Shown here: positions 1-64,000 of the stretch, in pieces
Numbering within the stretch: the first letter of the stretch is position 1
Layout: every line of letters begins with the position of its first letter
Assembly (NCBI RefSeq): GCF_014642075.1
Contig: NZ_BMIK01000003.1
Location: 62,001 to 126,000 of the forward strand
Source: Parapedobacter defluvii
GTDB lineage: Bacteria; Bacteroidota; Bacteroidia; Sphingobacteriales; Sphingobacteriaceae
DNA: 64,000 bases
Reading direction: 5' to 3'
Made by a program: the position numbers and the translations under genes
The notes under the pieces: generated by a model
Seen by the model: the letters and a program-made list of their open reading frames with translations, nothing else
What the model was told of the DNA's origin: nothing
Databases searched by the model: none

Positions 1-1391
1 TATGCAGCGATGAAGAGCCCGATGGTAATCAGATATTTCCCATTGATATAGGGAACCCGGAAGCGGGACTGCTTGGAAATACCTGTATGATCCATATAGA
101 GAACGCCCGCACACACCAATATAAAAGCAAAAAATGTACCTACACTTGTGAGATCCACAAAAAAGTCCATTTTGAAAAATAGCGCCGGAACCGCCACTAA
201 AACTCCCGTTACAACCGTGGCAAAGGAAGGTGTTTTATATTTCGGATGGATGGTCGCAAAACGTTTCCAAAGCAGGCCATCACGGCTCATCGTCATCCAT
301 ATACGCGGTTGCGCAAGCTGGAAAACCAATAGTGCACTCGTGATGGCAACCACCGAAGTCACTGAAACGATTCCTGCCATATAATCCAGGCCCACATATT
401 CAAACACATAGGCCAATGGGTCCTTGACGTTCATTTCGGTATAATTCACCATGCCGGTTAGCACCAGGGTAATCAACACATACAGTACCGCACAGATCAA
501 TAAACATAGAATCATGGCTTTAGGCAGATCCCGCTGCGGGTTTTTACATTCTTCGGCCGTAGTGGAGATGGAATCAAACCCGATAAAGGCAAAAAACACC
601 GCAGCTACACCGCTCAGTACTCCCTCGATGCCATTCGGCGCAAAAGGTGTCCAATTTTCCGGTTTCACAAAAAAAGCACCGCCTAAAATGACGAATAAAA
701 TGACTCCGATCTTGATAGCCACCATGACGTTGCTTGCTGTACGCGATTCCTTTATGCCGATATAAACCAACCAAGTCACCAAAAAGGTGATAAGCCCTGC
801 GGGCAGGTCGAATATAAGGGGAAGATCACCCAACCGGGGGGCTTGCTCATAGGCTGCTGCCGCGCTCCGTTCAATACCCGACAACGAGCCCACTCCCTGT
901 TCCTGCAATTTCACGTAGGCTTCTACGGCATACCCCGGTGCCATGGTAAGCCATCCCGGCAGGTGGATACCGAACCCCTCAAGCATGCTGACAAAATACT
1001 GCGACCATGAAATGGCCACCACCATGTTCGACACCGCATATTCCAGAATCAGTGCCCACCCGATGATCCAAGCGAACAACTCCCCAAATGCTACATAAGC
1101 ATACGTATAGGCGCTTCCCGAAACGGGTACGGTGCTGGCAAACTGTGCGTATGACAGCGCCGTAAACACACAGGCAACCGCTACAAACACAAACAGCAAC
1201 GAGACTGCCGGCCCACCGTTGTAACTTGCTAACCCGATTGTGCTGAAGATTCCGGCACCGACAATAGCGGCTATTCCCAACGAGACAAGATCACGAACAC
1301 CCAATACTTTCGCAAGCCCTCCGCTCCCGTCAGACAGCGATGCACGGATAATTTGATCTACGTTTTTTTTGCGGAAAAGTTTATTTGCCAT
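1..1391 (-). CDS. Amino acid permease, APC superfamily (C-terminus outside window)
   Basis: Inner-membrane transporter of the APC superfamily, probably a cationic-amino-acid-transporter/YfnA-like permease. Reading from the ATG at 1391 gives at least 463 residues without a stop before the window edge, so the gene is partial. After a short basic N-terminus (MANKLFRKKN) comes the first helix with GIAAIVGAGIF, the unwound TM1 substrate motif of APC transporters, then VPVSGSAYTYAYV, also typical. At least ten hydrophobic segments can be read. Substrate cannot be told from sequence. A -7 box lies 19 bases upstream of the start. The gene runs away from the AcpH-like gene and appears monocistronic at its 5' side. 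Confidence 0.9.
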   Translation of the reverse strand, partial: MANKLFRKKNVDQIIRASLSDGSGGLAKVLGVRDLVSLGIAAIVGAGIFSTIGLASYNGGPAVSLLFVFVAVACVFTALSYAQFASTVPVSGSAYTYAYVAFGELFAWIIGWALILEYAVSNMVVAISWSQYFVSMLEGFGIHLPGWLTMAPGYAVEAYVKLQEQGVGSLSGIERSAAAAYEQAPRLGDLPLIFDLPAGLITFLVTWLVYIGIKESRTASNVMVAIKIGVILFVILGGAFFVKPENWTPFAPNGIEGVLSGVAAVFFAFIGFDSISTTAEECKNPQRDLPKAMILCLLICAVLYVLITLVLTGMVNYTEMNVKDPLAYVFEYVGLDYMAGIVSVTSVVAITSALLVFQLAQPRIWMTMSRDGLLWKRFATIHPKYKTPSFATVVTGVLVAVPALFFKMDFFVDLTSVGTFFAFILVCAGVLYMDHTGISKQSRFRVPYINGKYLITIGLFIAA

Positions 1392-1409
1392 ACATCGGTA
1401 ACTATCGGT

Positions 1410-1417
1410 CAAACTTA
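1410..1417 (-). promoter_or_regulatory. -7 promoter box (TAAGTTTG) of the permease gene
   Basis: Minus strand TAAGTTTG fits the Bacteroidota -7 consensus TAnnTTTG and lies 19 bases before the permease ATG. No clear TTG was found at the expected -33 position. Confidence 0.4.
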
Positions 1418-1445
1418 GGGAAAAATACCGAAAGCTTAGGCAGGC

Positions 1446-2120
1446 TTAGGAAAGTTTGGACTGCACTTCCTCAAAAATAAGCGGAAATTTACCATCCAGT
1501 TCTGCGGTATAGGCACTAATAACGGCTGTTATCTGACTGTATTGATGCTCATCCAACCGTACATCCCATAAACGACGGCAGATTCCGACCATCGCATGCG
1601 TAATCTGACCGAAATCCCGGTAGCTGGCTACATATTGCGCACGCATAAAACTATTGAAATACGTGAAGAAGAACGCTGTATCCTGAACACCGCATAGCTT
1701 CAGGAACCGGTCGGTTACTTCCCGGTCTGCCGCGGCCAGGTATTCATAAAAGTCCGACTCATGCACCCATTTATGATGAAGCAAGAGGTGGTCAAGAAGC
1801 AGTTCCAGGGTAATATGTGAGAGGAACGAAGGGCGGATCACCGTGGTTTCTACAATGGGTGCAAGCAAGATCCTCAACCCATGCGTATGGTCATAAAAAA
1901 AAGCGGAACTGTGAAAACAACGATCTACTTCCACGTGGCGCATCCAGCCCTGGTAAATGCTCTGAAGTTTAGGATTATTACCAAAGCGGTCTTCATACTT
2001 TTGGGGCAGGACATTCATATTCCTGTCGGCATTCTTAATGAGATCTGGCAATATACTTCCCAGCACCAATTCGGGATCGTGGCTGTACCGTTCGAAATAA
2101 TAATGCGAAAGGAAATTCAT
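1446..2120 (-). CDS. Acyl-carrier-protein phosphodiesterase-like protein (AcpH/DUF479 family)
   Basis: 224 residues, close to the usual AcpH length. The N-terminus [12 protein letters not shown], followed by VLGSILPDL, matches the family opening (MNFLAH... GD.. PD). AcpH removes the phosphopantetheine arm from acyl carrier protein in Escherichia coli; Bacteroidota members are diverged, and phosphodiesterase activity is not proved here. [14 protein letters not shown] and [12 protein letters not shown] supply the His/Asp residues expected of this HD-like fold. No signal peptide, so cytoplasmic. It is divergent from tyrS, with only 95 bases between the two start codons. Confidence 0.7.
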
Positions 2121-2183
2121 CCGTCACTTTCCATTTGCTGTGCACTTATTGTGCCAAGTTAACGAATTTCGTCGATATTCTGT

Positions 2184-2191
2184 TATCTTTG
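2184..2191 (+). promoter_or_regulatory. -7 promoter box (TATCTTTG) of tyrS
   Basis: TATCTTTG matches TAnnTTTG and ends 24 bases before the chosen tyrS ATG at 2216. This placement argues against the longer reading frame that opens at 2135, since that start would lie upstream of the transcript. Confidence 0.6.
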
Positions 2192-2215
2192 CCGCCGTAT
2201 TATTCAGGCATTTTA

Positions 2216-3514
2216 ATGGCAAAAACAACCATGGGTTTTGTTGATGAGTTACGTTGGCGTGGCATGTTGCATGATATCATGCCCGGTACCGAGGAAGAGT
2301 TACAAAAAGGGAAAATAGCCGGATACATCGGCTTCGATCCTACGGGCGATTCGCTGCACGTTGGCCATCTCACACAATTAATGACGTTGATTCATTTTCA
2401 GAAAGCGGGGCACCGACCGGTAGCCCTCGTGGGGGGTGCTACAGGCATGGTGGGAGATCCATCCGGAAAATCAGCCGAACGGAACCTATTGGATGAAGAC
2501 ACATTAAACCATAACATCGCCTGCCTGAAAAAGCAGTTGGCCAAATTCCTTGACTTTTCAGATCCGGAACGAGGAGCCGTTATGGTAAATAACTACGATT
2601 GGTTCAAAAATTTCCACTTCCTTGATTTCATACGTGACGTTGGCAAGCACATCACCGTTAATTACATGATGGCAAAGGATTCGGTGAAAAAGCGCCTTGA
2701 CGGAGAAAATGGTCTGTCCTTTACCGAGTTTTCCTACCAGCTGATACAAGGATACGACTTCTACTATCTTTGGAAGCACCAAGGATGCATACTCCAGATG
2801 GGGGGCTCCGACCAATGGGGCAACATTATCACCGGTACAGAGCTCATCCGCCGCAAAGACAGCGGTACAGCCTTTGCTCTTACAACCAAGCTGATCAAAA
2901 AGGCTGACGGCAACAAATTCGGGAAGACCGAAAGTGGTGCAGTATGGCTGGATGCCGACAAGACTTCCCCCTACCGCTACTATCAGTTTTGGCTAAACGC
3001 CAGCGATGACGACGCAAAAAACTGGATCAAGATTTTCACCTTGAAATCCAAGGAAGAAATCGAATCCCTGATCGCTGAGCACGATGCAGCCCCTCATCTG
3101 CGCATCGTTCAAAAAGCACTTGCCAAAGACATCACTATCCGCACACATTCGGAAGCGGATTATGAAACCGCCGTGAAAACCTCTGAATTCTTGTTTGGCA
3201 ACGGGTCATTGGATTTTTTGGAAGGCATGTCCCATCCAGCCGTATTGGATGTATTTGATGGGATACCGCAATTCCACATTGCAAAAGACCAGTTGACGGA
3301 AGGCATCGATATACTGGATCTTTTAGCTGTTTACGCTTCGGTTTTTCCCTCCAAGGGCGAAGCCCGCAAAATGATACAAGGTGGTGGCGTATCGGTCAAT
3401 AAAGTTAAAATCAGCGACGTCAATCAACGGTTCTCGCAGGAAAACCTGGTCAACGACCGGTATCTGATCGTCCAACGAGGTAAGAAAAACTATTTCCTGC
3501 TAATTACGACATAA
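2216..3514 (+). CDS. tyrS: Tyrosyl-tRNA synthetase
   Basis: Class I aminoacyl-tRNA synthetase charging tRNA-Tyr; 432 residues from the ATG at 2216, the family's usual size. The HIGH-type motif is HVGH (residues 48-51), the KMSKS-equivalent is KFGKT near residue 235, and [12 protein letters not shown] with [10 protein letters not shown] forms the tyrosine pocket. The last ~70 residues form an S4 RNA-binding domain ([15 protein letters not shown]). The frame is open back to 2135, but the -7 box at 2184-2191 and the conserved start near [11 protein letters not shown] support 2216; the ATG at 2231 is an alternative. The matching tRNA-Tyr gene lies at 24.6 kb. Confidence 0.97.
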
Positions 3515-3517
3515 CAC

Positions 3518-3545
3518 AAAAAAACCGCTCCCGGGGAGGGAGCGG
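3518..3545 (-). terminator. Intrinsic terminator for the DUF4397 lipoprotein gene
   Basis: CCGCTCCC (3525-3532) pairs with GGGAGCGG (3538-3545). Read on the minus strand, the 8-bp stem is followed by seven T, so it ends transcription coming from 3597. There is no T-run on the plus-strand side. A second small hairpin (ATCCG 3547-3551 with CGGAT 3560-3564) lies next to it. Confidence 0.75.
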
Positions 3546-3596
3546 CATCCGCCAAAAGACGGATTTCAATCAACCTAAACTTTATGGAGAAAATCG

Positions 3597-4334
3597 TTAG
3601 TGGACAATAATGTCATGACCGAGCTTCAACTCCGCATTGCCTTCATTTTCAAATAGCCCACGCACCCATATGGTATAAATCAGCCCTTCTTTAGGAGTAA
3701 ACTCAAAAGTATGTACCAACTTACCATTGCTATGTTCTTTGAAATTGAACGTATAGGCTTCGCCGCTGTCAATGGCAACGAAATCGCTAACCTCTTTGAA
3801 CTGCTGATCGGTAACCATCACCGCATCGCCTGCACCTTCGATCCCAAAATCCAGTGCCGGTGCATCGGGACTGAGATTGATAAATCGAATCTTTGCCTTT
3901 CCTTCGCCCGGCGCGGATAGATCATCTTCGGTAACCATCAATTCGACATCGTCTTCACGTCCCACCACGTATATCGAATAAAACTGACCGGGATAAAACT
4001 GTACATTTTCCTGCGCCAGCAATCCGCTGTTTGTGATGTTTCCTCCTTCAAACACCCTGACCACCCGTATCCCCGGCCATGCCCGCTTGTAAGGTAACGT
4101 ATCGCGGTAAGCAAAATCTTCAATTTGCTCAGTCTGTAGATCGTAATTGAGCCAACTATCATTCAACCCGAGATCCAGTTGGTCCGATCCCGGGACCGCA
4201 TTCAATGCCCTCACCGCCGAAACCTGGAATACCCCGTTATCATCATCTTTCTGGCAACTACTCAATGTAACTAATGCAAAGGCAAATGCGGCAAACAGCC
4301 ATCTATTCTTCGTTACTTTTCCAAATCGTCTCAT
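3597..4334 (-). CDS. DUF4397-domain lipoprotein
   Basis: 245 residues. A basic N-terminus and hydrophobic segment lead to the lipobox LSSC, followed by QKDDD, an acidic/lysine tail seen on surface-exported Bacteroidota lipoproteins. The body opens VRALNAVPGSDQLDLGLND and repeats a similar block (IRFINLSPDAPALDFGI), the pattern of DUF4397 immunoglobulin-like domains. Function is unknown; probably anchored in the outer membrane. It is convergent with tyrS and ends at the terminator at 3518-3545. It is divergent from ftsK. Confidence 0.75.
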   Translation of the reverse strand: MRRFGKVTKNRWLFAAFAFALVTLSSCQKDDDNGVFQVSAVRALNAVPGSDQLDLGLNDSWLNYDLQTEQIEDFAYRDTLPYKRAWPGIRVVRVFEGGNITNSGLLAQENVQFYPGQFYSIYVVGREDDVELMVTEDDLSAPGEGKAKIRFINLSPDAPALDFGIEGAGDAVMVTDQQFKEVSDFVAIDSGEAYTFNFKEHSNGKLVHTFEFTPKEGLIYTIWVRGLFENEGNAELKLGHDIIVH

Positions 4335-4424
4335 TCAATTTTGTGATGATAAAAATGCCTCTGCGCCTACTGAACAGATAACGGGTATCACAAACAGAAT
4401 GCTACAACCTGCGCAAAAAATCCG

Positions 4425-4432
4425 TAAGTTTG
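4425..4432 (+). promoter_or_regulatory. Possible -7 box (TAAGTTTG) of ftsK-lolA
   Basis: TAAGTTTG lies 24 bases before the ftsK ATG, the same spacing as in tyrS. No -33 TTG is visible. Confidence 0.35.
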
Positions 4433-4456
4433 TCTCAAACATAACGTATCCTTTAG

Positions 4457-7045
4457 ATGTCGGGAAAAGGAAATTCATTCAGAAAAAACATACAGCACGA
4501 TACGGAAGGCAGACCGTCCTTACGCAAAAAAAGTGAGCGTAAGCCAAGATCCTATGCACCCTCCGGCAGTGCGCTGGGAAGCAAGTTGGTGAAAATAATC
4601 GGTCTGTTTCTGCTTATTTTATCGGTATATTTTCTTATTGCATTTATTTCCTACTTGTTTACTTGGAAAGAAGACCAGAGCTACGTTTCTGCCGCCAATG
4701 GTGGATGGCATACCCTATTTAAAACCCGCGAGGAATTCGCACTGGCAGGCATAGAGCCCCCCGTTATTCAAAACTGGATGGGAAAAGTCGGTGCCCTGCT
4801 TGCCCACCAATTTATCTACAAATGGTTTGGCATTGCTTCCTTTATTTTTGTAGGTATCCTATTCGTTATTGGATATAGATTATTATTCAAAGTAAAAATT
4901 CTTTCTATTTGGAAAACGTTGGGCTACTCAGCCTTTACAATCATCTTCCTATCGTTGACACTCGGATTTATCCATGGATTTATAAGTAATTATCCGCATT
5001 TTCTCGAAGGTGAATTTGGATTTTGGTCCAATCGGTTGCTTGCCGCACAGATCGGCGTGCCTGGTGTTGGCGGACTGCTGATCTTCACCCTCTTAGCGGT
5101 TCTCATTGTCTTTTTCAATTTCGACTTCAAATTTAGCAGCAGAAGCGGGCAGTCTGCTACCTCCCAACCCCTCGGAAAAGGGCCGGCCAATCTATCGCGC
5201 GACGAAGAGCGATACTTGCACGAATCGGAGTACCGGGTTGATCCCGTCGAATTCCGACTGAATAAAAACAAGGAGCTTTCTGAAGAGGAAGCTCCGGCTA
5301 CCAATCAGCTGAAAACACCCGCGAACCTAAACAACGATGCGGAAAAACTCCGGCAGAATTTAACCATACCTCCGAAATCGAAGCCGGAGGAAGTGAAAGA
5401 TGGATTGGATTTTTCCATCGAAAGATCGGAAGAAAAACCGAAAAACGAATTAATCACCCCGCCGCTTACGGTGTCTCCCATAAAGGAAGAAAAGCCCAGT
5501 ACTGCCGATGAATTGGTGGAAAAGGTGGGCCAATACGATCCGAAGTTGGATTTATCCAGTTACCAATACCCGACACTGGATTTACTGCGTGACTATGGTT
5601 CAGGCAAAATCACCGTCAATAACCACGAGCTGGAAGCGAACAAAGACAAAATTGTCGACACACTGGGCAATTACAACATCGAGATCGCTAAAATAAAAGC
5701 CACAATAGGGCCAACGGTCACCTTATACGAGATCATTCCCAAGCCGGGTGTCCGTATCTCCAAAATCAAAAATCTGGAAGACGATATCGCACTGAGCTTA
5801 GCCGCGCTGGGAATCCGCATCATTGCGCCGATGCCGGGTAAGGGTACCATCGGGATTGAAGTGCCCAACAGCCATCCCGAAATGGTATCGATGCGATCGG
5901 TTCTGGCAACGGAGAAATTCCAGCATACGGATATGGACCTCCCCATTGCGCTGGGTAGAACCATATCCAACGAAGTGTACATTGCCGACCTTGCCAAAAT
6001 GCCCCACCTGCTGGTGGCTGGGGCTACCGGACAGGGTAAGTCAGTCGGCATCAATGCCATCCTTACGTCGCTGCTTTACAAGAAGCACCCGGCGGAACTT
6101 AAGTTTGTACTGGTAGATCCAAAAAAGGTTGAGTTATCGTTATTTAAGAAAATAGAACGCCATTTCCTGGCTAAGTTACCCGGGGAAGAGGACGCCATCA
6201 TCACCGATACAAAAAAGGTAATTAACACGCTTAATTCCCTTTGTATCGAAATGGACGCGCGCTACGACTTGCTAAAAAACGCGCAGGTACGCAACCTGAA
6301 AGAGTACAATGCCAAGTTCATCAACCGGAGGCTCAATCCGGAAGAAGGCCATCGTTACCTGCCTTTCATCGTGCTCATTGTCGACGAGTTTGCCGACCTG
6401 ATGATGACGGCAGGCAAAGAAGTCGAAACACCCATTGCACGGCTAGCACAGTTGGCACGTGCCGTAGGTATTCACCTGGTCATCGCTACACAGCGCCCAT
6501 CGGTAAATATCATTACCGGTACCATCAAAGCGAACTTTCCGGCCCGCTTGGCATTCAGGGTACTATCAAAAGTGGACTCCCGCACCATTCTCGATTCAGG
6601 AGGTGCTGACCAGCTGATCGGACGTGGTGATATGTTGCTGGCTACCGGAAGCGACCTGATCCGGATACAATGTGCATTCGTAGATACGCCCGAAGTGGAA
6701 GAAATATCCGATTTCATCGGTGGTCAACGTGGCTATCCGTCTGCTTTGCTGTTGCCTGAATACGTGGGTGAAGACGGTGAAGGCGGTATCGAAGATTTTG
6801 ACATGCGGGACCGCGACCCGATGTTTGAGGATGCGGCCCGTCTCGTGGTGCTGCACCAACAGGGTTCCACCTCGCTTATACAGCGTAAACTGAAACTCGG
6901 ATACAACCGGGCCGGACGCATCATCGATCAACTGGAAGCCGCGGGCATTGTAGGACCATTCGAAGGCAGTAAAGCACGGGAAGTGCTTTTTCCCGATGAA
7001 TACTCATTGGAACAGTTTTTGGATGGATTGAAGAAAGATGCATAA
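4457..7045 (+). CDS. ftsK: DNA translocase FtsK/SpoIIIE
   Basis: Septal DNA pump that moves chromosome ends through the closing division septum. 862 residues: a basic cytoplasmic N-terminus, four transmembrane helices (about residues 48-75, 110-145, 150-180 and 195-220), a charged linker rich in E/K/P, then the RecA-like motor. Walker A is GATGQGKS (about residues 522-529) and Walker B is IVLIVDEFADLMM (about 640-652). The C-terminal winged-helix gamma domain (LIQRKLKLGYNRAGRIIDQLE) reads KOPS-type DNA signals in known homologues. The four-helix anchor matches other bacterial FtsK proteins. It precedes lolA by 3 bases, the same order as in Escherichia coli. Confidence 0.97.
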   Translation: MSGKGNSFRKNIQHDTEGRPSLRKKSERKPRSYAPSGSALGSKLVKIIGLFLLILSVYFLIAFISYLFTWKEDQSYVSAANGGWHTLFKTREEFALAGIEPPVIQNWMGKVGALLAHQFIYKWFGIASFIFVGILFVIGYRLLFKVKILSIWKTLGYSAFTIIFLSLTLGFIHGFISNYPHFLEGEFGFWSNRLLAAQIGVPGVGGLLIFTLLAVLIVFFNFDFKFSSRSGQSATSQPLGKGPANLSRDEERYLHESEYRVDPVEFRLNKNKELSEEEAPATNQLKTPANLNNDAEKLRQNLTIPPKSKPEEVKDGLDFSIERSEEKPKNELITPPLTVSPIKEEKPSTADELVEKVGQYDPKLDLSSYQYPTLDLLRDYGSGKITVNNHELEANKDKIVDTLGNYNIEIAKIKATIGPTVTLYEIIPKPGVRISKIKNLEDDIALSLAALGIRIIAPMPGKGTIGIEVPNSHPEMVSMRSVLATEKFQHTDMDLPIALGRTISNEVYIADLAKMPHLLVAGATGQGKSVGINAILTSLLYKKHPAELKFVLVDPKKVELSLFKKIERHFLAKLPGEEDAIITDTKKVINTLNSLCIEMDARYDLLKNAQVRNLKEYNAKFINRRLNPEEGHRYLPFIVLIVDEFADLMMTAGKEVETPIARLAQLARAVGIHLVIATQRPSVNIITGTIKANFPARLAFRVLSKVDSRTILDSGGADQLIGRGDMLLATGSDLIRIQCAFVDTPEVEEISDFIGGQRGYPSALLLPEYVGEDGEGGIEDFDMRDRDPMFEDAARLVVLHQQGSTSLIQRKLKLGYNRAGRIIDQLEAAGIVGPFEGSKAREVLFPDEYSLEQFLDGLKKDA

Positions 7046-7048
7046 ACG

Positions 7049-7708
7049 ATGAAACTTGTAACGCTCGGATATTCGCTGCTTCTGTCTTTCACTGTATGTG
7101 CCACCCACGCATATGCACAGACAGACGCTGCCGCCAAGGCCACACTCAATAAAGTAACACAAACCTATGAGGGATATAAAACCCTTCAGACTGATTTTAC
7201 CCTCACCGTTCAACAGCCCCAGCAAACGAGCAACTATACGGAATCGGGCACCATTTCCATGGAAGCGGCTTCCGGCAAATACCGTATCACTACCAACAGC
7301 CAAGATATCATCAGCGATGGAAAAACACAGTGGATGGTGCTTAAGGAAGAACAGGAAGTGCAAATAACCGAAGTTGACAATTCGTCGGAGACCATTTCTC
7401 CTGCAACGATCTTTTCATTTTATAACAAAGGATACAAATATGTGTCCGCACCAGATGAACGTGCAGGCACTACCCAGTTGCGGGTCGTCGAATTGGCCCC
7501 GGAAGATCCGCAAACGCCTTACTTCAAAATCAAGCTACGCATCAACAAAGCCACAAACCTGATATACGACGCAATGCTATTTGATAAAAGTGGGGTCAAA
7601 TATACGTATACGATCAAAAATACCAAGGCCAATCCTTCCGTCACTGCCGATACTTTTGTGTTTAAGCAGGCCGATTATCCCGGTTTGGAAATCGTGGATC
7701 TCAGATAG
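7049..7708 (+). CDS. lolA: LolA-like outer-membrane lipoprotein carrier protein
   Basis: 219 residues with a cleavable signal peptide ending AYA at residue 23. The mature part (KVTQTYEGYKTLQTDFTLTV, then GKYRITTNSQDIISDGKTQWMV) is the LolA/LolB half-barrel pattern: short strands carrying a 'sense' segment and a W-containing strand. LolA shuttles lipoproteins from the inner to the outer membrane, in keeping with the many lipoproteins in this window. It is translated right after ftsK (3-base gap) and ends 11 bases from the convergent lytic transglycosylase gene. Confidence 0.85.
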   Translation: MKLVTLGYSLLLSFTVCATHAYAQTDAAAKATLNKVTQTYEGYKTLQTDFTLTVQQPQQTSNYTESGTISMEAASGKYRITTNSQDIISDGKTQWMVLKEEQEVQITEVDNSSETISPATIFSFYNKGYKYVSAPDERAGTTQLRVVELAPEDPQTPYFKIKLRINKATNLIYDAMLFDKSGVKYTYTIKNTKANPSVTADTFVFKQADYPGLEIVDLR

Positions 7709-7719
7709 GTCCGATCTGA

Positions 7720-8526
7720 TTACAATTTGCGGGAATCCGGGGAATTATCGTCGGTGGCATCCGCCAACAACGTATTCGTGCGGTATCCATGCCGGTGCGG
7801 ATGTTCAATGATTTCCTTTACCGAAATGAGCTTGTATACGTAATTGCCGGTTTCCTGATTAAGCTTCAGACGAAAATAGTTGTCCTCATTCTGACGGCTG
7901 ATTGCACGCAATAGATTACCTTCACCTACGTTAAATGCAGCGGCTACCAATGTCCAGCTGTTAAACTCGCGATATAACGCCTTAATGTACTTAGCGGCCG
8001 CTACGGTCGATTTCTCCACATTCTGACGCTCGTCTACCAAGCTATCTACCCGTAAGCCGAACGCTTTTGCGGTATTGGGCATAAACTGCCAATATCCCGA
8101 AGCTCCGCGATGCGAGGTCGTGCCACTGGTGAACCCACTTTCTACTAAAGGGATATACTTGAAATCCTCGGGAATTCCGTGCTGGCGTAAAATAGCGGCT
8201 ACCCTTGGTAAGGTTTTCAGCGCTTTGTGATGCAGCAGATGCGAACGTCGTTTTGCAAACGAATATTCTTTGAGATGTTTTAACATCTTTTTCTCAATTC
8301 GTTTATCACCCAATGGCAGGGTTTCATCAGCGAAATTCAGCGATGTAAAATAAGGAGTGTTGCGGATATTGGAGATATCTTCTAGCAACCATTCCCCTTG
8401 AGATAAAGAGTCGTGTAGCAGTGCGTCTGGTGCGTCTGTACTCGCTGCTACATTGTATGAATACAATTTTGAAAGCAACACCAGTAGTAAAACCGCACTG
8501 CAACAGAGCAGTTGTTTTTTTATCAT
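7720..8526 (-). CDS. Membrane-bound/periplasmic lytic transglycosylase (SLT domain)
   Basis: Cleaves peptidoglycan glycan strands with formation of 1,6-anhydromuramic acid. 268 residues: N-terminal signal/anchor (residues 5-24), a linker, and an SLT domain of about 120 residues. The catalytic glutamate is E129 in IPLVESGF, followed by GASGYWQFMPNTA and the closing AAFNVGEGNLLRAI. The domain resembles MltD, but no LysM repeats follow, so the protein is a short MltD-like form. It is preceded by a well-formed promoter at 8600-8631 with a leader of about 70 bases. Confidence 0.9.
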   Translation of the reverse strand: MIKKQLLCCSAVLLLVLLSKLYSYNVAASTDAPDALLHDSLSQGEWLLEDISNIRNTPYFTSLNFADETLPLGDKRIEKKMLKHLKEYSFAKRRSHLLHHKALKTLPRVAAILRQHGIPEDFKYIPLVESGFTSGTTSHRGASGYWQFMPNTAKAFGLRVDSLVDERQNVEKSTVAAAKYIKALYREFNSWTLVAAAFNVGEGNLLRAISRQNEDNYFRLKLNQETGNYVYKLISVKEIIEHPHRHGYRTNTLLADATDDNSPDSRKL

Positions 8527-8599
8527 TCAGTCCCTTTTCTGTAACCCACGGCCGGTAATTAAATAGGGCCTTGAATTACTTGATCCAAAAAGTCGGATG

Positions 8600-8631
8600 C
8601 AAATGTAAAAATTATGATGTTAATATACAAA
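8600..8631 (-). promoter_or_regulatory. Promoter (TTTG-N20-TACATTTG) of the lytic transglycosylase gene
   Basis: On the minus strand TTTG (8628-8631) is followed after 20 bases by TACATTTG (8600-8607), close to the Bacteroidota vegetative promoter. The start codon is at 8526. Confidence 0.6.
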
Positions 8632-8737
8632 TAGTTACACGCGAACCCATGTTTTTTAACACTATTTAACGTACCGTTTTCTAAGTTATTTTTGTGTAAA
8701 AACAACCGCAATAACTAATTAAACCCATATTTTTAAT

Positions 8738-8745
8738 TACCTTTG
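8738..8745 (+). promoter_or_regulatory. -7 promoter box (TACCTTTG) of the pseudouridine synthase gene
   Basis: TACCTTTG ends 26 bases before the ATG at 8772. A second TAnnTTTG (TATTTTTG, 8687-8694) lies further upstream and could be an alternative promoter. The 245-base gap 8527-8771 otherwise holds only the divergent promoter at 8600-8631. Confidence 0.5.
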
Positions 8746-8771
8746 CGGTTCACATTTTTTTTGGTAAAAGC

Positions 8772-9929
8772 ATGCCATTTAGTAACAAAAGGAACAGTCG
8801 TGACGACAAGTCCAAGCGCCCGGGCAAATCAACCTCAAGTTTTTCAAAACACAGCGACCGCAAGTTCAGGAGCCGCACCTCATCAGCCCATGAGGGCAGA
8901 GATTCAGAACGGAAACCGAACGATTACCGCGACAAGCGTTCCGATTCGGAGCGTCGACCGTTCAATCCCGATCGTGAAAGAACCTACGGAAAAGATACCG
9001 AAAGACGTCCGTACACCGATAAGACGGACAAGCGCCCATACGGTACCGACAAACGTCCATACAGTACCGATAAGCGTCCATACAGTACCGACAAGCGTTC
9101 TTATAAAGGAGGAAAACCTTCATTTGAGAACCGCCCTTATGACCCTACGAAAAAGAGACGCGAACGGAGCGATGAGGCAACCAAAGTATTCAAGCGCGAC
9201 CCTGAGCACGATGGCTTGATACGGCTGAACAGGTACATCGCCAATGCAGGTATCTGTTCAAGGCGGAAAGCCGATGAACTGATTGAGGCCGGTGTCGTTA
9301 CGGTCAATGGGGAAGTAGTAACCGAATTGGGTAGCAAGGTTGATCCTTCGAAAGATGAAGTACGGTATAATGGTGAGCGCCTGAAACGCGAAAAAATGGT
9401 ATATGTACTGCTCAATAAGCCCAAAGATTACATCACCACTACAGACGACCCCCAGGAGCGCCGTACCGTTATGCATTTGGTAGCGAAAGCATCCAAAGAA
9501 CGGATTTACCCGGTAGGGAGACTGGATCGCAATACAACCGGATTGCTGCTGCTTACCAACGACGGCAACCTGGCCGAAAAGCTTTCGCACCCACGGAATA
9601 ATGTCGTCAAGATATACAACGTGGAATTAGACAAGAACCTTACACAGGGCGACCTGAATAAAATCGCTTTCGGACTGGAACTGGAAGATGGCCCCATTAA
9701 ACCCGACGCCATAAGCTACGTACAAGGCGGCAGCAAGCGGGAAATTGGCATCCAAATCCATAGTGGCAAAAACCGGATCGTAAGACGTATTTTTGAGCAC
9801 CTGGGCTATGATGTGATCCGGTTGGATCGGGTGGTTTATGCCAATCTCACCAAAAAAGACCTTCCCCGTGGCCGCTGGCGGTACCTGGAAGAAAAAGAAA
9901 TCATCCAGCTCAAGCATTTCATCAAATAG
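8772..9929 (+). CDS. rluB: rRNA pseudouridine synthase, RsuA/RluB family, with long basic repeat tail at the N-terminus
   Basis: 385 residues. Residues 1-135 are low-complexity and rich in K, R, S and D, ending in heptad repeats (TDKRPYS). From about 138 comes an S4 RNA-binding domain (RLNRYIANAGICSRRKADELI), then the RsuA-type catalytic domain with GRLDRNTTGLLLLTNDG; the catalytic aspartate is D252. In E. coli RluB makes pseudouridine 2605 in 23S rRNA; the exact target here is inferred from family and not shown. The tail is a Bacteroidota feature and probably binds RNA. The MazG-like gene follows after 42 bases. Confidence 0.88.
   Translation: MPFSNKRNSRDDKSKRPGKSTSSFSKHSDRKFRSRTSSAHEGRDSERKPNDYRDKRSDSERRPFNPDRERTYGKDTERRPYTDKTDKRPYGTDKRPYSTDKRPYSTDKRSYKGGKPSFENRPYDPTKKRRERSDEATKVFKRDPEHDGLIRLNRYIANAGICSRRKADELIEAGVVTVNGEVVTELGSKVDPSKDEVRYNGERLKREKMVYVLLNKPKDYITTTDDPQERRTVMHLVAKASKERIYPVGRLDRNTTGLLLLTNDGNLAEKLSHPRNNVVKIYNVELDKNLTQGDLNKIAFGLELEDGPIKPDAISYVQGGSKREIGIQIHSGKNRIVRRIFEHLGYDVIRLDRVVYANLTKKDLPRGRWRYLEEKEIIQLKHFIK
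9024..9107 (+). repeat. 21-base in-frame tandem repeat inside rluB (4 copies)
   Basis: Four adjacent 21-base units (9024-9044, 9045-9065, 9066-9086, 9087-9107) encode TDKRPY-G/S heptads. Copies 2 and 3 differ at two positions only; copies 1 and 4 are more diverged. Being a multiple of three, changes in copy number would lengthen or shorten the tail without breaking the frame. Confidence 0.85.
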
Positions 9930-9968
9930 TTTTTACTTTTGACTTTTAACTGTTGATTTTGACTTTGT
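9929..9968 (+). repeat. T-rich TTTTTACTTTT/GACTTTT spacer element (copy 1)
   Basis: The gap between rluB and the MazG-like gene is almost wholly made of ACTTTT and GACTTTT steps about 10 bases apart. A second element of the same design, in the same reading direction and again just before a start codon, is at 49641-49675. Confidence 0.5.
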
Positions 9969-9971
9969 AAC

Positions 9972-10442
9972 ATGACTGATCCGAAATCGCTCACTTCCGT
10001 TGCCAAATTTCACCAAACATTCAAGCATCCCATACTGGAAAAGCCGACAATCCCCGACGAACAACGTTGCAGGTTGCGCGTAGCCCTTATCGCGGAAGAA
10101 TTAAAAGAACTTGAAGAGGCCATTGCAGATAAAGACATCGTCGAAGTAGCTGATGCGCTTTGTGACATTCAGTATGTATTGTCAGGTGCGGTACTGGAAT
10201 TTGGTTTGGCCGATAAATTCAGTGCATTATTTGACGAGGTACAGCGTTCAAACATGAGCAAGGCCTGTAAATCGCAAGAAGAAGCGGAAGAAACGGTCCG
10301 GTATTATTCGGAAGAACGGGATACCCCTTGCTTTTACGAAAAACAGGATGGCATGTATTTGGTTTATCGCACCGAGGACCGCAAAACGCTTAAATCAATC
10401 CGGTATTCTCCCGCCGATTTAAAGGCAATCATCGAGCGATGA
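9972..10442 (+). CDS. MazG-like nucleotide pyrophosphohydrolase (phosphoribosyl-ATP pyrophosphohydrolase-like)
   Basis: 156 residues, all-alpha NTP-PPase superfamily. The metal-binding pattern ExxE (E43, E46) followed by ExxD (E58, D61) is present in AEELKELEEA and VEVADALCD. Such enzymes split nucleoside triphosphates or related compounds into monophosphate and pyrophosphate; the substrate cannot be predicted. The C-terminal ~50 residues (PCFYEKQDGMYLVYR) are an extension beyond the core fold. Its last 14 bases overlap the 3' end of the convergent radical SAM gene. Confidence 0.75.
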   Translation: MTDPKSLTSVAKFHQTFKHPILEKPTIPDEQRCRLRVALIAEELKELEEAIADKDIVEVADALCDIQYVLSGAVLEFGLADKFSALFDEVQRSNMSKACKSQEEAEETVRYYSEERDTPCFYEKQDGMYLVYRTEDRKTLKSIRYSPADLKAIIER

Positions 10443-11379
10443 ATTTAGAGCCCTGAAACGCACCTCTCCGTTCCAGTTCTTTATCAATATAGGTCTGAAT
10501 TGCTGATTTTCCCTTGCCCCAATTGGGGGCAATGAGCAATTCCTGATCGGCAAGCCCAAACAGGCGCTGAATGACGATGTCGGGCCGCAATAGCGGAATG
10601 AACTCGCAAAGAAAGTCGGTATATTCCTCCAGACTAAACACGTGAAACGGTTGCCGCTTATACTGAACACCCATGATGGATCCCTCGACAATGTGGAGGT
10701 GGTGCAATTTCACAAACTTAATTTGTGGGAACCGGTTAATTTCATCGGCATACCGCAGCATCATCTCCCGGGTTTCCCAAGGAAATCCGAAGATGGTATG
10801 TACACAAATATCCAACGGACTGTTTTGCACCAGTCCGAGTGCGGTTTCCAATTCCTCGTGTGAGCATCCCCGGTTGATCCGGTTGAGTGTATCATTGTAT
10901 ATGGACTCCATCCCCATCTCCAAATCTACATCGTAACGATCCGTATAACTTTCAAGTAACGCTACTTTCTCAAAATCGATGCAATCAGGCCGCGTACCCA
11001 CAGACAATCCCACGACATGTTCCGGTGCAACGTTCAGGGCCTCGTCGTACATCGCCTTCAGATAATGCGCCGGCGCGTATGTATTGGTATTGGGCTGAAA
11101 ATAAATGACAAATTTTTCCGCCCCGTAGCCATTTACTGCCCGTTGGATGCCTTCTTCCACCTGCTCGCGTATCGTAGGCAATTTACGGGCAGAATCCGGG
11201 GTAAAGGAATCGACATTACAATAGGCACATCCCCCATATCCCTTGCTCCCATCCCGGTTCGGGCAGGTAAAATTACCATCTACGATAATTTTAAATACCC
11301 GCTTGCCATCGTATTTGGCACGCAAGTACGCACCATAATGGTTATAAGGCTTTTGTCCGATGTCAAGCAAGGTACCCAT
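10429..11379 (-). CDS. TIGR01212-family radical SAM protein (YhcC-like)
   Basis: 316 residues. The [4Fe-4S]/S-adenosylmethionine motif is Cys39-x11-Cys51-x2-Cys54 (CPNRDGSKGYGGCAYC), the spacing of the YhcC/TIGR01212 group. IYFQPNTNTYA and VGLSVGTRPDCI follow, also typical. The family resembles the Elp3 radical SAM core without an acetyltransferase domain; its substrate is not established. The -7 box at 11388-11395 sits so close to the ATG that the message may be nearly leaderless. The 3' end overlaps the MazG-like gene by 14 bases. Confidence 0.88.
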   Translation of the reverse strand: MGTLLDIGQKPYNHYGAYLRAKYDGKRVFKIIVDGNFTCPNRDGSKGYGGCAYCNVDSFTPDSARKLPTIREQVEEGIQRAVNGYGAEKFVIYFQPNTNTYAPAHYLKAMYDEALNVAPEHVVGLSVGTRPDCIDFEKVALLESYTDRYDVDLEMGMESIYNDTLNRINRGCSHEELETALGLVQNSPLDICVHTIFGFPWETREMMLRYADEINRFPQIKFVKLHHLHIVEGSIMGVQYKRQPFHVFSLEEYTDFLCEFIPLLRPDIVIQRLFGLADQELLIAPNWGKGKSAIQTYIDKELERRGAFQGSKFIAR

Positions 11380-11387
11380 AGCGGTTG

Positions 11388-11395
11388 CAAAGATA
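11388..11395 (-). promoter_or_regulatory. -7 box (TATCTTTG) directly before the radical SAM gene
   Basis: The last G of the box is 9 bases before the ATG at 11379, which predicts a 5' leader of only a few bases. Confidence 0.45.
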
Positions 11396-11396
11396 C

Positions 11397-11430
11397 AAAA
11401 AACCGCCAGGCACGTACCTGACGGTTTTTA
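11397..11430 (-). terminator. Intrinsic terminator of the rpoBC operon
   Basis: CCGCCAGG (11403-11410) and CCTGACGG (11417-11424) form an 8-bp stem with one C-A mismatch and a six-base loop. A-runs and T-runs flank it on both sides, so on the minus strand the hairpin is followed by a run of T. It lies about 60 bases after the rpoC stop. Confidence 0.75.
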
Positions 11431-11460
11431 TAAATTTTCCGGTGATTACCGCGACTACTC

Positions 11461-11483
11461 ATCACTGACCACCGGTCACTGAC
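11461..11483 (+). repeat. 23-base dispersed repeat, copy 1 (after rpoC)
   Basis: The 23 bases starting ATCACTGACC match the reverse complement of 54351-54373 at 19 of 23 positions, and all four differences are transitions. It also contains TCACTGAC twice. It lies just downstream of the rpoC stop codon, before the terminator. Confidence 0.55.
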
Positions 11484-11489
11484 GACTGC

Positions 11490-14400
11490 TTAATCCTCCT
11501 CCTTCGAAGCCAGCAGTTGATCGTATTCTTCCTGCGAACCGACGATGATACGTTCGTAGTCGCGCAGGCCCGTTCCGGATGGAATCAAATGCCCTACGAT
11601 TACGTTCTCTTTCAGGCCCAACAGGTGGTCGCGCTTTCCGGCAATCGCCGCCTCGTTGAGTACTTTCGTGGTTTCCTGGAACGATGCCGCAGAAATGAAC
11701 GACTTGGTACCCAATGATGCACGGGTAATCCCCTGCAGCAATGGACTGGATGTAGCGGGAATTGCATCCCGAACTTCCACCAGCTTCAGGTCGCGGCGCT
11801 TCAGGCTGGAATTCACATCCCGCAACTTGCGCAACGAAACGATCTGCCCGGGTTTTAACTCATTGGAATCCCCGGCATCCACGACTACTTTCTTGTCATA
11901 GATGGCATCGTTTTCTTCCATGAAGTCCCATTTGTTGACCGCTTCCTTTTCCAAGAAACGGGTATCACCCGGATCTTCGATTTCCACCTTCTGCATCATT
12001 TGGTGCACAATGGTTTCGAAGTGCTTGTCATTGATCTTCACACCCTGTAAGCGATAAACTTCCTGGATACCGTTTACAAGGTACTCCTGCACAGCCGACG
12101 GACCTTTAATGGCCAGGATGTCCGCCGGAGAAATCGATCCATCCGACAACGGCATACCCGCTCTCACAAAGTCGTTATCCTGTACGAGGATGTGCTTAGA
12201 TAGCGGTACCAGGTACTTCTTGATCTGCCCGTCGCGCGATTCGATGGAGATTTCGCGGTTACCGCGCTTCACTCCCCCTAGGCTCACCACACCGTCAATC
12301 TCGGTTACAACCGCTGGGTTCGACGGATTACGTGCTTCAAACAACTCCGTAACACGCGGCAGACCTCCTGTGATATCTCGGGTTTTCCCCGTAGAGCGCG
12401 GGATTTTTGCTAGGATAACCCCTTCTTTCACCGTAACGCCATCATTGACGGAAACGTGTGCTCCCACCGGAATATTGTACGTACGGATGACCGCACCTTT
12501 GCTATCCAATATCTTGATCGCGGGGTTCTTTGTTTTATCGCGTGTATCGATGATCACTTTCTCACGGTGTCCGGTTTGTTCATCGGACTCTTCGCGGAAC
12601 GTGATACCTTCGATAATCGCTTCGAATTCAACTTTACCACCGAATTCAGAAATAATCACCGCATTATAGGGGTCCCACGAACAGATACGCTGTCCTTTAG
12701 TTACTTTATCACCTACGTTTACATACAGGTAAGAACCATACGGAATATTATTCGTCATCAATACCTTCCGGGATTCAGGATCGACAATCCGGACTTCACC
12801 GGAACGACCGATCACTACCTGATCCGGTCCTTCTTCTCCTTCATGCGGTACTGACCGGATGTTTTCCAATTCGATCACACCGTCAAACTTGGCCAATATC
12901 TGTGATTCGGCAGCAATGTTTGAAGCGGTACCACCCACGTGGAACGTACGGAGTGTAAGCTGCGTACCCGGCTCACCGATGGATTGGGCAGCAATCACAC
13001 CGACTGCCTCTCCCTTTTGTACCCGTTTGCCGGTAGCTAAGTTACGGCCGTAGCAAAGTGCACAGACACCGCGTTTGCTTTCGCAGGTCAATACCGAACG
13101 GATTTCAAGGCCCTCAACCGAGGAAGCCTCGATTTTCGCAGCCACTTCTTCGTCGATATCCTGATCGGCAGCCACCAGCAAATCACCGGTCACCGGATCA
13201 TACACATCGTGCAAGGACACACGTCCGAGAATCCGGTCATACAGCGGTTCGATAATGTCTTCGTTATCTTTCAGCGCTGTGGTATACACACCTCTTAAAC
13301 CACCGCAGTCCTCGTCAACTACAATCATATCCTGCGCCACGTCGTGCAAACGGCGGGTCAGGTAACCGGCATCGGCTGTTTTCAATGCCGTATCCGCAAG
13401 ACCTTTCCGAGCACCGTGCGTAGAAATGAAGTATTCCAATACCGACAATCCCTCCTTGAAGTTCGAAAGGATCGGGTTCTCAATGATTTCCCCACCGGAA
13501 GAACCCGATTTCTGTGGCTTGGCCATCAATCCCCGCATACCGCAGAGCTGACGGATCTGCTCCTTGGAACCCCGGGCACCGGAATCCAACATCATGTACA
13601 CCGAATTGAACCCTTGGTTGTCGGTCGAAAGGATTTCCATCACATTCGCTGTCAACCGGTTGTTAATACGTGTCCAAATGTCGATGATTTGGTTGTACCG
13701 TTCGTTGTTGGTAATGAAACCCATGTTATAGTTATTCATTACCTCTTCTACTTCTTTCGTAGCCTGTTCGATCAAATCAGCCTTGGCATCCGGAATGTTC
13801 AGATCCTGTAGGTTGAATGACAAACCACCCTTGAACGCCATTTGGAAACCTAATTCCTTGATGTCATCCAGGAACTTGGCTGCACGCGCCATACCCGTGA
13901 TTTTTACCACCTCTCCGATGATATCCCGTAGGGATTTTTTTGTCAACAGTTCATTAACGTAGCCGATTTCCTCGGGAACCACCTGATTGAACAATACCCT
14001 TCCAACAGTGGTTTCTATGATGCGCTCCTCAATTTCCCCTTCCTTGTTCCGCACCTTCGTTTTTACTTTGATGTGCGAATGGAGGTCGATACGCTTTTCG
14101 TTGTGGGCAATGATTACCTCTTCGGCAGAGTAAAACGTCATGCCCTCTCCTTTCATCACCCGCTTTTCATCGCTCTTACGGCCTTTGGTCATGTAATACA
14201 GACCCAACACCATGTCCTGCGAAGGAACGGTGATCGGCGTACCGTTTGCCGGGTTAAGGATATTGTGCGAAGCAAGCATCAGGATCTGCGCCTCCAAAAT
14301 CGCGGCATTGCCCAAGGGCAGGTGCACAGCCATTTGGTCACCGTCAAAGTCGGCGTTGAATGCCGTACATACCAACGGGTGCAACTGGATAGCCTTGCCT

Positions 14401-15770
14401 TCCACCAACGTCGGCTGGAAAGCCTGGATACCCAAGCGGTGCAGCGTAGGTGCCCGGTTAAGCAGAACAGGGTGTCCCTTCAATACGTTTTCGAGGATAT
14501 CCCATACCACCGGATCTTTACGGTCTACAATCTTTTTCGCAGATTTAACCGTTTTCACGATGCCCCGTTCAATCATCTTGCGGATGATAAACGGTTTGTA
14601 TAATTCGGCGGCCATGTCTTTCGGCAGACCGCATTCATGCAGTTTCAGGTTCGGACCCACCACAATCACGGAACGTGCGGAATAGTCGACCCGTTTACCC
14701 AACAGGTTCTGACGGAAACGGCCCTGCTTTCCTTTCAGAATATCAGAAAGGGATTTCAACGCCCGGTTTCCTTCCGTTTTCACGGCATTCACCTTACGGG
14801 AATTGTCAAACAGCGAGTCCACAGCTTCCTGCAACATCCGCTTCTCGTTACGGAGGATCACCTCAGGTGCCTTGATTTCCATCAAACGTTTCAACCGGTT
14901 GTTCCGGATGATCACCCGACGATACAAATCGTTCAGATCGGAAGTCGCAAAACGGCCACCTTCCAACGGCACCAACGGACGTAGTTCCGGCGGAATGATC
15001 GGCACAATCTTAACGATCATCCATTCCGGACGGTTTTCAATGCGATCCCTCGAACCACGGAATGCTTCGACCACCTGCAGGCGTTTTAATGCTTCGTTCT
15101 TCCGTTGCTGGGAAGTTTCGTTCGCTGCCTGGTGACGCAGGTCGTACGAAAGCTGGTCGAGGTCAAGCCGTTTCAACAGCTCTTCCAATGCTTCCGCGCC
15201 CATTTTGGCAATGAACTTCTGCGGATCGGTGTCGTCGAGGAATTGATTTTCCTTAGGCAATGTGTCCAGGATGTCAAGGTACTCTTCCTCCGTGAGGAAG
15301 TCCATGTAATTAATCCCGTCCTCTTCCTTCACACCCGCCTGGATGACCACATAACGCTCGTAATAAATAATCATGTCGAGCTTCTTGGTCGGCAGTCCCA
15401 ACAGGTAGCCAATTTTATTCGGCAGGGAACGGAAGTACCAAATATGCGCTACGGGAACTACCAGGCTGATGTGGCCCATGCGCTCACGGCGTACTTTTTT
15501 CTCGGTTACCTCCACACCGCAACGATCGCAGACAATCCCTTTGTAACGGATACGTTTGTATTTACCGCAATGGCATTCGTAGTCCTTCACCGGACCGAAA
15601 ATGCGTTCGCAGAACAAACCGTCGCGTTCGGGCTTGTATGTCCGGTAATTGATCGTTTCCGGTTTAACCACCTCACCGCTGGAACGCTCCAGAATGGTTT
15701 CGGGAGAAGCCAAGCTAATGGTGATTGAGGTGAAGTTGCTTTTTATTTTATTATCTTTTTTGTAAGACAT
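11490..15770 (-). CDS. rpoC: DNA-directed RNA polymerase subunit beta'
   Basis: 1426 residues, full length for Bacteroidota. The N-terminal zinc ribbon uses C66, C68, C81 and C84 (CHCGKYKR...CDRCG). The catalytic magnesium loop [10 protein letters not shown] lies near residue 472. The second zinc site is [13 protein letters not shown] near residue 903. The bridge-helix/trigger-loop region includes [13 protein letters not shown]. It forms the active site with beta. It is read from rpoB with a 34-base gap and is closed by the terminator at 11397-11430. Confidence 0.99.
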
Positions 15771-15804
15771 ACTTTCGTTTCTAAAGTTAACGCGATATGC
15801 TCAA

Positions 15805-18800
15805 TTAATCCAGCGTGATATCCAATCCTAAGCCACGCAGCTCGTGTACGAGTACGTTAAAGGATTCGGGCACCGATGGAGTCGGCAGGTTATTGCCTTT
15901 GACAATGGACTCATACGTTTTGGCCCTACCTACCACGTCGTCAGACTTGACGGTCAAGATTTCCTGCAGGATGTTCGAAGCACCGAATGCTTCCAGTGCC
16001 CACACTTCCATCTCACCGAAACGCTGTCCACCGAACTGTGCCTTACCACCGAGCGGCTGCTGTGTGATGAGTGAGTACGGTCCGATCGAACGGGCGTGCA
16101 TCTTGTCGTCCACCATGTGGCCGAGTTTCAGCATGTAAATCACACCCACCGTAGTCGGTTGGTCGAAACGCTCTCCGGTCAATCCGTTGTAGAGGTAGGT
16201 ACGGCCTGATTCAGGCAAACCAGCCTTGGCAACCCATCCTTCCACCTCTTCGGTTGAGGCACCGTCAAAAATCGGCGTTGCAAATTTCACTCCGAGTTTC
16301 TGTCCGGCCCAGCCCAATACCGTCTCATAAATCTGACCCAGGTTCATCCGTGAAGGTACACCCAATGGGTTCAAGACGATGTCTACCGGTGTTCCGTCTT
16401 CCAGGAACGGCATATCCTCGTCACGTACAATCCGTGCGACGATCCCTTTGTTACCGTGACGGCCGGCCATCTTATCCCCCACTTTCAGCTTGCGCTTCTT
16501 CGCGATGAATACTTTGGCCATCTGTACAATACCCGAAGGCAGCTCATCACCCACGCTGATTGCGAACTTATCCCGCTTATAAGCCCCCAGTTCTTCGTTC
16601 AACTTGATGTTGTAGAAGTGCAGGGCCTGCTTGATCAGTTCATTCTTATCGTCGTCTGTGGTCCATCCCGTCGGATTGATGTTGTTATACTCAAGGTCGG
16701 ACAGAATCTTCTGCGTAAATTTCGCTCCTTTCGGAACCAGCAACTCCTTATACACATTATAGACACCCTGGGAAGTCTTACCATTTACGATGGTAAACAA
16801 TTTATCTACCAGTTTATCTTTTAACGTTTTCAACGCCTTGGCATGTTGGGTATCCAACTGATCGAGTGCTTTCTTCTCTTCCTCTTTCGCCATCTTTTTC
16901 GCCCGCGAAAACAGTTTGGTATCAATCACCACACCGTTAATGGAAGGCGGTGTCTTCAGCGAGGCATCTTTTACGTCGCCCGCCTTGTCGCCAAAAATGG
17001 CACGAAGGAGCTTTTCTTCCGGCGACGGATCCGATTCACCTTTCGGGGTAATCTTACCGATCAGGATATCACCCTCACGGACTTCAGCGCCGATCCGGAT
17101 GATACCATTTTCATCCAGGTCTTTGGTCGCTTCCTCCGATACGTTCGGTATATCTGCGGTCAATTCCTCTTCACCGCGTTTGGTATCGCGGACTTCCAAT
17201 TCAAACTCCTCAATATGCAGGGAAGTAAAGATATCCTGACTTACCACACGTTCGGAAATCACGATCGCGTCCTCAAAGTTGAATCCTTGCCATGGCATGA
17301 ATGCAACTTTCAGGTTCCGTCCCAAGGCCAGCTCGCCATTCTGGGTTGCATAACCTTCACAAAGAACCTGACCTTTTTCAACCTTCTGGCCTTTTTTCAC
17401 AATCGGCTTCAGGTTAATACAGGTGCTTTGGTTCGTTTTCTTGAACTTAATGAGTTTATACGTCTTGATGTCGTCGTCAAACGATACGAGCCTGTCGTCT
17501 TCACTCCGGTCGTAACGGATTTTGATTTCGTTTGCATCGACATATTCAACCACGCCGTCGGCTTCCGCATTGATCAAGGTACGCGAATCGCGGGCTACAC
17601 GCCCTTCCAGTCCAGTACCCACCACGGGTGCCTCAGGGCGCAGCAACGGCACTGCCTGGCGTTGCATGTTCGATCCCATCAGCGCACGGTTCGCATCGTC
17701 GTGTTCCAGGAATGGAATCAGCGAAGCTGCGATGGAAGTGATCTGGTTGGGCGCGATGTCCATCAAATCCAACTTTTCCGGCTCGATTACCGGGAAGTCA
17801 CCCTCATACCGGGCTTTCACTCTCGGAGTAATGAAATTACCTTTATCGTCGTATTCCGCATTAGCCTGCGCAATCGTCTTGCCATCCTCATCTTCCGCAG
17901 AAAGGTAAATCACCGGCTCTTCAACGACAACCCTTCCTTCTTCTACCCTCCGGTATGGCGTCTCGATAAATCCGAGGTTGTTGATCTTAGCATGTACGCA
18001 AAGTGACGAAATCAATCCGATATTCGGTCCTTCCGGCGTTTCGATGGTACATAACCTACCATAGTGCGTATAGTGCACGTCGCGTACTTCAAAGCCTGCG
18101 CGCTCACGTGACAGACCACCCGGCCCGAGGGCAGACAACCTACGCTTGTGTGTAATTTCAGCCAGCGGGTTGGTTTGGTCCATGAACTGAGATAACTGGT
18201 TGGTGCCGAAAAACGAATTGATTACGGACGACAACGTCCGTGCATTAATCAGATCAGTCGGTGTAAACACTTCGTTATCGCGGATGTTCATACGCTCACG
18301 GATGGTACGTGCCATACGTGATAACCCTACGCCAAACTGTGAATACAGTTGCTCGCCTACGGTACGTACACGGCGATTAGACAGGTGGTCAATATCATCA
18401 ACCTCCGCTTTCGAGTTGATCAGGTTGATCAAATACTTCACGATTGCGATGATATCCTCCCGGGTAAGCACCTTGGTTTCTTCCGGTGTATCCAACTGCA
18501 ATTTACGGTTAATGCGGTACCGTCCGACATCCCCCAAATCATACCGCTTGTCCGAAAAGAACAGGCGTTCGATGATACCACGGGCCGTTTCCTCGTCGGG
18601 TGGTTCCGCATTGCGCAGTTGCCGATAGATGTGCTCTACCGCTTCTTTCTCCGAGTTGGACGTATCCTTCTGCAGTGTGTTGTAAATGATGGAATAATCC
18701 GCTGCATTAGCGGTATCTTCCTTCGTCAGGATGATCGATTTCACACCGGCATCGATAATGAGATCGATGTGCTCGTCTTCCAGGATCGTTTCGCGTTCCA

Positions 18801-19614
18801 AGATGACCTCGTTTCGGTCGATGGATACCACCTCACCCGTGTCTTCGTCTACGAAGTCCTCGATCCACTTCTTCAACACCCTTGCCGCCAGTTTGCGGCC
18901 TACATATTTCTTGAGTCCGGATTTGCTCACCTTCACTTCATCGGCCAGTTCGAACAATTCCAAAATGTCTTTGTCTGAATCGTAGCCAATTGCACGCAAA
19001 AGTGTCGTTACCGGAAACTTCTTTTTACGGTCTATATATGCATACATGACGTTATTCACGTCTGTAGCAAATTCAATCCAGGAACCTTTGAACGGGATTA
19101 CCCGGGCCGAATAGAGCTTGGTGCCATTGGTGTGACGGCTTTGACCGAAAAACACACCCGGTGAACGGTGCAACTGCGATACAATCACACGCTCGGCACC
19201 GTTTATGACAAAAGTACCCTTCGGGGTCATGTAGGGAATGGTTCCCAAATACACATCCTGGACGATGGTTTCGAAATCTTCATGTTCCTCGTCGTTGCAC
19301 GACAAGCGGAGTTTCGCCTTGAGTGGGACACTGTAAGTCAACCCACGCTCGATACACTCCTGAATACCATAACGCGGCGGATCAATGAAATAATCCAAAA
19401 ACTCAAGCACGAAAATGTTCCGTGAATCGGAAATGGGAAAGTTTTCGGAGAAAACCTTAAACAGCCCTTCTTGGTGGCGGTTGTCTGAAGTTGTTTCAAG
19501 CTGAAAAAACTCCCTGAAAGATTCCAATTGCACATCCAGAAAATCGGGATAGTCAATCACCTTTTTACTGCTTGCAAAATTTACTCTTTCGTTTTGAATA
19601 CTTTTGTTTGCCAA
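15805..19614 (-). CDS. rpoB: DNA-directed RNA polymerase subunit beta
   Basis: 1269 residues. Recognisable blocks include the rifampicin pocket ([33 protein letters not shown], quoted here in two parts: [13 protein letters not shown] and [14 protein letters not shown]), GQNVxVAF-like [18 protein letters not shown], and the C-terminal [21 protein letters not shown] split as [16 protein letters not shown]. The pocket carries the usual D, H, R and S residues, so a rifampicin-sensitive type is expected. It follows rplL after a hairpin-containing gap and precedes rpoC. Confidence 0.99.
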
Positions 19615-19732
19615 GGGAATAAGAATTTAGTTTAACTATTTAAACTGTTTCGTTGCTGCTTTTTTTACCGTTGTCCGGCATCCAGATACAGCGCTGGAAT
19701 TATCGATTAGGTGGAAAAGTCATAAATAGGAA

Positions 19733-19763
19733 TAGACTCTGACGAAATTCACGTCAGAGTCTA
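19733..19763 (-). promoter_or_regulatory. rplL-rpoB intergenic hairpin (attenuator-like)
   Basis: A 12-bp perfect stem (AGACTCTGACG at 19734-19744 pairing with 19752-19762, plus one flanking pair) with a seven-base loop lies 30 bases after the rplL stop. The following bases are T-rich but interrupted, so it looks like a partial terminator of the sort that lowers rpoBC expression relative to ribosomal protein genes in other bacteria. It could instead be an RNA-processing site. Confidence 0.65.
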
Positions 19764-19792
19764 ACCCATTCAGGTACGTTGTATGATCTGAA

Positions 19793-20173
19793 TTAGTTGA
19801 TCTCAACAACAGCTCCTGCTTCTTCAAGTTGCTTTTTCAAAGCTTCAGCTTCGTCTTTAGCAACACCGGTTTTCAATTCTTTCGGTGCGCCGTCAACCAA
19901 ATCTTTTGCTTCTTTCAGGCCAAGACCTGTCAAATCTTTAACCAATTTAACAACAGCCAATTTCTGACCGCCAGCTTCTTTCAGGATTACGTCGAAAGAA
20001 GTTTTTTCTTCAGTAGCGGCAGGTGCATCGCCACCTGCAGCAGGACCAGCAACAGCAACTGCAGCAGCAGCAGGCTCGATGCCATACTCATCCTTCAAGA
20101 TTTGAGCTAACTCGTTAACTTCTTTTACTGTCAAGTTTACCAACTGCTCAGCAAACGCTTTTAAATCTGCCAT
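19793..20173 (-). CDS. rplL: 50S ribosomal protein L7/L12
   Basis: 126 residues: N-terminal dimerisation helices ([22 protein letters not shown]), an alanine/glycine hinge ([18 protein letters not shown]), and the C-terminal domain ([32 protein letters not shown]) that recruits translation factors such as EF-Tu, encoded nearby. It lies 74 bases after rplJ. Confidence 0.99.
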
Positions 20174-20247
20174 TTTATTTTAAATTATTGAATTTACTTT
20201 TTTACTATTTTGTTAACAATCCGTAGGGTATTTTGATTGAGGAACCC

Positions 20248-20766
20248 TTAGCCTCTTTCTTGTAAAGTTTTGACCAATCCTGCCAACGTGTTTCCGCCTG
20301 ACTGAAGCGCAGAAAGCACGTTTTTGGCCGGAGACTGCAACAAGCCGATGATATCACCGATCAACTCATTCTTCGATTTGAGTTTGCTCAATGCATCCAC
20401 TTGATTATCTCCGATGAACACTGCTGCATCAATATAGGCTCCCTTCAGCAGGGGCTTGTCGCCGTCTTTTCGAAGTTCCTTTATCAATTTTGCAGGTGCG
20501 TTGCCGGTTTCGGAAAAAAGCAGGGTAGAAGAACCCTTTAACACGCCTGATAACTCCTCCGAATCTACTCCAGCTTCCACAAGCGCCTTCTTGATCAAGG
20601 TATTTTTCACTACCTGCATGGCAATACCGCTGTCGAAACATTTGCGGCGGATGCCATTGATTTTAGCCACGGTCAAATCAGCAGTATCGGTAATATAAAA
20701 ATTCCCGTACGATTTAATCTGTTCAGCTAAAGCTTTAACAATTTCTTGCTTTTCTTCTCTTTTCAT
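20248..20766 (-). CDS. rplJ: 50S ribosomal protein L10
   Basis: 172 residues; anchors L7/L12 dimers on the ribosome stalk. Characteristic RRKCFDSGIAMQVVKNTLIKKAL-type block (residues ~42-66) and KNELIGDIIGLLQSPAKN. Only 2 bases separate it from rplA, so the long L10-binding leader found before rplJ in E. coli has no room here and any autoregulatory site would have to lie inside rplA. Confidence 0.98.
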   Translation of the reverse strand: MKREEKQEIVKALAEQIKSYGNFYITDTADLTVAKINGIRRKCFDSGIAMQVVKNTLIKKALVEAGVDSEELSGVLKGSSTLLFSETGNAPAKLIKELRKDGDKPLLKGAYIDAAVFIGDNQVDALSKLKSKNELIGDIIGLLQSPAKNVLSALQSGGNTLAGLVKTLQERG

Positions 20767-20768
20767 GA

Positions 20769-21467
20769 TTAAATTCCTGCTACTGATTTAGTTTCAACCT
20801 GAATACCCGGGCTCATGGTAGAAGAGATGTAAATACTTTTGAAATACGTTCCCTTTGCCGCTGAAGGCTTTAACTTGGAAATTGTCTGCAATACTTCCAG
20901 GGCGTTTTCGTAAATCTTATCGGGTGAAAAAGATACTTTGCCTATGGAAGTATGGATAATTCCAGTTTTGTCTACCTTGAAATCAATTTTACCTGCTTTG
21001 ACGTCGGCAACCGCTTTACCCACATCGGTTGTTACCGTGCCGGTTTTTGGATTAGGCATCAAGTTACGCGGCCCAAGGATACGGCCCAATTTACCTACTT
21101 TAGCCATTACGCTGGGCATGGTAATGATGATGTCAACATCGGTCCATCCGCCTTCAATCTTGCTGATATAGTCGTCCAGTCCCACATGATCTGCTCCCGC
21201 AGCTTTCGCTTCTTCCTCCTTGTCGGGGGTACAAAGCACCAGCACGCGGACGGTTTTACCCGTACCATGTGGCAATGTCGCGATACCACGTACCATCTGA
21301 TTGGCTTTACGGGGATCTACGCCCAGGCGTACATCAATATCCACCGAAGCATCAAATTTGGCAGCGGTAATATCTTTCACCAGGGCCGAAGCCTCCTGCA
21401 AAGAATATGCTTTACCAACTTCAATCTTGGATAGTGCCGCTTTCTGATTTTTCGTTAATCTTGCCAC
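20769..21467 (-). CDS. rplA: 50S ribosomal protein L1
   Basis: 232 residues, full length. Contains the signature [19 protein letters not shown] and [11 protein letters not shown]1 forms the mobile stalk next to the ribosomal E site and in other bacteria represses its own operon by binding mRNA. Follows rplK by 22 bases. Confidence 0.98.
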
Positions 21468-21489
21468 TTTCTTAAACTGATTTCGTTAA

Positions 21490-21933
21490 TTAATTGTTCC
21501 AGGGCGCATTACCATTCACCGTAATTCCCATACTACGCGCCGTCCCAGCTACCATGCGCATGGCCGAATCCAGTGTAAATGCGTTCAAATCAGACATTTT
21601 ATCCTTTGCTATGGCTTCCACTTGATCCCAAGTGACCGAACCAACCTTTTTACGGTTAGGCTCGCCAGAGCCCCCTTTCACGCCTGTTGCCTCAAGTAAT
21701 TGAATAGCAACCGGAGGGGTTTTAATGATGAAATCGAATGACTTGTCGCTATACACCGTGATGACAACGGGCAATACCTTACCGGGCTTGTCTTGGGTGC
21801 GTGCATTGAACTGCTTGCAAAATTCCATGATATTCACCCCCTTGGCACCCAAAGCGGGACCTACTGGAGGCGAAGGATTTGCAGCGCCGCCCTTCACTTG
21901 TAATTTTACTAACGCACTGACTTCTTTTGCCAT
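21490..21933 (-). CDS. rplK: 50S ribosomal protein L11
   Basis: 147 residues. N-terminal [20 protein letters not shown] is the proline-rich L11 signature (thiostrepton/RelA-binding region) and [20 protein letters not shown] is the 23S-binding domain. It has its own -7 box at 22049-22056 inside the 154-base gap after nusG, so the ribosomal genes can be started separately from tuf-secE-nusG. Confidence 0.98.
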
Positions 21934-22048
21934 TTCTCGATGTAAATTTAATTAATAAATGTTTGTTAGTAAGTTGGAAGCATTTAACGTAACATTTAGA
22001 TTTTGAAGCGCTTACCGCTTAATTGCACAGGCACCCCAAAATGGAGTG

Positions 22049-22056
22049 CAAAGGTA
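22049..22056 (-). promoter_or_regulatory. -7 promoter box (TACCTTTG) before rplK
   Basis: TACCTTTG on the minus strand, with a TTG 22 bases upstream of it. It predicts a leader of about 110 bases before rplK, long enough for a regulatory RNA fold. Confidence 0.55.
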
Positions 22057-22087
22057 CAAAAAAATTCTATATAAAAAGCAATACTGC

Positions 22088-22633
22088 TTATTCTTTTTCT
22101 ACTTGAATGTAATTCAGCTCCAAAGGGGTCTTTCGGCCAAACACCTTAACCATTACCTTCAGCTTCTTCTTCTCTTCGTTTACCTCTTCAATTTCTCCTG
22201 TAAATCCATTGAAGGGACCATCGTTCACTTTGACGAGCTCTCCCACATAAAAAGGCACATTCATCAGCTCGCCTTGTTCAGACATCTCGTCTACTTTACC
22301 CAGAATCCGGTTGATTTCGGCGGGTCTTAACGGAATAGGGGTGCCGTCTTTATCGCCCAAAAAGCCGACAACGCTATTGATGTTCTTGATCACGTGCTCC
22401 AGTTCCCCATCCAACGCTGCCTCCAACAATACATATCCCGGATAGAAATTACGCTCTTTAGCCACCTTCTTTCCGTCCCGCATCTGGTAATATTTCTCCA
22501 TTGGGATCAACACTTGTGGGACCAAGTGATTGATTCCCATGCGGTTTATTTCTGCCTCTATGTATTGCTTTACCTTTTTTTCTTTACCACTCACGGCCCG
22601 TACAACATACCATTTCAGTGCTTGATCTGCCAT
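22088..22633 (-). CDS. nusG: Transcription termination/antitermination factor NusG
   Basis: 181 residues. N-terminal NGN domain starting KWYVVRAVSGKEKKVKQYIE with the NFYPGYVLLEA block, and a C-terminal KOW domain (FYVGELVKVNDGPFNGFTGE). NusG couples polymerase to Rho and ribosomes. It follows secE by 17 bases. Confidence 0.98.
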   Translation of the reverse strand: MADQALKWYVVRAVSGKEKKVKQYIEAEINRMGINHLVPQVLIPMEKYYQMRDGKKVAKERNFYPGYVLLEAALDGELEHVIKNINSVVGFLGDKDGTPIPLRPAEINRILGKVDEMSEQGELMNVPFYVGELVKVNDGPFNGFTGEIEEVNEEKKKLKVMVKVFGRKTPLELNYIQVEKE

Positions 22634-22650
22634 TTCTTCTTCCCCAACAA

Positions 22651-22845
22651 TTAAGACCTAATATTATAAAACAACTCCAGCACATTGCTCGACGCCTTAT
22701 CCATAGCAAAAATAACCAGCGCAATAAGAATTGACGCCACTAACACCACCACAGCCGAGCTTTGCAGTTGGGACCAAGTAGGCCAGGTGACTTTCTGGCT
22801 CATTTCTGTATAGGAGTCTTTTATAAATTCGAGTACGCTTGCCAT
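22651..22845 (-). CDS. secE: Preprotein translocase subunit SecE
   Basis: 64 residues with one transmembrane helix (about residues 29-48) after the conserved amphipathic stretch EMSQKVTWPTWSQLQ. This is the short single-helix form found outside the Enterobacteria. Partner of SecY in the inner-membrane protein channel. Confidence 0.96.
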   Translation of the reverse strand: MASVLEFIKDSYTEMSQKVTWPTWSQLQSSAVVVLVASILIALVIFAMDKASSNVLELFYNIRS

Positions 22846-22862
22846 GTTCTGTTAATCATTTG

Positions 22863-22933
22863 CACGGGCACCAGGATTCGAACCCAGATCAAAGGTTTTG
22901 GAGACCTCTATTCTACCATTGAACTATGCCCGT
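22863..22933 (-). tRNA. tRNA-Trp (anticodon CCA)
   Basis: 71 bases folding into a full cloverleaf: acceptor ACGGGCA/TGCCCGT, anticodon loop TCTCCAAAA-type giving CCA, T-loop TTCGAAT, discriminator G. The terminal CCA is not encoded. It lies between tuf and secE. Confidence 0.97.
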
Positions 22934-23020
22934 GTGTGTCTTCGTTTATTAGACACGATTAGCTAATCAGCTCAAGTACTGATTAGCTAATCGGTTGGAA
23001 TATCCAATCCAGGAACTGGT

Positions 23021-24208
23021 TTATTTGATGATTTCAGTCACCTGTCCAGCACCCACAGTCCGGCCACCTTCACGGATAGCGAAACGAAGGCCTTTTTCCA
23101 TGGCGATCGCATTGATCAACTTCACAGTGATCGTTACGTTATCACCCGGCATTACCATTTCCACTCCGTCAGGAAGTGCAATCTCTCCGGTTACGTCTGT
23201 GGTACGGAAATAGAACTGCGGACGGTATTTGTTAAAAAACGGCGTGTGACGGCCACCTTCAGCTTTTGACAACACGTAAACTTCTGCTTTGAACTCAGTA
23301 TGCGGAGTTACCGAACCAGGTTTGCAGATTACCATACCACGGCGGATATCGGTTTTCTCAATACCACGCAGCAAAAGACCTACGTTATCACCCGCTTCAC
23401 CGTAGTCCAGGATTTTGCGGAACATTTCCACACCTGTTACCGTTGATTTCAGGTTTTCAGCACCCATGCCCAGGATCTCAACCGGATCACCGGTATTAAT
23501 CACACCACGCTCAATACGTCCAGTAGCCACGGTACCACGTCCCGTGATCGAGAATACGTCTTCGATCGGCATCAGGAAAGGAAGATCAGTCAACCGCGGA
23601 GGAATCGGAATGTAGTTATCTACAGCGTCCATTAACTCCATGATTTTGTCAACCCACTGCGGCTCACCGTTCAGTCCACCCAGTGCAGAACCACGGATTA
23701 CAGGGATATCATCACCCGGGTATTCGTAGAATGACAACAACTCGCGGATTTCCATTTCTACCAAATCCAGCAATTCAGGATCGTCTACCAAATCCACTTT
23801 GTTCATGAACACAACCAATGCAGGTACACCAACCTGACGAGCCAACAGAATGTGCTCACGGGTTTGAGGCATTGGACCGTCGGTAGCAGCTACAACGATG
23901 ATCGCACCGTCCATTTGGGCAGCACCTGTAACCATGTTTTTCACATAGTCGGCGTGACCCGGGCAGTCAACGTGTGCATAGTGACGGTTGGCTGTTTGAT
24001 ATTCAACGTGCGATGTATTGATTGTAATACCGCGTTCCTTTTCTTCAGGAGCAGAGTCGATGGAATCGAAAGAGCGAGCTTCAGAAAGGCCTTTATCTGC
24101 CAATACTTTTGTGATAGCGGCGGTAGTGGTTGTCTTACCGTGGTCAACGTGACCGATCGTACCAATGTTTAAGTGCGGCTTACTGCGGTCAAATTTCTCT
24201 TTTGCCAT
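23021..24208 (-). CDS. tuf: Translation elongation factor Tu
   Basis: 395 residues. GTP-binding motifs: GHVDHGKT (residues 19-26), DCPGHADY, and [10 protein letters not shown] (NKxD). Domains 2 and 3 follow, with [13 protein letters not shown] and the C-terminal [11 protein letters not shown]. Delivers aminoacyl-tRNA to the ribosome. It is embedded between tRNA genes and probably cotranscribed with them from 24.9 kb. Confidence 0.99.
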
Positions 24209-24272
24209 GTTTTATGCGAATTAGTAATTTAAAATTTTAATGTATGATGTTAACTATTATGTTACTCTTACG

Positions 24273-24344
<72 letters not shown>

Positions 24345-24416
24345 TTTTTTGTTTACAATCAAACCCTGCCAATCTACCAACCCATTGGCTTGACAGGGAT
24401 CGTGTTTACATTTATG

Positions 24417-24489
24417 AGCGGAAGACGGGTCTCGAACCCGCAACCTATAGCTTGGAAGGCTATCGCTCTACCAATTGAGCTACTTCCGC
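24417..24489 (-). tRNA. tRNA-Gly (anticodon TCC)
   Basis: 73 bases. Acceptor GCGGAAG/CTTCCGC, D-arm AGCTCAATTGGTAGAGC, anticodon stem ATAGC/GCTAT with loop CTTCCAA, T-loop TTCGAGA. It has a broken copy immediately upstream (24521-24596). The spacer between it and tRNA-Thr (24345-24416) can fold by itself (CCCTG 24364-24368 with CAGGG 24394-24398; CCAAT with ATTGG inside). Confidence 0.97.
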
Positions 24490-24520
24490 TTTTGTGCCTT
24501 ATTTCCTGTCGAGCCTTTCC

Positions 24521-24596
24521 GGCACGTTGGGTCTCGAACCTGCAACCTGTAGCTTGGTTCCGCCAGCTGGCGGACTACCAATTGAGCTACTTCCGC
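24521..24596 (-). pseudogene. Broken tRNA-Gly copy with a palindrome in place of the anticodon arm
   Basis: The D-arm half is identical to the intact tRNA-Gly (GCGGAAGTAGCTCAATTG and on to GGTAG), and the T-arm half matches with two changes. Between them the 5' anticodon stem and loop are replaced by the 16-base perfect palindrome TCCGCCAGCTGGCGGA (24559-24574) plus one base. The 3' acceptor strand has also diverged, so it no longer pairs with the 5' strand. It cannot be a working tRNA-Gly. A processed hairpin RNA is conceivable because it lies in the transcribed tRNA-tuf unit. Confidence 0.8.
24559..24574. repeat. 16-base perfect palindrome TCCGCCAGCTGGCGGA
   Basis: Self-complementary over all 16 bases, inserted in the tRNA-Gly copy. 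Its outer arms TCCGCC/GGCGGA recur at 24810-24829 in a second tRNA remnant. Confidence 0.8.
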
Positions 24597-24610
24597 TTAT
24601 TAATATTGTG

Positions 24611-24691
24611 TGGGGGGAGAAGGATTCGAACCTTCGAAGCCGAAGCAACGGATTTACAGTCCGTCCCATTTGACCGCTCTGGAATCCCCCC
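24611..24691 (-). tRNA. tRNA-Tyr (anticodon GTA)
   Basis: 81 bases, class II with a long variable arm. Acceptor GGGGGGA/TCCCCCC, anticodon stem ACGGA/TCCGT with loop CTGTAAA, T-loop TTCGAAT, discriminator A. Confidence 0.97.
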
Positions 24692-24699
24692 ATTTTTTG

Positions 24700-24772
<73 letters not shown>

Positions 24773-24782
24773 AAAAATGTTT

Positions 24783-24839
24783 CAGCGACCCACTGATTAC
24801 CTACCAGTTTCCGCCAATTAACAGGCGGACTAAGGAAGC
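24783..24839 (-). pseudogene. Broken tRNA-Thr(TGT) copy with TCCGCC/GGCGGA hairpin
   Basis: Compared with the intact neighbour, CAGCGACC-ACTGATTAC, CTACCAG and CTAAGGA-GCA are kept in order (plus-strand reading). Twelve bases covering the 5' anticodon stem are missing, and the D-loop is replaced by a hairpin with arms TCCGCC (24810-24815) and GGCGGA (24824-24829). The 3' acceptor part is absent. It lies between the promoter and the first intact tRNA, so it would be the first element of the transcript. Confidence 0.7.
24810..24829. repeat. Hairpin TCCGCC-N8-GGCGGA
   Basis: Same 6-base arms as the palindrome at 24559-24574 but with an AT-rich eight-base loop; also embedded in a tRNA remnant. 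Confidence 0.65.
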
Positions 24840-24877
24840 AAAATCTTCAAAAAACACCCCTTTTCCGTTAGGGACTG

Positions 24878-24907
24878 CAAAGATATACAAACTTGCATTA
24901 ATACAAA
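24878..24907 (-). promoter_or_regulatory. Promoter (TTTG-N18-TATCTTTG) of the tRNA-tuf-secE-nusG unit
   Basis: On the minus strand TTTG (24904-24907) is followed after 18 bases by TATCTTTG (24878-24885). It is the only good vegetative promoter upstream of the tRNA cluster, so it is expected to drive four tRNAs, tuf, tRNA-Trp, secE and nusG, and perhaps the ribosomal and rpo genes. Confidence 0.75.
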
Positions 24908-24980
24908 AATAATTTACAAAAATATAACCGGGGCTGTCGGTTATCTGTTTATCCGTATCTTCGCCGCAGAAAACGGTGCT

Positions 24981-26135
24981 ATGGAAATGGTTAGACGTTA
25001 CGTATTTTGCTTACTCATCGGGATTACTGCGATTCCTGCTTTGGCACAGGAAAAACAGCGTATTTGGGAACATAAACTCATCAAGCGGTTTATCTCTCCG
25101 GAGAAAGACAGTACTCGTTCAGCCGGGTTTATCGTTGTGCCCGCACTGGGTTATGCGCAGGAGACCGGATTGGAGTTTGGCTTGGCAGGGGTATATAATT
25201 TTTACCTCAACAAGACGGATACCACCATCCGGACATCCAATGTCACATTCATCGGCACATTTACCACCGAACGGCAAACCAACCTCAAATTGGAATCGGA
25301 TATATGGACCACCGGTAACAAGTATCACTACACCACGGAAATCCGTTTCCGGAATTTCCCCTTCAATTTCTATGGAATCGGCAACCAGACACGGGAACAG
25401 GATGAAGATGTTCTGCTGATGCAGTTGATCCGCCTCCGCTTTGAAGGCGAACGCAGACTGGCTCCCAGCTACTATGCCGGATTGAACCTTACTTATGAGC
25501 GTTTTGCTTTTTCTGACCGCGAAAGCGGTGGAATATTCGGGCTTACCCCTCCTTACGGACGGGCGGGTGGTGGCCATTTTTTGATCGGGATTTCCCAACT
25601 TTATGATACCCGAGACGCCAATACCTATACCACACGGGGATATTACGCACGTGCCAAATATGCCTATTCGCCTGGATTCGGCGGCGGTAGCCGTTTTCAG
25701 GGAAGCACCATTGACCTTGACCTACGGGCCTTTTTTTCCTTATCCCACCAGTTGACATTAGGATTCAATGGCCACTACAAGACATCAACAGGCCCGCATA
25801 TCCCCTTCTATGTATACCGTGAATTGGGAGGTGATATGATGATGCGCGGCTACTATTCCGGCAGGTATCGCGACCGGAGCCTGATAGCCGCCCAAAGCGA
25901 ACTCCGATATCGCTTCCATCCCCGGGTGGGTATTGCTGCCTTTATGGGTACAGGTTCTACTTACCACGATGGCTGGCGGAATGCGCGTCTGGTGCCTTCT
26001 TATGGCGGCGGTGTCCGGTATTTCTTTGATCTAGAACACAACAGTAGCGTCCGTTTCGATTATGGCATTGGGGAGCAACGCCCCGGGGAAAAACGCCAGG
26101 GCGGATTTTATTTATCATTAAGTGAGGCTTTTTAA
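24981..26135 (+). CDS. BamA/Omp85-like outer-membrane barrel protein
   Basis: 384 residues with a signal peptide (cleaved after ALA/Q, about residue 22; an ATG at 24987 would shorten it by two). The rest is a beta-barrel of alternating strands beginning PALGYAQETGLEFGLAGVY and ending in FYLSLSEAF with C-terminal phenylalanine, as in surface-antigen (D15/Omp85 C-terminal) proteins. It has no POTRA domains, so it is not BamA itself; such short members are often annotated as surface antigens of unknown role. A weak -7-like TATCTTCG lies at 24956-24963. It abuts the next convergent gene without a gap. Confidence 0.75.
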   Translation: MEMVRRYVFCLLIGITAIPALAQEKQRIWEHKLIKRFISPEKDSTRSAGFIVVPALGYAQETGLEFGLAGVYNFYLNKTDTTIRTSNVTFIGTFTTERQTNLKLESDIWTTGNKYHYTTEIRFRNFPFNFYGIGNQTREQDEDVLLMQLIRLRFEGERRLAPSYYAGLNLTYERFAFSDRESGGIFGLTPPYGRAGGGHFLIGISQLYDTRDANTYTTRGYYARAKYAYSPGFGGGSRFQGSTIDLDLRAFFSLSHQLTLGFNGHYKTSTGPHIPFYVYRELGGDMMMRGYYSGRYRDRSLIAAQSELRYRFHPRVGIAAFMGTGSTYHDGWRNARLVPSYGGGVRYFFDLEHNSSVRFDYGIGEQRPGEKRQGGFYLSLSEAF

Positions 26136-27650
26136 TTAAAAGTCATGCTCAATGGTCTCATCCCAATCCGGATCGATCCCAATGGAAAAACGATCAAGAT
26201 CCGCTAACAGTCGTCCACTGAATCGAAGCTGCACGTTATTCCGGATGCGTTCGCTTAAGATCACTGTATTCAGCTTCTTTCCATCCCTTCCATAAGCCGT
26301 TAGCTCGTAACTGAGGTACTGCAAATCATCCGGTATCCCTAGAAATTGATGAAACCTCAGTTGATAATCTTCTGCTGCTACGAGCTCGTCAAACGTAAGG
26401 GTATGAAGGTCCGCTATCGGCACTTCAGCCGGATTACCGTATGGCGTATACAGGTAGTTGTCATGCTGGCGGGTTACATCGATTTTCTTTACTTCCGCTA
26501 GGTCTGTCCACAAATCCGTAAAATTGAACGTAACCAGGCTAAAGCATCGTGTCAGCACTGCAGGTTCGGTTACATCGGTAGCCCCCACTTCAAAATGCTG
26601 TTTTAATAACGCGTAGGTGACAGCCTGGTAATCGTTAAAATCCTGCCCGAAGTAAAACTCATTTGCGTTGGTAAGGTCTTCCGGCAGCAGTATACTCCCA
26701 TTGGATCGATAAGCCAAGAACAACACGTCATAGGTACCCGGAGATAATTTGATTTTCAAGAGTCCGCCCGCCGCTAATTTGTCCAGCGCCAGCTCCTCCT
26801 GTGCTACCACATTGCCATCAGAAGAAGAAAATACATAATAACGCAATGTACTGGGCATTGATAGATCGGTTTCCTCTTCTCCTTCACCGTTGTAAACACC
26901 GGAAAGACGGATGTTGTCAAAACGAACTGCACCACTGCTTTCCTTGTAGTCGCCCGCTCCGTCACGGCTGCCCGGCAAAAAATCGAATTTTAGCCTTACT
27001 GTCTTTACACCGATAAACTGTGGATATATACTAACATCGATGTCATAGGAATTTCGGGATTGCGGCCCCATATTTTCAAATTGATTTCCTTCTTTTAACA
27101 CCTCATAACTCAGGCCTCCATCAATGGAATAAGATAGTAGAAAATCTTTAGGTCCCGTATCCGAGCTACTTATATCAAAGGCAAGATTTCCAAGCGACTC
27201 AACCCCCTCCATGGCTAATGTGATTATCAATGATTTTACTGCCGTCAAACTCATGGATTGTCCCGCATCGTATCCGTCTCCAGAAAACCCAGAAAAAAAC
27301 TTGGGACCAACCGCGCTGGCCTCAAATGTAATCCCCGCCCCTTCCGCATCCACTGCGATGTCTGGCTCCAAATTTTCATCGTTAAATGACCAATAATACA
27401 GGTATTGGGGTTCAGGGCCTGGCACCAGGTTATGCAGCGCCTGTATTCGGGCATTTTTGAAGCCCATAAGGTTGTTGACATCGTGACGGGACAAAGGAGT
27501 AACTTCAGATTCGAAGCCCGATAGCCTAAATGTGACGCTGCGCATATCGTCCTTCTCCAATGGCGGTATCGGGATATCCCGTTGACAACAAGTTAGTAAG
27601 AAGAATCCTGGAAAACAAACTCGGTAAAAGGTTTTTTTAAAAGATCTCAT
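26136..27650 (-). CDS. Large lipoprotein, possibly Mfa2/FimB-like fimbrial anchor relative
   Basis: 504 residues with lipobox LLTCC (Cys at residue 21 or 22). Residues ~75-250 look like a jelly-roll/discoidin-type beta domain (YYWSFNDENLEPDI, LSYSIDGGLSYEVLKEG, VRFDNIRLSGVY). Residues ~260-500 resemble the two-domain Mfa2/FimB fimbrillin-anchor fold (TLRYYVFSSSDGNVVAQEE, then LSPGTYDVLFLAYRS). The assignment rests on pattern only. Outer surface location is likely. No neighbouring fimbrial genes are visible. Confidence 0.4.
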   Translation of the reverse strand: MRSFKKTFYRVCFPGFFLLTCCQRDIPIPPLEKDDMRSVTFRLSGFESEVTPLSRHDVNNLMGFKNARIQALHNLVPGPEPQYLYYWSFNDENLEPDIAVDAEGAGITFEASAVGPKFFSGFSGDGYDAGQSMSLTAVKSLIITLAMEGVESLGNLAFDISSSDTGPKDFLLSYSIDGGLSYEVLKEGNQFENMGPQSRNSYDIDVSIYPQFIGVKTVRLKFDFLPGSRDGAGDYKESSGAVRFDNIRLSGVYNGEGEEETDLSMPSTLRYYVFSSSDGNVVAQEELALDKLAAGGLLKIKLSPGTYDVLFLAYRSNGSILLPEDLTNANEFYFGQDFNDYQAVTYALLKQHFEVGATDVTEPAVLTRCFSLVTFNFTDLWTDLAEVKKIDVTRQHDNYLYTPYGNPAEVPIADLHTLTFDELVAAEDYQLRFHQFLGIPDDLQYLSYELTAYGRDGKKLNTVILSERIRNNVQLRFSGRLLADLDRFSIGIDPDWDETIEHDF

Positions 27651-28080
27651 CGTTATATTGAATTAGTGAATCCATATGAAGAGAATCCTACCTCCTTGGG
27701 TTGACCAATGTCTACAACTACATAATCCCTATTGCCAGTTTAGGAAGCCGGAATTTAAGTCTCGTGTCTAAGAATCTGTAAATCAAAAATAATCTATTTT
27801 TTTAAATCACCCTCATTACAAGCGGAATGTGAAGAAATCTTTACAACACCAGCAAGACGAATTAACCATTAAAACAATTGATCAATCCGTAGTTATCAAG
27901 CTGAATAAGAAAGAAACAATTAGCAGTATTTCAATAACTAACAAAAAGTCCTAAATTTGCTGATAATCCTATTCAGCCTCTTCCGTCATAAAATCTTTTT
28001 ACGACCCATTGGTCTGGCAGTCAACATCAGACGGACACGGACAAGATCAAGCAGGTACCTTTGCCATACCTTCTTCGGGA

Positions 28081-28123
28081 TGAGTCCACGGTGAGTCCAC
28101 AGTAAGTCCACGGTGAGTCCAAG
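28081..28123 (+). repeat. 11-base tandem repeat (TGAGTCCACGG), four copies
   Basis: Units at 28081-28091, 28092-28102, 28103-28113 and 28114-28123 (last one short) differ by one or two bases. GGACTCAC at 28141-28148 is the reverse complement of GTGAGTCC in the last unit, so the array can end in a stem-loop with a T/A-rich loop. The period is about one DNA helical turn. Confidence 0.8.
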
Positions 28124-28317
28124 TTTTTATAGTAAAACCCGGACTCACGGTAAACCCATACCATTTTCTATTTTGTTTTACAGCGAAGAAAGTACGAATA
28201 AGGTATAGACAGGCTACCTACCTTACCTAGAGGATGGGATAGGCAGTATGTTAACAGGAAGATAGCGGGGATTCGTTTGCTGTAAAATTACAAATTAGGC
28301 GGAATATAAACAAGAAA

Positions 28318-28359
28318 TTCGGGCATCTTGTTAGGTTAAAATCCTAAAAGATGCCCGAA
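28318..28359 (-). terminator. Intrinsic terminator after the zinc metalloprotease gene
   Basis: A perfect 12-bp stem (TTCGGGCATCTT 28318-28329 with 28348-28359) and an 18-base loop, followed on the minus strand by TTTCTTGTTT. It lies 20 bases after the stop. Confidence 0.8.
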
Positions 28360-28379
28360 CTGTAAAGAAAACACCCCGG

Positions 28380-31079
28380 TTAAGACGCCTTATCTACTGA
28401 TAAGGCTTTATCGATTAAGAACACTAGGTTCTTCCGATGCGCATCGGTTTGGATGTCAGATGAAGCTGCGCCGGCCAATTTCGATTTAATTGCAGTGAGC
28501 GTTGCCAGTGCTGCCGCCTTACTTGCATAATCATAGCCGGTTTTTGCTTCCAAAATACCACTCAATGCAGCTACGTAATCGGTTTGGAGATTCTGACGGA
28601 TCAGGTTAACACTGCCGCCCAAATCCGCATCAAAAATATTCGCTGTCAGATCCTGCATTACTTCTGCCACTGAATATGTGTTACCATATAGACTGCTGTT
28701 GCTGATACGCGAGAGCGTCGTCGGATGCAAGATGTGTGAAAGCGTACTTACCTGCAACGACCGGAACGTATTCTGGGGTTTGTAATCCTCCGTGCTACTG
28801 AAAAAATTGAAGCCCCGGCGTTGGGGTTGCAGGTAGGGAAATAAGGAATAGTCTTCGGCAAAGGCATCCGGTGCATAGATGTATGTACCAAGCAATGCCA
28901 TCGCTTTCTTCTGCAGTTCAAGCGGCACCGGTGTATAAGGTTGCACATCGGTGCGCTGCCCCACAAAGCTGCGGTCTACATATACCCCGCCAATGTAACG
29001 GCTGATGGCAGCCGCCATACTAAAACGTTGGTTATTAAGCTGGCCATACCGCTGCAACAGTTCCTGATAGCTTTGATTAGGTCTGCTAAACCGTTCCTTC
29101 AACTTCGGCATCATGTCATTCACCAGGAGGAAGCGTTCTTCACCATACGTCATCATGTCGTTGGAATGATCGTTGACATTCACACGGGGGTCGATGGCCT
29201 TGCCCGGGCTGCGCATGTCGTCGGCATCGTTGCCAAAAGCCAGTTGAGGGTCGGTACTGCGGCTCAGGATTTTATCCAAGCCTTTTTCCTCCTCTGCCAG
29301 AGAAAACGGCGTGTAACCATACTCAATTGCCCAGATGTCATAAGGGCCTGCTTTTGTCGTATAGTAATCCCCCTGCTTGCTGCGGTCCCGGCTTACGTTG
29401 ATGGCCGGATAGTCCATCACTGACCCTTGCAGTCCGATCTTCCGCGTCAACTTGGTATCGTGCAGCTGTTCGGGACTTAACATCTGGCTGGCTTTCATGT
29501 TGTGGTTCAAACCCAATGTATGGCCCATTTCATGCATAATCAGGTAGTACAGGAATTGCTTGTGCATCTCTTTGACCGTGGCTGCCTGTTTGGCCCCACC
29601 AGCGTCCGCATCCAGGGTCTCTACCACAGCCATACCGGTCTGGAACTGCATGCTTAGCTCATTGGCAAGGTTACACATCGCCATCCGGTTCACCTGCGAA
29701 TGGTGTACATATTCCGATTGTGCAGCTGCCGCCTGTTCGGGATGTTCCCAAGGCAATGAACCCAGGGCTGAAACACCACCATTGAACAAATCATCGTAAA
29801 TGGGCGTTCCGGCTCCCGACTTCCATTCCACGGTAATATCCGCACCCAAGATCTGTCCGGTCAGCGGATTGAAAAAGCTCGGGCCAATGGCACCGTAACT
29901 GGGACTGCTTGATGATTTCCAACGGATTACATTATACGCGATGTCTGCAGGGTCCCAATCAGCATCATCCGGCATTTCTTTCATGACAACAGCGTTTTTA
30001 AAGCCCGCCGCTTCAAATGCTTCATTCCATTTCTCGCCTGCCTCTTTGATAATCGGCCTGTATTCAATCGGTGTCGTATTTTCTATCCAGAATACAATCG
30101 GTTCAACAGGCTCACTGATCTTCGCATTCGGATTTTTCTTCTCCAGGTGCCAACGGCTGATAAAATCCCGGTACGGCGCGGGGGAAATCGACGTCAGGTC
30201 GTCCACTTCGGCTCCAAAATATCCTACACGTGGGTCATCCCGCCTGGGTCGGTAATTGTTCTGTGGGACCTCTAAAAATGAATGCTGCATCCGGACCGTT
30301 ACATACCGGGCATCTGTAATGTCCTTTCCGCCCCCATTCATCGGCATGGGATTGTCGTACGCAAGCCGCACGACGATGTCCGTGTTTTTTGGAAACGACC
30401 GTACCGTATCGTAACTTGATTTCGAGACATTCAGGTTTCCCAAATTAAATACAGCGCCCGGCGGAATTCCCGGGGGCATTGTTGGCTTTACCTGATCCAG
30501 CTTATCGCTGATGAACAGCCCATCAATCGGGATTAGATAGCCCGCACTGTCCGAAGCAGCGATCTTTTCTGAATAAAAGACGGCATCGGCTACGTCCGCA
30601 TTGGCTGCCTTACTCACCGGATTATCGGGATCGTAGTAAAACGATGTATTCTTCCGTAAAAATTCAATCCGATCGTTATTCTTGCGGATGCTGAACAGCC
30701 AGGTATCACGAATCATATTCTGGTTCAGAAACAAGGCTGTGGGTCCACCCATCGAGAAGCTTTGGTAAATAAAATCTTTACCCAACTGCCCTTTTTCGAG
30801 GTAGAGCTGCAAACTTGCGGTGGCCGTGTCTCGATAGAGGGTAAAGAGTCCGTCTACCTTCTTACTTGTCTTGACTTTATCCTCAATCGAAGGCTTTTCA
30901 GGCTTCTTTTTAACGGAGTCTGCCGCCGCTTTCTTTGTACTGTCAGGCGGTGCTACTTTTGTGGTGTCCGGTTGTTTTTTGATTGATGTATCCTGCAAGG
31001 CATACATCCGTAGACTACCCGTGGCGGGCGAAGCAGAAAATAGACTGCCCGCTATAGTCAATAGCCATACATACTTCAT
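28380..31079 (-). CDS. Secreted zinc-dependent metalloprotease (DUF5117/DUF4953 type)
   Basis: 899 residues with an N-terminal signal peptide (to about residue 22), then a K/D/P-rich linker of ~50 residues. The zinc site HEMGHTLGLNH gives HExxHxxGxxH with H516, E517, H520 and H526, the metzincin-like motif of this Bacteroidota family; the upstream DUF5117-like part contains NDRIEFLRKNTSFYYDP. The likely location is periplasm or surface. Substrate is unknown. It follows the CHAT gene after 144 bases on the same strand, with no clear vegetative or sigma-motif promoter in that gap, so partial readthrough from the CHAT operon is possible. Confidence 0.85.
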   Translation of the reverse strand: MKYVWLLTIAGSLFSASPATGSLRMYALQDTSIKKQPDTTKVAPPDSTKKAAADSVKKKPEKPSIEDKVKTSKKVDGLFTLYRDTATASLQLYLEKGQLGKDFIYQSFSMGGPTALFLNQNMIRDTWLFSIRKNNDRIEFLRKNTSFYYDPDNPVSKAANADVADAVFYSEKIAASDSAGYLIPIDGLFISDKLDQVKPTMPPGIPPGAVFNLGNLNVSKSSYDTVRSFPKNTDIVVRLAYDNPMPMNGGGKDITDARYVTVRMQHSFLEVPQNNYRPRRDDPRVGYFGAEVDDLTSISPAPYRDFISRWHLEKKNPNAKISEPVEPIVFWIENTTPIEYRPIIKEAGEKWNEAFEAAGFKNAVVMKEMPDDADWDPADIAYNVIRWKSSSSPSYGAIGPSFFNPLTGQILGADITVEWKSGAGTPIYDDLFNGGVSALGSLPWEHPEQAAAAQSEYVHHSQVNRMAMCNLANELSMQFQTGMAVVETLDADAGGAKQAATVKEMHKQFLYYLIMHEMGHTLGLNHNMKASQMLSPEQLHDTKLTRKIGLQGSVMDYPAINVSRDRSKQGDYYTTKAGPYDIWAIEYGYTPFSLAEEEKGLDKILSRSTDPQLAFGNDADDMRSPGKAIDPRVNVNDHSNDMMTYGEERFLLVNDMMPKLKERFSRPNQSYQELLQRYGQLNNQRFSMAAAISRYIGGVYVDRSFVGQRTDVQPYTPVPLELQKKAMALLGTYIYAPDAFAEDYSLFPYLQPQRRGFNFFSSTEDYKPQNTFRSLQVSTLSHILHPTTLSRISNSSLYGNTYSVAEVMQDLTANIFDADLGGSVNLIRQNLQTDYVAALSGILEAKTGYDYASKAAALATLTAIKSKLAGAASSDIQTDAHRKNLVFLIDKALSVDKAS

Positions 31080-31223
31080 AAGATTTAGTTAAAAAAGTGA
31101 TACCATTCATGTGCGAGTAACGGTGTCAATCCTACGCATTTTAGATAAGACGCCGCTACGCTAGTTTTGTTGCGTACGAACATCGTAAATTATGACATCA
31201 ATCCTTGTAACATTACTGTTTCA

Positions 31224-34200
31224 TTAAGCAGCCTTCTGCTGTTTTCTCCGTTTGATAAATACGGTCCCGGCTACCCCAACCACCAACAGCCCTAAGCTCC
31301 AATACAGCCATGCGTAACTTTTATAAAGTGGTTCCGCATCGCCAATCAGTGCCAGTCCGGCCCAATAATAAGGATGAGATAACCGGCCTGCATGTTGATG
31401 CATCAATTTCAGTTTTGCATTCCGTAAGGCGGTGCTTTTGCTTTCGCCATTTTTCAAATTTTCATAGAATACGGTGATAATGTCTGTACTCGACTGTTCA
31501 TCAATCTTCCAGAGGCTCATCACCACACTGGGACAGCCGGCATACATAAAACTATGGGCCAATGATACGACTCCTTCACCGTTGCGCCATGCCCCGGCAC
31601 CCGTTTCGCAGGCAGTCAATACCGCCAACTCGGCACGTAACTGCATTGCATAGATTTCGTAGGTATACAAATAGCCATCATCCGCATCGATCCCGTCATC
31701 GGACATGGATTTTGCAAAGAACAAGCGGGATTCCAATGGTGCCAAGTTATTCACTTCGGCATGTGTACCCAAATGCAGCACATGGTATTGCGGCGCAAGA
31801 CGTTTAAACGTATTTTCCTGCGCCTCCTGTTCGGCAAACAGATCGTGCTGAAAAAGTTGTCCGATGCGCTGTGCAGCCCGTAGGGCGAAAGGCTGCCGAT
31901 ACAGGAAGAAGTAATCCTCATTCTCGAACGTTTGGCCGGTTAGTGATTTCCGGTAGTTAGCTTTCATCTCATCGGTAAAAACCGGAGCGAAAAGTAATGC
32001 TTTGAATTTATGCTGTGCGCGGTACGCTGCTTTCAACTGCAAGGCACTTGCTGCTGAGAGCAGGTATGATATGTCGTATTTACGGATGAGATAAGGCATA
32101 TCAGCGAACGACTTCTGCCCACCGTGCGTGATGAGTATTTCAAAATTAAGATAATACAGATCTGCGTCCGGTATAATCAGCAGCCTGTCAGTAGAAAAAT
32201 AAGCTGCTACCGGCTGGATCAGTGCTTCATAAAGCCGGTATGCGGGCCCAACAAAGTCCTGCGCTTCTACCCTATGTAACATCCTAAGGGACGCTACATC
32301 TGCCAACACACTCCGTTCAACACGATGAACATGGAAAGATTCAGGTGTAAGCACATAAATAAATACGGACTGATCGGTCGCTGCGTACTCAAGCAGGGTT
32401 TCACCGCCTGTCAATAAGCGGGCGCGGATATCATCTAATGTGGGGGGTGCCAGCTCGGTTCTCCGCATGATCAGTTGGTCGCCTGCACTCCGCAAGCTAT
32501 CCTGAAATACCCGGTAGCGTTCGGCTTCGGCGGATAGCAGCGTCAGCAGCGAATCGTTCCTCGCGCTGTTCAGGTATTGTTGGTTCAGGGCGGTGATCCG
32601 GCTCCGGAATACCCGGTCTCGTTGGGTGGAAGCTTCTTTCGCCATGCTAGAAGCGTCTACCAGCATATTATTGGCCGCAAGCCGGAGCAGGAGCGCTTTG
32701 CTACGCTCTGCATAGCCGAAACCGCGGATATTGAAAGCCTCGTCCTTTCCGTACCGGGACATTTCCCAGCATGCCTGCATTGCGTATGAATAAATCCGCT
32801 TGTTAACATCTGCCAAATCAATCAGTGCTGCCTGCGTCCGGAATGCATGAAGGTTTTCGGATACAAATGCCGAATAGTGATCTGCAAGGATAAGCAGCAT
32901 TTCCAGCCATTTCGTTTGGCCGGATTGATGGAATAACTGTGTCAATACCTCCATCCGCTGTTGAATATAAACCAATGTATTGTAGCTGAAAGGTAAGCGC
33001 TGAAACCAACTACCGACACGATCGGGTAATTCATCTACCCCTACTAATTCGGCAAACACGTCATCCGATAATTCGAGTGCGTCAACAGGGCGGTGAGCCT
33101 TCAGGTAGGTTTCACACAGTCTGTGAAGGACCTGTGCAACGGCATCGTTACCTTTCGGATACAGTATCCGTATAGCGGCCAGTACCTCACGCTGCATGGC
33201 CAACGCTTCTTCAAACTGTCCCGACTCATTCAATACCTGGGCGAGATTCTGCTTAGTGAGCAAGGCAAGTTCCGTATCAGCAGCTTTTGCTTTTCGATAC
33301 CGCTGCCAAGCGGTTCTATACAGAAGACCTGCCTCGTTAAACCGCTCCTGTTTGAGATACAGATCTCCAAAAAACGTTTCCACATAGGCCAGCCCTAACA
33401 CATCGTCTGGCGCACGGCGTTTCTGCAATGCATAAGCTCGGTCAAAAAGCTGCTCGGCCTCATCGTACTGCCCGATCTTCAGCTTGATCACAGCCAAATC
33501 CACCCAGACTTTCACCATCCCGATACCATCCTCGCCATAGGTTTCGAGCAACAGTTTACTCCCCTTTTCCAAATAGGCCTGCGAAAGGAATGGTTCATGC
33601 ATATAATTGTAAAGAGTTCCCAGGTTTTGGTAAGCCGCGGCCAGTGAAAACCGGTTTTCGGATTGGATGAAGTTTCGGTACTGTATATCCACCGCTCTTT
33701 GGCGATGATACAGCGCTTCGTCATACTGCCTAAGTGCCTCGTAAATAATAGCCAGGCTATTGTGTACAATCCCCATATTGGGATGATCCGGGGGGTAGTG
33801 CTTTTCAGTGACCTGCTGAAAAGCCTTCCCATCGGCCAAAGCCTGTTCAAAATTCTCACTGTACCGACTGATGAAAAAAAGCGTTTGCCAGATCATCGTC
33901 ATATCCGCACCGTCTTCCCCTTCCAGCAATCGGTTCAGCCGATAAGCCTTTTCGGCATATTGCCTCGCTTCGCCATACCGTTCTTCAATCAGGTACATGA
34001 CGGCGATGTGATTGTACAGGTGCACATAATGGCGGTTAGGCGATTCTGTTCCCCGGATTTCCGCTTCTGCCCTTTCGAAGTAGGCTGCGGCTTTCTTCAG
34101 CTCGTAAAGCTGGGTATGGAGCTGCCCCATCCGACTGAACGCCGCAATGCGCGCAACATTCCCTTTGGGCAAACGGGCCATCTCTAAAAAAGCGGTATCC

Positions 34201-34463
34201 ATCAGTCTTACGGCGTCTTCCAATCCTTTCTGGGTCCAAACGACCAGCGCGTGTTGTGAATAGGCCAGCAACAGGCTATCCGCCTTTCCCGCCGACCGAA
34301 AACAGGCGATTGCGTGCAAGCCATATTCGTTAGCTTGGTCTAACTTATTTTCGCGGTATAATCGGAAAGCCCGGTTGTAATTATCTCCACAATCCTGCGC
34401 GGGCGCTGCATAGCTGGCCATGAAAACCAAACAACCAATTAAAAGCGCCCTGTCCATCGTCAA
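31224..34463 (-). CDS. TPR-CHAT protein (caspase-like protease domain), exported and membrane-anchored
   Basis: 1079 residues. Signal peptide (cleaved near residue 22, ..APAQDCG), then a long array of tetratricopeptide repeats to about residue 500 (for example YDEALYHRQRAVDIQYR, YDEAEQLFDRAYALQKR), a helical linker, and a C-terminal CHAT domain. The caspase-type dyad is visible: His901 in HLGTHAEV and Cys952 in LTACETGAG. A transmembrane helix (about 1048-1067) and a basic tail RRKQQKAA close the protein, so TPR and protease face the periplasm. The start overlaps the stop of the preceding TPR gene by four bases (ATGA). The second ATG at 34457 is an alternative start. CHAT proteases are activated by partner signals in known systems; substrate here is unknown. 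Confidence 0.88.
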   Translation of the reverse strand: MTMDRALLIGCLVFMASYAAPAQDCGDNYNRAFRLYRENKLDQANEYGLHAIACFRSAGKADSLLLAYSQHALVVWTQKGLEDAVRLMDTAFLEMARLPKGNVARIAAFSRMGQLHTQLYELKKAAAYFERAEAEIRGTESPNRHYVHLYNHIAVMYLIEERYGEARQYAEKAYRLNRLLEGEDGADMTMIWQTLFFISRYSENFEQALADGKAFQQVTEKHYPPDHPNMGIVHNSLAIIYEALRQYDEALYHRQRAVDIQYRNFIQSENRFSLAAAYQNLGTLYNYMHEPFLSQAYLEKGSKLLLETYGEDGIGMVKVWVDLAVIKLKIGQYDEAEQLFDRAYALQKRRAPDDVLGLAYVETFFGDLYLKQERFNEAGLLYRTAWQRYRKAKAADTELALLTKQNLAQVLNESGQFEEALAMQREVLAAIRILYPKGNDAVAQVLHRLCETYLKAHRPVDALELSDDVFAELVGVDELPDRVGSWFQRLPFSYNTLVYIQQRMEVLTQLFHQSGQTKWLEMLLILADHYSAFVSENLHAFRTQAALIDLADVNKRIYSYAMQACWEMSRYGKDEAFNIRGFGYAERSKALLLRLAANNMLVDASSMAKEASTQRDRVFRSRITALNQQYLNSARNDSLLTLLSAEAERYRVFQDSLRSAGDQLIMRRTELAPPTLDDIRARLLTGGETLLEYAATDQSVFIYVLTPESFHVHRVERSVLADVASLRMLHRVEAQDFVGPAYRLYEALIQPVAAYFSTDRLLIIPDADLYYLNFEILITHGGQKSFADMPYLIRKYDISYLLSAASALQLKAAYRAQHKFKALLFAPVFTDEMKANYRKSLTGQTFENEDYFFLYRQPFALRAAQRIGQLFQHDLFAEQEAQENTFKRLAPQYHVLHLGTHAEVNNLAPLESRLFFAKSMSDDGIDADDGYLYTYEIYAMQLRAELAVLTACETGAGAWRNGEGVVSLAHSFMYAGCPSVVMSLWKIDEQSSTDIITVFYENLKNGESKSTALRNAKLKLMHQHAGRLSHPYYWAGLALIGDAEPLYKSYAWLYWSLGLLVVGVAGTVFIKRRKQQKAA

Positions 34464-35212
34464 TGCAACTGTTTCAGCAATTCCTGCGCACGTTCATCAC
34501 CAGCAATACGTTCCAACAACGAAACTGCGTTTTTCCGTTGGCCGGTATGGAGGTAACAAAGAGCCAAATACCAAGTGGCCTCCTTATGATAGGAAGCATT
34601 GCGGTCACCGGCTACTTCCATCAGCTGTTCTTTTGCACGGTCCATGTCACCGAGCTCCATGTACGCGATGCCCATGTAATATTGCAAGGTATCGGTGGTT
34701 CCGGATGCCTTGGCAACCGAGTGCCACTTTTTCAACGCATCATTATACGCACCCTCTTTATAACTGATCATGCCATCATAGAACAAATAGCGCAGGGTGT
34801 CAGCACTACCCATTTCCACCGGTAATCCCACATCCGGCACAAAGTATGCATGGTACAACCGTTCGCTCGAAGGGGTCGAAAACCAAATCCACCAGATTCC
34901 GGCCAAAACCAATAACGCTACCGATGCGGCCACCCATCCTACCCGGTAAGGTATCAGTCGCCTGCCTACCGTTGCCCGTTCCTTACTTTGCCCTATCTCC
35001 GCGTGATAGGCATCTAACTGCTCTTCGAGATTTGCCTCTCGGATACCGATCAAAAGTGCCTTTACTTCTGCAACCTTAGACCGGAATCCGGGTTCTTCGC
35101 TCAGCCGCCGTTCGAATGCGTCCAATTGGTCGGGCGGCATTTCACCACTTAGGTAACTTGCGATCAGCGCAAGTTCTTCTTCCGGCAAGTTGTGTGACGG
35201 TCTTTTTTCCAT
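34460..35212 (-). CDS. Membrane TPR protein in anti-sigma factor position
   Basis: 250 residues: a cytoplasmic N-terminus of about 88 residues (EEELALIASYLSGEMPPDQLDAF, resembling the helical start of anti-sigma factors but without zinc-binding cysteines), one transmembrane helix (about 91-113), and a periplasmic part with three or four tetratricopeptide repeats (FYDGMISYKEGAYNDALKKW, YMGIAYMELGDMDRAKEQL). It overlaps the sigma gene by one base and the CHAT gene by four. I infer that it binds the sigma factor in the cytoplasm and the CHAT protein's TPRs outside. Confidence 0.7.
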   Translation of the reverse strand: MEKRPSHNLPEEELALIASYLSGEMPPDQLDAFERRLSEEPGFRSKVAEVKALLIGIREANLEEQLDAYHAEIGQSKERATVGRRLIPYRVGWVAASVALLVLAGIWWIWFSTPSSERLYHAYFVPDVGLPVEMGSADTLRYLFYDGMISYKEGAYNDALKKWHSVAKASGTTDTLQYYMGIAYMELGDMDRAKEQLMEVAGDRNASYHKEATWYLALCYLHTGQRKNAVSLLERIAGDERAQELLKQLH

Positions 35213-35781
35213 TATCTCGTTTCCTCCTTTAACACCTGTTCACGCAGTTGCTTTAAACAGCGGTACTTATTGTTCTTCGCACTGGTCTCCGTCCAGTTGA
35301 ATACTTCCGCAATTTCACGCAGGCTTTGCTTACGGAAATAAAACCGGCCAAGCAGTTCCCTGCAACGCGCGCCCAAATACTTATATTGTTTTTTCACGGT
35401 ATTGATGTATGCATCGGTTTCATCTGCATACTCCTCCGAAACCCTATCAGATCCGGACTCCTCATCAACCGATACCTTATATTTATTTTTATTCTTCCGT
35501 AATTCATCAATCCACTTATTTTTCCCCACTCGCATAAGATAGGCGGCGAATTCCTCCTCGTCGCGGGGTGCAAACCGATCAGTTTGCACGTTTCGCCACA
35601 CAGCCAAGAAGGCTTCTTGATAGATATCCTTAGCGTCATCGGAAGAACCATTGTTCCGTACAATGTATAACTCCAACGGCTTGTAATTCGTAGTATAAAG
35701 GACGTTAAGTATACGCTCCTCATCGGATTTCAGACGCTCAGTGAGTGACGGTCTTAATTGCCGGGAACCAGGCTGATTCAT
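35212..35781 (-). CDS. RNA polymerase ECF-type sigma factor
   Basis: 189 residues. Region 2 lies near residues 25-95 (YIVRNNGSSDDAKDIYQEAFLAVWRN-type block and LMRVGKNKWIDELRK), region 4 near 130-185 (LREIAEVFNWTETSAKNNKYRCLKQL helix-turn-helix). A 30-residue acidic linker joins them. No region 3, hence ECF/group IV. First gene of the sigma-TPR-CHAT operon. The bipartite motif at 35931-35959 lies about 150 bases upstream, which suggests it transcribes its own operon and the four other genes that carry the motif. Confidence 0.9.
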   Translation of the reverse strand: MNQPGSRQLRPSLTERLKSDEERILNVLYTTNYKPLELYIVRNNGSSDDAKDIYQEAFLAVWRNVQTDRFAPRDEEEFAAYLMRVGKNKWIDELRKNKNKYKVSVDEESGSDRVSEEYADETDAYINTVKKQYKYLGARCRELLGRFYFRKQSLREIAEVFNWTETSAKNNKYRCLKQLREQVLKEETR

Positions 35782-35930
35782 ATGGTCTCCAAAAGTTTTC
35801 CGGCTAATTTAAATTTAATTCTTCATAATTCTATTTCTTAATTAAAACACAGGGTATAAAAAATAAAAAGCCCCTATTTCTGTGAATATATCCGTCTTGA
35901 CATCTTATATCTCTTTTTGTATATATCCTT

Positions 35931-35959
35931 ATAATCGTTAAATCTTAAAAAGGTCATCA
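35931..35959 (-). promoter_or_regulatory. Putative sigma-factor promoter, site E (sigma-TPR-CHAT operon)
   Basis: Minus strand TGATGAC (35953-35959), 15 bases starting CTTTTTAAGA, then CGATTAT. The TGA of the motif is also the stop codon of the serine hydrolase gene. The predicted leader to the sigma start is about 145 bases. Confidence 0.55.
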
Positions 35960-37141
35960 AAATTGATCGATATCCTGCCAAGGGATCCCACCATCGAACG
36001 TTATGTAGTTAACGATTCCGATAAAACTATTCAACCCGTTTTCTGGAGTCGGCTGACGGCGTCCGTTAGCGGTTGCGGCGATACAGATGCCATTACCGTT
36101 GCGGTAGAGTATCGCAAACGTGCCGGGCAGGCTACCCCACCAAAACCATTCATCACCCTCCACCACCCATCCGCAGCCAAAATGCCATCCCCAGCCAATG
36201 CTTGCTGGGGTTGTCGATGTCATGGTCGCTATTGCATTCGCATCCAACAGATCGGGGCGCGTCGGCAAGCCATCTACCGCATTGGCAAAGCGCAATAGAT
36301 CGGTGGGCGTACTGAGCCAACCCATGGCTCCATTGCCCCGGGTAAACTGTGTGTAATCGTAAACGTAGTCGGTATCTCCCCCTTGGCCGTAATACTTCAC
36401 TTCGTCTGCCTGTCGGTCTGCGAGTAATGCACCCGCAATGGTCGTTTTTTCCGCTCCTACCTGATCCAACAGCTCACTTTTCACGTATTGCTCATACGAG
36501 ATCCCACTGGTTTTTTCGATGATCCGGGCCAACAGCATGTAGCCGAAGTTACTATAAGCAAAGGCTGATCCCGGTGCTTTGGACAATGCCAGGTTATCCA
36601 ACGTCCAGTTGATGACATCGGTTGTGTTCAGGTTCTTGTCGAAAAAAGCGGGGTCATTATCCTGGCCCCAACCACCGATGGTATGGTGCAACAAGTCGCT
36701 GAGTGTGATGGCCGTCACGTAGGTTTTGTAGGGTTGGGTACCATATTCCGTACCCAATATCCCACTCGTTCCAAAAACTTTTTGATTGATAGAAAGCTTA
36801 CCATCCTGAATCAGTTTCATAACGGCGGCTGACGTGATCAGCTTGCTTACACTGGCTATGCGAAACCGTGAGTCAACAGTCACTTCCGCACCGCTTTCTT
36901 TATCGGCAAGGCCATATCCCTTCCGGTAGACCAGTTTGCCGTTTTTGCTCACGGCAAGGGAGACACCGGGGAAACCATTGTCTGAGAGGAATTTTTCCAT
37001 CCGCTGATCTACTTCTGCAATCGGTGTTTGTGCGTCTTCTTTTTCCAGAGGGGGCTCGTTGTCTTTTGAACAAGATGCCAATACGAGGACTACCGCGAGG
37101 ACCGATAGCCATGTGCGAAATGTTGTTGTTATTGTTGCCAT
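35957..37141 (-). CDS. Serine hydrolase, class C beta-lactamase-like lipoprotein
   Basis: 394 residues. Lipobox LASC (Cys24) followed by SKDNE. The penicillin-binding/beta-lactamase fold shows the SxxK motif at Ser97-Lys100 (ASVSKLIT), a YxN motif in FAYSNFGYML, and HFGCGW near residue 342 at the place of the third motif. Related enzymes are DD-peptidases, esterases or beta-lactamases; which one cannot be told. Its promoter region and first codons are duplicated upstream of the barrel gene at 38041. Carries motif A. Confidence 0.88.
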   Translation of the reverse strand: MATITTTFRTWLSVLAVVLVLASCSKDNEPPLEKEDAQTPIAEVDQRMEKFLSDNGFPGVSLAVSKNGKLVYRKGYGLADKESGAEVTVDSRFRIASVSKLITSAAVMKLIQDGKLSINQKVFGTSGILGTEYGTQPYKTYVTAITLSDLLHHTIGGWGQDNDPAFFDKNLNTTDVINWTLDNLALSKAPGSAFAYSNFGYMLLARIIEKTSGISYEQYVKSELLDQVGAEKTTIAGALLADRQADEVKYYGQGGDTDYVYDYTQFTRGNGAMGWLSTPTDLLRFANAVDGLPTRPDLLDANAIATMTSTTPASIGWGWHFGCGWVVEGDEWFWWGSLPGTFAILYRNGNGICIAATANGRRQPTPENGLNSFIGIVNYITFDGGIPWQDIDQF

Positions 37142-37194
37142 GAGTTGGATGTTATTTTTATTTATACCGGTAGATTTAAAAAAAGGTCATCAAA
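37108..37194. repeat. 87-base duplication, copy A (promoter and first codons of the serine hydrolase)
   Basis: Matches 38709-38794 with about seven substitutions and one indel (about 91% identity). It covers the sigma-type motif, the leader and the first 11 codons. Confidence 0.85.
37165..37192 (-). promoter_or_regulatory. Putative sigma-factor promoter, site A (serine hydrolase)
   Basis: TGATGAC (37186-37192), 16 bases starting CTTTTTTTAA, then CGGTA (37165-37169). ATG at 37141. Confidence 0.55.
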
Positions 37195-37325
37195 ATCGGG
37201 CAATGTTCCGGGGCGTCTTTCCGAATGTGATGTGGTCCAGGACATCTCAAGGTAACAGGGAAAAAAGAGCGCCCTTCCGGGTAGCTCATGTTTACCTTTT
37301 CGCTGTCTTTTGTTTGCATGGACCA

Positions 37326-38024
37326 TTATCTTACCGAACTTTGCATTTGTGAAAGGCCGGTGACAGCCGCTGGGTTGATTTCCAATATTTTTGTGGTTTT
37401 AGCCGTGATATCAAGTGAGTTTACGCGTTCCGAAATCCCGTCCTCGTCATGTGTTATGCGAGCCTCTCCTTCTTTGATAAATTGTATTCCACCGTTGCTG
37501 TTGTCCACATTGATGAATGCCATTTTGAAATCTTTGATGGAAGAGCCCTCCAGGATACCCGAGTACAGGTAAGCAAATATCGCTGAATTGGTTCCGCTCG
37601 TCGAAATTTCCATCGCATATACCGTAAAATGGCTGCCTGAACCGGATATGGCAGCAATCGTACTTTCACTGTTACCGGGGCCTTGCTTGCTTGCCACTTT
37701 CAATGTAAAATCATTTTTGTTCAACGAAGAGAAGCTGTATCTCCCATCTGCAAAACGGTGTCCAACTTCATATTCACCTGCACTTGTGATGTTGGTTTTA
37801 AGCAACATAATAGGGCTTATATGATAAATGCCGGTGATGTCTGGCGGATTGATTCCTTCGTGGATGGGCATGCCCATTTCTTTGAGTACATTAAGGTAGT
37901 TGCCCGGAATAATTTCTTGGATTTTCTTTTCCTGAATTTCTTCTTTCTGAGCAGATTCGTCATCTTTTTTGCAGCCTATCATCATGAGTATGGACAGGCA
38001 TAGTACAAGTTTGATTGTTTTCAT
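37326..38024 (-). CDS. Lipoprotein of unknown function
   Basis: 232 residues; lipobox MIGC (Cys18) followed by KKDDESAQKEE, a surface-export-like tail. The body is mostly beta strands (GRYSFSSLNKNDFTLKVASK, SGSHFTVYAMEIS) without a family I recognise. It is 16 bases after the barrel gene at 38041 and so belongs to the same transcript from motif B. The 184-base gap below it contains copy A of the duplication and site A. Confidence 0.7.
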   Translation of the reverse strand: MKTIKLVLCLSILMMIGCKKDDESAQKEEIQEKKIQEIIPGNYLNVLKEMGMPIHEGINPPDITGIYHISPIMLLKTNITSAGEYEVGHRFADGRYSFSSLNKNDFTLKVASKQGPGNSESTIAAISGSGSHFTVYAMEISTSGTNSAIFAYLYSGILEGSSIKDFKMAFINVDNSNGGIQFIKEGEARITHDEDGISERVNSLDITAKTTKILEINPAAVTGLSQMQSSVR

Positions 38025-38040
38025 GTCCGTATGGATTTAG

Positions 38041-38676
38041 TTATTGGATGCTATAGCTCAGACCTAAGGTAAAAAGGCGGTTATAGGCCTTTGACCCGTC
38101 TGTACCTTCTACTTTGAAAATATTGGCCAGCCCGTGGTTGTAGCGTAAATTGACGCCAAACTTGGGCAGTATCTGATAGCCAAGGCCTGCTCCCAATCCA
38201 AAATCCACTGTTTTGAACTCATCGTTGTCGGCATCGGAATAGTCAAAATATCCTTCTTCCTCATTTTCTACATCTTCTTCCCCATATGGAATGAATTTGT
38301 ACTTGGCGACAAGTTTTGTCGCAACATAGGGCACGAGGCCTACTTTCAGTTTCTCTGAGATGCTGTATGCCACCATCACCGGAAGGGTAATGTAACTGGA
38401 TCTGAGGCGAAATCCGTACAGATCTTCCTCGGGTGCAAACTTATACCCCAAAATGCTGTACTGCAACTCAGGGCGCAGGCTGATCTTATCTGACAGCCCG
38501 AATTCGGCAAATCCGCCAATCTGAAAGCCGATGACTGATTTGGGTTGTTCGACGTCTTCGCCGCTTACGTTTACGGCACTTAAATTGGGGCCTGCGGTCA
38601 CTCCAAAATGAATGTCCTGTGCCTGTAAGGCTGTTGTTAAAACCATAAATAACATGGCGGAAGTAAATTGTTTCAT
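38041..38676 (-). CDS. Outer-membrane beta-barrel protein (PorT/OmpA-barrel-like)
   Basis: 211 residues from the ATG at 38676: signal peptide MKQFTSAMLFMVLTTALQAQ, then HFGVTAGPNLSAVNV and eight or so amphipathic strands (SLRPELQYSILGYKF, GLGAGLGYQILPKFGVNLRY), ending LGLSYSIQ. This is the 'outer membrane beta-barrel' family common in Bacteroidota. The frame is open up to 38742, but those extra codons are a relic of the duplicated serine-hydrolase start (MAPITTTF versus MATITTTF), so I chose the start with the signal peptide. Carries motif B. Confidence 0.8.
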   Translation of the reverse strand: MKQFTSAMLFMVLTTALQAQDIHFGVTAGPNLSAVNVSGEDVEQPKSVIGFQIGGFAEFGLSDKISLRPELQYSILGYKFAPEEDLYGFRLRSSYITLPVMVAYSISEKLKVGLVPYVATKLVAKYKFIPYGEEDVENEEEGYFDYSDADNDEFKTVDFGLGAGLGYQILPKFGVNLRYNHGLANIFKVEGTDGSKAYNRLFTLGLSYSIQ

Positions 38677-38708
38677 TGCTTTTTGATTTATGTGAGATAG
38701 TTTGTTGA

Positions 38709-38794
38709 GCCATGTGCAAAATGTTGTTGTTATTGGTGCCATGAGTTAAACGTTATTTTCATTTATATCGGTAGATTTAAAAAAGGTCATCAAA
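38709..38794. repeat. 87-base duplication, copy B (before the barrel gene)
   Basis: Near-copy of 37108-37194. It brought a start codon and eleven codons that remain in frame with the barrel gene. Confidence 0.85.
38766..38792 (-). promoter_or_regulatory. Putative sigma-factor promoter, site B (barrel and lipoprotein genes)
   Basis: TGATGAC (38786-38792), 15 bases starting CTTTTTTAAA, then CGATA (38766-38770). Because this site is inside the duplication, its resemblance to site A is not independent evidence. Confidence 0.5.
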
Positions 38795-38907
38795 CGAGGA
38801 TAACAGCTAAATAAGAAAAATCAAAAAAAGGGTGCCTCCCAACCCGAAGCCCCCTCATAAAACTGTTTTTTCTAGCGTTGCAGCACCACGGCGATGCTCC
38901 ACAGTTT

Positions 38908-39348
38908 CTATTGTTTTCGATAGGTTTCCTTTACGATGTTGCCGGCGTCGTCCCGGTAAGTGACCACCAGCTCCTTACAGTTAAAACTTAAAATCGTAGA
39001 CGTTCCCGTGTTCAGTATCAGTATACGGCTGTTTGTGTTTACATCCCACGTGCCCGAAGTGCTTCCATCCGGGTCACATTTTTCTCCCCCATCGGTGTAA
39101 ACGAATGTTTTATCTGCTTTCAATTCGTTGATATCGTCCAACTCGCAGTCGTCATAAATTTCGTGGAGTACATCGCGATCGCCGCTCGCCTCAACGTAGC
39201 TAGCCGCGACTATTTTGTATTTTCCCGCCAGCGCTGCAACCGTGAGTTCACATTCTTCTTCGGTATCAGCTAACTCCTTTTTTTTACAGGCCGTAAACAG
39301 TGATGAGGTAATAAACAGTGCGCTTAGCACAAAAAGTAATTGTTTCAT
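38908..39348 (-). CDS. Lipocalin-like lipoprotein
   Basis: 146 residues; lipobox FTAC (Cys21) followed by KKKELADTEEE. ALAGKYKIVAASYVEASG, LKADKTFVYTDGGEKC and GTWDVNTNSRILIL follow the strand pattern of short Bacteroidota lipocalin-like domains (G-x-W at the start is replaced by GKYKI). Four further cysteines could form disulfides in the mature protein. Ligand unknown. Carries motif C at 39391-39417. Confidence 0.65.
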   Translation of the reverse strand: MKQLLFVLSALFITSSLFTACKKKELADTEEECELTVAALAGKYKIVAASYVEASGDRDVLHEIYDDCELDDINELKADKTFVYTDGGEKCDPDGSTSGTWDVNTNSRILILNTGTSTILSFNCKELVVTYRDDAGNIVKETYRKQ

Positions 39349-39390
39349 GGTCTTCGTTTTTGTTCTTGTTAAACCTTATATATACCCGGC

Positions 39391-39417
39391 TATCGTAAAC
39401 ATCTAAAAACGTCATCA
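39391..39417 (-). promoter_or_regulatory. Putative sigma-factor promoter, site C (lipocalin-like gene)
   Basis: TGATGAC (39411-39417), 15 bases starting GTTTTTAGAT, then CGATA (39391-39395). The surrounding bases are unrelated to the A/B duplication, so this copy is independent. Confidence 0.55.
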
Positions 39418-39559
39418 ATAAAAACACCGTCCTAACCAAAAAAGCCCCACCCATTCGTCAACTACCGGACAATCGATACGAGTTATTTTTTCCATTATAT
39501 AAAATGCGCCCTCCCAGGCAGGAGGGCACTTCACTAAACACATAGAACGGTTGATGTAG

Positions 39560-40186
39560 TTAATTCAGCAGAGATTGAATGTTGCACTTTATCCCTACCG
39601 TCACCCGGAATGCCGTAATATCCGGTTCCTCACCGGTACGTTGGCCGTCGAAATATTCGCTGTTTTTCCCTTCTAGGGTGAAAAGTCCTTTTGCATATAC
39701 CGCCCACATCGGATTAAAGAAATACGCAATACCACCCCCTACATGCGGTGCATGTGATTTTACCTGCACATCGGCGTATCCCATATCGTAGCTGATTTCA
39801 TTCATCCCCAATACCCGGTTGCTGTAACCCGCCTGGACAAAAGGCCGCCACGCATGGATCGTTCCGAGAAAGTTGAGCCGCAAGCCAACATCTAACTGGC
39901 GCATCGACATGGATTGCGCATCTACGTCGCCCACGGCAATGGAGGAATAGGAAAAACCTAAGTAGGGCTCGATCAGTTCGGTAATACCGTAACTGGCCGT
40001 TACTCCTGCCCCGTAGCCACTGCCGGCATTTTCGGAGAGGAATTCGTAGTATTCCGAACTCCATCCCATTAAATTAGCGCCGGCTGCTACATTCAGCCCT
40101 TTGACGGAGGAGCGTTGCATAATTTGCCCGTTGGCAGCCAGGCAACCAACTGCTGTGACGAGCACTGATACTAGTAATTGTTTCAT
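39560..40186 (-). CDS. Outer-membrane beta-barrel protein of unknown function
   Basis: 208 residues: signal peptide to about residue 20 (CLAANGQ), then strands such as GLNVAAGANLMGW, EPYLGFSYSSIAVG, RPFVQAGYSNRVLG and PMWAVYAKGLFTLEG, ending FRVTVGIKCNIQSLLN. It has the OmpW/OmpA-like eight-strand layout. It follows the kinase gene by 40 bases with no clear promoter, so it is probably the last gene of the FHA-PP2C-kinase operon. Confidence 0.7.
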   Translation of the reverse strand: MKQLLVSVLVTAVGCLAANGQIMQRSSVKGLNVAAGANLMGWSSEYYEFLSENAGSGYGAGVTASYGITELIEPYLGFSYSSIAVGDVDAQSMSMRQLDVGLRLNFLGTIHAWRPFVQAGYSNRVLGMNEISYDMGYADVQVKSHAPHVGGGIAYFFNPMWAVYAKGLFTLEGKNSEYFDGQRTGEEPDITAFRVTVGIKCNIQSLLN

Positions 40187-40226
40187 TTTCTTTGTTTTTG
40201 TTTATTTTTTGATTCCTTTCTCCTAT

Positions 40227-42023
40227 TCACGGCACCGTAACTCCCTTTTCAAGCATCACCACAAAATCTGGAGACGCTAGCATATCCGAGCGCTTGCCGC
40301 TGAGTTCGCTTTTCGCGAAAGGAATGGTGCGTCCGCTGACACTGCTTACGTTATTGAACCGGATACTGACCTGTTTCGAACCCACCCGGCGGATCTCCGC
40401 TGTTGCCAACGCGCCTGTAGGGATAATTGTATATCCGCGGTAGGTAACAGGTTTAGTAACCGAAAACGAGAGTACTTTGCCTTTTTCCAAGTGGGTTTCT
40501 TCCAGTTTACCCCGGAGTCGCAAGTTTACGGCAATGGGTCCATCAAGTACCATGGTGGCTGGTGTGCGGTCAGACCCCGGATTTGTTTCGCTTTCGGGGT
40601 TGGAGGGCAGCCGTGTATCCGGAATTTCTTCAGGTTCCTTTTCTATTGTCGCCGGTTCTTCTACTGTTTTTATCACAGGTGCCGGTTCATTCTCCGGTTT
40701 GCTTCCGCTGGGTTGCCGGGGGCTACGCGACTCCTCAGCCGGGCTTTCGGACTCGGCTGAACTTACCGAAGGCTGCCCTCCGGTAGCGGCTAACAGCTGC
40801 TGTACATCTTGCTGCACATGGGCCTCCGCTATGGGATCCGACCCCATAGCATCCTCTCCAGAAGCCGATTGCCCAAGCGAACGCACCCCCTCGCCGGGTA
40901 CATGAACGGATGATACTTGGTCTTGCTCACCAGCGGTCTGTTGGCCGCTTGGCCAAAGCAAGAACACCAATGCAATGACCGCCAACATTGCGGCGGCCGC
41001 TCCGGCTGCATACACCCCATAACGATAGCGCTGTCTCCAGTGCGGGTTATCCATCGGTTGCACAGCTAAGGGGGTACTTATCTTTGTGGGCTCCGGCACC
41101 TTCGTATGGGCTAGGTTGGCCGGCGGTATCCGTGATACCGCCGGCATTACGGTTGTCGGTACAGGAGCGGGTTTCACGCGATGCAGATTGATCGTCCAAT
41201 CGTGTGGAAACGCATTGAGTAATGCGTGGCGGAACTGGTTTGTATCGCCAAAACGTGCCGTAGAATCGGCCTCCATGGCTTTTCCGATAATGCTTGCTAG
41301 TTTTCGTGGTACCGCCTTATTTAGCTTGTCCGATGGAAGTGGCTTCCCTTTGATGATGGCCTGCATCAATGCGAACTCACTTGTTCCCTTAAAGGGCAAT
41401 ATGCCCCCGGTAGCTAATTCGTATGCCACTACCCCTAATGCATAGCAATCCGAAGCGGGGGAAGGTTCGCCTCCCTGGATCAGTTCCGGGGCAAGGTAAT
41501 CCAGCGTACCGATGACGCTTTTCACTTTAGTCAATCGGTTGGCCTGGTCTGAAATCCGGGCGATGCCAAAGTCCATGATTTTTACAGAGCCATCGGGAGT
41601 CAGCATGAGATTCGCCGGTTTGATGTCGCGGTGCAGCACCCCTTTTTGGTGTGCATATCCCAGCCCTTCCAGCAATGCAACCAATATAGGCACCAACAGT
41701 TGGGGTGATAAGGCTCCATGCCTATGCACGTAAGCATCCATGTTATCCCCCTCCACGTATTCCATAACCATGTAATGATCGCTGCCCTGTTGGACGTAAT
41801 TATACAGCAATGCGATATTGGGATGTGACAGCCGGCTCAATATGCGGGCCTCATTCGTAAAGCGTTCTAGAAAAGTCGCATCGTACACCAGATTGGCATT
41901 GAGGTTTTTGATGGCCACCTTCCGGTCCAGTGCCAGATCCGTAGCCAGGTAAACTTTGCCCATACCCCCTTCGCCTAAAAGCGCATCTACCCGATAGCCC
42001 TGTATTGTTTTTCCAATCATCAT
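40227..42023 (-). CDS. Membrane Ser/Thr protein kinase (Hanks type)
   Basis: 598 residues from the ATG at 42023, one base after the phosphatase stop; the frame is open further up inside the phosphatase gene but has no kinase sequence there. Kinase domain: glycine loop G17-x-G19-xx-G22, Lys39 in VAIKNL, Glu58, HRD at 131-133, DFG at 151-153, then LAPELIQGG. All catalytic residues are present. A transmembrane helix follows near residue 345 (AAAAMLAVIALVFLLW), then a long P/E/S-rich linker and a C-terminal periplasmic beta domain of ~120 residues (VNLRLRGKLEETHLEKGKVL) ending in KGVTVP. It lacks PASTA repeats. Confidence 0.92.
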   Translation of the reverse strand: MMIGKTIQGYRVDALLGEGGMGKVYLATDLALDRKVAIKNLNANLVYDATFLERFTNEARILSRLSHPNIALLYNYVQQGSDHYMVMEYVEGDNMDAYVHRHGALSPQLLVPILVALLEGLGYAHQKGVLHRDIKPANLMLTPDGSVKIMDFGIARISDQANRLTKVKSVIGTLDYLAPELIQGGEPSPASDCYALGVVAYELATGGILPFKGTSEFALMQAIIKGKPLPSDKLNKAVPRKLASIIGKAMEADSTARFGDTNQFRHALLNAFPHDWTINLHRVKPAPVPTTVMPAVSRIPPANLAHTKVPEPTKISTPLAVQPMDNPHWRQRYRYGVYAAGAAAAMLAVIALVFLLWPSGQQTAGEQDQVSSVHVPGEGVRSLGQSASGEDAMGSDPIAEAHVQQDVQQLLAATGGQPSVSSAESESPAEESRSPRQPSGSKPENEPAPVIKTVEEPATIEKEPEEIPDTRLPSNPESETNPGSDRTPATMVLDGPIAVNLRLRGKLEETHLEKGKVLSFSVTKPVTYRGYTIIPTGALATAEIRRVGSKQVSIRFNNVSSVSGRTIPFAKSELSGKRSDMLASPDFVVMLEKGVTVP

Positions 42024-42024
42024 C

Positions 42025-42909
42025 TTAGGGATTTGATGTACTGTTTTGAGGCGATTCCCGCGTTGCTTTGGCGTTGCTTTCTTGTTCACGTGGTTGCACC
42101 CGGGCCAACAGTACCGTAATGTTATCATGCCCGCCACGGCGTTTCGCCTCGTCTACCATATTCTGGGCCATTCCACTGCCCATATCTTCATCCAGGTAAG
42201 TGAGTATCTCTTCATCTGATAAGTACTCATACAGCCCGTCCGAGCAGAGGAGAAAGATGTCGCCGGGCATTAAACAGCCTTTCTTGCAGCATATTTCGGG
42301 AGTTATCGTTGCCGAAGCACCCAATGCCTGTGTTAAGATGTTTCTTTTGGGATGCTTCAATGCCTCATCGTGATTTATCTTACCCGTTTGCACGAGGTAT
42401 TGCACATATGTTTGGTCGACTGTCAACTGCGTCAGTTCCCCCTGGTGCAAGCGATAGGCCCGGCTGTCGCCTACATGAGCGACATACAACGTATCGGCCA
42501 CCGCAACTAAAGCCGTGCAGGTGGTTCCCATTCCCTTGTGCTCCTCCGCCTGTCCAGTCTGGTAGATTTCCGCATTGGCCGACCGAAAAGCGTCCCTGAG
42601 CCGATCCAATATCCGGCCGGTGCTACCAAAGAAAAGTTGTGCTACACGTTCTACCGCTATCTTGCTGGCTATCTCGCCACTATTGTGTCCACCCATACCG
42701 TCGGCCAGCATCAGCATGATTTCAATTTCCTCGGGTGTGCGCCCATCTTTGGGATATACAACAACTGCGCGGTCTTCGTTATTGGACCGGACGTTACCCA
42801 CATCGGTAGCGATATCAATACCTAAAACGCCGGCACAACCCGTATTTTCCAGCGTGACCCATGCAGGGGGGTTACGCTTGCGCTTTCCAAACCATGGACC
42901 CCAGGCCAT
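42025..42909 (-). CDS. PP2C-family Ser/Thr protein phosphatase
   Basis: 294 residues, cytoplasmic. Metal-binding and catalytic blocks: TDVGNVRSNNEDRA, LMLADGMGGHNSGE, VAHVGDSRAYRL, LLCSDGLYEYL and GGHDNITVLL, all with the expected aspartates. It should reverse the adjacent kinase's phosphorylation. It overlaps the upstream gene by one base and is followed by the kinase after one base, so the pair is translationally coupled. Confidence 0.95.
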   Translation of the reverse strand: MAWGPWFGKRKRNPPAWVTLENTGCAGVLGIDIATDVGNVRSNNEDRAVVVYPKDGRTPEEIEIMLMLADGMGGHNSGEIASKIAVERVAQLFFGSTGRILDRLRDAFRSANAEIYQTGQAEEHKGMGTTCTALVAVADTLYVAHVGDSRAYRLHQGELTQLTVDQTYVQYLVQTGKINHDEALKHPKRNILTQALGASATITPEICCKKGCLMPGDIFLLCSDGLYEYLSDEEILTYLDEDMGSGMAQNMVDEAKRRGGHDNITVLLARVQPREQESNAKATRESPQNSTSNP

Positions 42910-43565
42910 TAGCTGTGTGATTGCTTGCGCAGTAATACCACCCCCGCCATCGACAGCAATGCGGCTCCCAACAGGGAGTATCCGGCAGTCTTCATACCCG
43001 CATCGCCAACGGTCGTTACACGCTCCGTTGGCCGTTTGTATTGGATGGTAACATAATTGAATTCGTCTTTATCAAATTCCATCCCCGTGACATCCGCGGG
43101 CAGCGTAACCCGCATGTTTGTCTGCAATACATTGTATCCCATGTTTTGGGAAAGCGTGGCGGTGAAACTGTTTTCCGTGATCTTTATGGGTTGTGTTTCA
43201 CGCAAACCCAATTCGGCCAACCAGTTGTCTTTACCGAGGTACCTCACCACACCTTTCGCTTTATAGGTCAGCCGGAAGCTACGGTCCATCTCATTGGGTT
43301 CGTATTTAAAATCGAAGAGGTACAATGAGCTCAACGACTTCTCAATATTGCGTTTCAGGTTAGAAGCGTTACCGGCTCCATAGGAATAGTTCCACCATTG
43401 CCATTGCATGGCATTAAGCTTTCCCGAAATTACGAATGTAGCATTACCCGCTGAATCGATATGTGCTTCGCTGTTGAAAATCAGCGGTTCCTTCACTGTC
43501 TGTTGGCCCATTGCCAGCAATGTAGTGACCACCACCAGGGCGATCAAGGCAACTAAATTCTTCAT
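42909..43565 (-). CDS. Signal-peptide protein with C-terminal membrane anchor, unknown function
   Basis: 218 residues. Signal peptide (residues 1-20, LLAMGQ), a periplasmic domain of about 165 residues with no family I recognise (HIDSAGNATFVISGKLNAMQ, YVTIQYKRPTERV), then a C-terminal transmembrane helix (AGYSLLGAALLSMAGVVLL) and a short basic tail. It lies between the FHA-transglutaminase and phosphatase genes (17-base gap and one-base overlap), so it is part of the same signalling operon and may be a sensor or substrate partner. Confidence 0.7.
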   Translation of the reverse strand: MKNLVALIALVVVTTLLAMGQQTVKEPLIFNSEAHIDSAGNATFVISGKLNAMQWQWWNYSYGAGNASNLKRNIEKSLSSLYLFDFKYEPNEMDRSFRLTYKAKGVVRYLGKDNWLAELGLRETQPIKITENSFTATLSQNMGYNVLQTNMRVTLPADVTGMEFDKDEFNYVTIQYKRPTERVTTVGDAGMKTAGYSLLGAALLSMAGVVLLRKQSHS

Positions 43566-43582
43566 AATTATTATCGTTGAGT

Positions 43583-45256
43583 TTACAATTGTTGTTGTGT
43601 TTGTTGCTGTTGGAAAACCAATGGACCACCCAGGGCCATCCGCTGCGCCAGTTGATCCACTTTTATACGCATGAAATTGTCGTCTGTAAGTTCCATGGGA
43701 TGGACTCCGCTATTGATCAGTTGCTTCACGTCGATAAGCGAGTAGCCCGGTGCTCCCTGCTGGGCTTTTTGCATGAATTCGTTGAGCTGCTTCATGCCGG
43801 TCTCAAAAGCCTGATCGGCCGTAGCAATGTAGCCCAGTCCTGCTCCCCCCACGGCGGTAGCCTCGATAGCCAGGTACTGACCATTCACCCGCACACCGGG
43901 ATAGGCATGACCGGGGACAAAGAAAATCACGGGATCCAGTCCTTCACTGGCAAAAACGCTCGCATAGAGAAATGCCATCTCAATGCAAAGCCCGGTATTG
44001 CCCGTGATCACCTCACGGGGCAACCGCACTTTCTGTTGGGTGCTGACAATATCGCCTATCTCCTGCTGGGCACCGCTGGTGCCGCTATAGACCATGCCCG
44101 TACGCCGCGTAGCTTCGTACACCCCCATCATAAACCGCACCACTTCCTGTGGATTCTGACTCACACCTGCGGTTGCACCCCCGAGTACTTTTTCCTGCAC
44201 CTGCTGTGTATAATATTTAACGATAGGGTCTTGGGGCGTGATGAATACGGGCGCCAGGTCGTTGTTGTCTTCCATGTCCTGCTGCCCCCTGATTTCATTG
44301 ACGGGAATATTGGTATACATGTAGTCGTTGCGGCTCAGCATCTGGAAGGGATAGGTTTTTTCATATTTTTCCAGTTTCCCACTATTCATGTATGTGATGC
44401 GTATCTGCATCCGTTCGCTCGATTGTGTGGTTTTTTCCACTACCCGTTGGGGAAACTGCGGATAGATGGCCACCACGGAAGCTCCACCCGGTAGAATATA
44501 CCTGATCTCATCGGCCGTAGTCCAATCAATGTAGCCGGGAACCGAATAATCCACTTTGACATCCTGCAGTTCACCGCTGCCCTTGTTGTCGACGACTACC
44601 TTGCAAAAGTAAAACCGTCCGTCAAGAGCCATGGGGTTCGCATAGACCTTGTAGGCCGCAGGCATCATCGCCTGCAAGGGGAAAATCTGAATGTCCAATT
44701 CCCCATCGCCCACCATCTTCGACACGGCCGTTTCCCTGGTGAACCCCATCCAGAGCATTGCAGCCGCCGCCAGCAGAAAAACAACGGGTATCGCAAACCA
44801 CCCTATTGTTTTTGCTCTTTGCCGCCCAGCAGGCACATAGTCCATGACCTGTTGGGCATCGAATACACCGGTGGGCGATGGGATGTCGATGACCTGTGTA
44901 GGCATGGCTACAGGGACCGGACGCGGGTCGAGGTCAAAAATAAAGGTGGGGCCGTTGTTGCCCAACTGTACCTCGTCACCGGGACTCAGTTCTGTACTGC
45001 CTGTTATCCGGCGACCATTTACATACAGTCCATTCCGCGATCGGTTATCTTCGATCGTTATCCGGCCGTCCGGCTGCCGGACAATCCGTGCGTGTTGCCG
45101 ACTGACCACTAGCTCGCGTTCGGGGTCAAACCGGATCTCACTCTGTGGATCACGCCCGATCCGCAATTCGGGCAACGTAAAATCAAACGTTTCCATCTGA
45201 TTTGCCTTCGTGCCTCCCTTGTACTTGATCTGATACTGTTTTACTGTTCTTTCCAT
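43583..45256 (-). CDS. FHA-domain membrane protein with periplasmic transglutaminase-like domain
   Basis: 557 residues. N-terminal FHA domain (about 15-115): LRIGRDPQSEIRF, SRQHARIV and NRSRNGLYVNG give the phosphothreonine-binding R, S, H and N residues. A transmembrane helix (about 150-172) follows. The outer part has two beta domains, then a transglutaminase-like domain with Cys424 (GLCIEMAFLYAS) and His450 (VPGHAYPGV); an acidic third residue is probably in YLAIEATAVGG. The layout suggests that phosphorylation by the kinase is read inside while the outer domain acts on proteins or peptides. The tail is Q-rich (QQQQTQQQL). Carries motif D. Confidence 0.85.
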   Translation of the reverse strand: MERTVKQYQIKYKGGTKANQMETFDFTLPELRIGRDPQSEIRFDPERELVVSRQHARIVRQPDGRITIEDNRSRNGLYVNGRRITGSTELSPGDEVQLGNNGPTFIFDLDPRPVPVAMPTQVIDIPSPTGVFDAQQVMDYVPAGRQRAKTIGWFAIPVVFLLAAAAMLWMGFTRETAVSKMVGDGELDIQIFPLQAMMPAAYKVYANPMALDGRFYFCKVVVDNKGSGELQDVKVDYSVPGYIDWTTADEIRYILPGGASVVAIYPQFPQRVVEKTTQSSERMQIRITYMNSGKLEKYEKTYPFQMLSRNDYMYTNIPVNEIRGQQDMEDNNDLAPVFITPQDPIVKYYTQQVQEKVLGGATAGVSQNPQEVVRFMMGVYEATRRTGMVYSGTSGAQQEIGDIVSTQQKVRLPREVITGNTGLCIEMAFLYASVFASEGLDPVIFFVPGHAYPGVRVNGQYLAIEATAVGGAGLGYIATADQAFETGMKQLNEFMQKAQQGAPGYSLIDVKQLINSGVHPMELTDDNFMRIKVDQLAQRMALGGPLVFQQQQTQQQL

Positions 45257-45303
45257 AACCTGAGTGGTTGTTAATTGTGTTTAATGGAGATATTCTTGAA
45301 ACC

Positions 45304-45331
45304 TATCGGACGAGTATCCAAAAGGTCAACA
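45304..45331 (-). promoter_or_regulatory. Putative sigma-factor promoter, site D (FHA/PP2C/kinase operon)
   Basis: TGTTGAC (45325-45331), 16 bases starting CTTTTGGATA, then CGATA (45304-45308). One base differs from the other sites in the upstream element. ATG at 45256. Confidence 0.5.
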
Positions 45332-45370
45332 AGAAAGTTGAAAATAACAGATCAAAGATGGAGGATTAGG

Positions 45371-45396
45371 CTACAACTGTATATACCACAATTGTA
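45371..45396. promoter_or_regulatory. Dyad CTACAA...TTGTAG upstream of site D
   Basis: CTACAA-C-TGT and ACA-A-TTGTAG form an inverted repeat with a six-to-seven base centre, about 40 bases upstream of site D. No T-run follows on the minus strand, so an operator or a weak stem-loop fits better than a terminator. The rest of the 158-base gap (45257-45414) shows nothing else. Confidence 0.35.
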
Positions 45397-45414
45397 GTAC
45401 GCGGAAAGGTTGGA

Positions 45415-46038
45415 TCAATTCCTCACGAAAGAAGCAATCGAGCCATCCAGGTTGAAAAATACATCCCACGCTTCACGTGAACCGTCTATCCGGTTGGGAT
45501 ACCAGCGGGTAATGCCGTGATGGATAATCAAGTAGACGTGGTCTGTTGAAGATGCACCCGCTATGGACGCTGCTTTTTCGTTATAATTTGCAACCACCTT
45601 GGCGGCCGTTTGCAGGGGTACGCTGTCAAGAGCCACCAATCTTTCCAGTATGTTATCGTGTACGGAAAGCTGTACCGGTATGGGGCCGCTCCACTGACCG
45701 CCCTGATAGTTGTACGCATCGACATAATCGGGCTTCTCGGGGTGCTGTAATTTGGCCATAATGCGCCCATCGTCGTAGAAATGGATGTCGGCATACAGGT
45801 ATATGGATTTGCCACTGTATTGGGGCAATTCGCGTAGTAGCCTTTCGGCACGATTAAGTGCAGCCGCATCGGTCACGAAACCGGTGATGCGTTCATCAGA
45901 ACCCCTTTGCATGGCTTCTTCAGGCTTGGTATTGAATGTATCTGTGATACTTTGCGATAACTGCTGGCAGCTGATAAAAAGGAGGAATGGGCAAATCCAT
46001 ATGCCAGGAGCTACTATTATATGCAAACATCTTTTCAT
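45415..46038 (-). CDS. Lipoprotein of unknown function
   Basis: 207 residues from the ATG at 46038 (an upstream start at 46074 would overlap the previous gene and spoil the signal peptide). Hydrophobic stretch and lipobox FISC, then QQLSQSITD. The mature part is alpha/beta (TDAAALNRAERLLRELPQYS, IYLYADIHFYDDGRIMAKLQ, AWDVFFNLDGSIASF). No family recognised. It follows the duplicated-domain membrane protein by 13 bases. Confidence 0.65.
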   Translation of the reverse strand: MKRCLHIIVAPGIWICPFLLFISCQQLSQSITDTFNTKPEEAMQRGSDERITGFVTDAAALNRAERLLRELPQYSGKSIYLYADIHFYDDGRIMAKLQHPEKPDYVDAYNYQGGQWSGPIPVQLSVHDNILERLVALDSVPLQTAAKVVANYNEKAASIAGASSTDHVYLIIHHGITRWYPNRIDGSREAWDVFFNLDGSIASFVRN

Positions 46039-46051
46039 ATTGGATATACTT

Positions 46052-47035
46052 TTAACCCTCCAGATCGGCGGCAAATACTACCTTTTGAGGTTGGTTGGCC
46101 AAGTAAAAAATAGGTATAACCGGTGTTTTGGTTATACTCATGTCCAACAAGCTGATCACTTTTTTCACGGTCGCCCGGTGCGTAATTCCCTGTACATCCT
46201 CATATTCCAACTCAAAACGAACCTGAGGCTGTTCGTTGATATAGGTCCCTGTCTGCTGAGCATCCAGCAGCCGTGCTTCTGTCCGATACCCACCATATTT
46301 CAGTGTCAACACGTCTCCGGTTCCCAAAAATAACTTCCCGATTCCTCCGCCGAAGAGCCACCCTATGCCCAGTAGCGTAAGCGGGCAGATCAGCAATGGA
46401 TGGAAAAAGACAAGGAACCGCCATCCGGTGCCTCCGTGTTCATAATGGTAGCTCAATAGATAATAAGCTATCACCGCTGCTAATAGTAACAGCCACCCTA
46501 GGATGGCCAACAGCCAGCGCCCTTGGTCTTTCTGTACTTCCGAGCCATCTATCGCAAGCACAGGAAGCGTACCCAAATCCCTACTTATCCGTAGGCGTAC
46601 GGATTTCCCCACATCAAACCGCCGTTGAGCCGGCCGTGTATCAACGATTGACAGGGTTTCTTGTATTGGTGTTCCGGCCAAGTTGCCGAAACGAAGGGTG
46701 ACCGATAGCTGCGGATGCCCCTGTATCATTTTTCCCGTGGCCTTTGATGCAATCACCGCTGCGTCGCGTAGCATCCCCTCACGCACCAACCGCCGTGTGC
46801 GATGCTCATCCCTAAGCGGTTGCAGAACCCACTTCCGGAATATGCGAGCCAGCCAATAGGTCCATAGCAGCACCGATACCGACAAATAGGTAAGTGCCAA
46901 ATATGGGCCGGACAACGAAAGGGCGGATCGTTCTCCACCTGCATAATTAATACTGTAGTAGAGAATCATTGGGAAGGGCACCGCGAAAAAAAATGCATAC
47001 AGTGCCCAAAAAACAGACATGCCTTTTCTATTCAC
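46052..47035 (-). CDS. Membrane protein with internally duplicated cytoplasmic/periplasmic domain (DUF3592-like)
   Basis: 327 residues with four predicted helices in two pairs (about 8-30, 44-66; 172-193, 208-230). After each pair comes a similar beta-rich block: MLRDAAVIASKATGKMIQGH...VLAIDG and YRTEARLLDAQQTGTYINEQ...VVFAADLEG. The pattern (A-x-hhhhxTG-x-x-x-x-x-xPQ) recalls DUF3592-type proteins. Function unknown. Divergent from yjbQ. Probably cotranscribed with the lipoprotein at 45415. Confidence 0.6.
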   Translation of the reverse strand: MNRKGMSVFWALYAFFFAVPFPMILYYSINYAGGERSALSLSGPYLALTYLSVSVLLWTYWLARIFRKWVLQPLRDEHRTRRLVREGMLRDAAVIASKATGKMIQGHPQLSVTLRFGNLAGTPIQETLSIVDTRPAQRRFDVGKSVRLRISRDLGTLPVLAIDGSEVQKDQGRWLLAILGWLLLLAAVIAYYLLSYHYEHGGTGWRFLVFFHPLLICPLTLLGIGWLFGGGIGKLFLGTGDVLTLKYGGYRTEARLLDAQQTGTYINEQPQVRFELEYEDVQGITHRATVKKVISLLDMSITKTPVIPIFYLANQPQKVVFAADLEG

Positions 47036-47051
47036 AACCGTAAATATAGCA

Positions 47052-47059
47052 TATATTTG
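47052..47059 (+). promoter_or_regulatory. -7 box (TATATTTG) of yjbQ
   Basis: Fits TAnnTTTG, 47 bases before the ATG at 47107, in the 71-base divergent gap. No matching TTG upstream. Confidence 0.4.
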
Positions 47060-47106
47060 TTGTTTCTGGCAGTTAACGATGTAATTCGATTCATCCTTTC
47101 AGGTTT

Positions 47107-47529
47107 ATGGAAATTTTTCAGCGACAAATAACACTGCGTGAACGGCCCCGTGGGTTTCACCTGATCACTTCGGAAATAGCGGGCTGCTTATCGGCGATCT
47201 CACATTGGAAAGCTGGTATGTGCCAAGTTTTTATTCAGCATACATCGGCCTCATTGACGGTCAACGAAAATGCGGATCCTACGGTACGGATCGACTTCGA
47301 AACGTACTTCAACAAAGCGGTTCCCGAAAATGATCCCGATTACCGGCATGATTACGAAGGATCGGACGACATGCCTGCGCATCTTAAATCATCGTTAATG
47401 GGAGCTTCTGTAAGTATTCCGATTCAGGAGGGAAAGCTTGCTTTGGGAACCTGGCAGGGCGTGTATCTGTGCGAACACCGGAATCATGGGGGGAGGCGGA
47501 GGCTTATGATTACCGCCTGGGGAGCATAA
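47107..47529 (+). CDS. YjbQ/UPF0047 family protein
   Basis: 140 residues, the usual length. Signature pieces: QVFIQHTSASLTVNENADP, DDMPAHLKSSLMGASVSIPI and GTWQGVYLCEHR. The conserved histidines (QHTSAS, MPAHLK, CEHRNHGG) cluster in the fold and probably bind metal or phosphate. E. coli YjbQ has weak thiamine phosphate synthase activity; the real role is not settled. It ends at a bidirectional terminator. Confidence 0.92.
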   Translation: MEIFQRQITLRERPRGFHLITSEIAGCLSAISHWKAGMCQVFIQHTSASLTVNENADPTVRIDFETYFNKAVPENDPDYRHDYEGSDDMPAHLKSSLMGASVSIPIQEGKLALGTWQGVYLCEHRNHGGRRRLMITAWGA

Positions 47530-47530
47530 A

Positions 47531-47557
47531 AAATGCGGCTCTTGCTAAGCCGCATTT
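47531..47557. terminator. Bidirectional terminator between yjbQ and the OmpA-family gene
   Basis: Perfect 10-bp stem AAATGCGGCT/AGCCGCATTT with a seven-base loop, with A on one side and T then A-rich sequence on the other. It serves both convergent genes. Confidence 0.85.
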
Positions 47558-47576
47558 TAAAAAAAGCCATCACTAC

Positions 47577-48266
47577 TTATACACCCGCTTCTTCCTTGGC
47601 CTCTTTTCTCATCTTGTCATTGGCTACAATCACAATTTCCACACGGCGGTTTTGTGCCCGCCCCGCTTCGGTATTGTTATCGGCAATGGGTTCATGGAAG
47701 CTCTTGCCTTCGGTTTTAATCCGCCGGCCGGCAAGTCCCTGAGAGACTGCATAGCTTTTTACCGATTTTGCCCGGCGTTCTGATAACCCTTGATTGTAAG
47801 CGTCTGTTCCCTTATTGTCTGTGTGTCCGATCACTAAAATATCGGTATCCGGATTATCGTTTAAATTCTCAACCAGCTTAGCAATGTTTGTTTTTGCGTC
47901 CGGCTTCAAATCGGTTTTATCAAAGTCAAACAGGATACCCGAGTCAAATTTCACAATGATGCCTTCATCTGCTTTAATCACTTCTGCACCTGCCACAGTA
48001 CGTTCAATCTCAGCGGCTTGTTTATCCATTTTTTTACCGATCAGTCCACCGGCCACACCACCTAAGGCAGCTCCCGCCAGTACACCAACCGCCGTATTAC
48101 CTGCTTTTTTTCCGATAATTGCACCCAAAGCACCACCTGCCACTGCGCCCGTGGCAGCTCCTTTTTGGGTATTACTCATGGACTGTATCGTACTGCAGCT
48201 TCCCAGCAACATGGCCGATGTAGCTACGGAAAGTCCAAACAGTGCTATTTTTCGATTCGTTATCAT
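47577..48266 (-). CDS. OmpA-family lipoprotein with glycine-zipper membrane segment
   Basis: 229 residues. Lipobox LGSC (Cys24), then a glycine-zipper segment (GAATGAVAGGALGAIIGKKAG) followed by a second (GVLAGAALGGVAGGLIGKK), and a C-terminal OmpA domain (FDFDKTDLKPDAKTNIAKLV, VIGHTDNKGTDAYNQGLSER, GRAQNRRVEIVI) that binds peptidoglycan. Similar to YiaD/Pal-like proteins linking envelope layers. Monocistronic, with a 134-base gap upstream that shows nothing definite. Confidence 0.92.
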   Translation of the reverse strand: MITNRKIALFGLSVATSAMLLGSCSTIQSMSNTQKGAATGAVAGGALGAIIGKKAGNTAVGVLAGAALGGVAGGLIGKKMDKQAAEIERTVAGAEVIKADEGIIVKFDSGILFDFDKTDLKPDAKTNIAKLVENLNDNPDTDILVIGHTDNKGTDAYNQGLSERRAKSVKSYAVSQGLAGRRIKTEGKSFHEPIADNNTEAGRAQNRRVEIVIVANDKMRKEAKEEAGV

Positions 48267-48400
48267 ATCTCTTCCTTTTTGTTTATGTGATCAAATGCAA
48301 ACCCAATGCCAAAACAGAGATACGAAACACAGATCGCACCGATTGAACAGATACACACCGATTTACAGGTTGCATTGCTGCTGTCGCCAACCGATACCGC

Positions 48401-49147
48401 TTAATTGGGTTCGGCTTCTAATTTGGGAAGTTTGGGAGCTGCCGGCCGGCCATCGCGGTCAAATTGTTTAAAGGATTGGACGATATAGGCTGTAATGTCA
48501 TACTCACCCCAGTATTGTACTTTTTCAAAAGACGGCCGGTACCAAATCATAAAATTGGTGAGGTCGTCCCCTTCCATGCCGGTTAGTTCCTGGATTTTCC
48601 CCCGGCTGAATTTCCGATCTACGTCTGTTTCGGCAAGTTCTTTTTCCATGTAATTACCGAAACGCCTTGCATTCCGCGGTGTCCGCCCCAACAATTCATA
48701 CAAGGAAGTGATGGGATTGAAGATATAAGCCAATGCAGGCGGCTTTCCATCAAAATAAACGCCCTGTTTGCGGTATCCACGCATGGCATCGCGGAGCTCG
48801 GCTTCTTTGCTCATCCGATTTACATCCACCTGTTCCAGCAGAATACTCCCCGGTGTCATATCAATCAATATATCGCTTAACGTCTTTATCTCGGTTGCCG
48901 CAGATTGATAGCCCATGCTGTTAGCCACCAGTGTATCTCCTACGGTGACCCGGATTTCGAACGTCCCCAAGCCACTGGAAACTGAACTTTGACCGGTATT
49001 CTTGTTCGTAAGGGTCACACCTCCCAGCCGTTTGGCGGTACCCGCTTCTACAACGATACCCCGGATGGTTCCTGACTCCTGCGCAAACAGCTTTACCGGA
49101 AGCAGCCAAATGGAAACAAACAGCAGTATGTTAGTTAGATGCCTCAT
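48401..49147 (-). CDS. Secreted protein with carboxypeptidase-regulatory-like domain
   Basis: 248 residues. Signal peptide ending LFAQ (residue 23), then a CarboxypepD_reg-like/SusC-N-terminal type beta sandwich (GTIRGIVVEAGTAKRLGGVT, FEIRVTVGDTLVANSMGYQS). The second half (residues ~105-248) is helical and rich in charged residues (LRDAMRGYRKQGVYF, RNARRFGNYMEKELAETDVD). There is no TonB-dependent barrel. Likely periplasmic; role unknown. Confidence 0.75.
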   Translation of the reverse strand: MRHLTNILLFVSIWLLPVKLFAQESGTIRGIVVEAGTAKRLGGVTLTNKNTGQSSVSSGLGTFEIRVTVGDTLVANSMGYQSAATEIKTLSDILIDMTPGSILLEQVDVNRMSKEAELRDAMRGYRKQGVYFDGKPPALAYIFNPITSLYELLGRTPRNARRFGNYMEKELAETDVDRKFSRGKIQELTGMEGDDLTNFMIWYRPSFEKVQYWGEYDITAYIVQSFKQFDRDGRPAAPKLPKLEAEPN

Positions 49148-49232
49148 GTATATGTTTCCTTTGACTCATTTTTATACCAAACGTTTAACCCCGGCAATTC
49201 TTATGCCCATTTGCGGTTATATGTAAGACCGG

Positions 49233-49634
49233 TTATCCGGTTTTATAAGGATAGAATACAAAATTGGCCCCTTCGGGAACAATGACAAAGACACACATGA
49301 AATCCTCGGGCTTTTTGTATTGTTTAATGAAATGTGTTTTCCGTTCCTCCTTGATAATGCCGCGTTCAACAAATTCTTCCAGTGTAGACGCATGAATGGA
49401 CCACTCGGTTCCCAATTCGTTTTTATCCAATATCAACTCGCCCATGCTAACCTCATGCTGGTGGGCAATGAAGATGGGATAAGCGGAGAGGCCTTCGGCC
49501 ATAATTTCCACCGCAATCTCTTTAATAGATTCTGCATAAAAATCCAGATCAACCTTAAGGTCCTTCAACGGGCTTTCCTTTTTGGGTTGCCCGTCATCGC
49601 CAGCCTGCGCTCCAAGTAAATCCTGCAATTCCAT
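49233..49634 (-). CDS. Conserved hypothetical protein
   Basis: 133 residues, no signal peptide or membrane segment. K/D-rich start, then VDLDFYAESIKEIAVEIMAEGLSAYP (shown here in part: ESIKEIAVEIMAEG) and FVIVPEGANFVFYPY at the end. I do not recognise the family. It lies 47 bases after rlmD on the same strand, separated by the T-rich spacer element, and probably shares its transcript. Confidence 0.6.
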   Translation of the reverse strand: MELQDLLGAQAGDDGQPKKESPLKDLKVDLDFYAESIKEIAVEIMAEGLSAYPIFIAHQHEVSMGELILDKNELGTEWSIHASTLEEFVERGIIKEERKTHFIKQYKKPEDFMCVFVIVPEGANFVFYPYKTG

Positions 49635-49640
49635 GGGAGG

Positions 49641-49675
49641 TTAAAAGTAAAAAGTTAAAATTAAAAAGTAAAAAA
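49641..49675 (-). repeat. T-rich TTTTTACTTTT spacer element (copy 2)
   Basis: Read in the gene direction this is a run of TTTTTACTTTT and TTTTAACTTTTTACTTTTAACC-like steps, the same design as 9929-9968 and again directly before a start codon. Confidence 0.5.
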
Positions 49676-49681
49676 CACGCG

Positions 49682-51094
49682 TTACCTTTTCAAACCGAGC
49701 AAGACGACGTTTTCAACGTGCTGTGTATGGGGGAACATATCTACCGGCCGAATCCGCTTCACCTCATATTTTTCATTCAGCAAAGCGAGGTCACGGGCCT
49801 GCGTGGCGGCATTGCAGCTTACATATACTATTTTCGGTGCTGCTATCTCCAACAGGCGCGCCACGACATCGGGATGCATCCCCGCCCGCGGCGGGTCGGT
49901 GATCACCACATCCGGCTTGCCCGCTGCTGCAACAAATTGCGGCGTCAGAACGTCTTTCATATCTCCCGCGTAGAACCGGGTATTACCAATACCGTTTATT
50001 TCTGAATTTATTTTTGCGTCTTCGATCGCCGAAGGAACGTATTCCACACCGATGACTTCGCGTACGTGCCGTGCAACAAAGTTGGCGATTGTCCCTGCTC
50101 CAGTATAAAGGTCGTACACCCGTTCGTGCCCTTCAAACGAGGCAAAGTCACGTGTAATTTTATAAAGTTCGTAGGCCTGTGCGGAGTTGGTCTGATAAAA
50201 TGACTTGGCACCGATCTTAAACCGGAGCCCTTCCATCTCCTCAAAGATATGGTCGCGCCCGGCATAAACATGAACATCCTGATCGAAGATGGTGTCGTTT
50301 TTTTTCTGATTGAGGATATAAAGCAGCGAAGTGATTTCCGGAAATTCATTCCGAAGGAAAGCCATGGTCTTTTCCACTGTATCTGCATCGGCGTAGGCAA
50401 ACACAACGATGACCATCAACTCGCCGGTAGAGGCAGTCCGGATAATGAGGTTGCGCAGGGCCCCTTCGTGCTGTCGTAGATCGTAGAAGGAAATCTCGTG
50501 TTCCAGCGCAAAAGCCCGCAATTTATTCCGGATTTCGTTGGATGGCGATTGCTGTAAATAACAGTGTTCGATATCCAATATCTTATCAAACCGTAGGGGC
50601 ACATGGAATCCCAGTGCATTTGGCTGCGTCCTGGTCTGTTCGTCCTCCGCATCCGTGAACCACCTTTTATTGGAAAATGTGTATTCGAGTTTATTACGGT
50701 AATACTGTGTCTGTGGAGCAGCCAGGATCGTTTCCATCTCGGAGGTATCCACTTTACCCAAGCGCGACAATGCATTGTCTACGCTTTTCTGCTTGTAGAT
50801 CAATTGGGCATCGTACTCCATATGCTGCCATTTGCACCCGCCGCATATACCGAAATGCTTACAAAAAGGAGTGGTCCGGTGCAACGAAGGTTGAATCATC
50901 CGGGAAATACGGGCTTCGGCAAAGTTCTTTTTTTTACGCATCAACTCCACATCCACCACATCACCCGGAATCGCTTTGTCTACGAAAAGGACGAGTTCCC
51001 CGGCTTTACCCACACCTTTGCCTTCTTCGGCGATATCGGTGATCGAGATATCGGATAGCGACCGTTGTTCAGGTGCGATTCTTCTTCTGCTCAT
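49682..51094 (-). CDS. rlmD: 23S rRNA (uracil-C5)-methyltransferase RlmD/RumA family
   Basis: 470 residues. N-terminal TRAM domain (ITDIAEEGKGVGKAGELVLF), an iron-sulfur cluster set with C78, C84 and C87 (CKHFGICGGC) and a fourth near 182, then the SAM-dependent fold: YDLYTGAGTIANF, TDPPRAGMHPDV, and the catalytic Cys427 in YVSCNAATQARDL. Methylates a uracil in 23S rRNA (1939 in the E. coli enzyme); whether it is RlmD or the related RlmCD/RlmC type is not decided here. The -7 box is only 8 bases from the ATG. Confidence 0.93.
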   Translation of the reverse strand: MSRRRIAPEQRSLSDISITDIAEEGKGVGKAGELVLFVDKAIPGDVVDVELMRKKKNFAEARISRMIQPSLHRTTPFCKHFGICGGCKWQHMEYDAQLIYKQKSVDNALSRLGKVDTSEMETILAAPQTQYYRNKLEYTFSNKRWFTDAEDEQTRTQPNALGFHVPLRFDKILDIEHCYLQQSPSNEIRNKLRAFALEHEISFYDLRQHEGALRNLIIRTASTGELMVIVVFAYADADTVEKTMAFLRNEFPEITSLLYILNQKKNDTIFDQDVHVYAGRDHIFEEMEGLRFKIGAKSFYQTNSAQAYELYKITRDFASFEGHERVYDLYTGAGTIANFVARHVREVIGVEYVPSAIEDAKINSEINGIGNTRFYAGDMKDVLTPQFVAAAGKPDVVITDPPRAGMHPDVVARLLEIAAPKIVYVSCNAATQARDLALLNEKYEVKRIRPVDMFPHTQHVENVVLLGLKR

Positions 51095-51101
51095 AAGGGT
51101 G

Positions 51102-51109
51102 CAAAGATA
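51102..51109 (-). promoter_or_regulatory. -7 box (TATCTTTG) directly before rlmD
   Basis: The last G is 8 bases from the start codon at 51094, predicting a leader of two to four bases. Confidence 0.45.
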
Positions 51110-51133
51110 CGGGTTTTTTACGCATCCGTGTTC

Positions 51134-51694
51134 TTAAACGGAAACATATTGGTGATTGCTGGATGCAGCCGGAGGATAGAGCATCATTTGCCGGGGAATC
51201 CCAACCAACCAAATCAGGAACCAGGCAATAACTGTTGGATTTTTTATCGCCAATAAGACACCAAGGTATTGATCTCTAACCTGTTCCGATATTTGGGAAC
51301 CTACCACTTTCTCCAGAAAAACGTCAAAAACCAATGTTGCAATGATCATGAAAATCAGCTGGAAAACCAAACTCAGCCACCTGTGTTTAACAAATGACTT
51401 GATCCGTACCCACTGTTCCTGGCCGCTGATTTTACGTAACCGCTCATCTCTCAGGATGCTCAGTTTAATGATGAACCACAACACTAAGAACCGTAAGCTT
51501 TCGACAAGTACCTCCAATAAGATAACGGTGGTATTGGACCAATCCGGCGAAAAAAACAGTACGATAAACCGCTCAATGGACGGAATGACTGAAAGGCCAG
51601 CGATCCATAAAAAGTGATGCAAATAAAAACGGAATGCCCAACGGGGTACGTCAACTGCTGCTTTGAAGTCTAATTGAATATTTTGGTAGCCCAT
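51134..51694 (-). CDS. Inner-membrane protein of unknown function
   Basis: 186 residues with four hydrophobic segments (about 22-45, 56-80, 105-128, 145-165). A helical stretch between helices 2 and 3 is rich in K/R and probably cytoplasmic (LRDERLRKISGQEQWVRIKSF). No known family. It shares an AT-rich divergent promoter region with the MarR gene, which makes it a likely target of that regulator. Confidence 0.6.
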   Translation of the reverse strand: MGYQNIQLDFKAAVDVPRWAFRFYLHHFLWIAGLSVIPSIERFIVLFFSPDWSNTTVILLEVLVESLRFLVLWFIIKLSILRDERLRKISGQEQWVRIKSFVKHRWLSLVFQLIFMIIATLVFDVFLEKVVGSQISEQVRDQYLGVLLAIKNPTVIAWFLIWLVGIPRQMMLYPPAASSNHQYVSV

Positions 51695-51798
51695 ATAAAT
51701 TTGCTTATATTTAGCATTTATACAATCAATTTGAAATATTATATATTTAGTAAATTATATATATAATATATAATATACATACTAAAGTAAATAAAATC
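51695..51798. promoter_or_regulatory. AT-rich divergent control region of the membrane protein and MarR genes
   Basis: The 104 bases are more than 85% A+T with long TA alternations (about 51739-51778) containing imperfect inverted repeats such as ATATATTTAG/TAAATTATAT. MarR proteins bind AT-rich dyads and often control the divergent gene and themselves. Confidence 0.4.
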
Positions 51799-52269
51799 AT
51801 GAAAACATCAAAACATAAAAGCGAATTAATCCGAGAAGTCAACGCGGCCTGCAGAGAAATGTCAACGGCAACCGTCTTATTTCATCAATCGCTCGCGCAG
51901 CACGTAGGCATATCGGGTGCGGATCATAAATACCTGGATATCTTGCTTAGAAAGGGTGCTATGTCTGCAATCCGCTTAGCGAAATACGCGGGCTTAACCG
52001 CGGGCGCCATTACGGGAATTGTTGATCGCCTGGAAAAAATGGCATTGGTAAAACGGGAAGCGGACCCCAAGGATCGAAGAAAAATCGTGATCGCCCCCCA
52101 AGTGGAACGAATCAATCAGTTATTCGGCTCGCAGCTATCCTCGCTCATTCAGGAAAATGAGACGTTTCATGATAAATATTCCTTATCCGAACTAGTGTTT
52201 ATAAAGGAGTACCTTGAAAACATCACTGCCTTGGTGACCCGTAAAACGCGGGAATTAACCGGTGAATAA
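51799..52269 (+). CDS. MarR-family transcriptional regulator
   Basis: 156 residues; winged helix-turn-helix with MSAIRLAKYAGLTAGAITGI (recognition region), then VDRLEKMALVKREADPKDRRK, the D-x-R-D/K-R-R wing typical of MarR. N- and C-terminal helices form the dimer. The effector is unknown. It ends 2 bases from the convergent TetR gene. Confidence 0.92.
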   Translation: MKTSKHKSELIREVNAACREMSTATVLFHQSLAQHVGISGADHKYLDILLRKGAMSAIRLAKYAGLTAGAITGIVDRLEKMALVKREADPKDRRKIVIAPQVERINQLFGSQLSSLIQENETFHDKYSLSELVFIKEYLENITALVTRKTRELTGE

Positions 52270-52271
52270 AT

Positions 52272-52853
52272 TCAATTGCCGTCTACAGTGGCTTTGACGA
52301 GGTAAGGCAGAATTTCTTTTTGAAAGGAGACGAAATTTTTCCGGACATCCGCCTCGCTGACCGAGGTGAATGCAAATGAGAAGACAATATTTTTGCTGGC
52401 TTTAATAAGGAAGGTCAATCGTTCAGGTTCAACGGCTTTGCTGATTTCAGTATTGTTAATAAAGGAGCTGATCAGAAGGAATTCGAGGTCGTCTGACAAG
52501 GTACGGAGGTATTCCTGCGTATTCGTTGACTCCCGGATAAAATCCCAGCCCAGGAATTCGTTACATATCGTATAGGTGAGGCGGCTGACCCGCAGGATGG
52601 TGTTGCTCAGATAGGTTTCGAGATCTGCCTGGTTATTGTATTTTCCGAGCAAATCGTCGACACTCTCCTGAATGTAATCCATCAGGATCGCGTGCAGCAC
52701 CAGCTCTTTACTGTCAAAATACTTATAAATGGTGGCTTTGGCAATTTTTGCTTTCCGCGCGATTTCATTGACACTGGTTTTTTTATAGCCGTAGCGACGG
52801 AATAGCTCCCGGGCCGCTTTTTTAATCGATTCTTTGACTTTATCGGCTTCCAT
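52272..52853 (-). CDS. TetR-family transcriptional regulator
   Basis: 193 residues. N-terminal helix-turn-helix: ARELFRRYGYKKTSVNEIAR then KIAKATIYKYFDSKELVLH, a textbook TetR DNA-binding unit. The C-terminal ligand domain is not conserved enough to name a ligand. Last gene of the run pheS, Rieske-like, TetR (3-base gap); no transporter or enzyme target lies next to it. Confidence 0.92.
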   Translation of the reverse strand: MEADKVKESIKKAARELFRRYGYKKTSVNEIARKAKIAKATIYKYFDSKELVLHAILMDYIQESVDDLLGKYNNQADLETYLSNTILRVSRLTYTICNEFLGWDFIRESTNTQEYLRTLSDDLEFLLISSFINNTEISKAVEPERLTFLIKASKNIVFSFAFTSVSEADVRKNFVSFQKEILPYLVKATVDGN

Positions 52854-52856
52854 TTG

Positions 52857-53267
52857 CTAATTTGAAACGATTATGGTTTCGCCACTTCTCCGCGCCCTGT
52901 AACGCTTCAAGGGACATTCGGCCAACTCGGCCGGTGATCCGTTGACAAGAAGATAACGTGCGCCCGAGCAAGGATCTTTTGCCACCACACCACTTTCTTC
53001 CACGACAACTGCACAGCGTTTTTCGGGATTTACGGTACTGCACCGGTCAAATGCGATGTAACCGTTTCCTGTATTCACAATGATTAATCCCGCTACTCCC
53101 CCCCGCTCCGTTACCGCGACGCCATTGGGTATATAGAGCTGCGAATATTGGACCATAGAAACTTGTTCTAATACCGGGATGCTTTCAATGACGTTACATC
53201 CTCCTTTTTTGCATGCCAAGGGAAGAAGCAGCAAAAAAAAAGAAACAATATGCAGGACTTTTAACAT
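52857..53267 (-). CDS. Rieske-fold lipoprotein lacking the iron-sulfur histidines
   Basis: 136 residues with lipobox LPLACKKGG (Cys19). The second half follows the Rieske pattern (YIAFDRCSTVNPEKRCAV, DPCSGARYLLVNGSPAELAE, CPLKRYRA), but the CxH and CxxH ligand pairs read CST and CSG, so both histidines are gone and a [2Fe-2S] cluster is unlikely. Remaining cysteines may form disulfides. It begins one base before the pheS stop region (adjacent at 53267/53268). Confidence 0.6.
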   Translation of the reverse strand: MLKVLHIVSFFLLLLPLACKKGGCNVIESIPVLEQVSMVQYSQLYIPNGVAVTERGGVAGLIIVNTGNGYIAFDRCSTVNPEKRCAVVVEESGVVAKDPCSGARYLLVNGSPAELAECPLKRYRARRSGETIIVSN

Positions 53268-54305
53268 TTAAATCAATTCCGTTTCAAACTGACTAAGGAA
53301 ACGGACGTCATTTTCAGAAAACAACCTTAAATCCTTAATCTCATATTTGAGGTTAGTAATGCGTTCAATCCCCATCCCGAATGCGAAACCGGTGTATTTG
53401 GCACTGTCAACACCGCAGTTTTCAAGCACATTGGGATCTACCATGCCACACCCCAATATTTCCACCCATCCGGTATGTTTGCACAAGGTACATCCTTTTC
53501 CTTTGCAGATTGTACAACTGATATCCATTTCCGCAGATGGTTCTGTAAACGGGAAATAAGAAGGGCGGAAACGTACCCGGGTATCTTCGCCGAAGAGCTC
53601 CTGCACAAAATGATAAAGTGTTTGCTTGAGGTCCGCAAAGGACACCCCTTTATCGACGTACAGTCCTTCAACCTGATGGAAAAAACAATGCGCACGGGCC
53701 GAAATTGCCTCGTTCCGGTATACCCGGCCGGGCATGATTGAGCGAAAAGGAGGTGTACCGTTTTCCATCATCCGAACTTGTACGGACGACGTATGCGTAC
53801 GCAATGCGATGTCATTCCCTGCTTGTTTCTTGATGAAAAAGGTATCCTGCATATCCCGTGCGGGATGCTCCGGCGGAAAATTCAATGCACTGAAATTATG
53901 CCAATCATCTTCAATCTCCGGCCCTTCGGCTACCGTAAACCCCAATTTTTTAAAGATCTCCACAATTTCCTTTCTCACCAAAGACAATGGATGACGCGAT
54001 CCAACCGCGAAACCCTCTCCGGGCAATGTAAGATCCCCGATTTCCTTTTTAGAAGACTGGGTACCTGAAGCAAATTGTGCTTGAAACAATTTGTATTTCT
54101 GTTCAACCGACTGCTTAAATTCATTCAAGGTTTTGCCTAGCGCGCGTTTTTGGTCGGCCGATACCGTTTTAAACTCTTCAAAAAGATCACGAACTATGCC
54201 TTTTGCAACCAGAAACTTTAATCTAAAAGCTTCCAGCTCCTGGGCAGACTGGGGGGCAAACCGCTCAATCTCTTCTGTATACTGCTGTATTTTGTCCTGC
54301 AACAT
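53268..54305 (-). CDS. pheS: Phenylalanyl-tRNA synthetase alpha subunit
   Basis: 345 residues. N-terminal coiled coil that contacts tRNA, then the class II catalytic core: GRHPLSLV-type GSRHPLSLVRKEIVEIF, TAEGPEIE-like FTVAEGPEIEDDWHNF, RTHTSSVQVRMM, FHQVEGLYVD, and the motif 3 FGMGIERITNL. SFRPSYFPFTEPS-type FRPSYFPFTEPSAE precedes a CxxC pair (CTICKGKGCTLC). pheT is not in the window, as is common in Bacteroidota. The -7 box is 6 bases from the ATG. Confidence 0.98.
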   Translation of the reverse strand: MLQDKIQQYTEEIERFAPQSAQELEAFRLKFLVAKGIVRDLFEEFKTVSADQKRALGKTLNEFKQSVEQKYKLFQAQFASGTQSSKKEIGDLTLPGEGFAVGSRHPLSLVRKEIVEIFKKLGFTVAEGPEIEDDWHNFSALNFPPEHPARDMQDTFFIKKQAGNDIALRTHTSSVQVRMMENGTPPFRSIMPGRVYRNEAISARAHCFFHQVEGLYVDKGVSFADLKQTLYHFVQELFGEDTRVRFRPSYFPFTEPSAEMDISCTICKGKGCTLCKHTGWVEILGCGMVDPNVLENCGVDSAKYTGFAFGMGIERITNLKYEIKDLRLFSENDVRFLSQFETELI

Positions 54306-54310
54306 GACGC

Positions 54311-54318
54311 CAAAGATA
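54311..54318 (-). promoter_or_regulatory. -7 box (TATCTTTG) directly before pheS
   Basis: The last G is 6 bases from the start codon, so transcription would begin at or next to the ATG. Confidence 0.45.
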
Positions 54319-54350
54319 TGAAAATTCTCTTTAGCTTTCGGCTTTTGGGA

Positions 54351-54373
54351 GTCGGTGATCGATGGCCAGTGAT
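54351..54373 (-). repeat. 23-base dispersed repeat, copy 2 (between ssb and pheS)
   Basis: Its reverse complement matches 11461-11483 at 19 of 23 positions. It lies in the 90-base gap between ssb and pheS. Confidence 0.55.
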
Positions 54374-54395
54374 CGGCTTTGGGAATAGCTGTACG

Positions 54396-54845
54396 TCAAA
54401 ACAGGGAATCTTCTTCACCGTCATTCTCCTTGAAATCCACCTCGGGTTCGGAATTTGCATCGTCTACTTTCTTGGCGGCTGGATCATCGGTTGCGTTAAC
54501 TGGATTTTCGAAATCGCTTTTGCGCCCCAGCAACGTAAAATTATCGGCCACCACTTCGGTGGTGTAACGCCTCACGCCTCCCTTATCTTCGTAAGTGCGC
54601 GTCCTTAACTTACCTTCTACATATACCAATTTACCTTTAAATAGGTACTTTGCAGCCACCTCCGCCAGTCCACGCCACATAACAATATTATGCCATTCGG
54701 TCTGCTCTACCCTCCGCCCGTCTTTATTGTACATCTCTGAGGTAGCTAGCGGAAAACTTGCTACCGTGACGTTACCTTCTAAATGACGGATTTCCGGATC
54801 CTTTCCCAAATGCCCTACTAAAATAACTTTATTGATGCCTGACAT
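54396..54845 (-). CDS. ssb: Single-stranded DNA-binding protein
   Basis: 149 residues. OB-fold opening MSGINKVILVGHLGKDPEIR, with FPLATSEMYNKDGRRVEQTEWHNIV-type block (part: EQTEWHNIVMW) and KLVYVEGKLRTRTYEDK. The acidic tail ends EEDSLF; a C-terminal phenylalanine after acidic residues is the partner-binding tip of SSB. It lies between mutY and pheS. Confidence 0.95.
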   Translation of the reverse strand: MSGINKVILVGHLGKDPEIRHLEGNVTVASFPLATSEMYNKDGRRVEQTEWHNIVMWRGLAEVAAKYLFKGKLVYVEGKLRTRTYEDKGGVRRYTTEVVADNFTLLGRKSDFENPVNATDDPAAKKVDDANSEPEVDFKENDGEEDSLF

Positions 54846-54867
54846 AATTTAGGTATATTTTGGTAAT

Positions 54868-55920
54868 CTATTCAACCATATAATCCTTTAAAAAAGAAAA
54901 AATAAGTTTTGGTTTAGCTAATGTACCTAAATCTTTTATAAAAACATAATTCCATTTCATTTTTTTGTCCTTAAATGGTTCAGGCAAATCGACAACGATA
55001 AATTGGGCAAACAGGTTTTGGTGGCTTAATATGTGCTTCACCGGGCCTGCTACCAATTGCAACCGGGCATTCCCGCCGAACGCGTCGACCACTTCCGGCA
55101 TCGCAGCCAGTTCCGACACATCTACTTGATGGGAAGTTTCAATCAATGGCAGTTCATACAGGTTTTCCCAAATATCCCCTTTTTCCCGTTTGTTTATTAA
55201 TATCCGGTCGCCATCCCTTACAATAAAATAGTTGAAGTAACGGTTGCGGCTTGCTTTTCCCTTTATCTTGACCGGAAGTTGGTTCACCCGTTTCTCTGCC
55301 AGTGCCCGGCAGTCGAGCCGGAGCACACACTCCTCACAGTTCGGGCCGCTGGGCTTACATTGGATGGCGCCAAACTCCATGACCGCTTGGTTGTAAAGAC
55401 CCGGATGGGTTTGGTCAAGCAGCTCGTCCGCTAACGCTGAAAAGAGCTTCTTCCCGCTGGTTGAATTAATCGGCTCATCAATCCCGAAATAACGGGCCAA
55501 TACGCGGAATACATTACCATCTAAAACTGCCCGGGCTTCGTTGGCCGAAAACGAGGCGATCGCGGCGGCCGTATATGCGCCTATTCCTTTTAATTTAACA
55601 AGGTCATCGTATCGATTCGGAAACGCACCTCCATACGCTGCCACTACCGCTTTAGCAGCATGATGCATGTTGCGCGCCCGGGAATAATACCCTAACCCTT
55701 GCCAGTGCAGGAGTATTTCTTCTTCCGGTGCAGCGGCAAACGCCTCAACGTTTGGATAACGTGATAAAAACCGATGGAAATAGGGTAACCCCTGCGCTAC
55801 GCGGGTTTGCTGCAAGATTACCTCTGAAAGCCAAATCACATAAGGGTCTGTGGTATGGCGCCACGGAAGGTCGCGCTTGTGCTTGTTATACCAGGCTATG
55901 ATTTCTGTGGAAAATGCCAT
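54868..55920 (-). CDS. mutY: A/G-specific adenine DNA glycosylase
   Basis: 350 residues. Removes adenine paired with 8-oxoguanine. Catalytic Glu33 (WLSEVILQQT) and Asp134 (VLDGNVFRVL), the HhH hairpin LKGIGAYTAAA (about 110-120), and the [4Fe-4S] loop C188-x6-C195-x2-C198-x5-C204 are all present. The C-terminal ~120 residues form the NUDIX-like 8-oxoG recognition domain. It sits 13 bases after gluQ and 22 before ssb. Confidence 0.97.
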   Translation of the reverse strand: MAFSTEIIAWYNKHKRDLPWRHTTDPYVIWLSEVILQQTRVAQGLPYFHRFLSRYPNVEAFAAAPEEEILLHWQGLGYYSRARNMHHAAKAVVAAYGGAFPNRYDDLVKLKGIGAYTAAAIASFSANEARAVLDGNVFRVLARYFGIDEPINSTSGKKLFSALADELLDQTHPGLYNQAVMEFGAIQCKPSGPNCEECVLRLDCRALAEKRVNQLPVKIKGKASRNRYFNYFIVRDGDRILINKREKGDIWENLYELPLIETSHQVDVSELAAMPEVVDAFGGNARLQLVAGPVKHILSHQNLFAQFIVVDLPEPFKDKKMKWNYVFIKDLGTLAKPKLIFSFLKDYMVE

Positions 55921-55933
55921 GGGGGCAAAGGTC

Positions 55934-56785
55934 TTAATTTTTTATCAAGCCAACAGGGATACTTGCTTCCATTTCTTCCCAACTGGATACCTGTCGCTCC
56001 AATCCTGCTAACTGTGTTATTTTGCGATAAATGTCTTCCGCAGTTTTACCTTGCTTACGGAGGTATTGTACCGAAGTAGCTCCCGAAGACTTGGATAGTT
56101 TTCCCTGGGCGAAATCTTTCAAGAGATTGTGGTGATAGAAAGTTGTGGATACAAATGAATCGTAACCGAGCAAACCGGCCAAATAAATCTGTGCTTGTGT
56201 AGACTCCCGTAGATCTTCTCCCCTCACGATCAAATCGACAGCAAAATGAACATCATCCACCACAGAGGCCAACTGATAAGCCGGAAAGCCATCGCGTTTA
56301 CGTACCACAAAATACTGCATATGGGGTGGAAGCGCTGCCCCGGAGGTATCGATGCGCCAACTGCAGGTGGGATCATCCAAAGATAGTCCCCTATTGCGGC
56401 AGGTACCCGTGTAAACACCGTCTGGATGCCGAGCAAACAGCGTAGCACGGGAACATCCGCAGGCAAACACACGTCCTTGCTGCCGCAATTGCTGTAAAGC
56501 CTCTTCGTATAGGGGCAATCGATATGTTTGTGAATAAGTCTGTTTATACTCCCTGTAATTTCGCGGCCCTTCGTGCCAGGGAATTTTCAGGAATTCCAAG
56601 GTATGGAAGATGTCTTCGACATATTCCCGCTTCACCCGCGTATAATCCAAATCGTCGATCCGCAATAAAATTTGTGCTCCTGATCGCTTTGCCAAGGCAG
56701 CGGTCAATGCAAATGAAAATACATTACCCAAATGCAAGTACCCGCTGGGAGTAGGCGCAATACGTGTACGTATGAATGGATGCAT
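55934..56785 (-). CDS. gluQ: Glutamyl-Q tRNA(Asp) synthetase-like protein
   Basis: 283 residues from the ATG at 56785; the frame is open to 56905, but similarity begins at RIAPTPSGYLHLGN (HIGH-type HLGN at 18-21). Lacks the anticodon-binding half of GltX. Zinc-site residues appear in VFACGCSR and YTGTCRNRG, and KLSKSSG is the KMSKS motif. The E. coli enzyme attaches glutamate to queuosine in tRNA-Asp. The -7 box at 56791-56798 directly precedes 56785 and supports this start. Confidence 0.88.
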   Translation of the reverse strand: MHPFIRTRIAPTPSGYLHLGNVFSFALTAALAKRSGAQILLRIDDLDYTRVKREYVEDIFHTLEFLKIPWHEGPRNYREYKQTYSQTYRLPLYEEALQQLRQQGRVFACGCSRATLFARHPDGVYTGTCRNRGLSLDDPTCSWRIDTSGAALPPHMQYFVVRKRDGFPAYQLASVVDDVHFAVDLIVRGEDLRESTQAQIYLAGLLGYDSFVSTTFYHHNLLKDFAQGKLSKSSGATSVQYLRKQGKTAEDIYRKITQLAGLERQVSSWEEMEASIPVGLIKN

Positions 56786-56790
56786 AACCC

Positions 56791-56798
56791 CAAAGTTA
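56791..56798 (-). promoter_or_regulatory. -7 box (TAACTTTG) directly before gluQ
   Basis: The last G is 6 bases from the ATG at 56785. It heads the gluQ-mutY-ssb run. Confidence 0.45.
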
Positions 56799-56972
56799 GA
56801 CAAACTGTACGCTTTTGGAACACCTGCTGTTCGATTCCGTACACTCCTGCATTCCAGACAAAAACCTATCTTGCTGATTTTGCAACGTTTACAATTTAGG
56901 CACACTCTTTATATTTTTTTGGCACGAATGCAACTTATTTAGAAAGCAAGCGTCTATAAAAATATAATGTGT

Positions 56973-57047
56973 GTTTGTGAATCACTGGTTAGCTGGTGTC
57001 GCTCCCCGCGACCATCCAGCTTCCAGCTGGTTCATTTGATCACAAAC
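56973..57047. repeat. 75-base imperfect inverted repeat / structured element
   Basis: Nested arms: GTTTGTGA (56973-56980) with TCACAAAC (57040-57047), AGCTGG (56991-56996) with CCAGCT (57016-57021), and GTCGC (56998-57002) with GCGAC (57008-57012) around a TCCCC loop. It lies after the esterase stop and is followed on the minus strand by A/T-rich sequence, so it may end that transcript. The remainder of the 279-base gap (56786-57064) shows only the gluQ -7 box. Confidence 0.6.
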
Positions 57048-57064
57048 GGGATTCAGCGGACTAA

Positions 57065-57973
57065 TCAGATACCAGCCAGCCATACAAGAAAATGGTCAAA
57101 CCATTTATCCGGAGTTGTTTTATTGTGAAGACCAAACCCATGTCCTCCTTTGGGGTATCGGATCAGTTTGGAGGTCGTTCCCTGGTTCTCCAATGCTGCT
57201 ACATAAGCTTCGCTATTGGCAATTGGCACTGCGGTATCATCCTCTGCATGCACTAAAAAGGCTGGAGGCGTATCTTTGGTGACCTGCAGCTCGTTAGAAA
57301 ACAAGGTAACGTCTGCTGATTTAGGGTTGCTTCCAAGAAGATTACTTTTTGATCCGCCATGGGTCAATCCTTCCTGCATGCTGATCACGGGATATAATAA
57401 CAACGAGAAATCGGGACGCAAGGAAGTTCCTTTCGGGTTATCGATTACTGCCTTTTGGAAGTGTGTGGAAAGTGTAGCCGCCAAATGCCCACCCGCAGAA
57501 GAGCCGGCAATTCCTATTTTGTCTTTCGCAATACCCCATTCGTCTGCATGTTCCCGCACCAACTGAATGGCACGTTGCGCATCCTGTAACGGACCGATAC
57601 GTTTATCGACCATAATTTCGTCGGTCGGCAACCGGTATTTCAAGACGAAAGCAGCAATCCCATGTTCGGCGAGCAACTTTGCTATATCGTGCCCCTCATG
57701 GGAGATTGCCAATATGGCATACCCCCCACCGGGGCAGATAACGATGGCCTTGCCCGTATTAGGTGTACCCGCTTTCGGAAAATATGCCGTAAGTGTCGGT
57801 ACGGTTACGCCGGAAACGCGGGTTATACCGTTGTCATCTGTCTCCGATGTTTCTTCCATGGAAGAAGGTTTGCTGTTCGGTACCGTATCGTCATATAAAT
57901 TAATGACCGTTTGCCCATATGCCATATTGCAGATTAATAATCCAAGCACAGAGATTAGCTGTAAACTTCGCAT
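57065..57973 (-). CDS. Secreted alpha/beta hydrolase (esterase/acetyl-xylan-esterase-like)
   Basis: 302 residues from the ATG at 57973, which gives a proper signal peptide (cleaved after AYG, residue 20); the frame is open to 58102 but those codons overlap the neighbouring frameshifted gene's end. Oxyanion region VICPGGGYAILA (about 78-89), nucleophile Ser159 in GIAGSSAGGH, acid in HAEDDTAVP and histidine in KGGHGFGLH. The family includes carbohydrate esterases. Substrate unknown. Confidence 0.85.
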   Translation of the reverse strand: MRSLQLISVLGLLICNMAYGQTVINLYDDTVPNSKPSSMEETSETDDNGITRVSGVTVPTLTAYFPKAGTPNTGKAIVICPGGGYAILAISHEGHDIAKLLAEHGIAAFVLKYRLPTDEIMVDKRIGPLQDAQRAIQLVREHADEWGIAKDKIGIAGSSAGGHLAATLSTHFQKAVIDNPKGTSLRPDFSLLLYPVISMQEGLTHGGSKSNLLGSNPKSADVTLFSNELQVTKDTPPAFLVHAEDDTAVPIANSEAYVAALENQGTTSKLIRYPKGGHGFGLHNKTTPDKWFDHFLVWLAGI

Positions 57974-57989
57974 TGATATGTTGTGTTTG

Positions 57990-59202
57990 TTAATGGTTAG
58001 AAACCACCAATAAATCCAAATCTTTCGGTGTAAGATTGAACTTATGGGCAATATCTTTATTTGTGAGGTGTCCTTGGTAGAGATAAATAGCATTCCGCAC
58101 ACCCGGTTTCGCCCAGATCAGGTCCATAATCCCCCCCCATCTCACCGAGATCCAACAGAATCGGGGTAAAAATATTAGTGAGGGCATATGTAGCCGTCCG
58201 CGCTACCCGGGAGGCAATATTGGGCACACAATAGTGAATAACATCGTACTTCCGGAACACGGGTTTCTCGTGATTGGTGATTTCAGATGTTTCAAAACAC
58301 CCTCCCTGATCGATACTGACATCAATTAATACCGAATTAGGCTTCATTTTTGAAACCGTATCTTCACCGATAATGCACGGGCTCCGACCATTGGTGGCAC
58401 GGATGGCTCCAATGACCACATCACAGCCAATGACCGCTTTTCGAAGTACAATCGGCTGGATAACAGAAGTAAACACCCGGCTCCCCACATTGTTCTGCAA
58501 ACGGCGCAGGCGGTATACCGAGCTGTCAAACACCTTGACCTGTGCCCCTAATGCGATCGCCGTGCGTGCCGCAAACTCGCCTACCGTGCCCGCTCCCAGG
58601 ATCACCATCTCCGTTGGTGGCACCCCTGTGATTCCCCCGAGCATTAACCCCTTGCCATCAAATACGTTACTCAGGTATTCTGCGGCAATTAACACGGAGG
58701 TTGCACCCACAATCTCGCTCATCGCCCGAACCACAGTGAGCGTATTGCCCTCATCTCTCAAGTATTCATAGGATAGTGCGGTGACTTTCTTTTTCATGAG
58801 TGCCTGCAGATGGTCAAGGCTCATCAATGAAGGTTGCTGGGATGACAGCAACACCTGCCCGCTCCGCATCATGTCAATTTCCGCCAAAGTGGGCGGGGCA
58901 ATTTTGATAATAATATCGGCTTTATAAACCTCTTCTTTGTTTTGGACGATCAACGCACCTTGTTCGCTGTAATGGTGATCGAGAAAATTAGCTGCCTCTC
59001 CGGCGCCGCTCTCCAACACCACCTCGTGACCATTTTCAATCAGTAATGCAACGGACAAGGGAGTCAAAGGCACACGATTTTCCTGAAAACTGATTTCTTT
59101 GGGTATCCCAATATAGAGACTATTTTTCTTTTTATCCCTCTCAAGCATTGCTTCCTGAGGCTGTAACAATGCCTGACGCGCCAATTTCGACAGCTCACTC
59201 AT
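57990..59202 (-). CDS. ald: Alanine dehydrogenase-like protein, frameshifted in a run of eight G
   Basis: NAD-dependent alanine dehydrogenase/PntA-like enzyme. The N-terminal catalytic part (IGIPKEISFQENRVPLTP, KIAPPTLAEI) and Rossmann part (VILGAGTVGEFAARTAIALG) are intact. At the minus-strand run of eight G (58131-58138) the frame shifts: as written it continues for 26 more codons to a stop at 58057 (381 residues), while removing one G restores GGIMDLIWAKPGVRNAIYLY and the expected end ...LTPKDLDLLVVSNH with a stop at 57990. The feature is drawn over the restored length. Either a sequencing error, a recent mutation or a slippage site; see findings. Confidence 0.8.
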
Positions 59203-59347
59203 GATGCGCTCACTTTATCGTAAAAATTTTGGGTTCAACATGCGAAAATAATCAAAGTTTTAATAAAATGGGGCCAATTTGTACACGATAGGATTAAATC
59301 ATCTCCCCAACTGGCTTACCAATAGCGACTTAAAAATTTTATATAAC

Positions 59348-59377
59348 TTGTTTGAAATAATAAAATAAGTATATTTG
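59348..59377 (+). promoter_or_regulatory. Promoter (TTG-N19-TATATTTG) of the nucleotide-sugar dehydratase gene
   Basis: TTG (59348-59350), 19 bases, then TATATTTG (59370-59377): the full Bacteroidota vegetative consensus. Leader of about 50 bases. Confidence 0.7.
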
Positions 59378-59432
59378 ACCCGCAAACACGGTACAGCAAT
59401 GACTAATTGCTTGACTACCTTAAACACTTTGG

Positions 59433-61361
59433 ATGTTCGATAAATTTAACATCGTTCCCCGTTGGATTATTTTTACGCTCGACTTGTGCTGCAGTGCCTT
59501 TGCCCTATTTTTTGCAACACTCCTGCTAAACAGCTTCACTTACGATACCATTCATTCTGCTGACTTCAACCGTGAACTGCTGGTGGTGTTATTTGTCAGC
59601 GCCGTCGTATTTTATCGATTGAAAATGTATGCAGGTATCGTACGCTATACCAGTGCGCTTGACTCCGTACGGATTTTGTCTTCGGTAGCTCTTTGTGTCA
59701 TCATTCTATTCCTGCTTAACACCGTTCTCGTCGCACTTAACCGCCCTCCTTTGCTATCTAACAGTTTGCTGATTGCCTACGGACTGATGAACTTCCTACT
59801 ATTGATTACGTATCGTTCGACGGTTAAGCTGTTCTTTCTGTACATAAAGAACATGAAAGTAAACCGTAGACAAATCGTGATTTATGGTGCGGGAGACGTA
59901 GGAATTGCTGCCAAACGCACACTGGATCACGACCATACTTCCAACAAGGTAGTGGTTGGATTTATTGATGATAACTTTCAGAAAGTGGGGAAAATCATCG
60001 ACGGTGTACGTATTTATCATACGGATTATTTTGAGCAGCTTGCGAAACAGGATAAGGTAGACGAAGTCATCATTTCTTCCCATAACATCCCGATCGAAAA
60101 GAAGGCCAGTATCGTTGATTTTTGCCTGGAACGGAATATTAAGGTGCTGACGATGCCCCCTGTGCATCGCCTCATCAACGGGGAAGTAACCCCTAATCAA
60201 ATTCAAAAAATGCGGATTGAGGACTTACTTGAACGTGAGCCCATCAAGATCAACAACCAATCCATCCGCCAACAATTGTCGGGTAAGCGGATACTGGTAA
60301 CCGGTGCTGCAGGTTCCATTGGAAGTGAAATTGCCCGGCAATTGGGAAAATATGCCCCACAAATGATCATTTTGAATGATCAGGCCGAAACGCCGCTACA
60401 TGAGCTGCAGCTGGAACTGGAAGACCTGCAGAAAAACCAGGTGTACCATGCCTTCATCGGGGATATCCGCGATCAAGACCGTATGGAAGCTCTTTTTAAG
60501 ACTTTCAAACCACATTACGTATATCACGCAGCTGCTTACAAACATGTACCGATGATGGAAAATCATCCGGTTGAAGCCGTCCGCACGAATATCATGGGCA
60601 CCCGACTGCTTGCACGCCTGGCCGTAGCATATGGTGTAGAAAAGTTTGTGATGATCTCTACGGATAAGGCCGTGAATCCCACGAATGTTATGGGAGCTTC
60701 CAAACGGATTGCCGAAATCTATGTGCAAACGTATTTCCAGCATTTATCACAAAGGGAAGTGCTGCTTGGAAATGGGAATGACGCATATACGCGCTTTATC
60801 ACTACCCGGTTTGGCAATGTACTGGGCTCCAATGGCTCGGTAATTCCCCGATTTAAGGCCCAGATTGAAAAAGGGGGGCCGGTGACCGTAACGCACCCCG
60901 AAATCACCCGGTTCTTTATGACCATTCCCGAGGCATGCCAACTGGTGTTAGAGGCTGGATCAATGGGGAACGGTGGAGAAATCTATGTGTTTGATATGGG
61001 GAAATCGGTGAAAATCGTCGAACTGGCCAACAAAATGATTAAATTATCGGGCCTTGTACCCAATAAGGACATCAACATCCAATACTCGGGATTACGACCC
61101 GGTGAAAAATTGTATGAAGAGTTGCTTAATGACCTGGAGAATACCCTGCCTACACATCATCACAAAATCATGATCGCCAAAGTACGGGAATACGATTTTG
61201 ATGGGGTAGAAGCACGGATCGATCAGCTTATCAATCTTACCAAAAACCAAAACGAACGGGAGATTGTCTTGAAAATGAAAGAACTGGTTCCCGAATTCAA
61301 GAGTAACAATTCTATTTTCGAGGAGTTAGACAAAAAAACCAAAAACGGTATCAACCTGTGA
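59433..61361 (+). CDS. Membrane nucleotide-sugar 4,6-dehydratase/epimerase (WbpM/PglF/CapD type)
   Basis: 642 residues. Four N-terminal helices (about residues 10-125), a first Rossmann-like domain (RRQIVIYGAGDVGIAAKRTL), then the catalytic SDR domain with GAAGSIGSEIARQL (about 290-303) and ISTDKAVNPTNVMGASKR, in which the SxDK motif replaces YxxxK as in this group. Homologues act on UDP-GlcNAc C6 in surface polysaccharide or protein glycosylation. No glycosyltransferases lie nearby, so it stands alone. Own promoter at 59348-59377. Confidence 0.92.
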   Translation: MFDKFNIVPRWIIFTLDLCCSAFALFFATLLLNSFTYDTIHSADFNRELLVVLFVSAVVFYRLKMYAGIVRYTSALDSVRILSSVALCVIILFLLNTVLVALNRPPLLSNSLLIAYGLMNFLLLITYRSTVKLFFLYIKNMKVNRRQIVIYGAGDVGIAAKRTLDHDHTSNKVVVGFIDDNFQKVGKIIDGVRIYHTDYFEQLAKQDKVDEVIISSHNIPIEKKASIVDFCLERNIKVLTMPPVHRLINGEVTPNQIQKMRIEDLLEREPIKINNQSIRQQLSGKRILVTGAAGSIGSEIARQLGKYAPQMIILNDQAETPLHELQLELEDLQKNQVYHAFIGDIRDQDRMEALFKTFKPHYVYHAAAYKHVPMMENHPVEAVRTNIMGTRLLARLAVAYGVEKFVMISTDKAVNPTNVMGASKRIAEIYVQTYFQHLSQREVLLGNGNDAYTRFITTRFGNVLGSNGSVIPRFKAQIEKGGPVTVTHPEITRFFMTIPEACQLVLEAGSMGNGGEIYVFDMGKSVKIVELANKMIKLSGLVPNKDINIQYSGLRPGEKLYEELLNDLENTLPTHHHKIMIAKVREYDFDGVEARIDQLINLTKNQNEREIVLKMKELVPEFKSNNSIFEELDKKTKNGINL

Positions 61362-61381
61362 GTGACTGTTGGAAAAAAGCC

Positions 61382-61411
61382 TTGGATATAATTTGTAAAA
61401 GTGTATTTTTG
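61382..61411 (+). promoter_or_regulatory. Promoter (TTG-N19-TATTTTTG) of the TPR protein-ribH operon
   Basis: TTG (61382-61384), 19 bases, TATTTTTG (61404-61411), 24 bases before the ATG at 61435. Confidence 0.7.
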
Positions 61412-61434
61412 CAGTCCGAATTTTAAAAACTGAG

Positions 61435-62112
61435 ATGTCAGACAATCAAAAACGTCATACCGCCGCTCCGGCTCACGCCAAAAAAAGTGGCAATTTCATT
61501 TTGGAAAACCAAAAGAGCCTGGTATTTATCGTCGGGGGGATCCTGGTGTTGGTGTTACTCTATATTGGTTACCAACGGTTTTATTTGGCTCCCCGTGCGG
61601 AAACCGCTGCCGACCAGCTTTTCAAAGCAGAAACTTATGCCTCGGTAGATTCCCTGCAACAACGGGCTATTGACGGCGACGGATCTTATCCGGGCTTTAA
61701 GGAAATTGCTGATGAATACGAGAACACAAAATCAGCTAACATTGCCAATGCATATTTAGGGGGCTTATACCTGCGCCAGGGCAAGTATCAGGAAGCAATA
61801 AATGCACTGGAGAAATACAGCAATACCGGCAGTGTAGTGCTTGATCCATTGGTAATCGGTCTGTTAGGTGATGCTTATTCCGAGCTCAAAGATTACAAGA
61901 AAGCAGCTTCTTACTACAAGAAAGCAGCGGAAAAAAATTCAAATACATTTACTTCTCCGTTGCTGTTAAAAAAACTGGGACTGGTTTACGAAGCGCAAAA
62001 TGACTTCAAACAAGCATTGGAAGCCTATAAGCGCATTCAGTCTGATTTCCCGGAAAGCCAGGAAGCCTCTTCCATTGAAAGTTATATCGCACGGGCTGAA
62101 GCACGGCTATAA
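61435..62112 (+). CDS. Membrane-anchored TPR protein, YfgM-like
   Basis: 225 residues. A basic cytoplasmic N-terminus, one helix (about 29-49, SLVFIVGGILVLVLLYIGY), then periplasmic tetratricopeptide repeats (AYLGGLYLRQGKYQEAINAL, GDAYSELKDYKKAASYYKKA, GLVYEAQNDFKQALEAYKRI). The layout is that of YfgM, an accessory of the SecYEG translocon; the assignment is by architecture. Its stop overlaps the ribH start (TAATG). Confidence 0.8.
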   Translation: MSDNQKRHTAAPAHAKKSGNFILENQKSLVFIVGGILVLVLLYIGYQRFYLAPRAETAADQLFKAETYASVDSLQQRAIDGDGSYPGFKEIADEYENTKSANIANAYLGGLYLRQGKYQEAINALEKYSNTGSVVLDPLVIGLLGDAYSELKDYKKAASYYKKAAEKNSNTFTSPLLLKKLGLVYEAQNDFKQALEAYKRIQSDFPESQEASSIESYIARAEARL

Positions 62113-62597
62113 TGGCAACCCACAACAAAAATTTATCCGATTTCTCCCATATGGAAGTTGCCTCGGCAAATTCCTACCGGTTCGGTATTGTGGTATCGCA
62201 ATGGAACGCTGAAGTCACAGGCAAGCTGTTAGATGGGGCATACGAAACACTCACAAAGTACGGCGCCAAGGAACATTCCATCCGGATTATTCAGGTACCG
62301 GGCAGTTACGAATTGACCAGCGGCGCAGACATCCTGCTTCGGGACAAGGCATTGGATGCTGTAATCTGCTTAGGTTGCGTGATCCAGGGAGAGACCAAAC
62401 ATTTTGATTACATTTGCAGTGCCGTAGCGCATGGAATCAGCCACGTGGCACTGAAACACAATAAACCGGTCATTTTTGGCGTTTTAACGACAGACAACCT
62501 CCAACAGGCATTGGATAGAGCCGGTGGGAAACATGGCAATAAGGGTGCGGAGGCAGCGGTTACAGCAATTCAAATGGCCGCATTAAGTGCGATCTGA
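62112..62597 (+). CDS. ribH: 6,7-dimethyl-8-ribityllumazine synthase
   Basis: 161 residues. Penultimate step of riboflavin synthesis. FGIVVSQWNAEVTGKLLDGA, VPGSYELTSGADIL and GCVIQGETKHFDYIC carry the substrate-binding residues and the catalytic histidine (KHFDY); the closing block is GVLTTDNLQQALDRAGGKHGNKG (split: GVLTTDNLQQALDRAG, KHGNKG). Coupled by one base to the TPR gene. No FMN riboswitch is seen upstream and no other rib gene is nearby. Confidence 0.97.
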   Translation: MATHNKNLSDFSHMEVASANSYRFGIVVSQWNAEVTGKLLDGAYETLTKYGAKEHSIRIIQVPGSYELTSGADILLRDKALDAVICLGCVIQGETKHFDYICSAVAHGISHVALKHNKPVIFGVLTTDNLQQALDRAGGKHGNKGAEAAVTAIQMAALSAI

Positions 62598-62634
62598 TGT
62601 TTCTGTAGCGTATTGTTGGATACATTTCGGTACG

Positions 62635-62757
62635 ATGAAAAAGAGTTTTATTGTTTGTATCATGGTAATTATAGTGGCTTCGCTATCGTTGCAGTCCTGT
62701 TCAAGAAAAACCTGTCCAGCCTATAATTCATATCCGAAAACAAAACGAGTCCGGTAG
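62635..62757 (+). CDS. 40-residue lipoprotein
   Basis: Frame from the ATG at 62635 to TAG at 62755-62757: a basic start, a hydrophobic stretch (FIVCIMVIIVASL), lipobox LQSC (Cys22), then SRKTCPAYNSYPKTKRVR. The mature peptide would be only 19 residues with one more cysteine. Very short lipoproteins ending in a basic 'CPAY' tail are, from general knowledge, common in Bacteroidota but have no known function. It lies 37 bases after ribH on the same strand. Confidence 0.6.
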   Translation: MKKSFIVCIMVIIVASLSLQSCSRKTCPAYNSYPKTKRVR

Positions 62758-62848
62758 TTGTTACCATTGTTTGGCTATTTAATCTTGCATTTGTGTTTTT
62801 ACGTTTTCAATATAGCTGAGCGGCTATTTGAAAAAAAGAGTTAAAGAG

Positions 62849-63598
62849 ATGATGCGCAATTTCACAAAAATCAAACTGAACCTGTCCTTTATGCTGCTAG
62901 CCAGCACGGCGATAGCTTTCGGTCAAGACCTTCAAACGGGAATTGCCGATAAGGTCTGGGAGGCAATCGGGGGAAAAGACAATTGGCAAAATGCCCGTTA
63001 TTTTATGTTCAGCTGCATTGGAGGAGGCACCTCTTCGTTTGTGCAGGGAGAGCGAAAGTATTTATGGGACAAACAGCAGGGCTATTGCCGTTTTGAAGGT
63101 ATCAGCACGGATGATGAATCGGTTATCGCGTTGTTTAACATTAAAACGAACGAGGGTACTGTATATATCAATGGCGAAGAACTGTCCAACCCGAAAACCT
63201 CAGCGGATGTCATTAAGGAAGTAGCTGCCGAATTTGAGCGAGATGCTTATTTGCTTTTTCTCCCCACGGCCTTAGAAGGCAACCAGGTTTCCTTCACCGT
63301 AACCGGTGAAAAACTGGTCGGCTCGCAACGCTTTACCGTTGTGAACCTTAAAAACCACAAGACCAGTTTTGAAGCCGCTGTTGAGGGGCAGTTATATCTA
63401 GATGCACAAACCGGGCGGGTTCTGCAATGGCAGTCGCACGATGATCAAAACCGCTTTGCTGTCGGCGGATTCAAGGATATTGGAGGAGGGTTGGTTTTAC
63501 CCACGCGTTTTACCGCGGATGACACCACTCACAACATTACCTATCCCATTGCCGCAGCTTTGGTGAACATTGAAGCCCAGAAATTCAATAAACCTTAA
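62849..63598 (+). CDS. Secreted protein of unknown function (LolA-like/beta-rich)
   Basis: 249 residues from the ATG at 62849 (62852 is also possible; a TTG at 62828 would add seven residues before the signal peptide). Signal peptide ends AFGQ. The mature part alternates strands (YFMFSCIGGGTSSFVQGERK, QQGYCRFEGISTDDESVIAL, TEGQLYLDAQTGRVLQWQSH-type) and resembles outer-membrane lipoprotein-sorting-type beta sheets without a firm family. It overlaps the convergent S4 gene by 4 bases. Confidence 0.65.
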   Translation: MMRNFTKIKLNLSFMLLASTAIAFGQDLQTGIADKVWEAIGGKDNWQNARYFMFSCIGGGTSSFVQGERKYLWDKQQGYCRFEGISTDDESVIALFNIKTNEGTVYINGEELSNPKTSADVIKEVAAEFERDAYLLFLPTALEGNQVSFTVTGEKLVGSQRFTVVNLKNHKTSFEAAVEGQLYLDAQTGRVLQWQSHDDQNRFAVGGFKDIGGGLVLPTRFTADDTTHNITYPIAAALVNIEAQKFNKP

Positions 63599-63993
63599 TC
63601 TTCGTCCCAGGCATCGTTTTTCAGCTCGTCAATTTCCCGGCGCTCTTTTTTCGTAGGCCGGCCCGTCCCGCGGTCGCGTTTGAGTATTGGGGCGTGGTAG
63701 ATGGCTTTATATCCGTAGGTTTCTTCCAGTGGTGTACGATCCTCGTAAAAGTTAACGGCTGTTTTCGCATCCACCCGCCTATCCAGCAATGCCGTTACCT
63801 CTACTATTTTCTTTTCGACACCTTTTTGTATGTGGTAAGTGTCTCCAACTTTCACTACATGGGACGGCTTAATGTTCTGCCCATTGAGTTTTACACGGCC
63901 CGCCTTACAGGCGTCTGTCGCCAAACTCCGTGTCTTGAAAATCCGGATCGCCCATAGGTACTTATCTACACGTAGCTTTTCAATTTCAGCCAT
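63595..63993 (-). CDS. S4-domain RNA-binding protein, Hsp15/HslR-like
   Basis: 132 residues. The S4 motif opens the protein (LRVDKYLWAIRIFKTRSLAT, then ACKAGRVKLNGQNIKPSHVV), followed by VGDTYHIQKG and a basic tail (KRDRGTGRPTKKERREIDEL). E. coli Hsp15 binds free 50S subunits carrying nascent chains after heat stress. The start is 7 bases from the window edge, so no promoter can be seen. Confidence 0.9.
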   Translation of the reverse strand: MAEIEKLRVDKYLWAIRIFKTRSLATDACKAGRVKLNGQNIKPSHVVKVGDTYHIQKGVEKKIVEVTALLDRRVDAKTAVNFYEDRTPLEETYGYKAIYHAPILKRDRGTGRPTKKERREIDELKNDAWDED

Positions 63994-64000
63994 GAGACAA

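Follow-up and report, generated by a model that had tools for sequence, protein, structure and literature searches.

Our analysis links an ECF sigma factor of the soil bacterium Parapedobacter defluvii, a bipartite promoter motif and a set of target genes: judged from sequence comparisons, the sigma factor would drive its own operon together with genes for cell-surface proteins, a reading to which we assign a probability of about 0.9. The motif would consist of a −35 box, TGATGACnTTTT, and a −10 box, CGATA, recognised by the sigma factor encoded at 35212–35781. In the window, by which we mean the whole 64-kb stretch of DNA analysed, it occurs at five minus-strand sites, with a gap of 15 or 16 bases between TGATGAC and CGATA at all of them:

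35933..35959, minus strand, site A, putative promoter of the sigma operon, TGATGACCTTTTTAAGATTTAACGATT
37165..37192, minus strand, site B, putative promoter of the serine hydrolase gene, TGATGACCTTTTTTTAAATCTACCGGTA
38766..38792, minus strand, site C, putative promoter of the outer-membrane barrel and lipoprotein pair, TGATGACCTTTTTTAAATCTACCGATA
39391..39417, minus strand, site D, putative promoter of the lipocalin-like lipoprotein gene, TGATGACGTTTTTAGATGTTTACGATA
45304..45331, minus strand, site E (TGTTGAC variant), putative promoter of the FHA/transglutaminase, PP2C and kinase operon, TGTTGACCTTTTGGATACTCGTCCGATA

Re-reading of the window sequence bore out the five minus-strand bipartite sites with a 15–16-base gap described in a first-pass annotation, four of them at the positions given there and the first starting at 35933 rather than 35931. 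The annotation's statement that the 64 kb hold no other copy also stands: relaxing the pattern did not bring up a sixth. It was right that one duplication occurred among the sites, but the pair is corrected to those at 37165 and 38766: site C is a recent duplicate of site B, with ∼70 bp in common that take in the opening codons of the two genes. Site A overlaps the stop codon of the preceding hydrolase gene, with the sigma start ∼150 nt further on, and site B lies 23 nt from the hydrolase start codon.

Pattern searches (not profile scanning) of the whole 5.8-Mb genome returned nine strict copies against ∼0.2 expected, and the five in the window compare with ∼0.002 expected per 64 kb; the expectation was obtained by simulating 30 Mb with the dinucleotide make-up of the window and is only rough because a single simulated hit underlies it. 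A reversed-pattern control gave 0–1 matches, and a pattern with the wrong spacing, which was discarded, gave 4 matches versus 9 for the correct spacing. Each of the nine strict copies has a same-strand gene starting 20–150 bp downstream, so the genome scan argues against random spread and extends to the whole genome what had been said of the window sites, namely that they are upstream of same-strand genes. The motif is not limited to the neighbourhood of the sigma gene: contig C10 carries three copies and C12 one, each preceding a lipoprotein gene. The regulon extends well past the locus.

The sigma operon would comprise four genes, transcribed by the sigma factor that it encodes:

35957..37141, minus strand, serine hydrolase lipoprotein of the class C beta-lactamase family (Pfam Beta-lactamase, 2.3e-59)
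35212..35781, minus strand, ECF sigma factor, 189 aa, probable reader of the motif (Pfam Sigma70_r2, E 6e-13)
34460..35212, minus strand, probable membrane anti-sigma factor, 250 aa (from its position after sigma, NCBIfam and a structural model)
31224..34463, minus strand, TPR-CHAT caspase-like peptidase, 1079 aa (Pfam CHAT 2.7e-57, TPR_12 3.4e-28)

The sigma protein matches the NCBIfam sigma70-ECF model over residues 30–182 (8e-18), and a profile of 21 orthologs matches Mycobacterium tuberculosis SigL (6dv9) over positions 18–181 (E 6.5e-17), aligning over regions 2 and 4 to SigL and to SigW (5wuq). Regions 2 and 4 are present and regions 1 and 3 absent, which is the ECF (group IV) layout. 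At the sequence level, sites A and B place a predicted cognate promoter before its own operon, which the serine hydrolase gene heads in two related species, as judged from gene order. A site also precedes the sigma gene in P. soli and at loci L148, L151, L152, L155, L158 and L189.

The membrane TPR protein encoded next likely acts as the anti-sigma factor. It has a helical N-terminal domain, one transmembrane helix at ∼95–112 and an extracytoplasmic TPR domain; its structural model (pLDDT 88) places helices at 11–75 and 90–112 and the TPR at 139–249. A conserved DPGLPxxMS segment follows the membrane helix. Residues 16–121 match the NCBIfam 'anti-sigma factor' model NF052375 with an E value of 1.3e-5, under the curated cut-off. 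Fold searches with the model returned almost exclusively TPR proteins, the TPR part alone finding matches, and no solved anti-sigma structure matched the N-terminal domain. A single-pass membrane protein lies directly downstream of sigma in all 18 loci that combine sigma and CHAT genes. When its profile was tried as a class-wide marker of the module, 141 of 395 genomes matched, many through TPR segments alone, and it was left out of co-occurrence testing as too promiscuous.

The TPR-CHAT protein carries an N-terminal signal peptide and a C-terminal transmembrane anchor, as read from its sequence. It has the CHAT fold and the catalytic residues His901 and Cys952, invariant in 20 orthologs, as befits a CHAT-domain peptidase, and structure comparison pairs its fold with those of Csx29, separase and DdvA, an anti-sigma factor. 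In the genus the gene is found in five of nine genomes, a distribution it shares with the sigma gene. We propose that the sigma factor is probably kept inactive by the single-pass product of the next gene, which has a cytoplasmic helical and an extracytoplasmic TPR domain, and that the anchored TPR-CHAT peptidase, on the membrane's outer face, is the likely trigger. It would sense an envelope signal and release the sigma factor by cleaving or rearranging the anti-sigma factor. Such CHAT-dependent release is plausible. That it takes the form of activation through cleavage of the anti-sigma factor, argued from the precedents of Craspase and Myxococcus DdvA, may be right, with odds just short of even.

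The organisation resembles SigW/RsiW and RpoE/RseA in having a two-domain sigma factor, an adjacent single-pass membrane protein, a −35/−10 pair of fixed spacing, autoregulation (predicted here) and envelope protein targets. Unlike in those systems, the Parapedobacter operon adds a TPR-CHAT peptidase, the outer part of the anti-sigma candidate is a TPR domain, and the promoter words are the −35 and −10 boxes given above. Myxococcus xanthus DdvA (PDB 8rot, 8rw5) is a transmembrane anti-sigma factor that aligns with the TPR-CHAT model over 570 residues (Z 21.6, rmsd 8.0), a span covering both the TPR and CHAT parts. However, DdvA is one chain, whereas the anti-sigma candidate and the TPR-CHAT protein are two, encoded by separate genes here (34460–35212 and 31224–34463) and in 18 of 18 loci. 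In the type III-E CRISPR system Craspase, comprising the TPR-CHAT protein Csx29, Csx30 and CASP-sigma, genes for a TPR-CHAT protease, a sigma inhibitor and an ECF sigma factor likewise share a locus, which also contains sigma motifs, and RNA activates Csx29 within its complex with Cas7-11 (PMC10028731). The TPR-CHAT model matches the Csx29 fold with Z 24–28; unlike Csx29, the Parapedobacter protein has a signal peptide and a membrane anchor. The genes inspected around the sigma operon included no Cas7-11, and the NCBIfam CASP models are not reached (NF041236 scores 32 bits where the cut-off is 100, and NF041237 15 where it is 300). Caspase-like or CHAT proteins also stand beside sigma factors in ECF54 and metacaspase/sigma-70 operons (PMC8999054, PMC3501461); ECF54 reportedly has no anti-sigma factor, whereas Parapedobacter-type loci always carry a candidate. 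In the open-licence papers searched we found no description of this sigma/anti-sigma/CHAT unit in Bacteroidetes.

A competing explanation keeps the sigma/anti-sigma/motif link and makes CHAT an output, that is, an envelope effector with no control over the anti-sigma factor, with the signal reaching the anti-sigma TPR domain by another route such as general site-1/site-2 proteolysis; we give it a substantial chance, somewhat under one half. Co-transcription of CHAT as an operon member does not by itself fix the direction of control, and proteolysis of membrane anti-sigma factors such as RseA can be the work of general proteases, for example DegS and RseP (PMC10028731). Against this, CHAT and the anti-sigma gene are adjacent in 17 of 18 module loci, their TPR domains are apparently on the same side of the membrane, a sigma inhibitor is the substrate of the TPR-CHAT protease in Craspase (PMC10028731), and the TPR-CHAT model can be aligned with the structure of DdvA. 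Since the CHAT gene lies inside the sigma operon, the peptidase probably feeds into the sigma factor in addition to being one of its outputs.

The remaining predicted targets in the window are envelope proteins and a signalling module:

38041..38742, minus strand, outer-membrane beta-barrel protein (Pfam OMP_b-brl_2 1.3e-26), the true start probably being Met23
37326..38024, minus strand, lipoprotein of 232 aa, second gene after site C, with homologs that have their own site elsewhere
38908..39348, minus strand, lipocalin-like lipoprotein (Pfam Lipocalin_4 2.7e-07)
43583..45256, minus strand, FHA/transglutaminase-like membrane protein, first gene after site E (Pfam FHA 9.6e-19)
42025..42909, minus strand, PP2C phosphatase of the site E operon (NCBIfam Stp1_PP2C_phos 7.3e-71, above cut-off)
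40227..42137, minus strand, Ser/Thr protein kinase of the site E operon (Pfam Pkinase 9.7e-55)

The sigma factor would thus transcribe secreted and lipid-anchored proteins and an outer-membrane barrel, and in P. defluvii and P. soli also the kinase/phosphatase/FHA module.

Conservation of the sites at orthologous loci was found in P. soli, P. koreensis, P. pyrenivorans and species G006. In P. soli, the only other species of the genus with the FHA/PP2C/kinase operon, sites are kept before the sigma gene, the lipocalin ortholog (TGATGACGTTCTGGCTGTTTTACGATA) and that operon (TGTTGACCTTTTTATGTATACCCCGATA, with the same boxes and a changed spacer). An equivalent of site B precedes the orthologous hydrolase gene heading the sigma operon in P. 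koreensis and P. pyrenivorans, and the latter has an equivalent of site A at the hydrolase stop codon with one mismatch (TGATGATTTTTTCGATAGGCAGCGATA). In species G006 the motif lies before an 868-aa lipoprotein gene that heads the sigma operon. Boxes are kept while spacers have diverged before lipoprotein genes lp241 in P. soli (77% identity), lp244 in P. pyrenivorans (87%) and the 852/857-aa lipoprotein in P. koreensis (61%). Sites also accompany more distant homologs, namely a barrel homolog of 26% identity in P. soli (G008 C127) and 28–31% homologs of the 232-aa lipoprotein in P. soli (C101) and Indibacter (L149). Neither P. koreensis nor species G006 carries a site immediately ahead of the sigma gene itself, so that autoregulation there would need read-through from the upstream gene. 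Exact matches that fall within reading frames, in G027, G065, G087 and G007, were put down to chance, and two-mismatch searches ran near background except for rows with 0–1 mismatches.

Outside the genus, the unit of sigma factor, anti-sigma candidate and CHAT peptidase was found in Chitinophagaceae, Cyclobacteriaceae, Flavobacteriaceae and Cryomorphaceae, giving 18 loci in all. Their sigma factors form one clade (support 95/88), and CHAT adjoins the anti-sigma gene in 17, the CHAT gene being upstream in Algoriphagus antarcticus (L157). A PWM trained on Parapedobacter alone scored ≥18 at 11 of 15 distant module loci; among the 62 control sigma loci, 2 reached this score (Fisher p 1.4e-8). At L150 and L156 the best-scoring site is inside a reading frame, and L148, L160, L161 and L163 (4 of 15) have no site scoring ≥14, L148 having a weaker variant of the motif before the sigma gene. 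The −10 box in distant families is usually CGATG, indicating that specificity drifts. A class-wide exact search found G143 and G378, which have multiple matches and a strong anti-sigma match, all five sites lying 8–54 bp before genes for secreted proteins or lipoproteins; most other single matches were inside long reading frames and were counted as chance.

These distributions bear on which protein reads the motif. This sigma gene has at least 20 relatives elsewhere in the genome, and another sigma factor or DNA-binding protein could in principle be the reader, with this sigma gene merely one target. However, promoter-placed copies occur in all five sigma-positive Parapedobacter species and were not found in the four genomes of the genus without the sigma gene, motif-negative genomes in which other ECF paralogs are nevertheless present; across families too the motif tracks the sigma clade, and its −35/−10 layout is that of ECF promoters. 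A different reader is accordingly very improbable, and this particular sigma factor very likely binds the motif. That the copies reflect chance or duplication spread without regulatory role can be set aside almost entirely, for although sites B and C are one duplication, the excess over expectation is large (9 strict copies against 0.2), the spacers are unrelated, and copies are placed before genes and kept before orthologous genes. The motif is non-random, kept at orthologous loci and missing from promoters in the four Parapedobacter genomes that lack this sigma gene, and the first suggestion, an autoregulated ECF regulon with the kinase module among its members, is supported by genome-wide placement, orthologous sites and co-occurrence with sigma.

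These results turn a pattern seen in a single window into a testable regulon across several Bacteroidota families, one whose promoter and sigma clade are defined and whose control unit of three genes is conserved, and they tie uncharacterised lipoproteins, including a family of ∼850 aa, to one signal. We tentatively suggest, at rather less than even odds, a Bacteroidota envelope-stress family in which a separate, membrane-anchored extracytoplasmic CHAT peptidase serves an ECF anti-sigma factor as its dedicated site-1 protease. Such systems would parallel DdvA, but with two proteins, and Craspase, but without CRISPR, and one promoter code would be conserved across families. The TPR-CHAT/anti-sigma logic of Craspase may then be one case of a wider, CRISPR-free form of sigma control.

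All five minus-strand sites of the bipartite motif that led the first-pass annotation to propose an autoregulated ECF sigma regulon are present, TGATGAC and CGATA standing 15 or 16 bases apart, and, as it had also reported, a search of the 64-kb window for a sixth copy found none. The boxes resemble those of ECF promoters, for example the SigW type (TGAAAC...CGTA). The features concerned, all on the minus strand, are:

31224-34463, TPR-CHAT peptidase gene, third in the sigma operon
34460-35212, candidate membrane anti-sigma gene, second
35212-35781, sigma gene
35933-35959, site A
35957-37141, serine hydrolase gene
37165-37192, site B
38041-38742, outer-membrane beta-barrel gene
38766-38792, site C
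39391-39417, site D, lipocalin-like lipoprotein
45304-45331, site E, FHA/PP2C/kinase operon

The sites at 37165 and 38766 arose by a single recent duplication, which carried the promoter and first codons onto the second gene. Since hydrolase first codons were thereby copied onto the barrel gene (38676-38742), translation of that gene probably begins not at 38742 but with MKQFTSAML at 38676.

The host genome (Parapedobacter, Sphingobacteriaceae) comprises 5.80 Mb in 66 contigs. The strict pattern occurs nine times in it, compared with roughly 0.2 times expected from simulated DNA with matching dinucleotide composition (a rough figure, from a single simulated match) and zero to one occurrence of the reversed pattern. 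The motif is thus not scattered at random, and the four copies outside the window (C10:89995, C10:90778, C10:92489 and C12:124608, contig and position) all lie ∼20–35 bp upstream of genes whose products start with a signal peptide and a lipoprotein cysteine:

Lipoprotein genes downstream of the copies outside the window (locus, coordinates)
L009 9241-9966
L009 10024-10758
L009 12550-15108
L010 9139-9576

At C10:44179 (L140 2180-2206), ∼400 nt before a LacI-type regulator gene, the −35 box is intact and the −10 box is broken (CGCCA); an intact CGATA site lies upstream of the homologous gene in P. pyrenivorans (G004, L084 9183-9209).

Sigma orthologs (58–71% identity) occur in four other Parapedobacter genomes and not in the remaining four, and the CHAT gene is distributed identically. 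Promoter-placed strict sites track the sigma gene: they were found in 5 of 5 sigma-positive genomes and in none of the four sigma-negative ones, where one match in G007 and two one-mismatch matches in G005 lie inside long reading frames. The site precedes a hydrolase gene heading the sigma operon in P. koreensis and P. pyrenivorans, an 868-aa lipoprotein gene heading it in species G006 and, in P. soli, a short lipoprotein-like frame that lies ahead of the sigma gene. Orthologs of the hydrolase, lipocalin and FHA operon likewise carry the motif, and target genes keep their sites while the spacers differ:

Targets with conserved sites (species, identity)
Lipoprotein lp241: P. soli, 77%
Lipoprotein lp244: P. 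pyrenivorans, 87%
852-aa lipoprotein: P. koreensis, 61%
Lipocalin-like lipoprotein (site D): P. soli
FHA/PP2C/kinase operon (site E): P. soli, identical TGTTGAC variant

Elsewhere in the genus the kinase operon is found only in P. soli, and its retained TGTTGAC site supports the suggested tie to the regulon. The FHA/transglutaminase-like protein (43583-45256) has an NCBIfam match to anti-phage protein ProA (residues 221–461, E 1.6e-16) that is far below cut-off.

The element TTAAATTAGCCGGAAAC (35790-35825, minus strand), ∼20 nt upstream of the sigma start codon, is near-identical in 5 of 5 sigma-positive species while the remaining leader diverges; it is possibly a housekeeping −7 box for basal sigma expression. 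A second sigma/anti-sigma/CHAT operon lies 12 kb away in P. soli (G008 C88, L082 2055-6581); an 844-aa lipoprotein gene immediately precedes its sigma gene, and a TGTTGACCTTTTGTGGTTTTACCCCATA site follows its CHAT gene. Adjoining the CHAT gene in the window is an 899-aa gene with a zinc-metalloprotease-like HExxH motif (28380-31079), which is also beside the sigma operon in P. pyrenivorans and P. soli (84–86% identity).

The second-gene product consists of a helical N-terminal region, a single membrane helix and a TPR domain (model pLDDT 88); DPGLPxxMS, which directly follows the membrane helix, is among its most conserved stretches, and the protein matches a named anti-sigma family below the cut-off. 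The third-gene product starts with a signal peptide, continues with TPR repeats and a CHAT domain in which His901 and Cys952 are invariant, and ends in a membrane helix and basic tail. Its fold resembles those of Csx29 (Z 24–28), separase and DdvA, an anti-sigma factor of Myxococcus (Z 21.6, 570 residues). In Craspase, Csx29 cleaves the sigma inhibitor Csx30 (PMC10028731), ECF54 has CHAT neighbours (PMC8999054), and myxobacterial metacaspase operons contain sigma genes (PMC3501461). Because of these fold matches and precedents, we infer that CHAT may act on the candidate anti-sigma factor, which would activate the sigma factor.

A class-wide search matched the exact pattern in 17 of 395 genomes, with two or more matches in four (this genome, G056, G143 and G378). 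In G143 and G378, which also have a strong anti-sigma profile match, 5 of 5 sites are in non-coding DNA 8–54 bp before secreted or lipoprotein genes; both G056 matches, and those in most single-match genomes, are inside long frames. Among 80 named loci gathered by a sigma-alignment search, the sigma, membrane TPR and TPR-CHAT genes are close together in 18 (Parapedobacter, Chitinophagaceae, Cyclobacteriaceae, Flavobacteriaceae, Cryomorphaceae and MAGs), an arrangement absent from 62, and the module sigmas group in a single clade (95/88 support), recovered in 96% of bootstrap trees. A weight matrix trained on Parapedobacter sites only scored at least 18 in 11 of 15 distant module loci versus 2 of 62 control loci (p 1.4e-8). 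The distant sites, whose −10 box is mostly CGATG, lie mostly upstream of the sigma operon (six loci) or of lipoprotein or secreted-protein genes, and a few fall within reading frames. One family of ∼850-aa lipoproteins (including L009 12550-15108), with no significant match in Pfam, is targeted in Parapedobacter, Mongoliibacter, Indibacter and Algoriphagus, and from sequence comparison is a predicted conserved target of the motif promoter across Sphingobacteriaceae and Cyclobacteriaceae. The genomic comparisons support the interpretation of sigma factor, motif, regulon and kinase link, and extend it across the whole genome and into further families.
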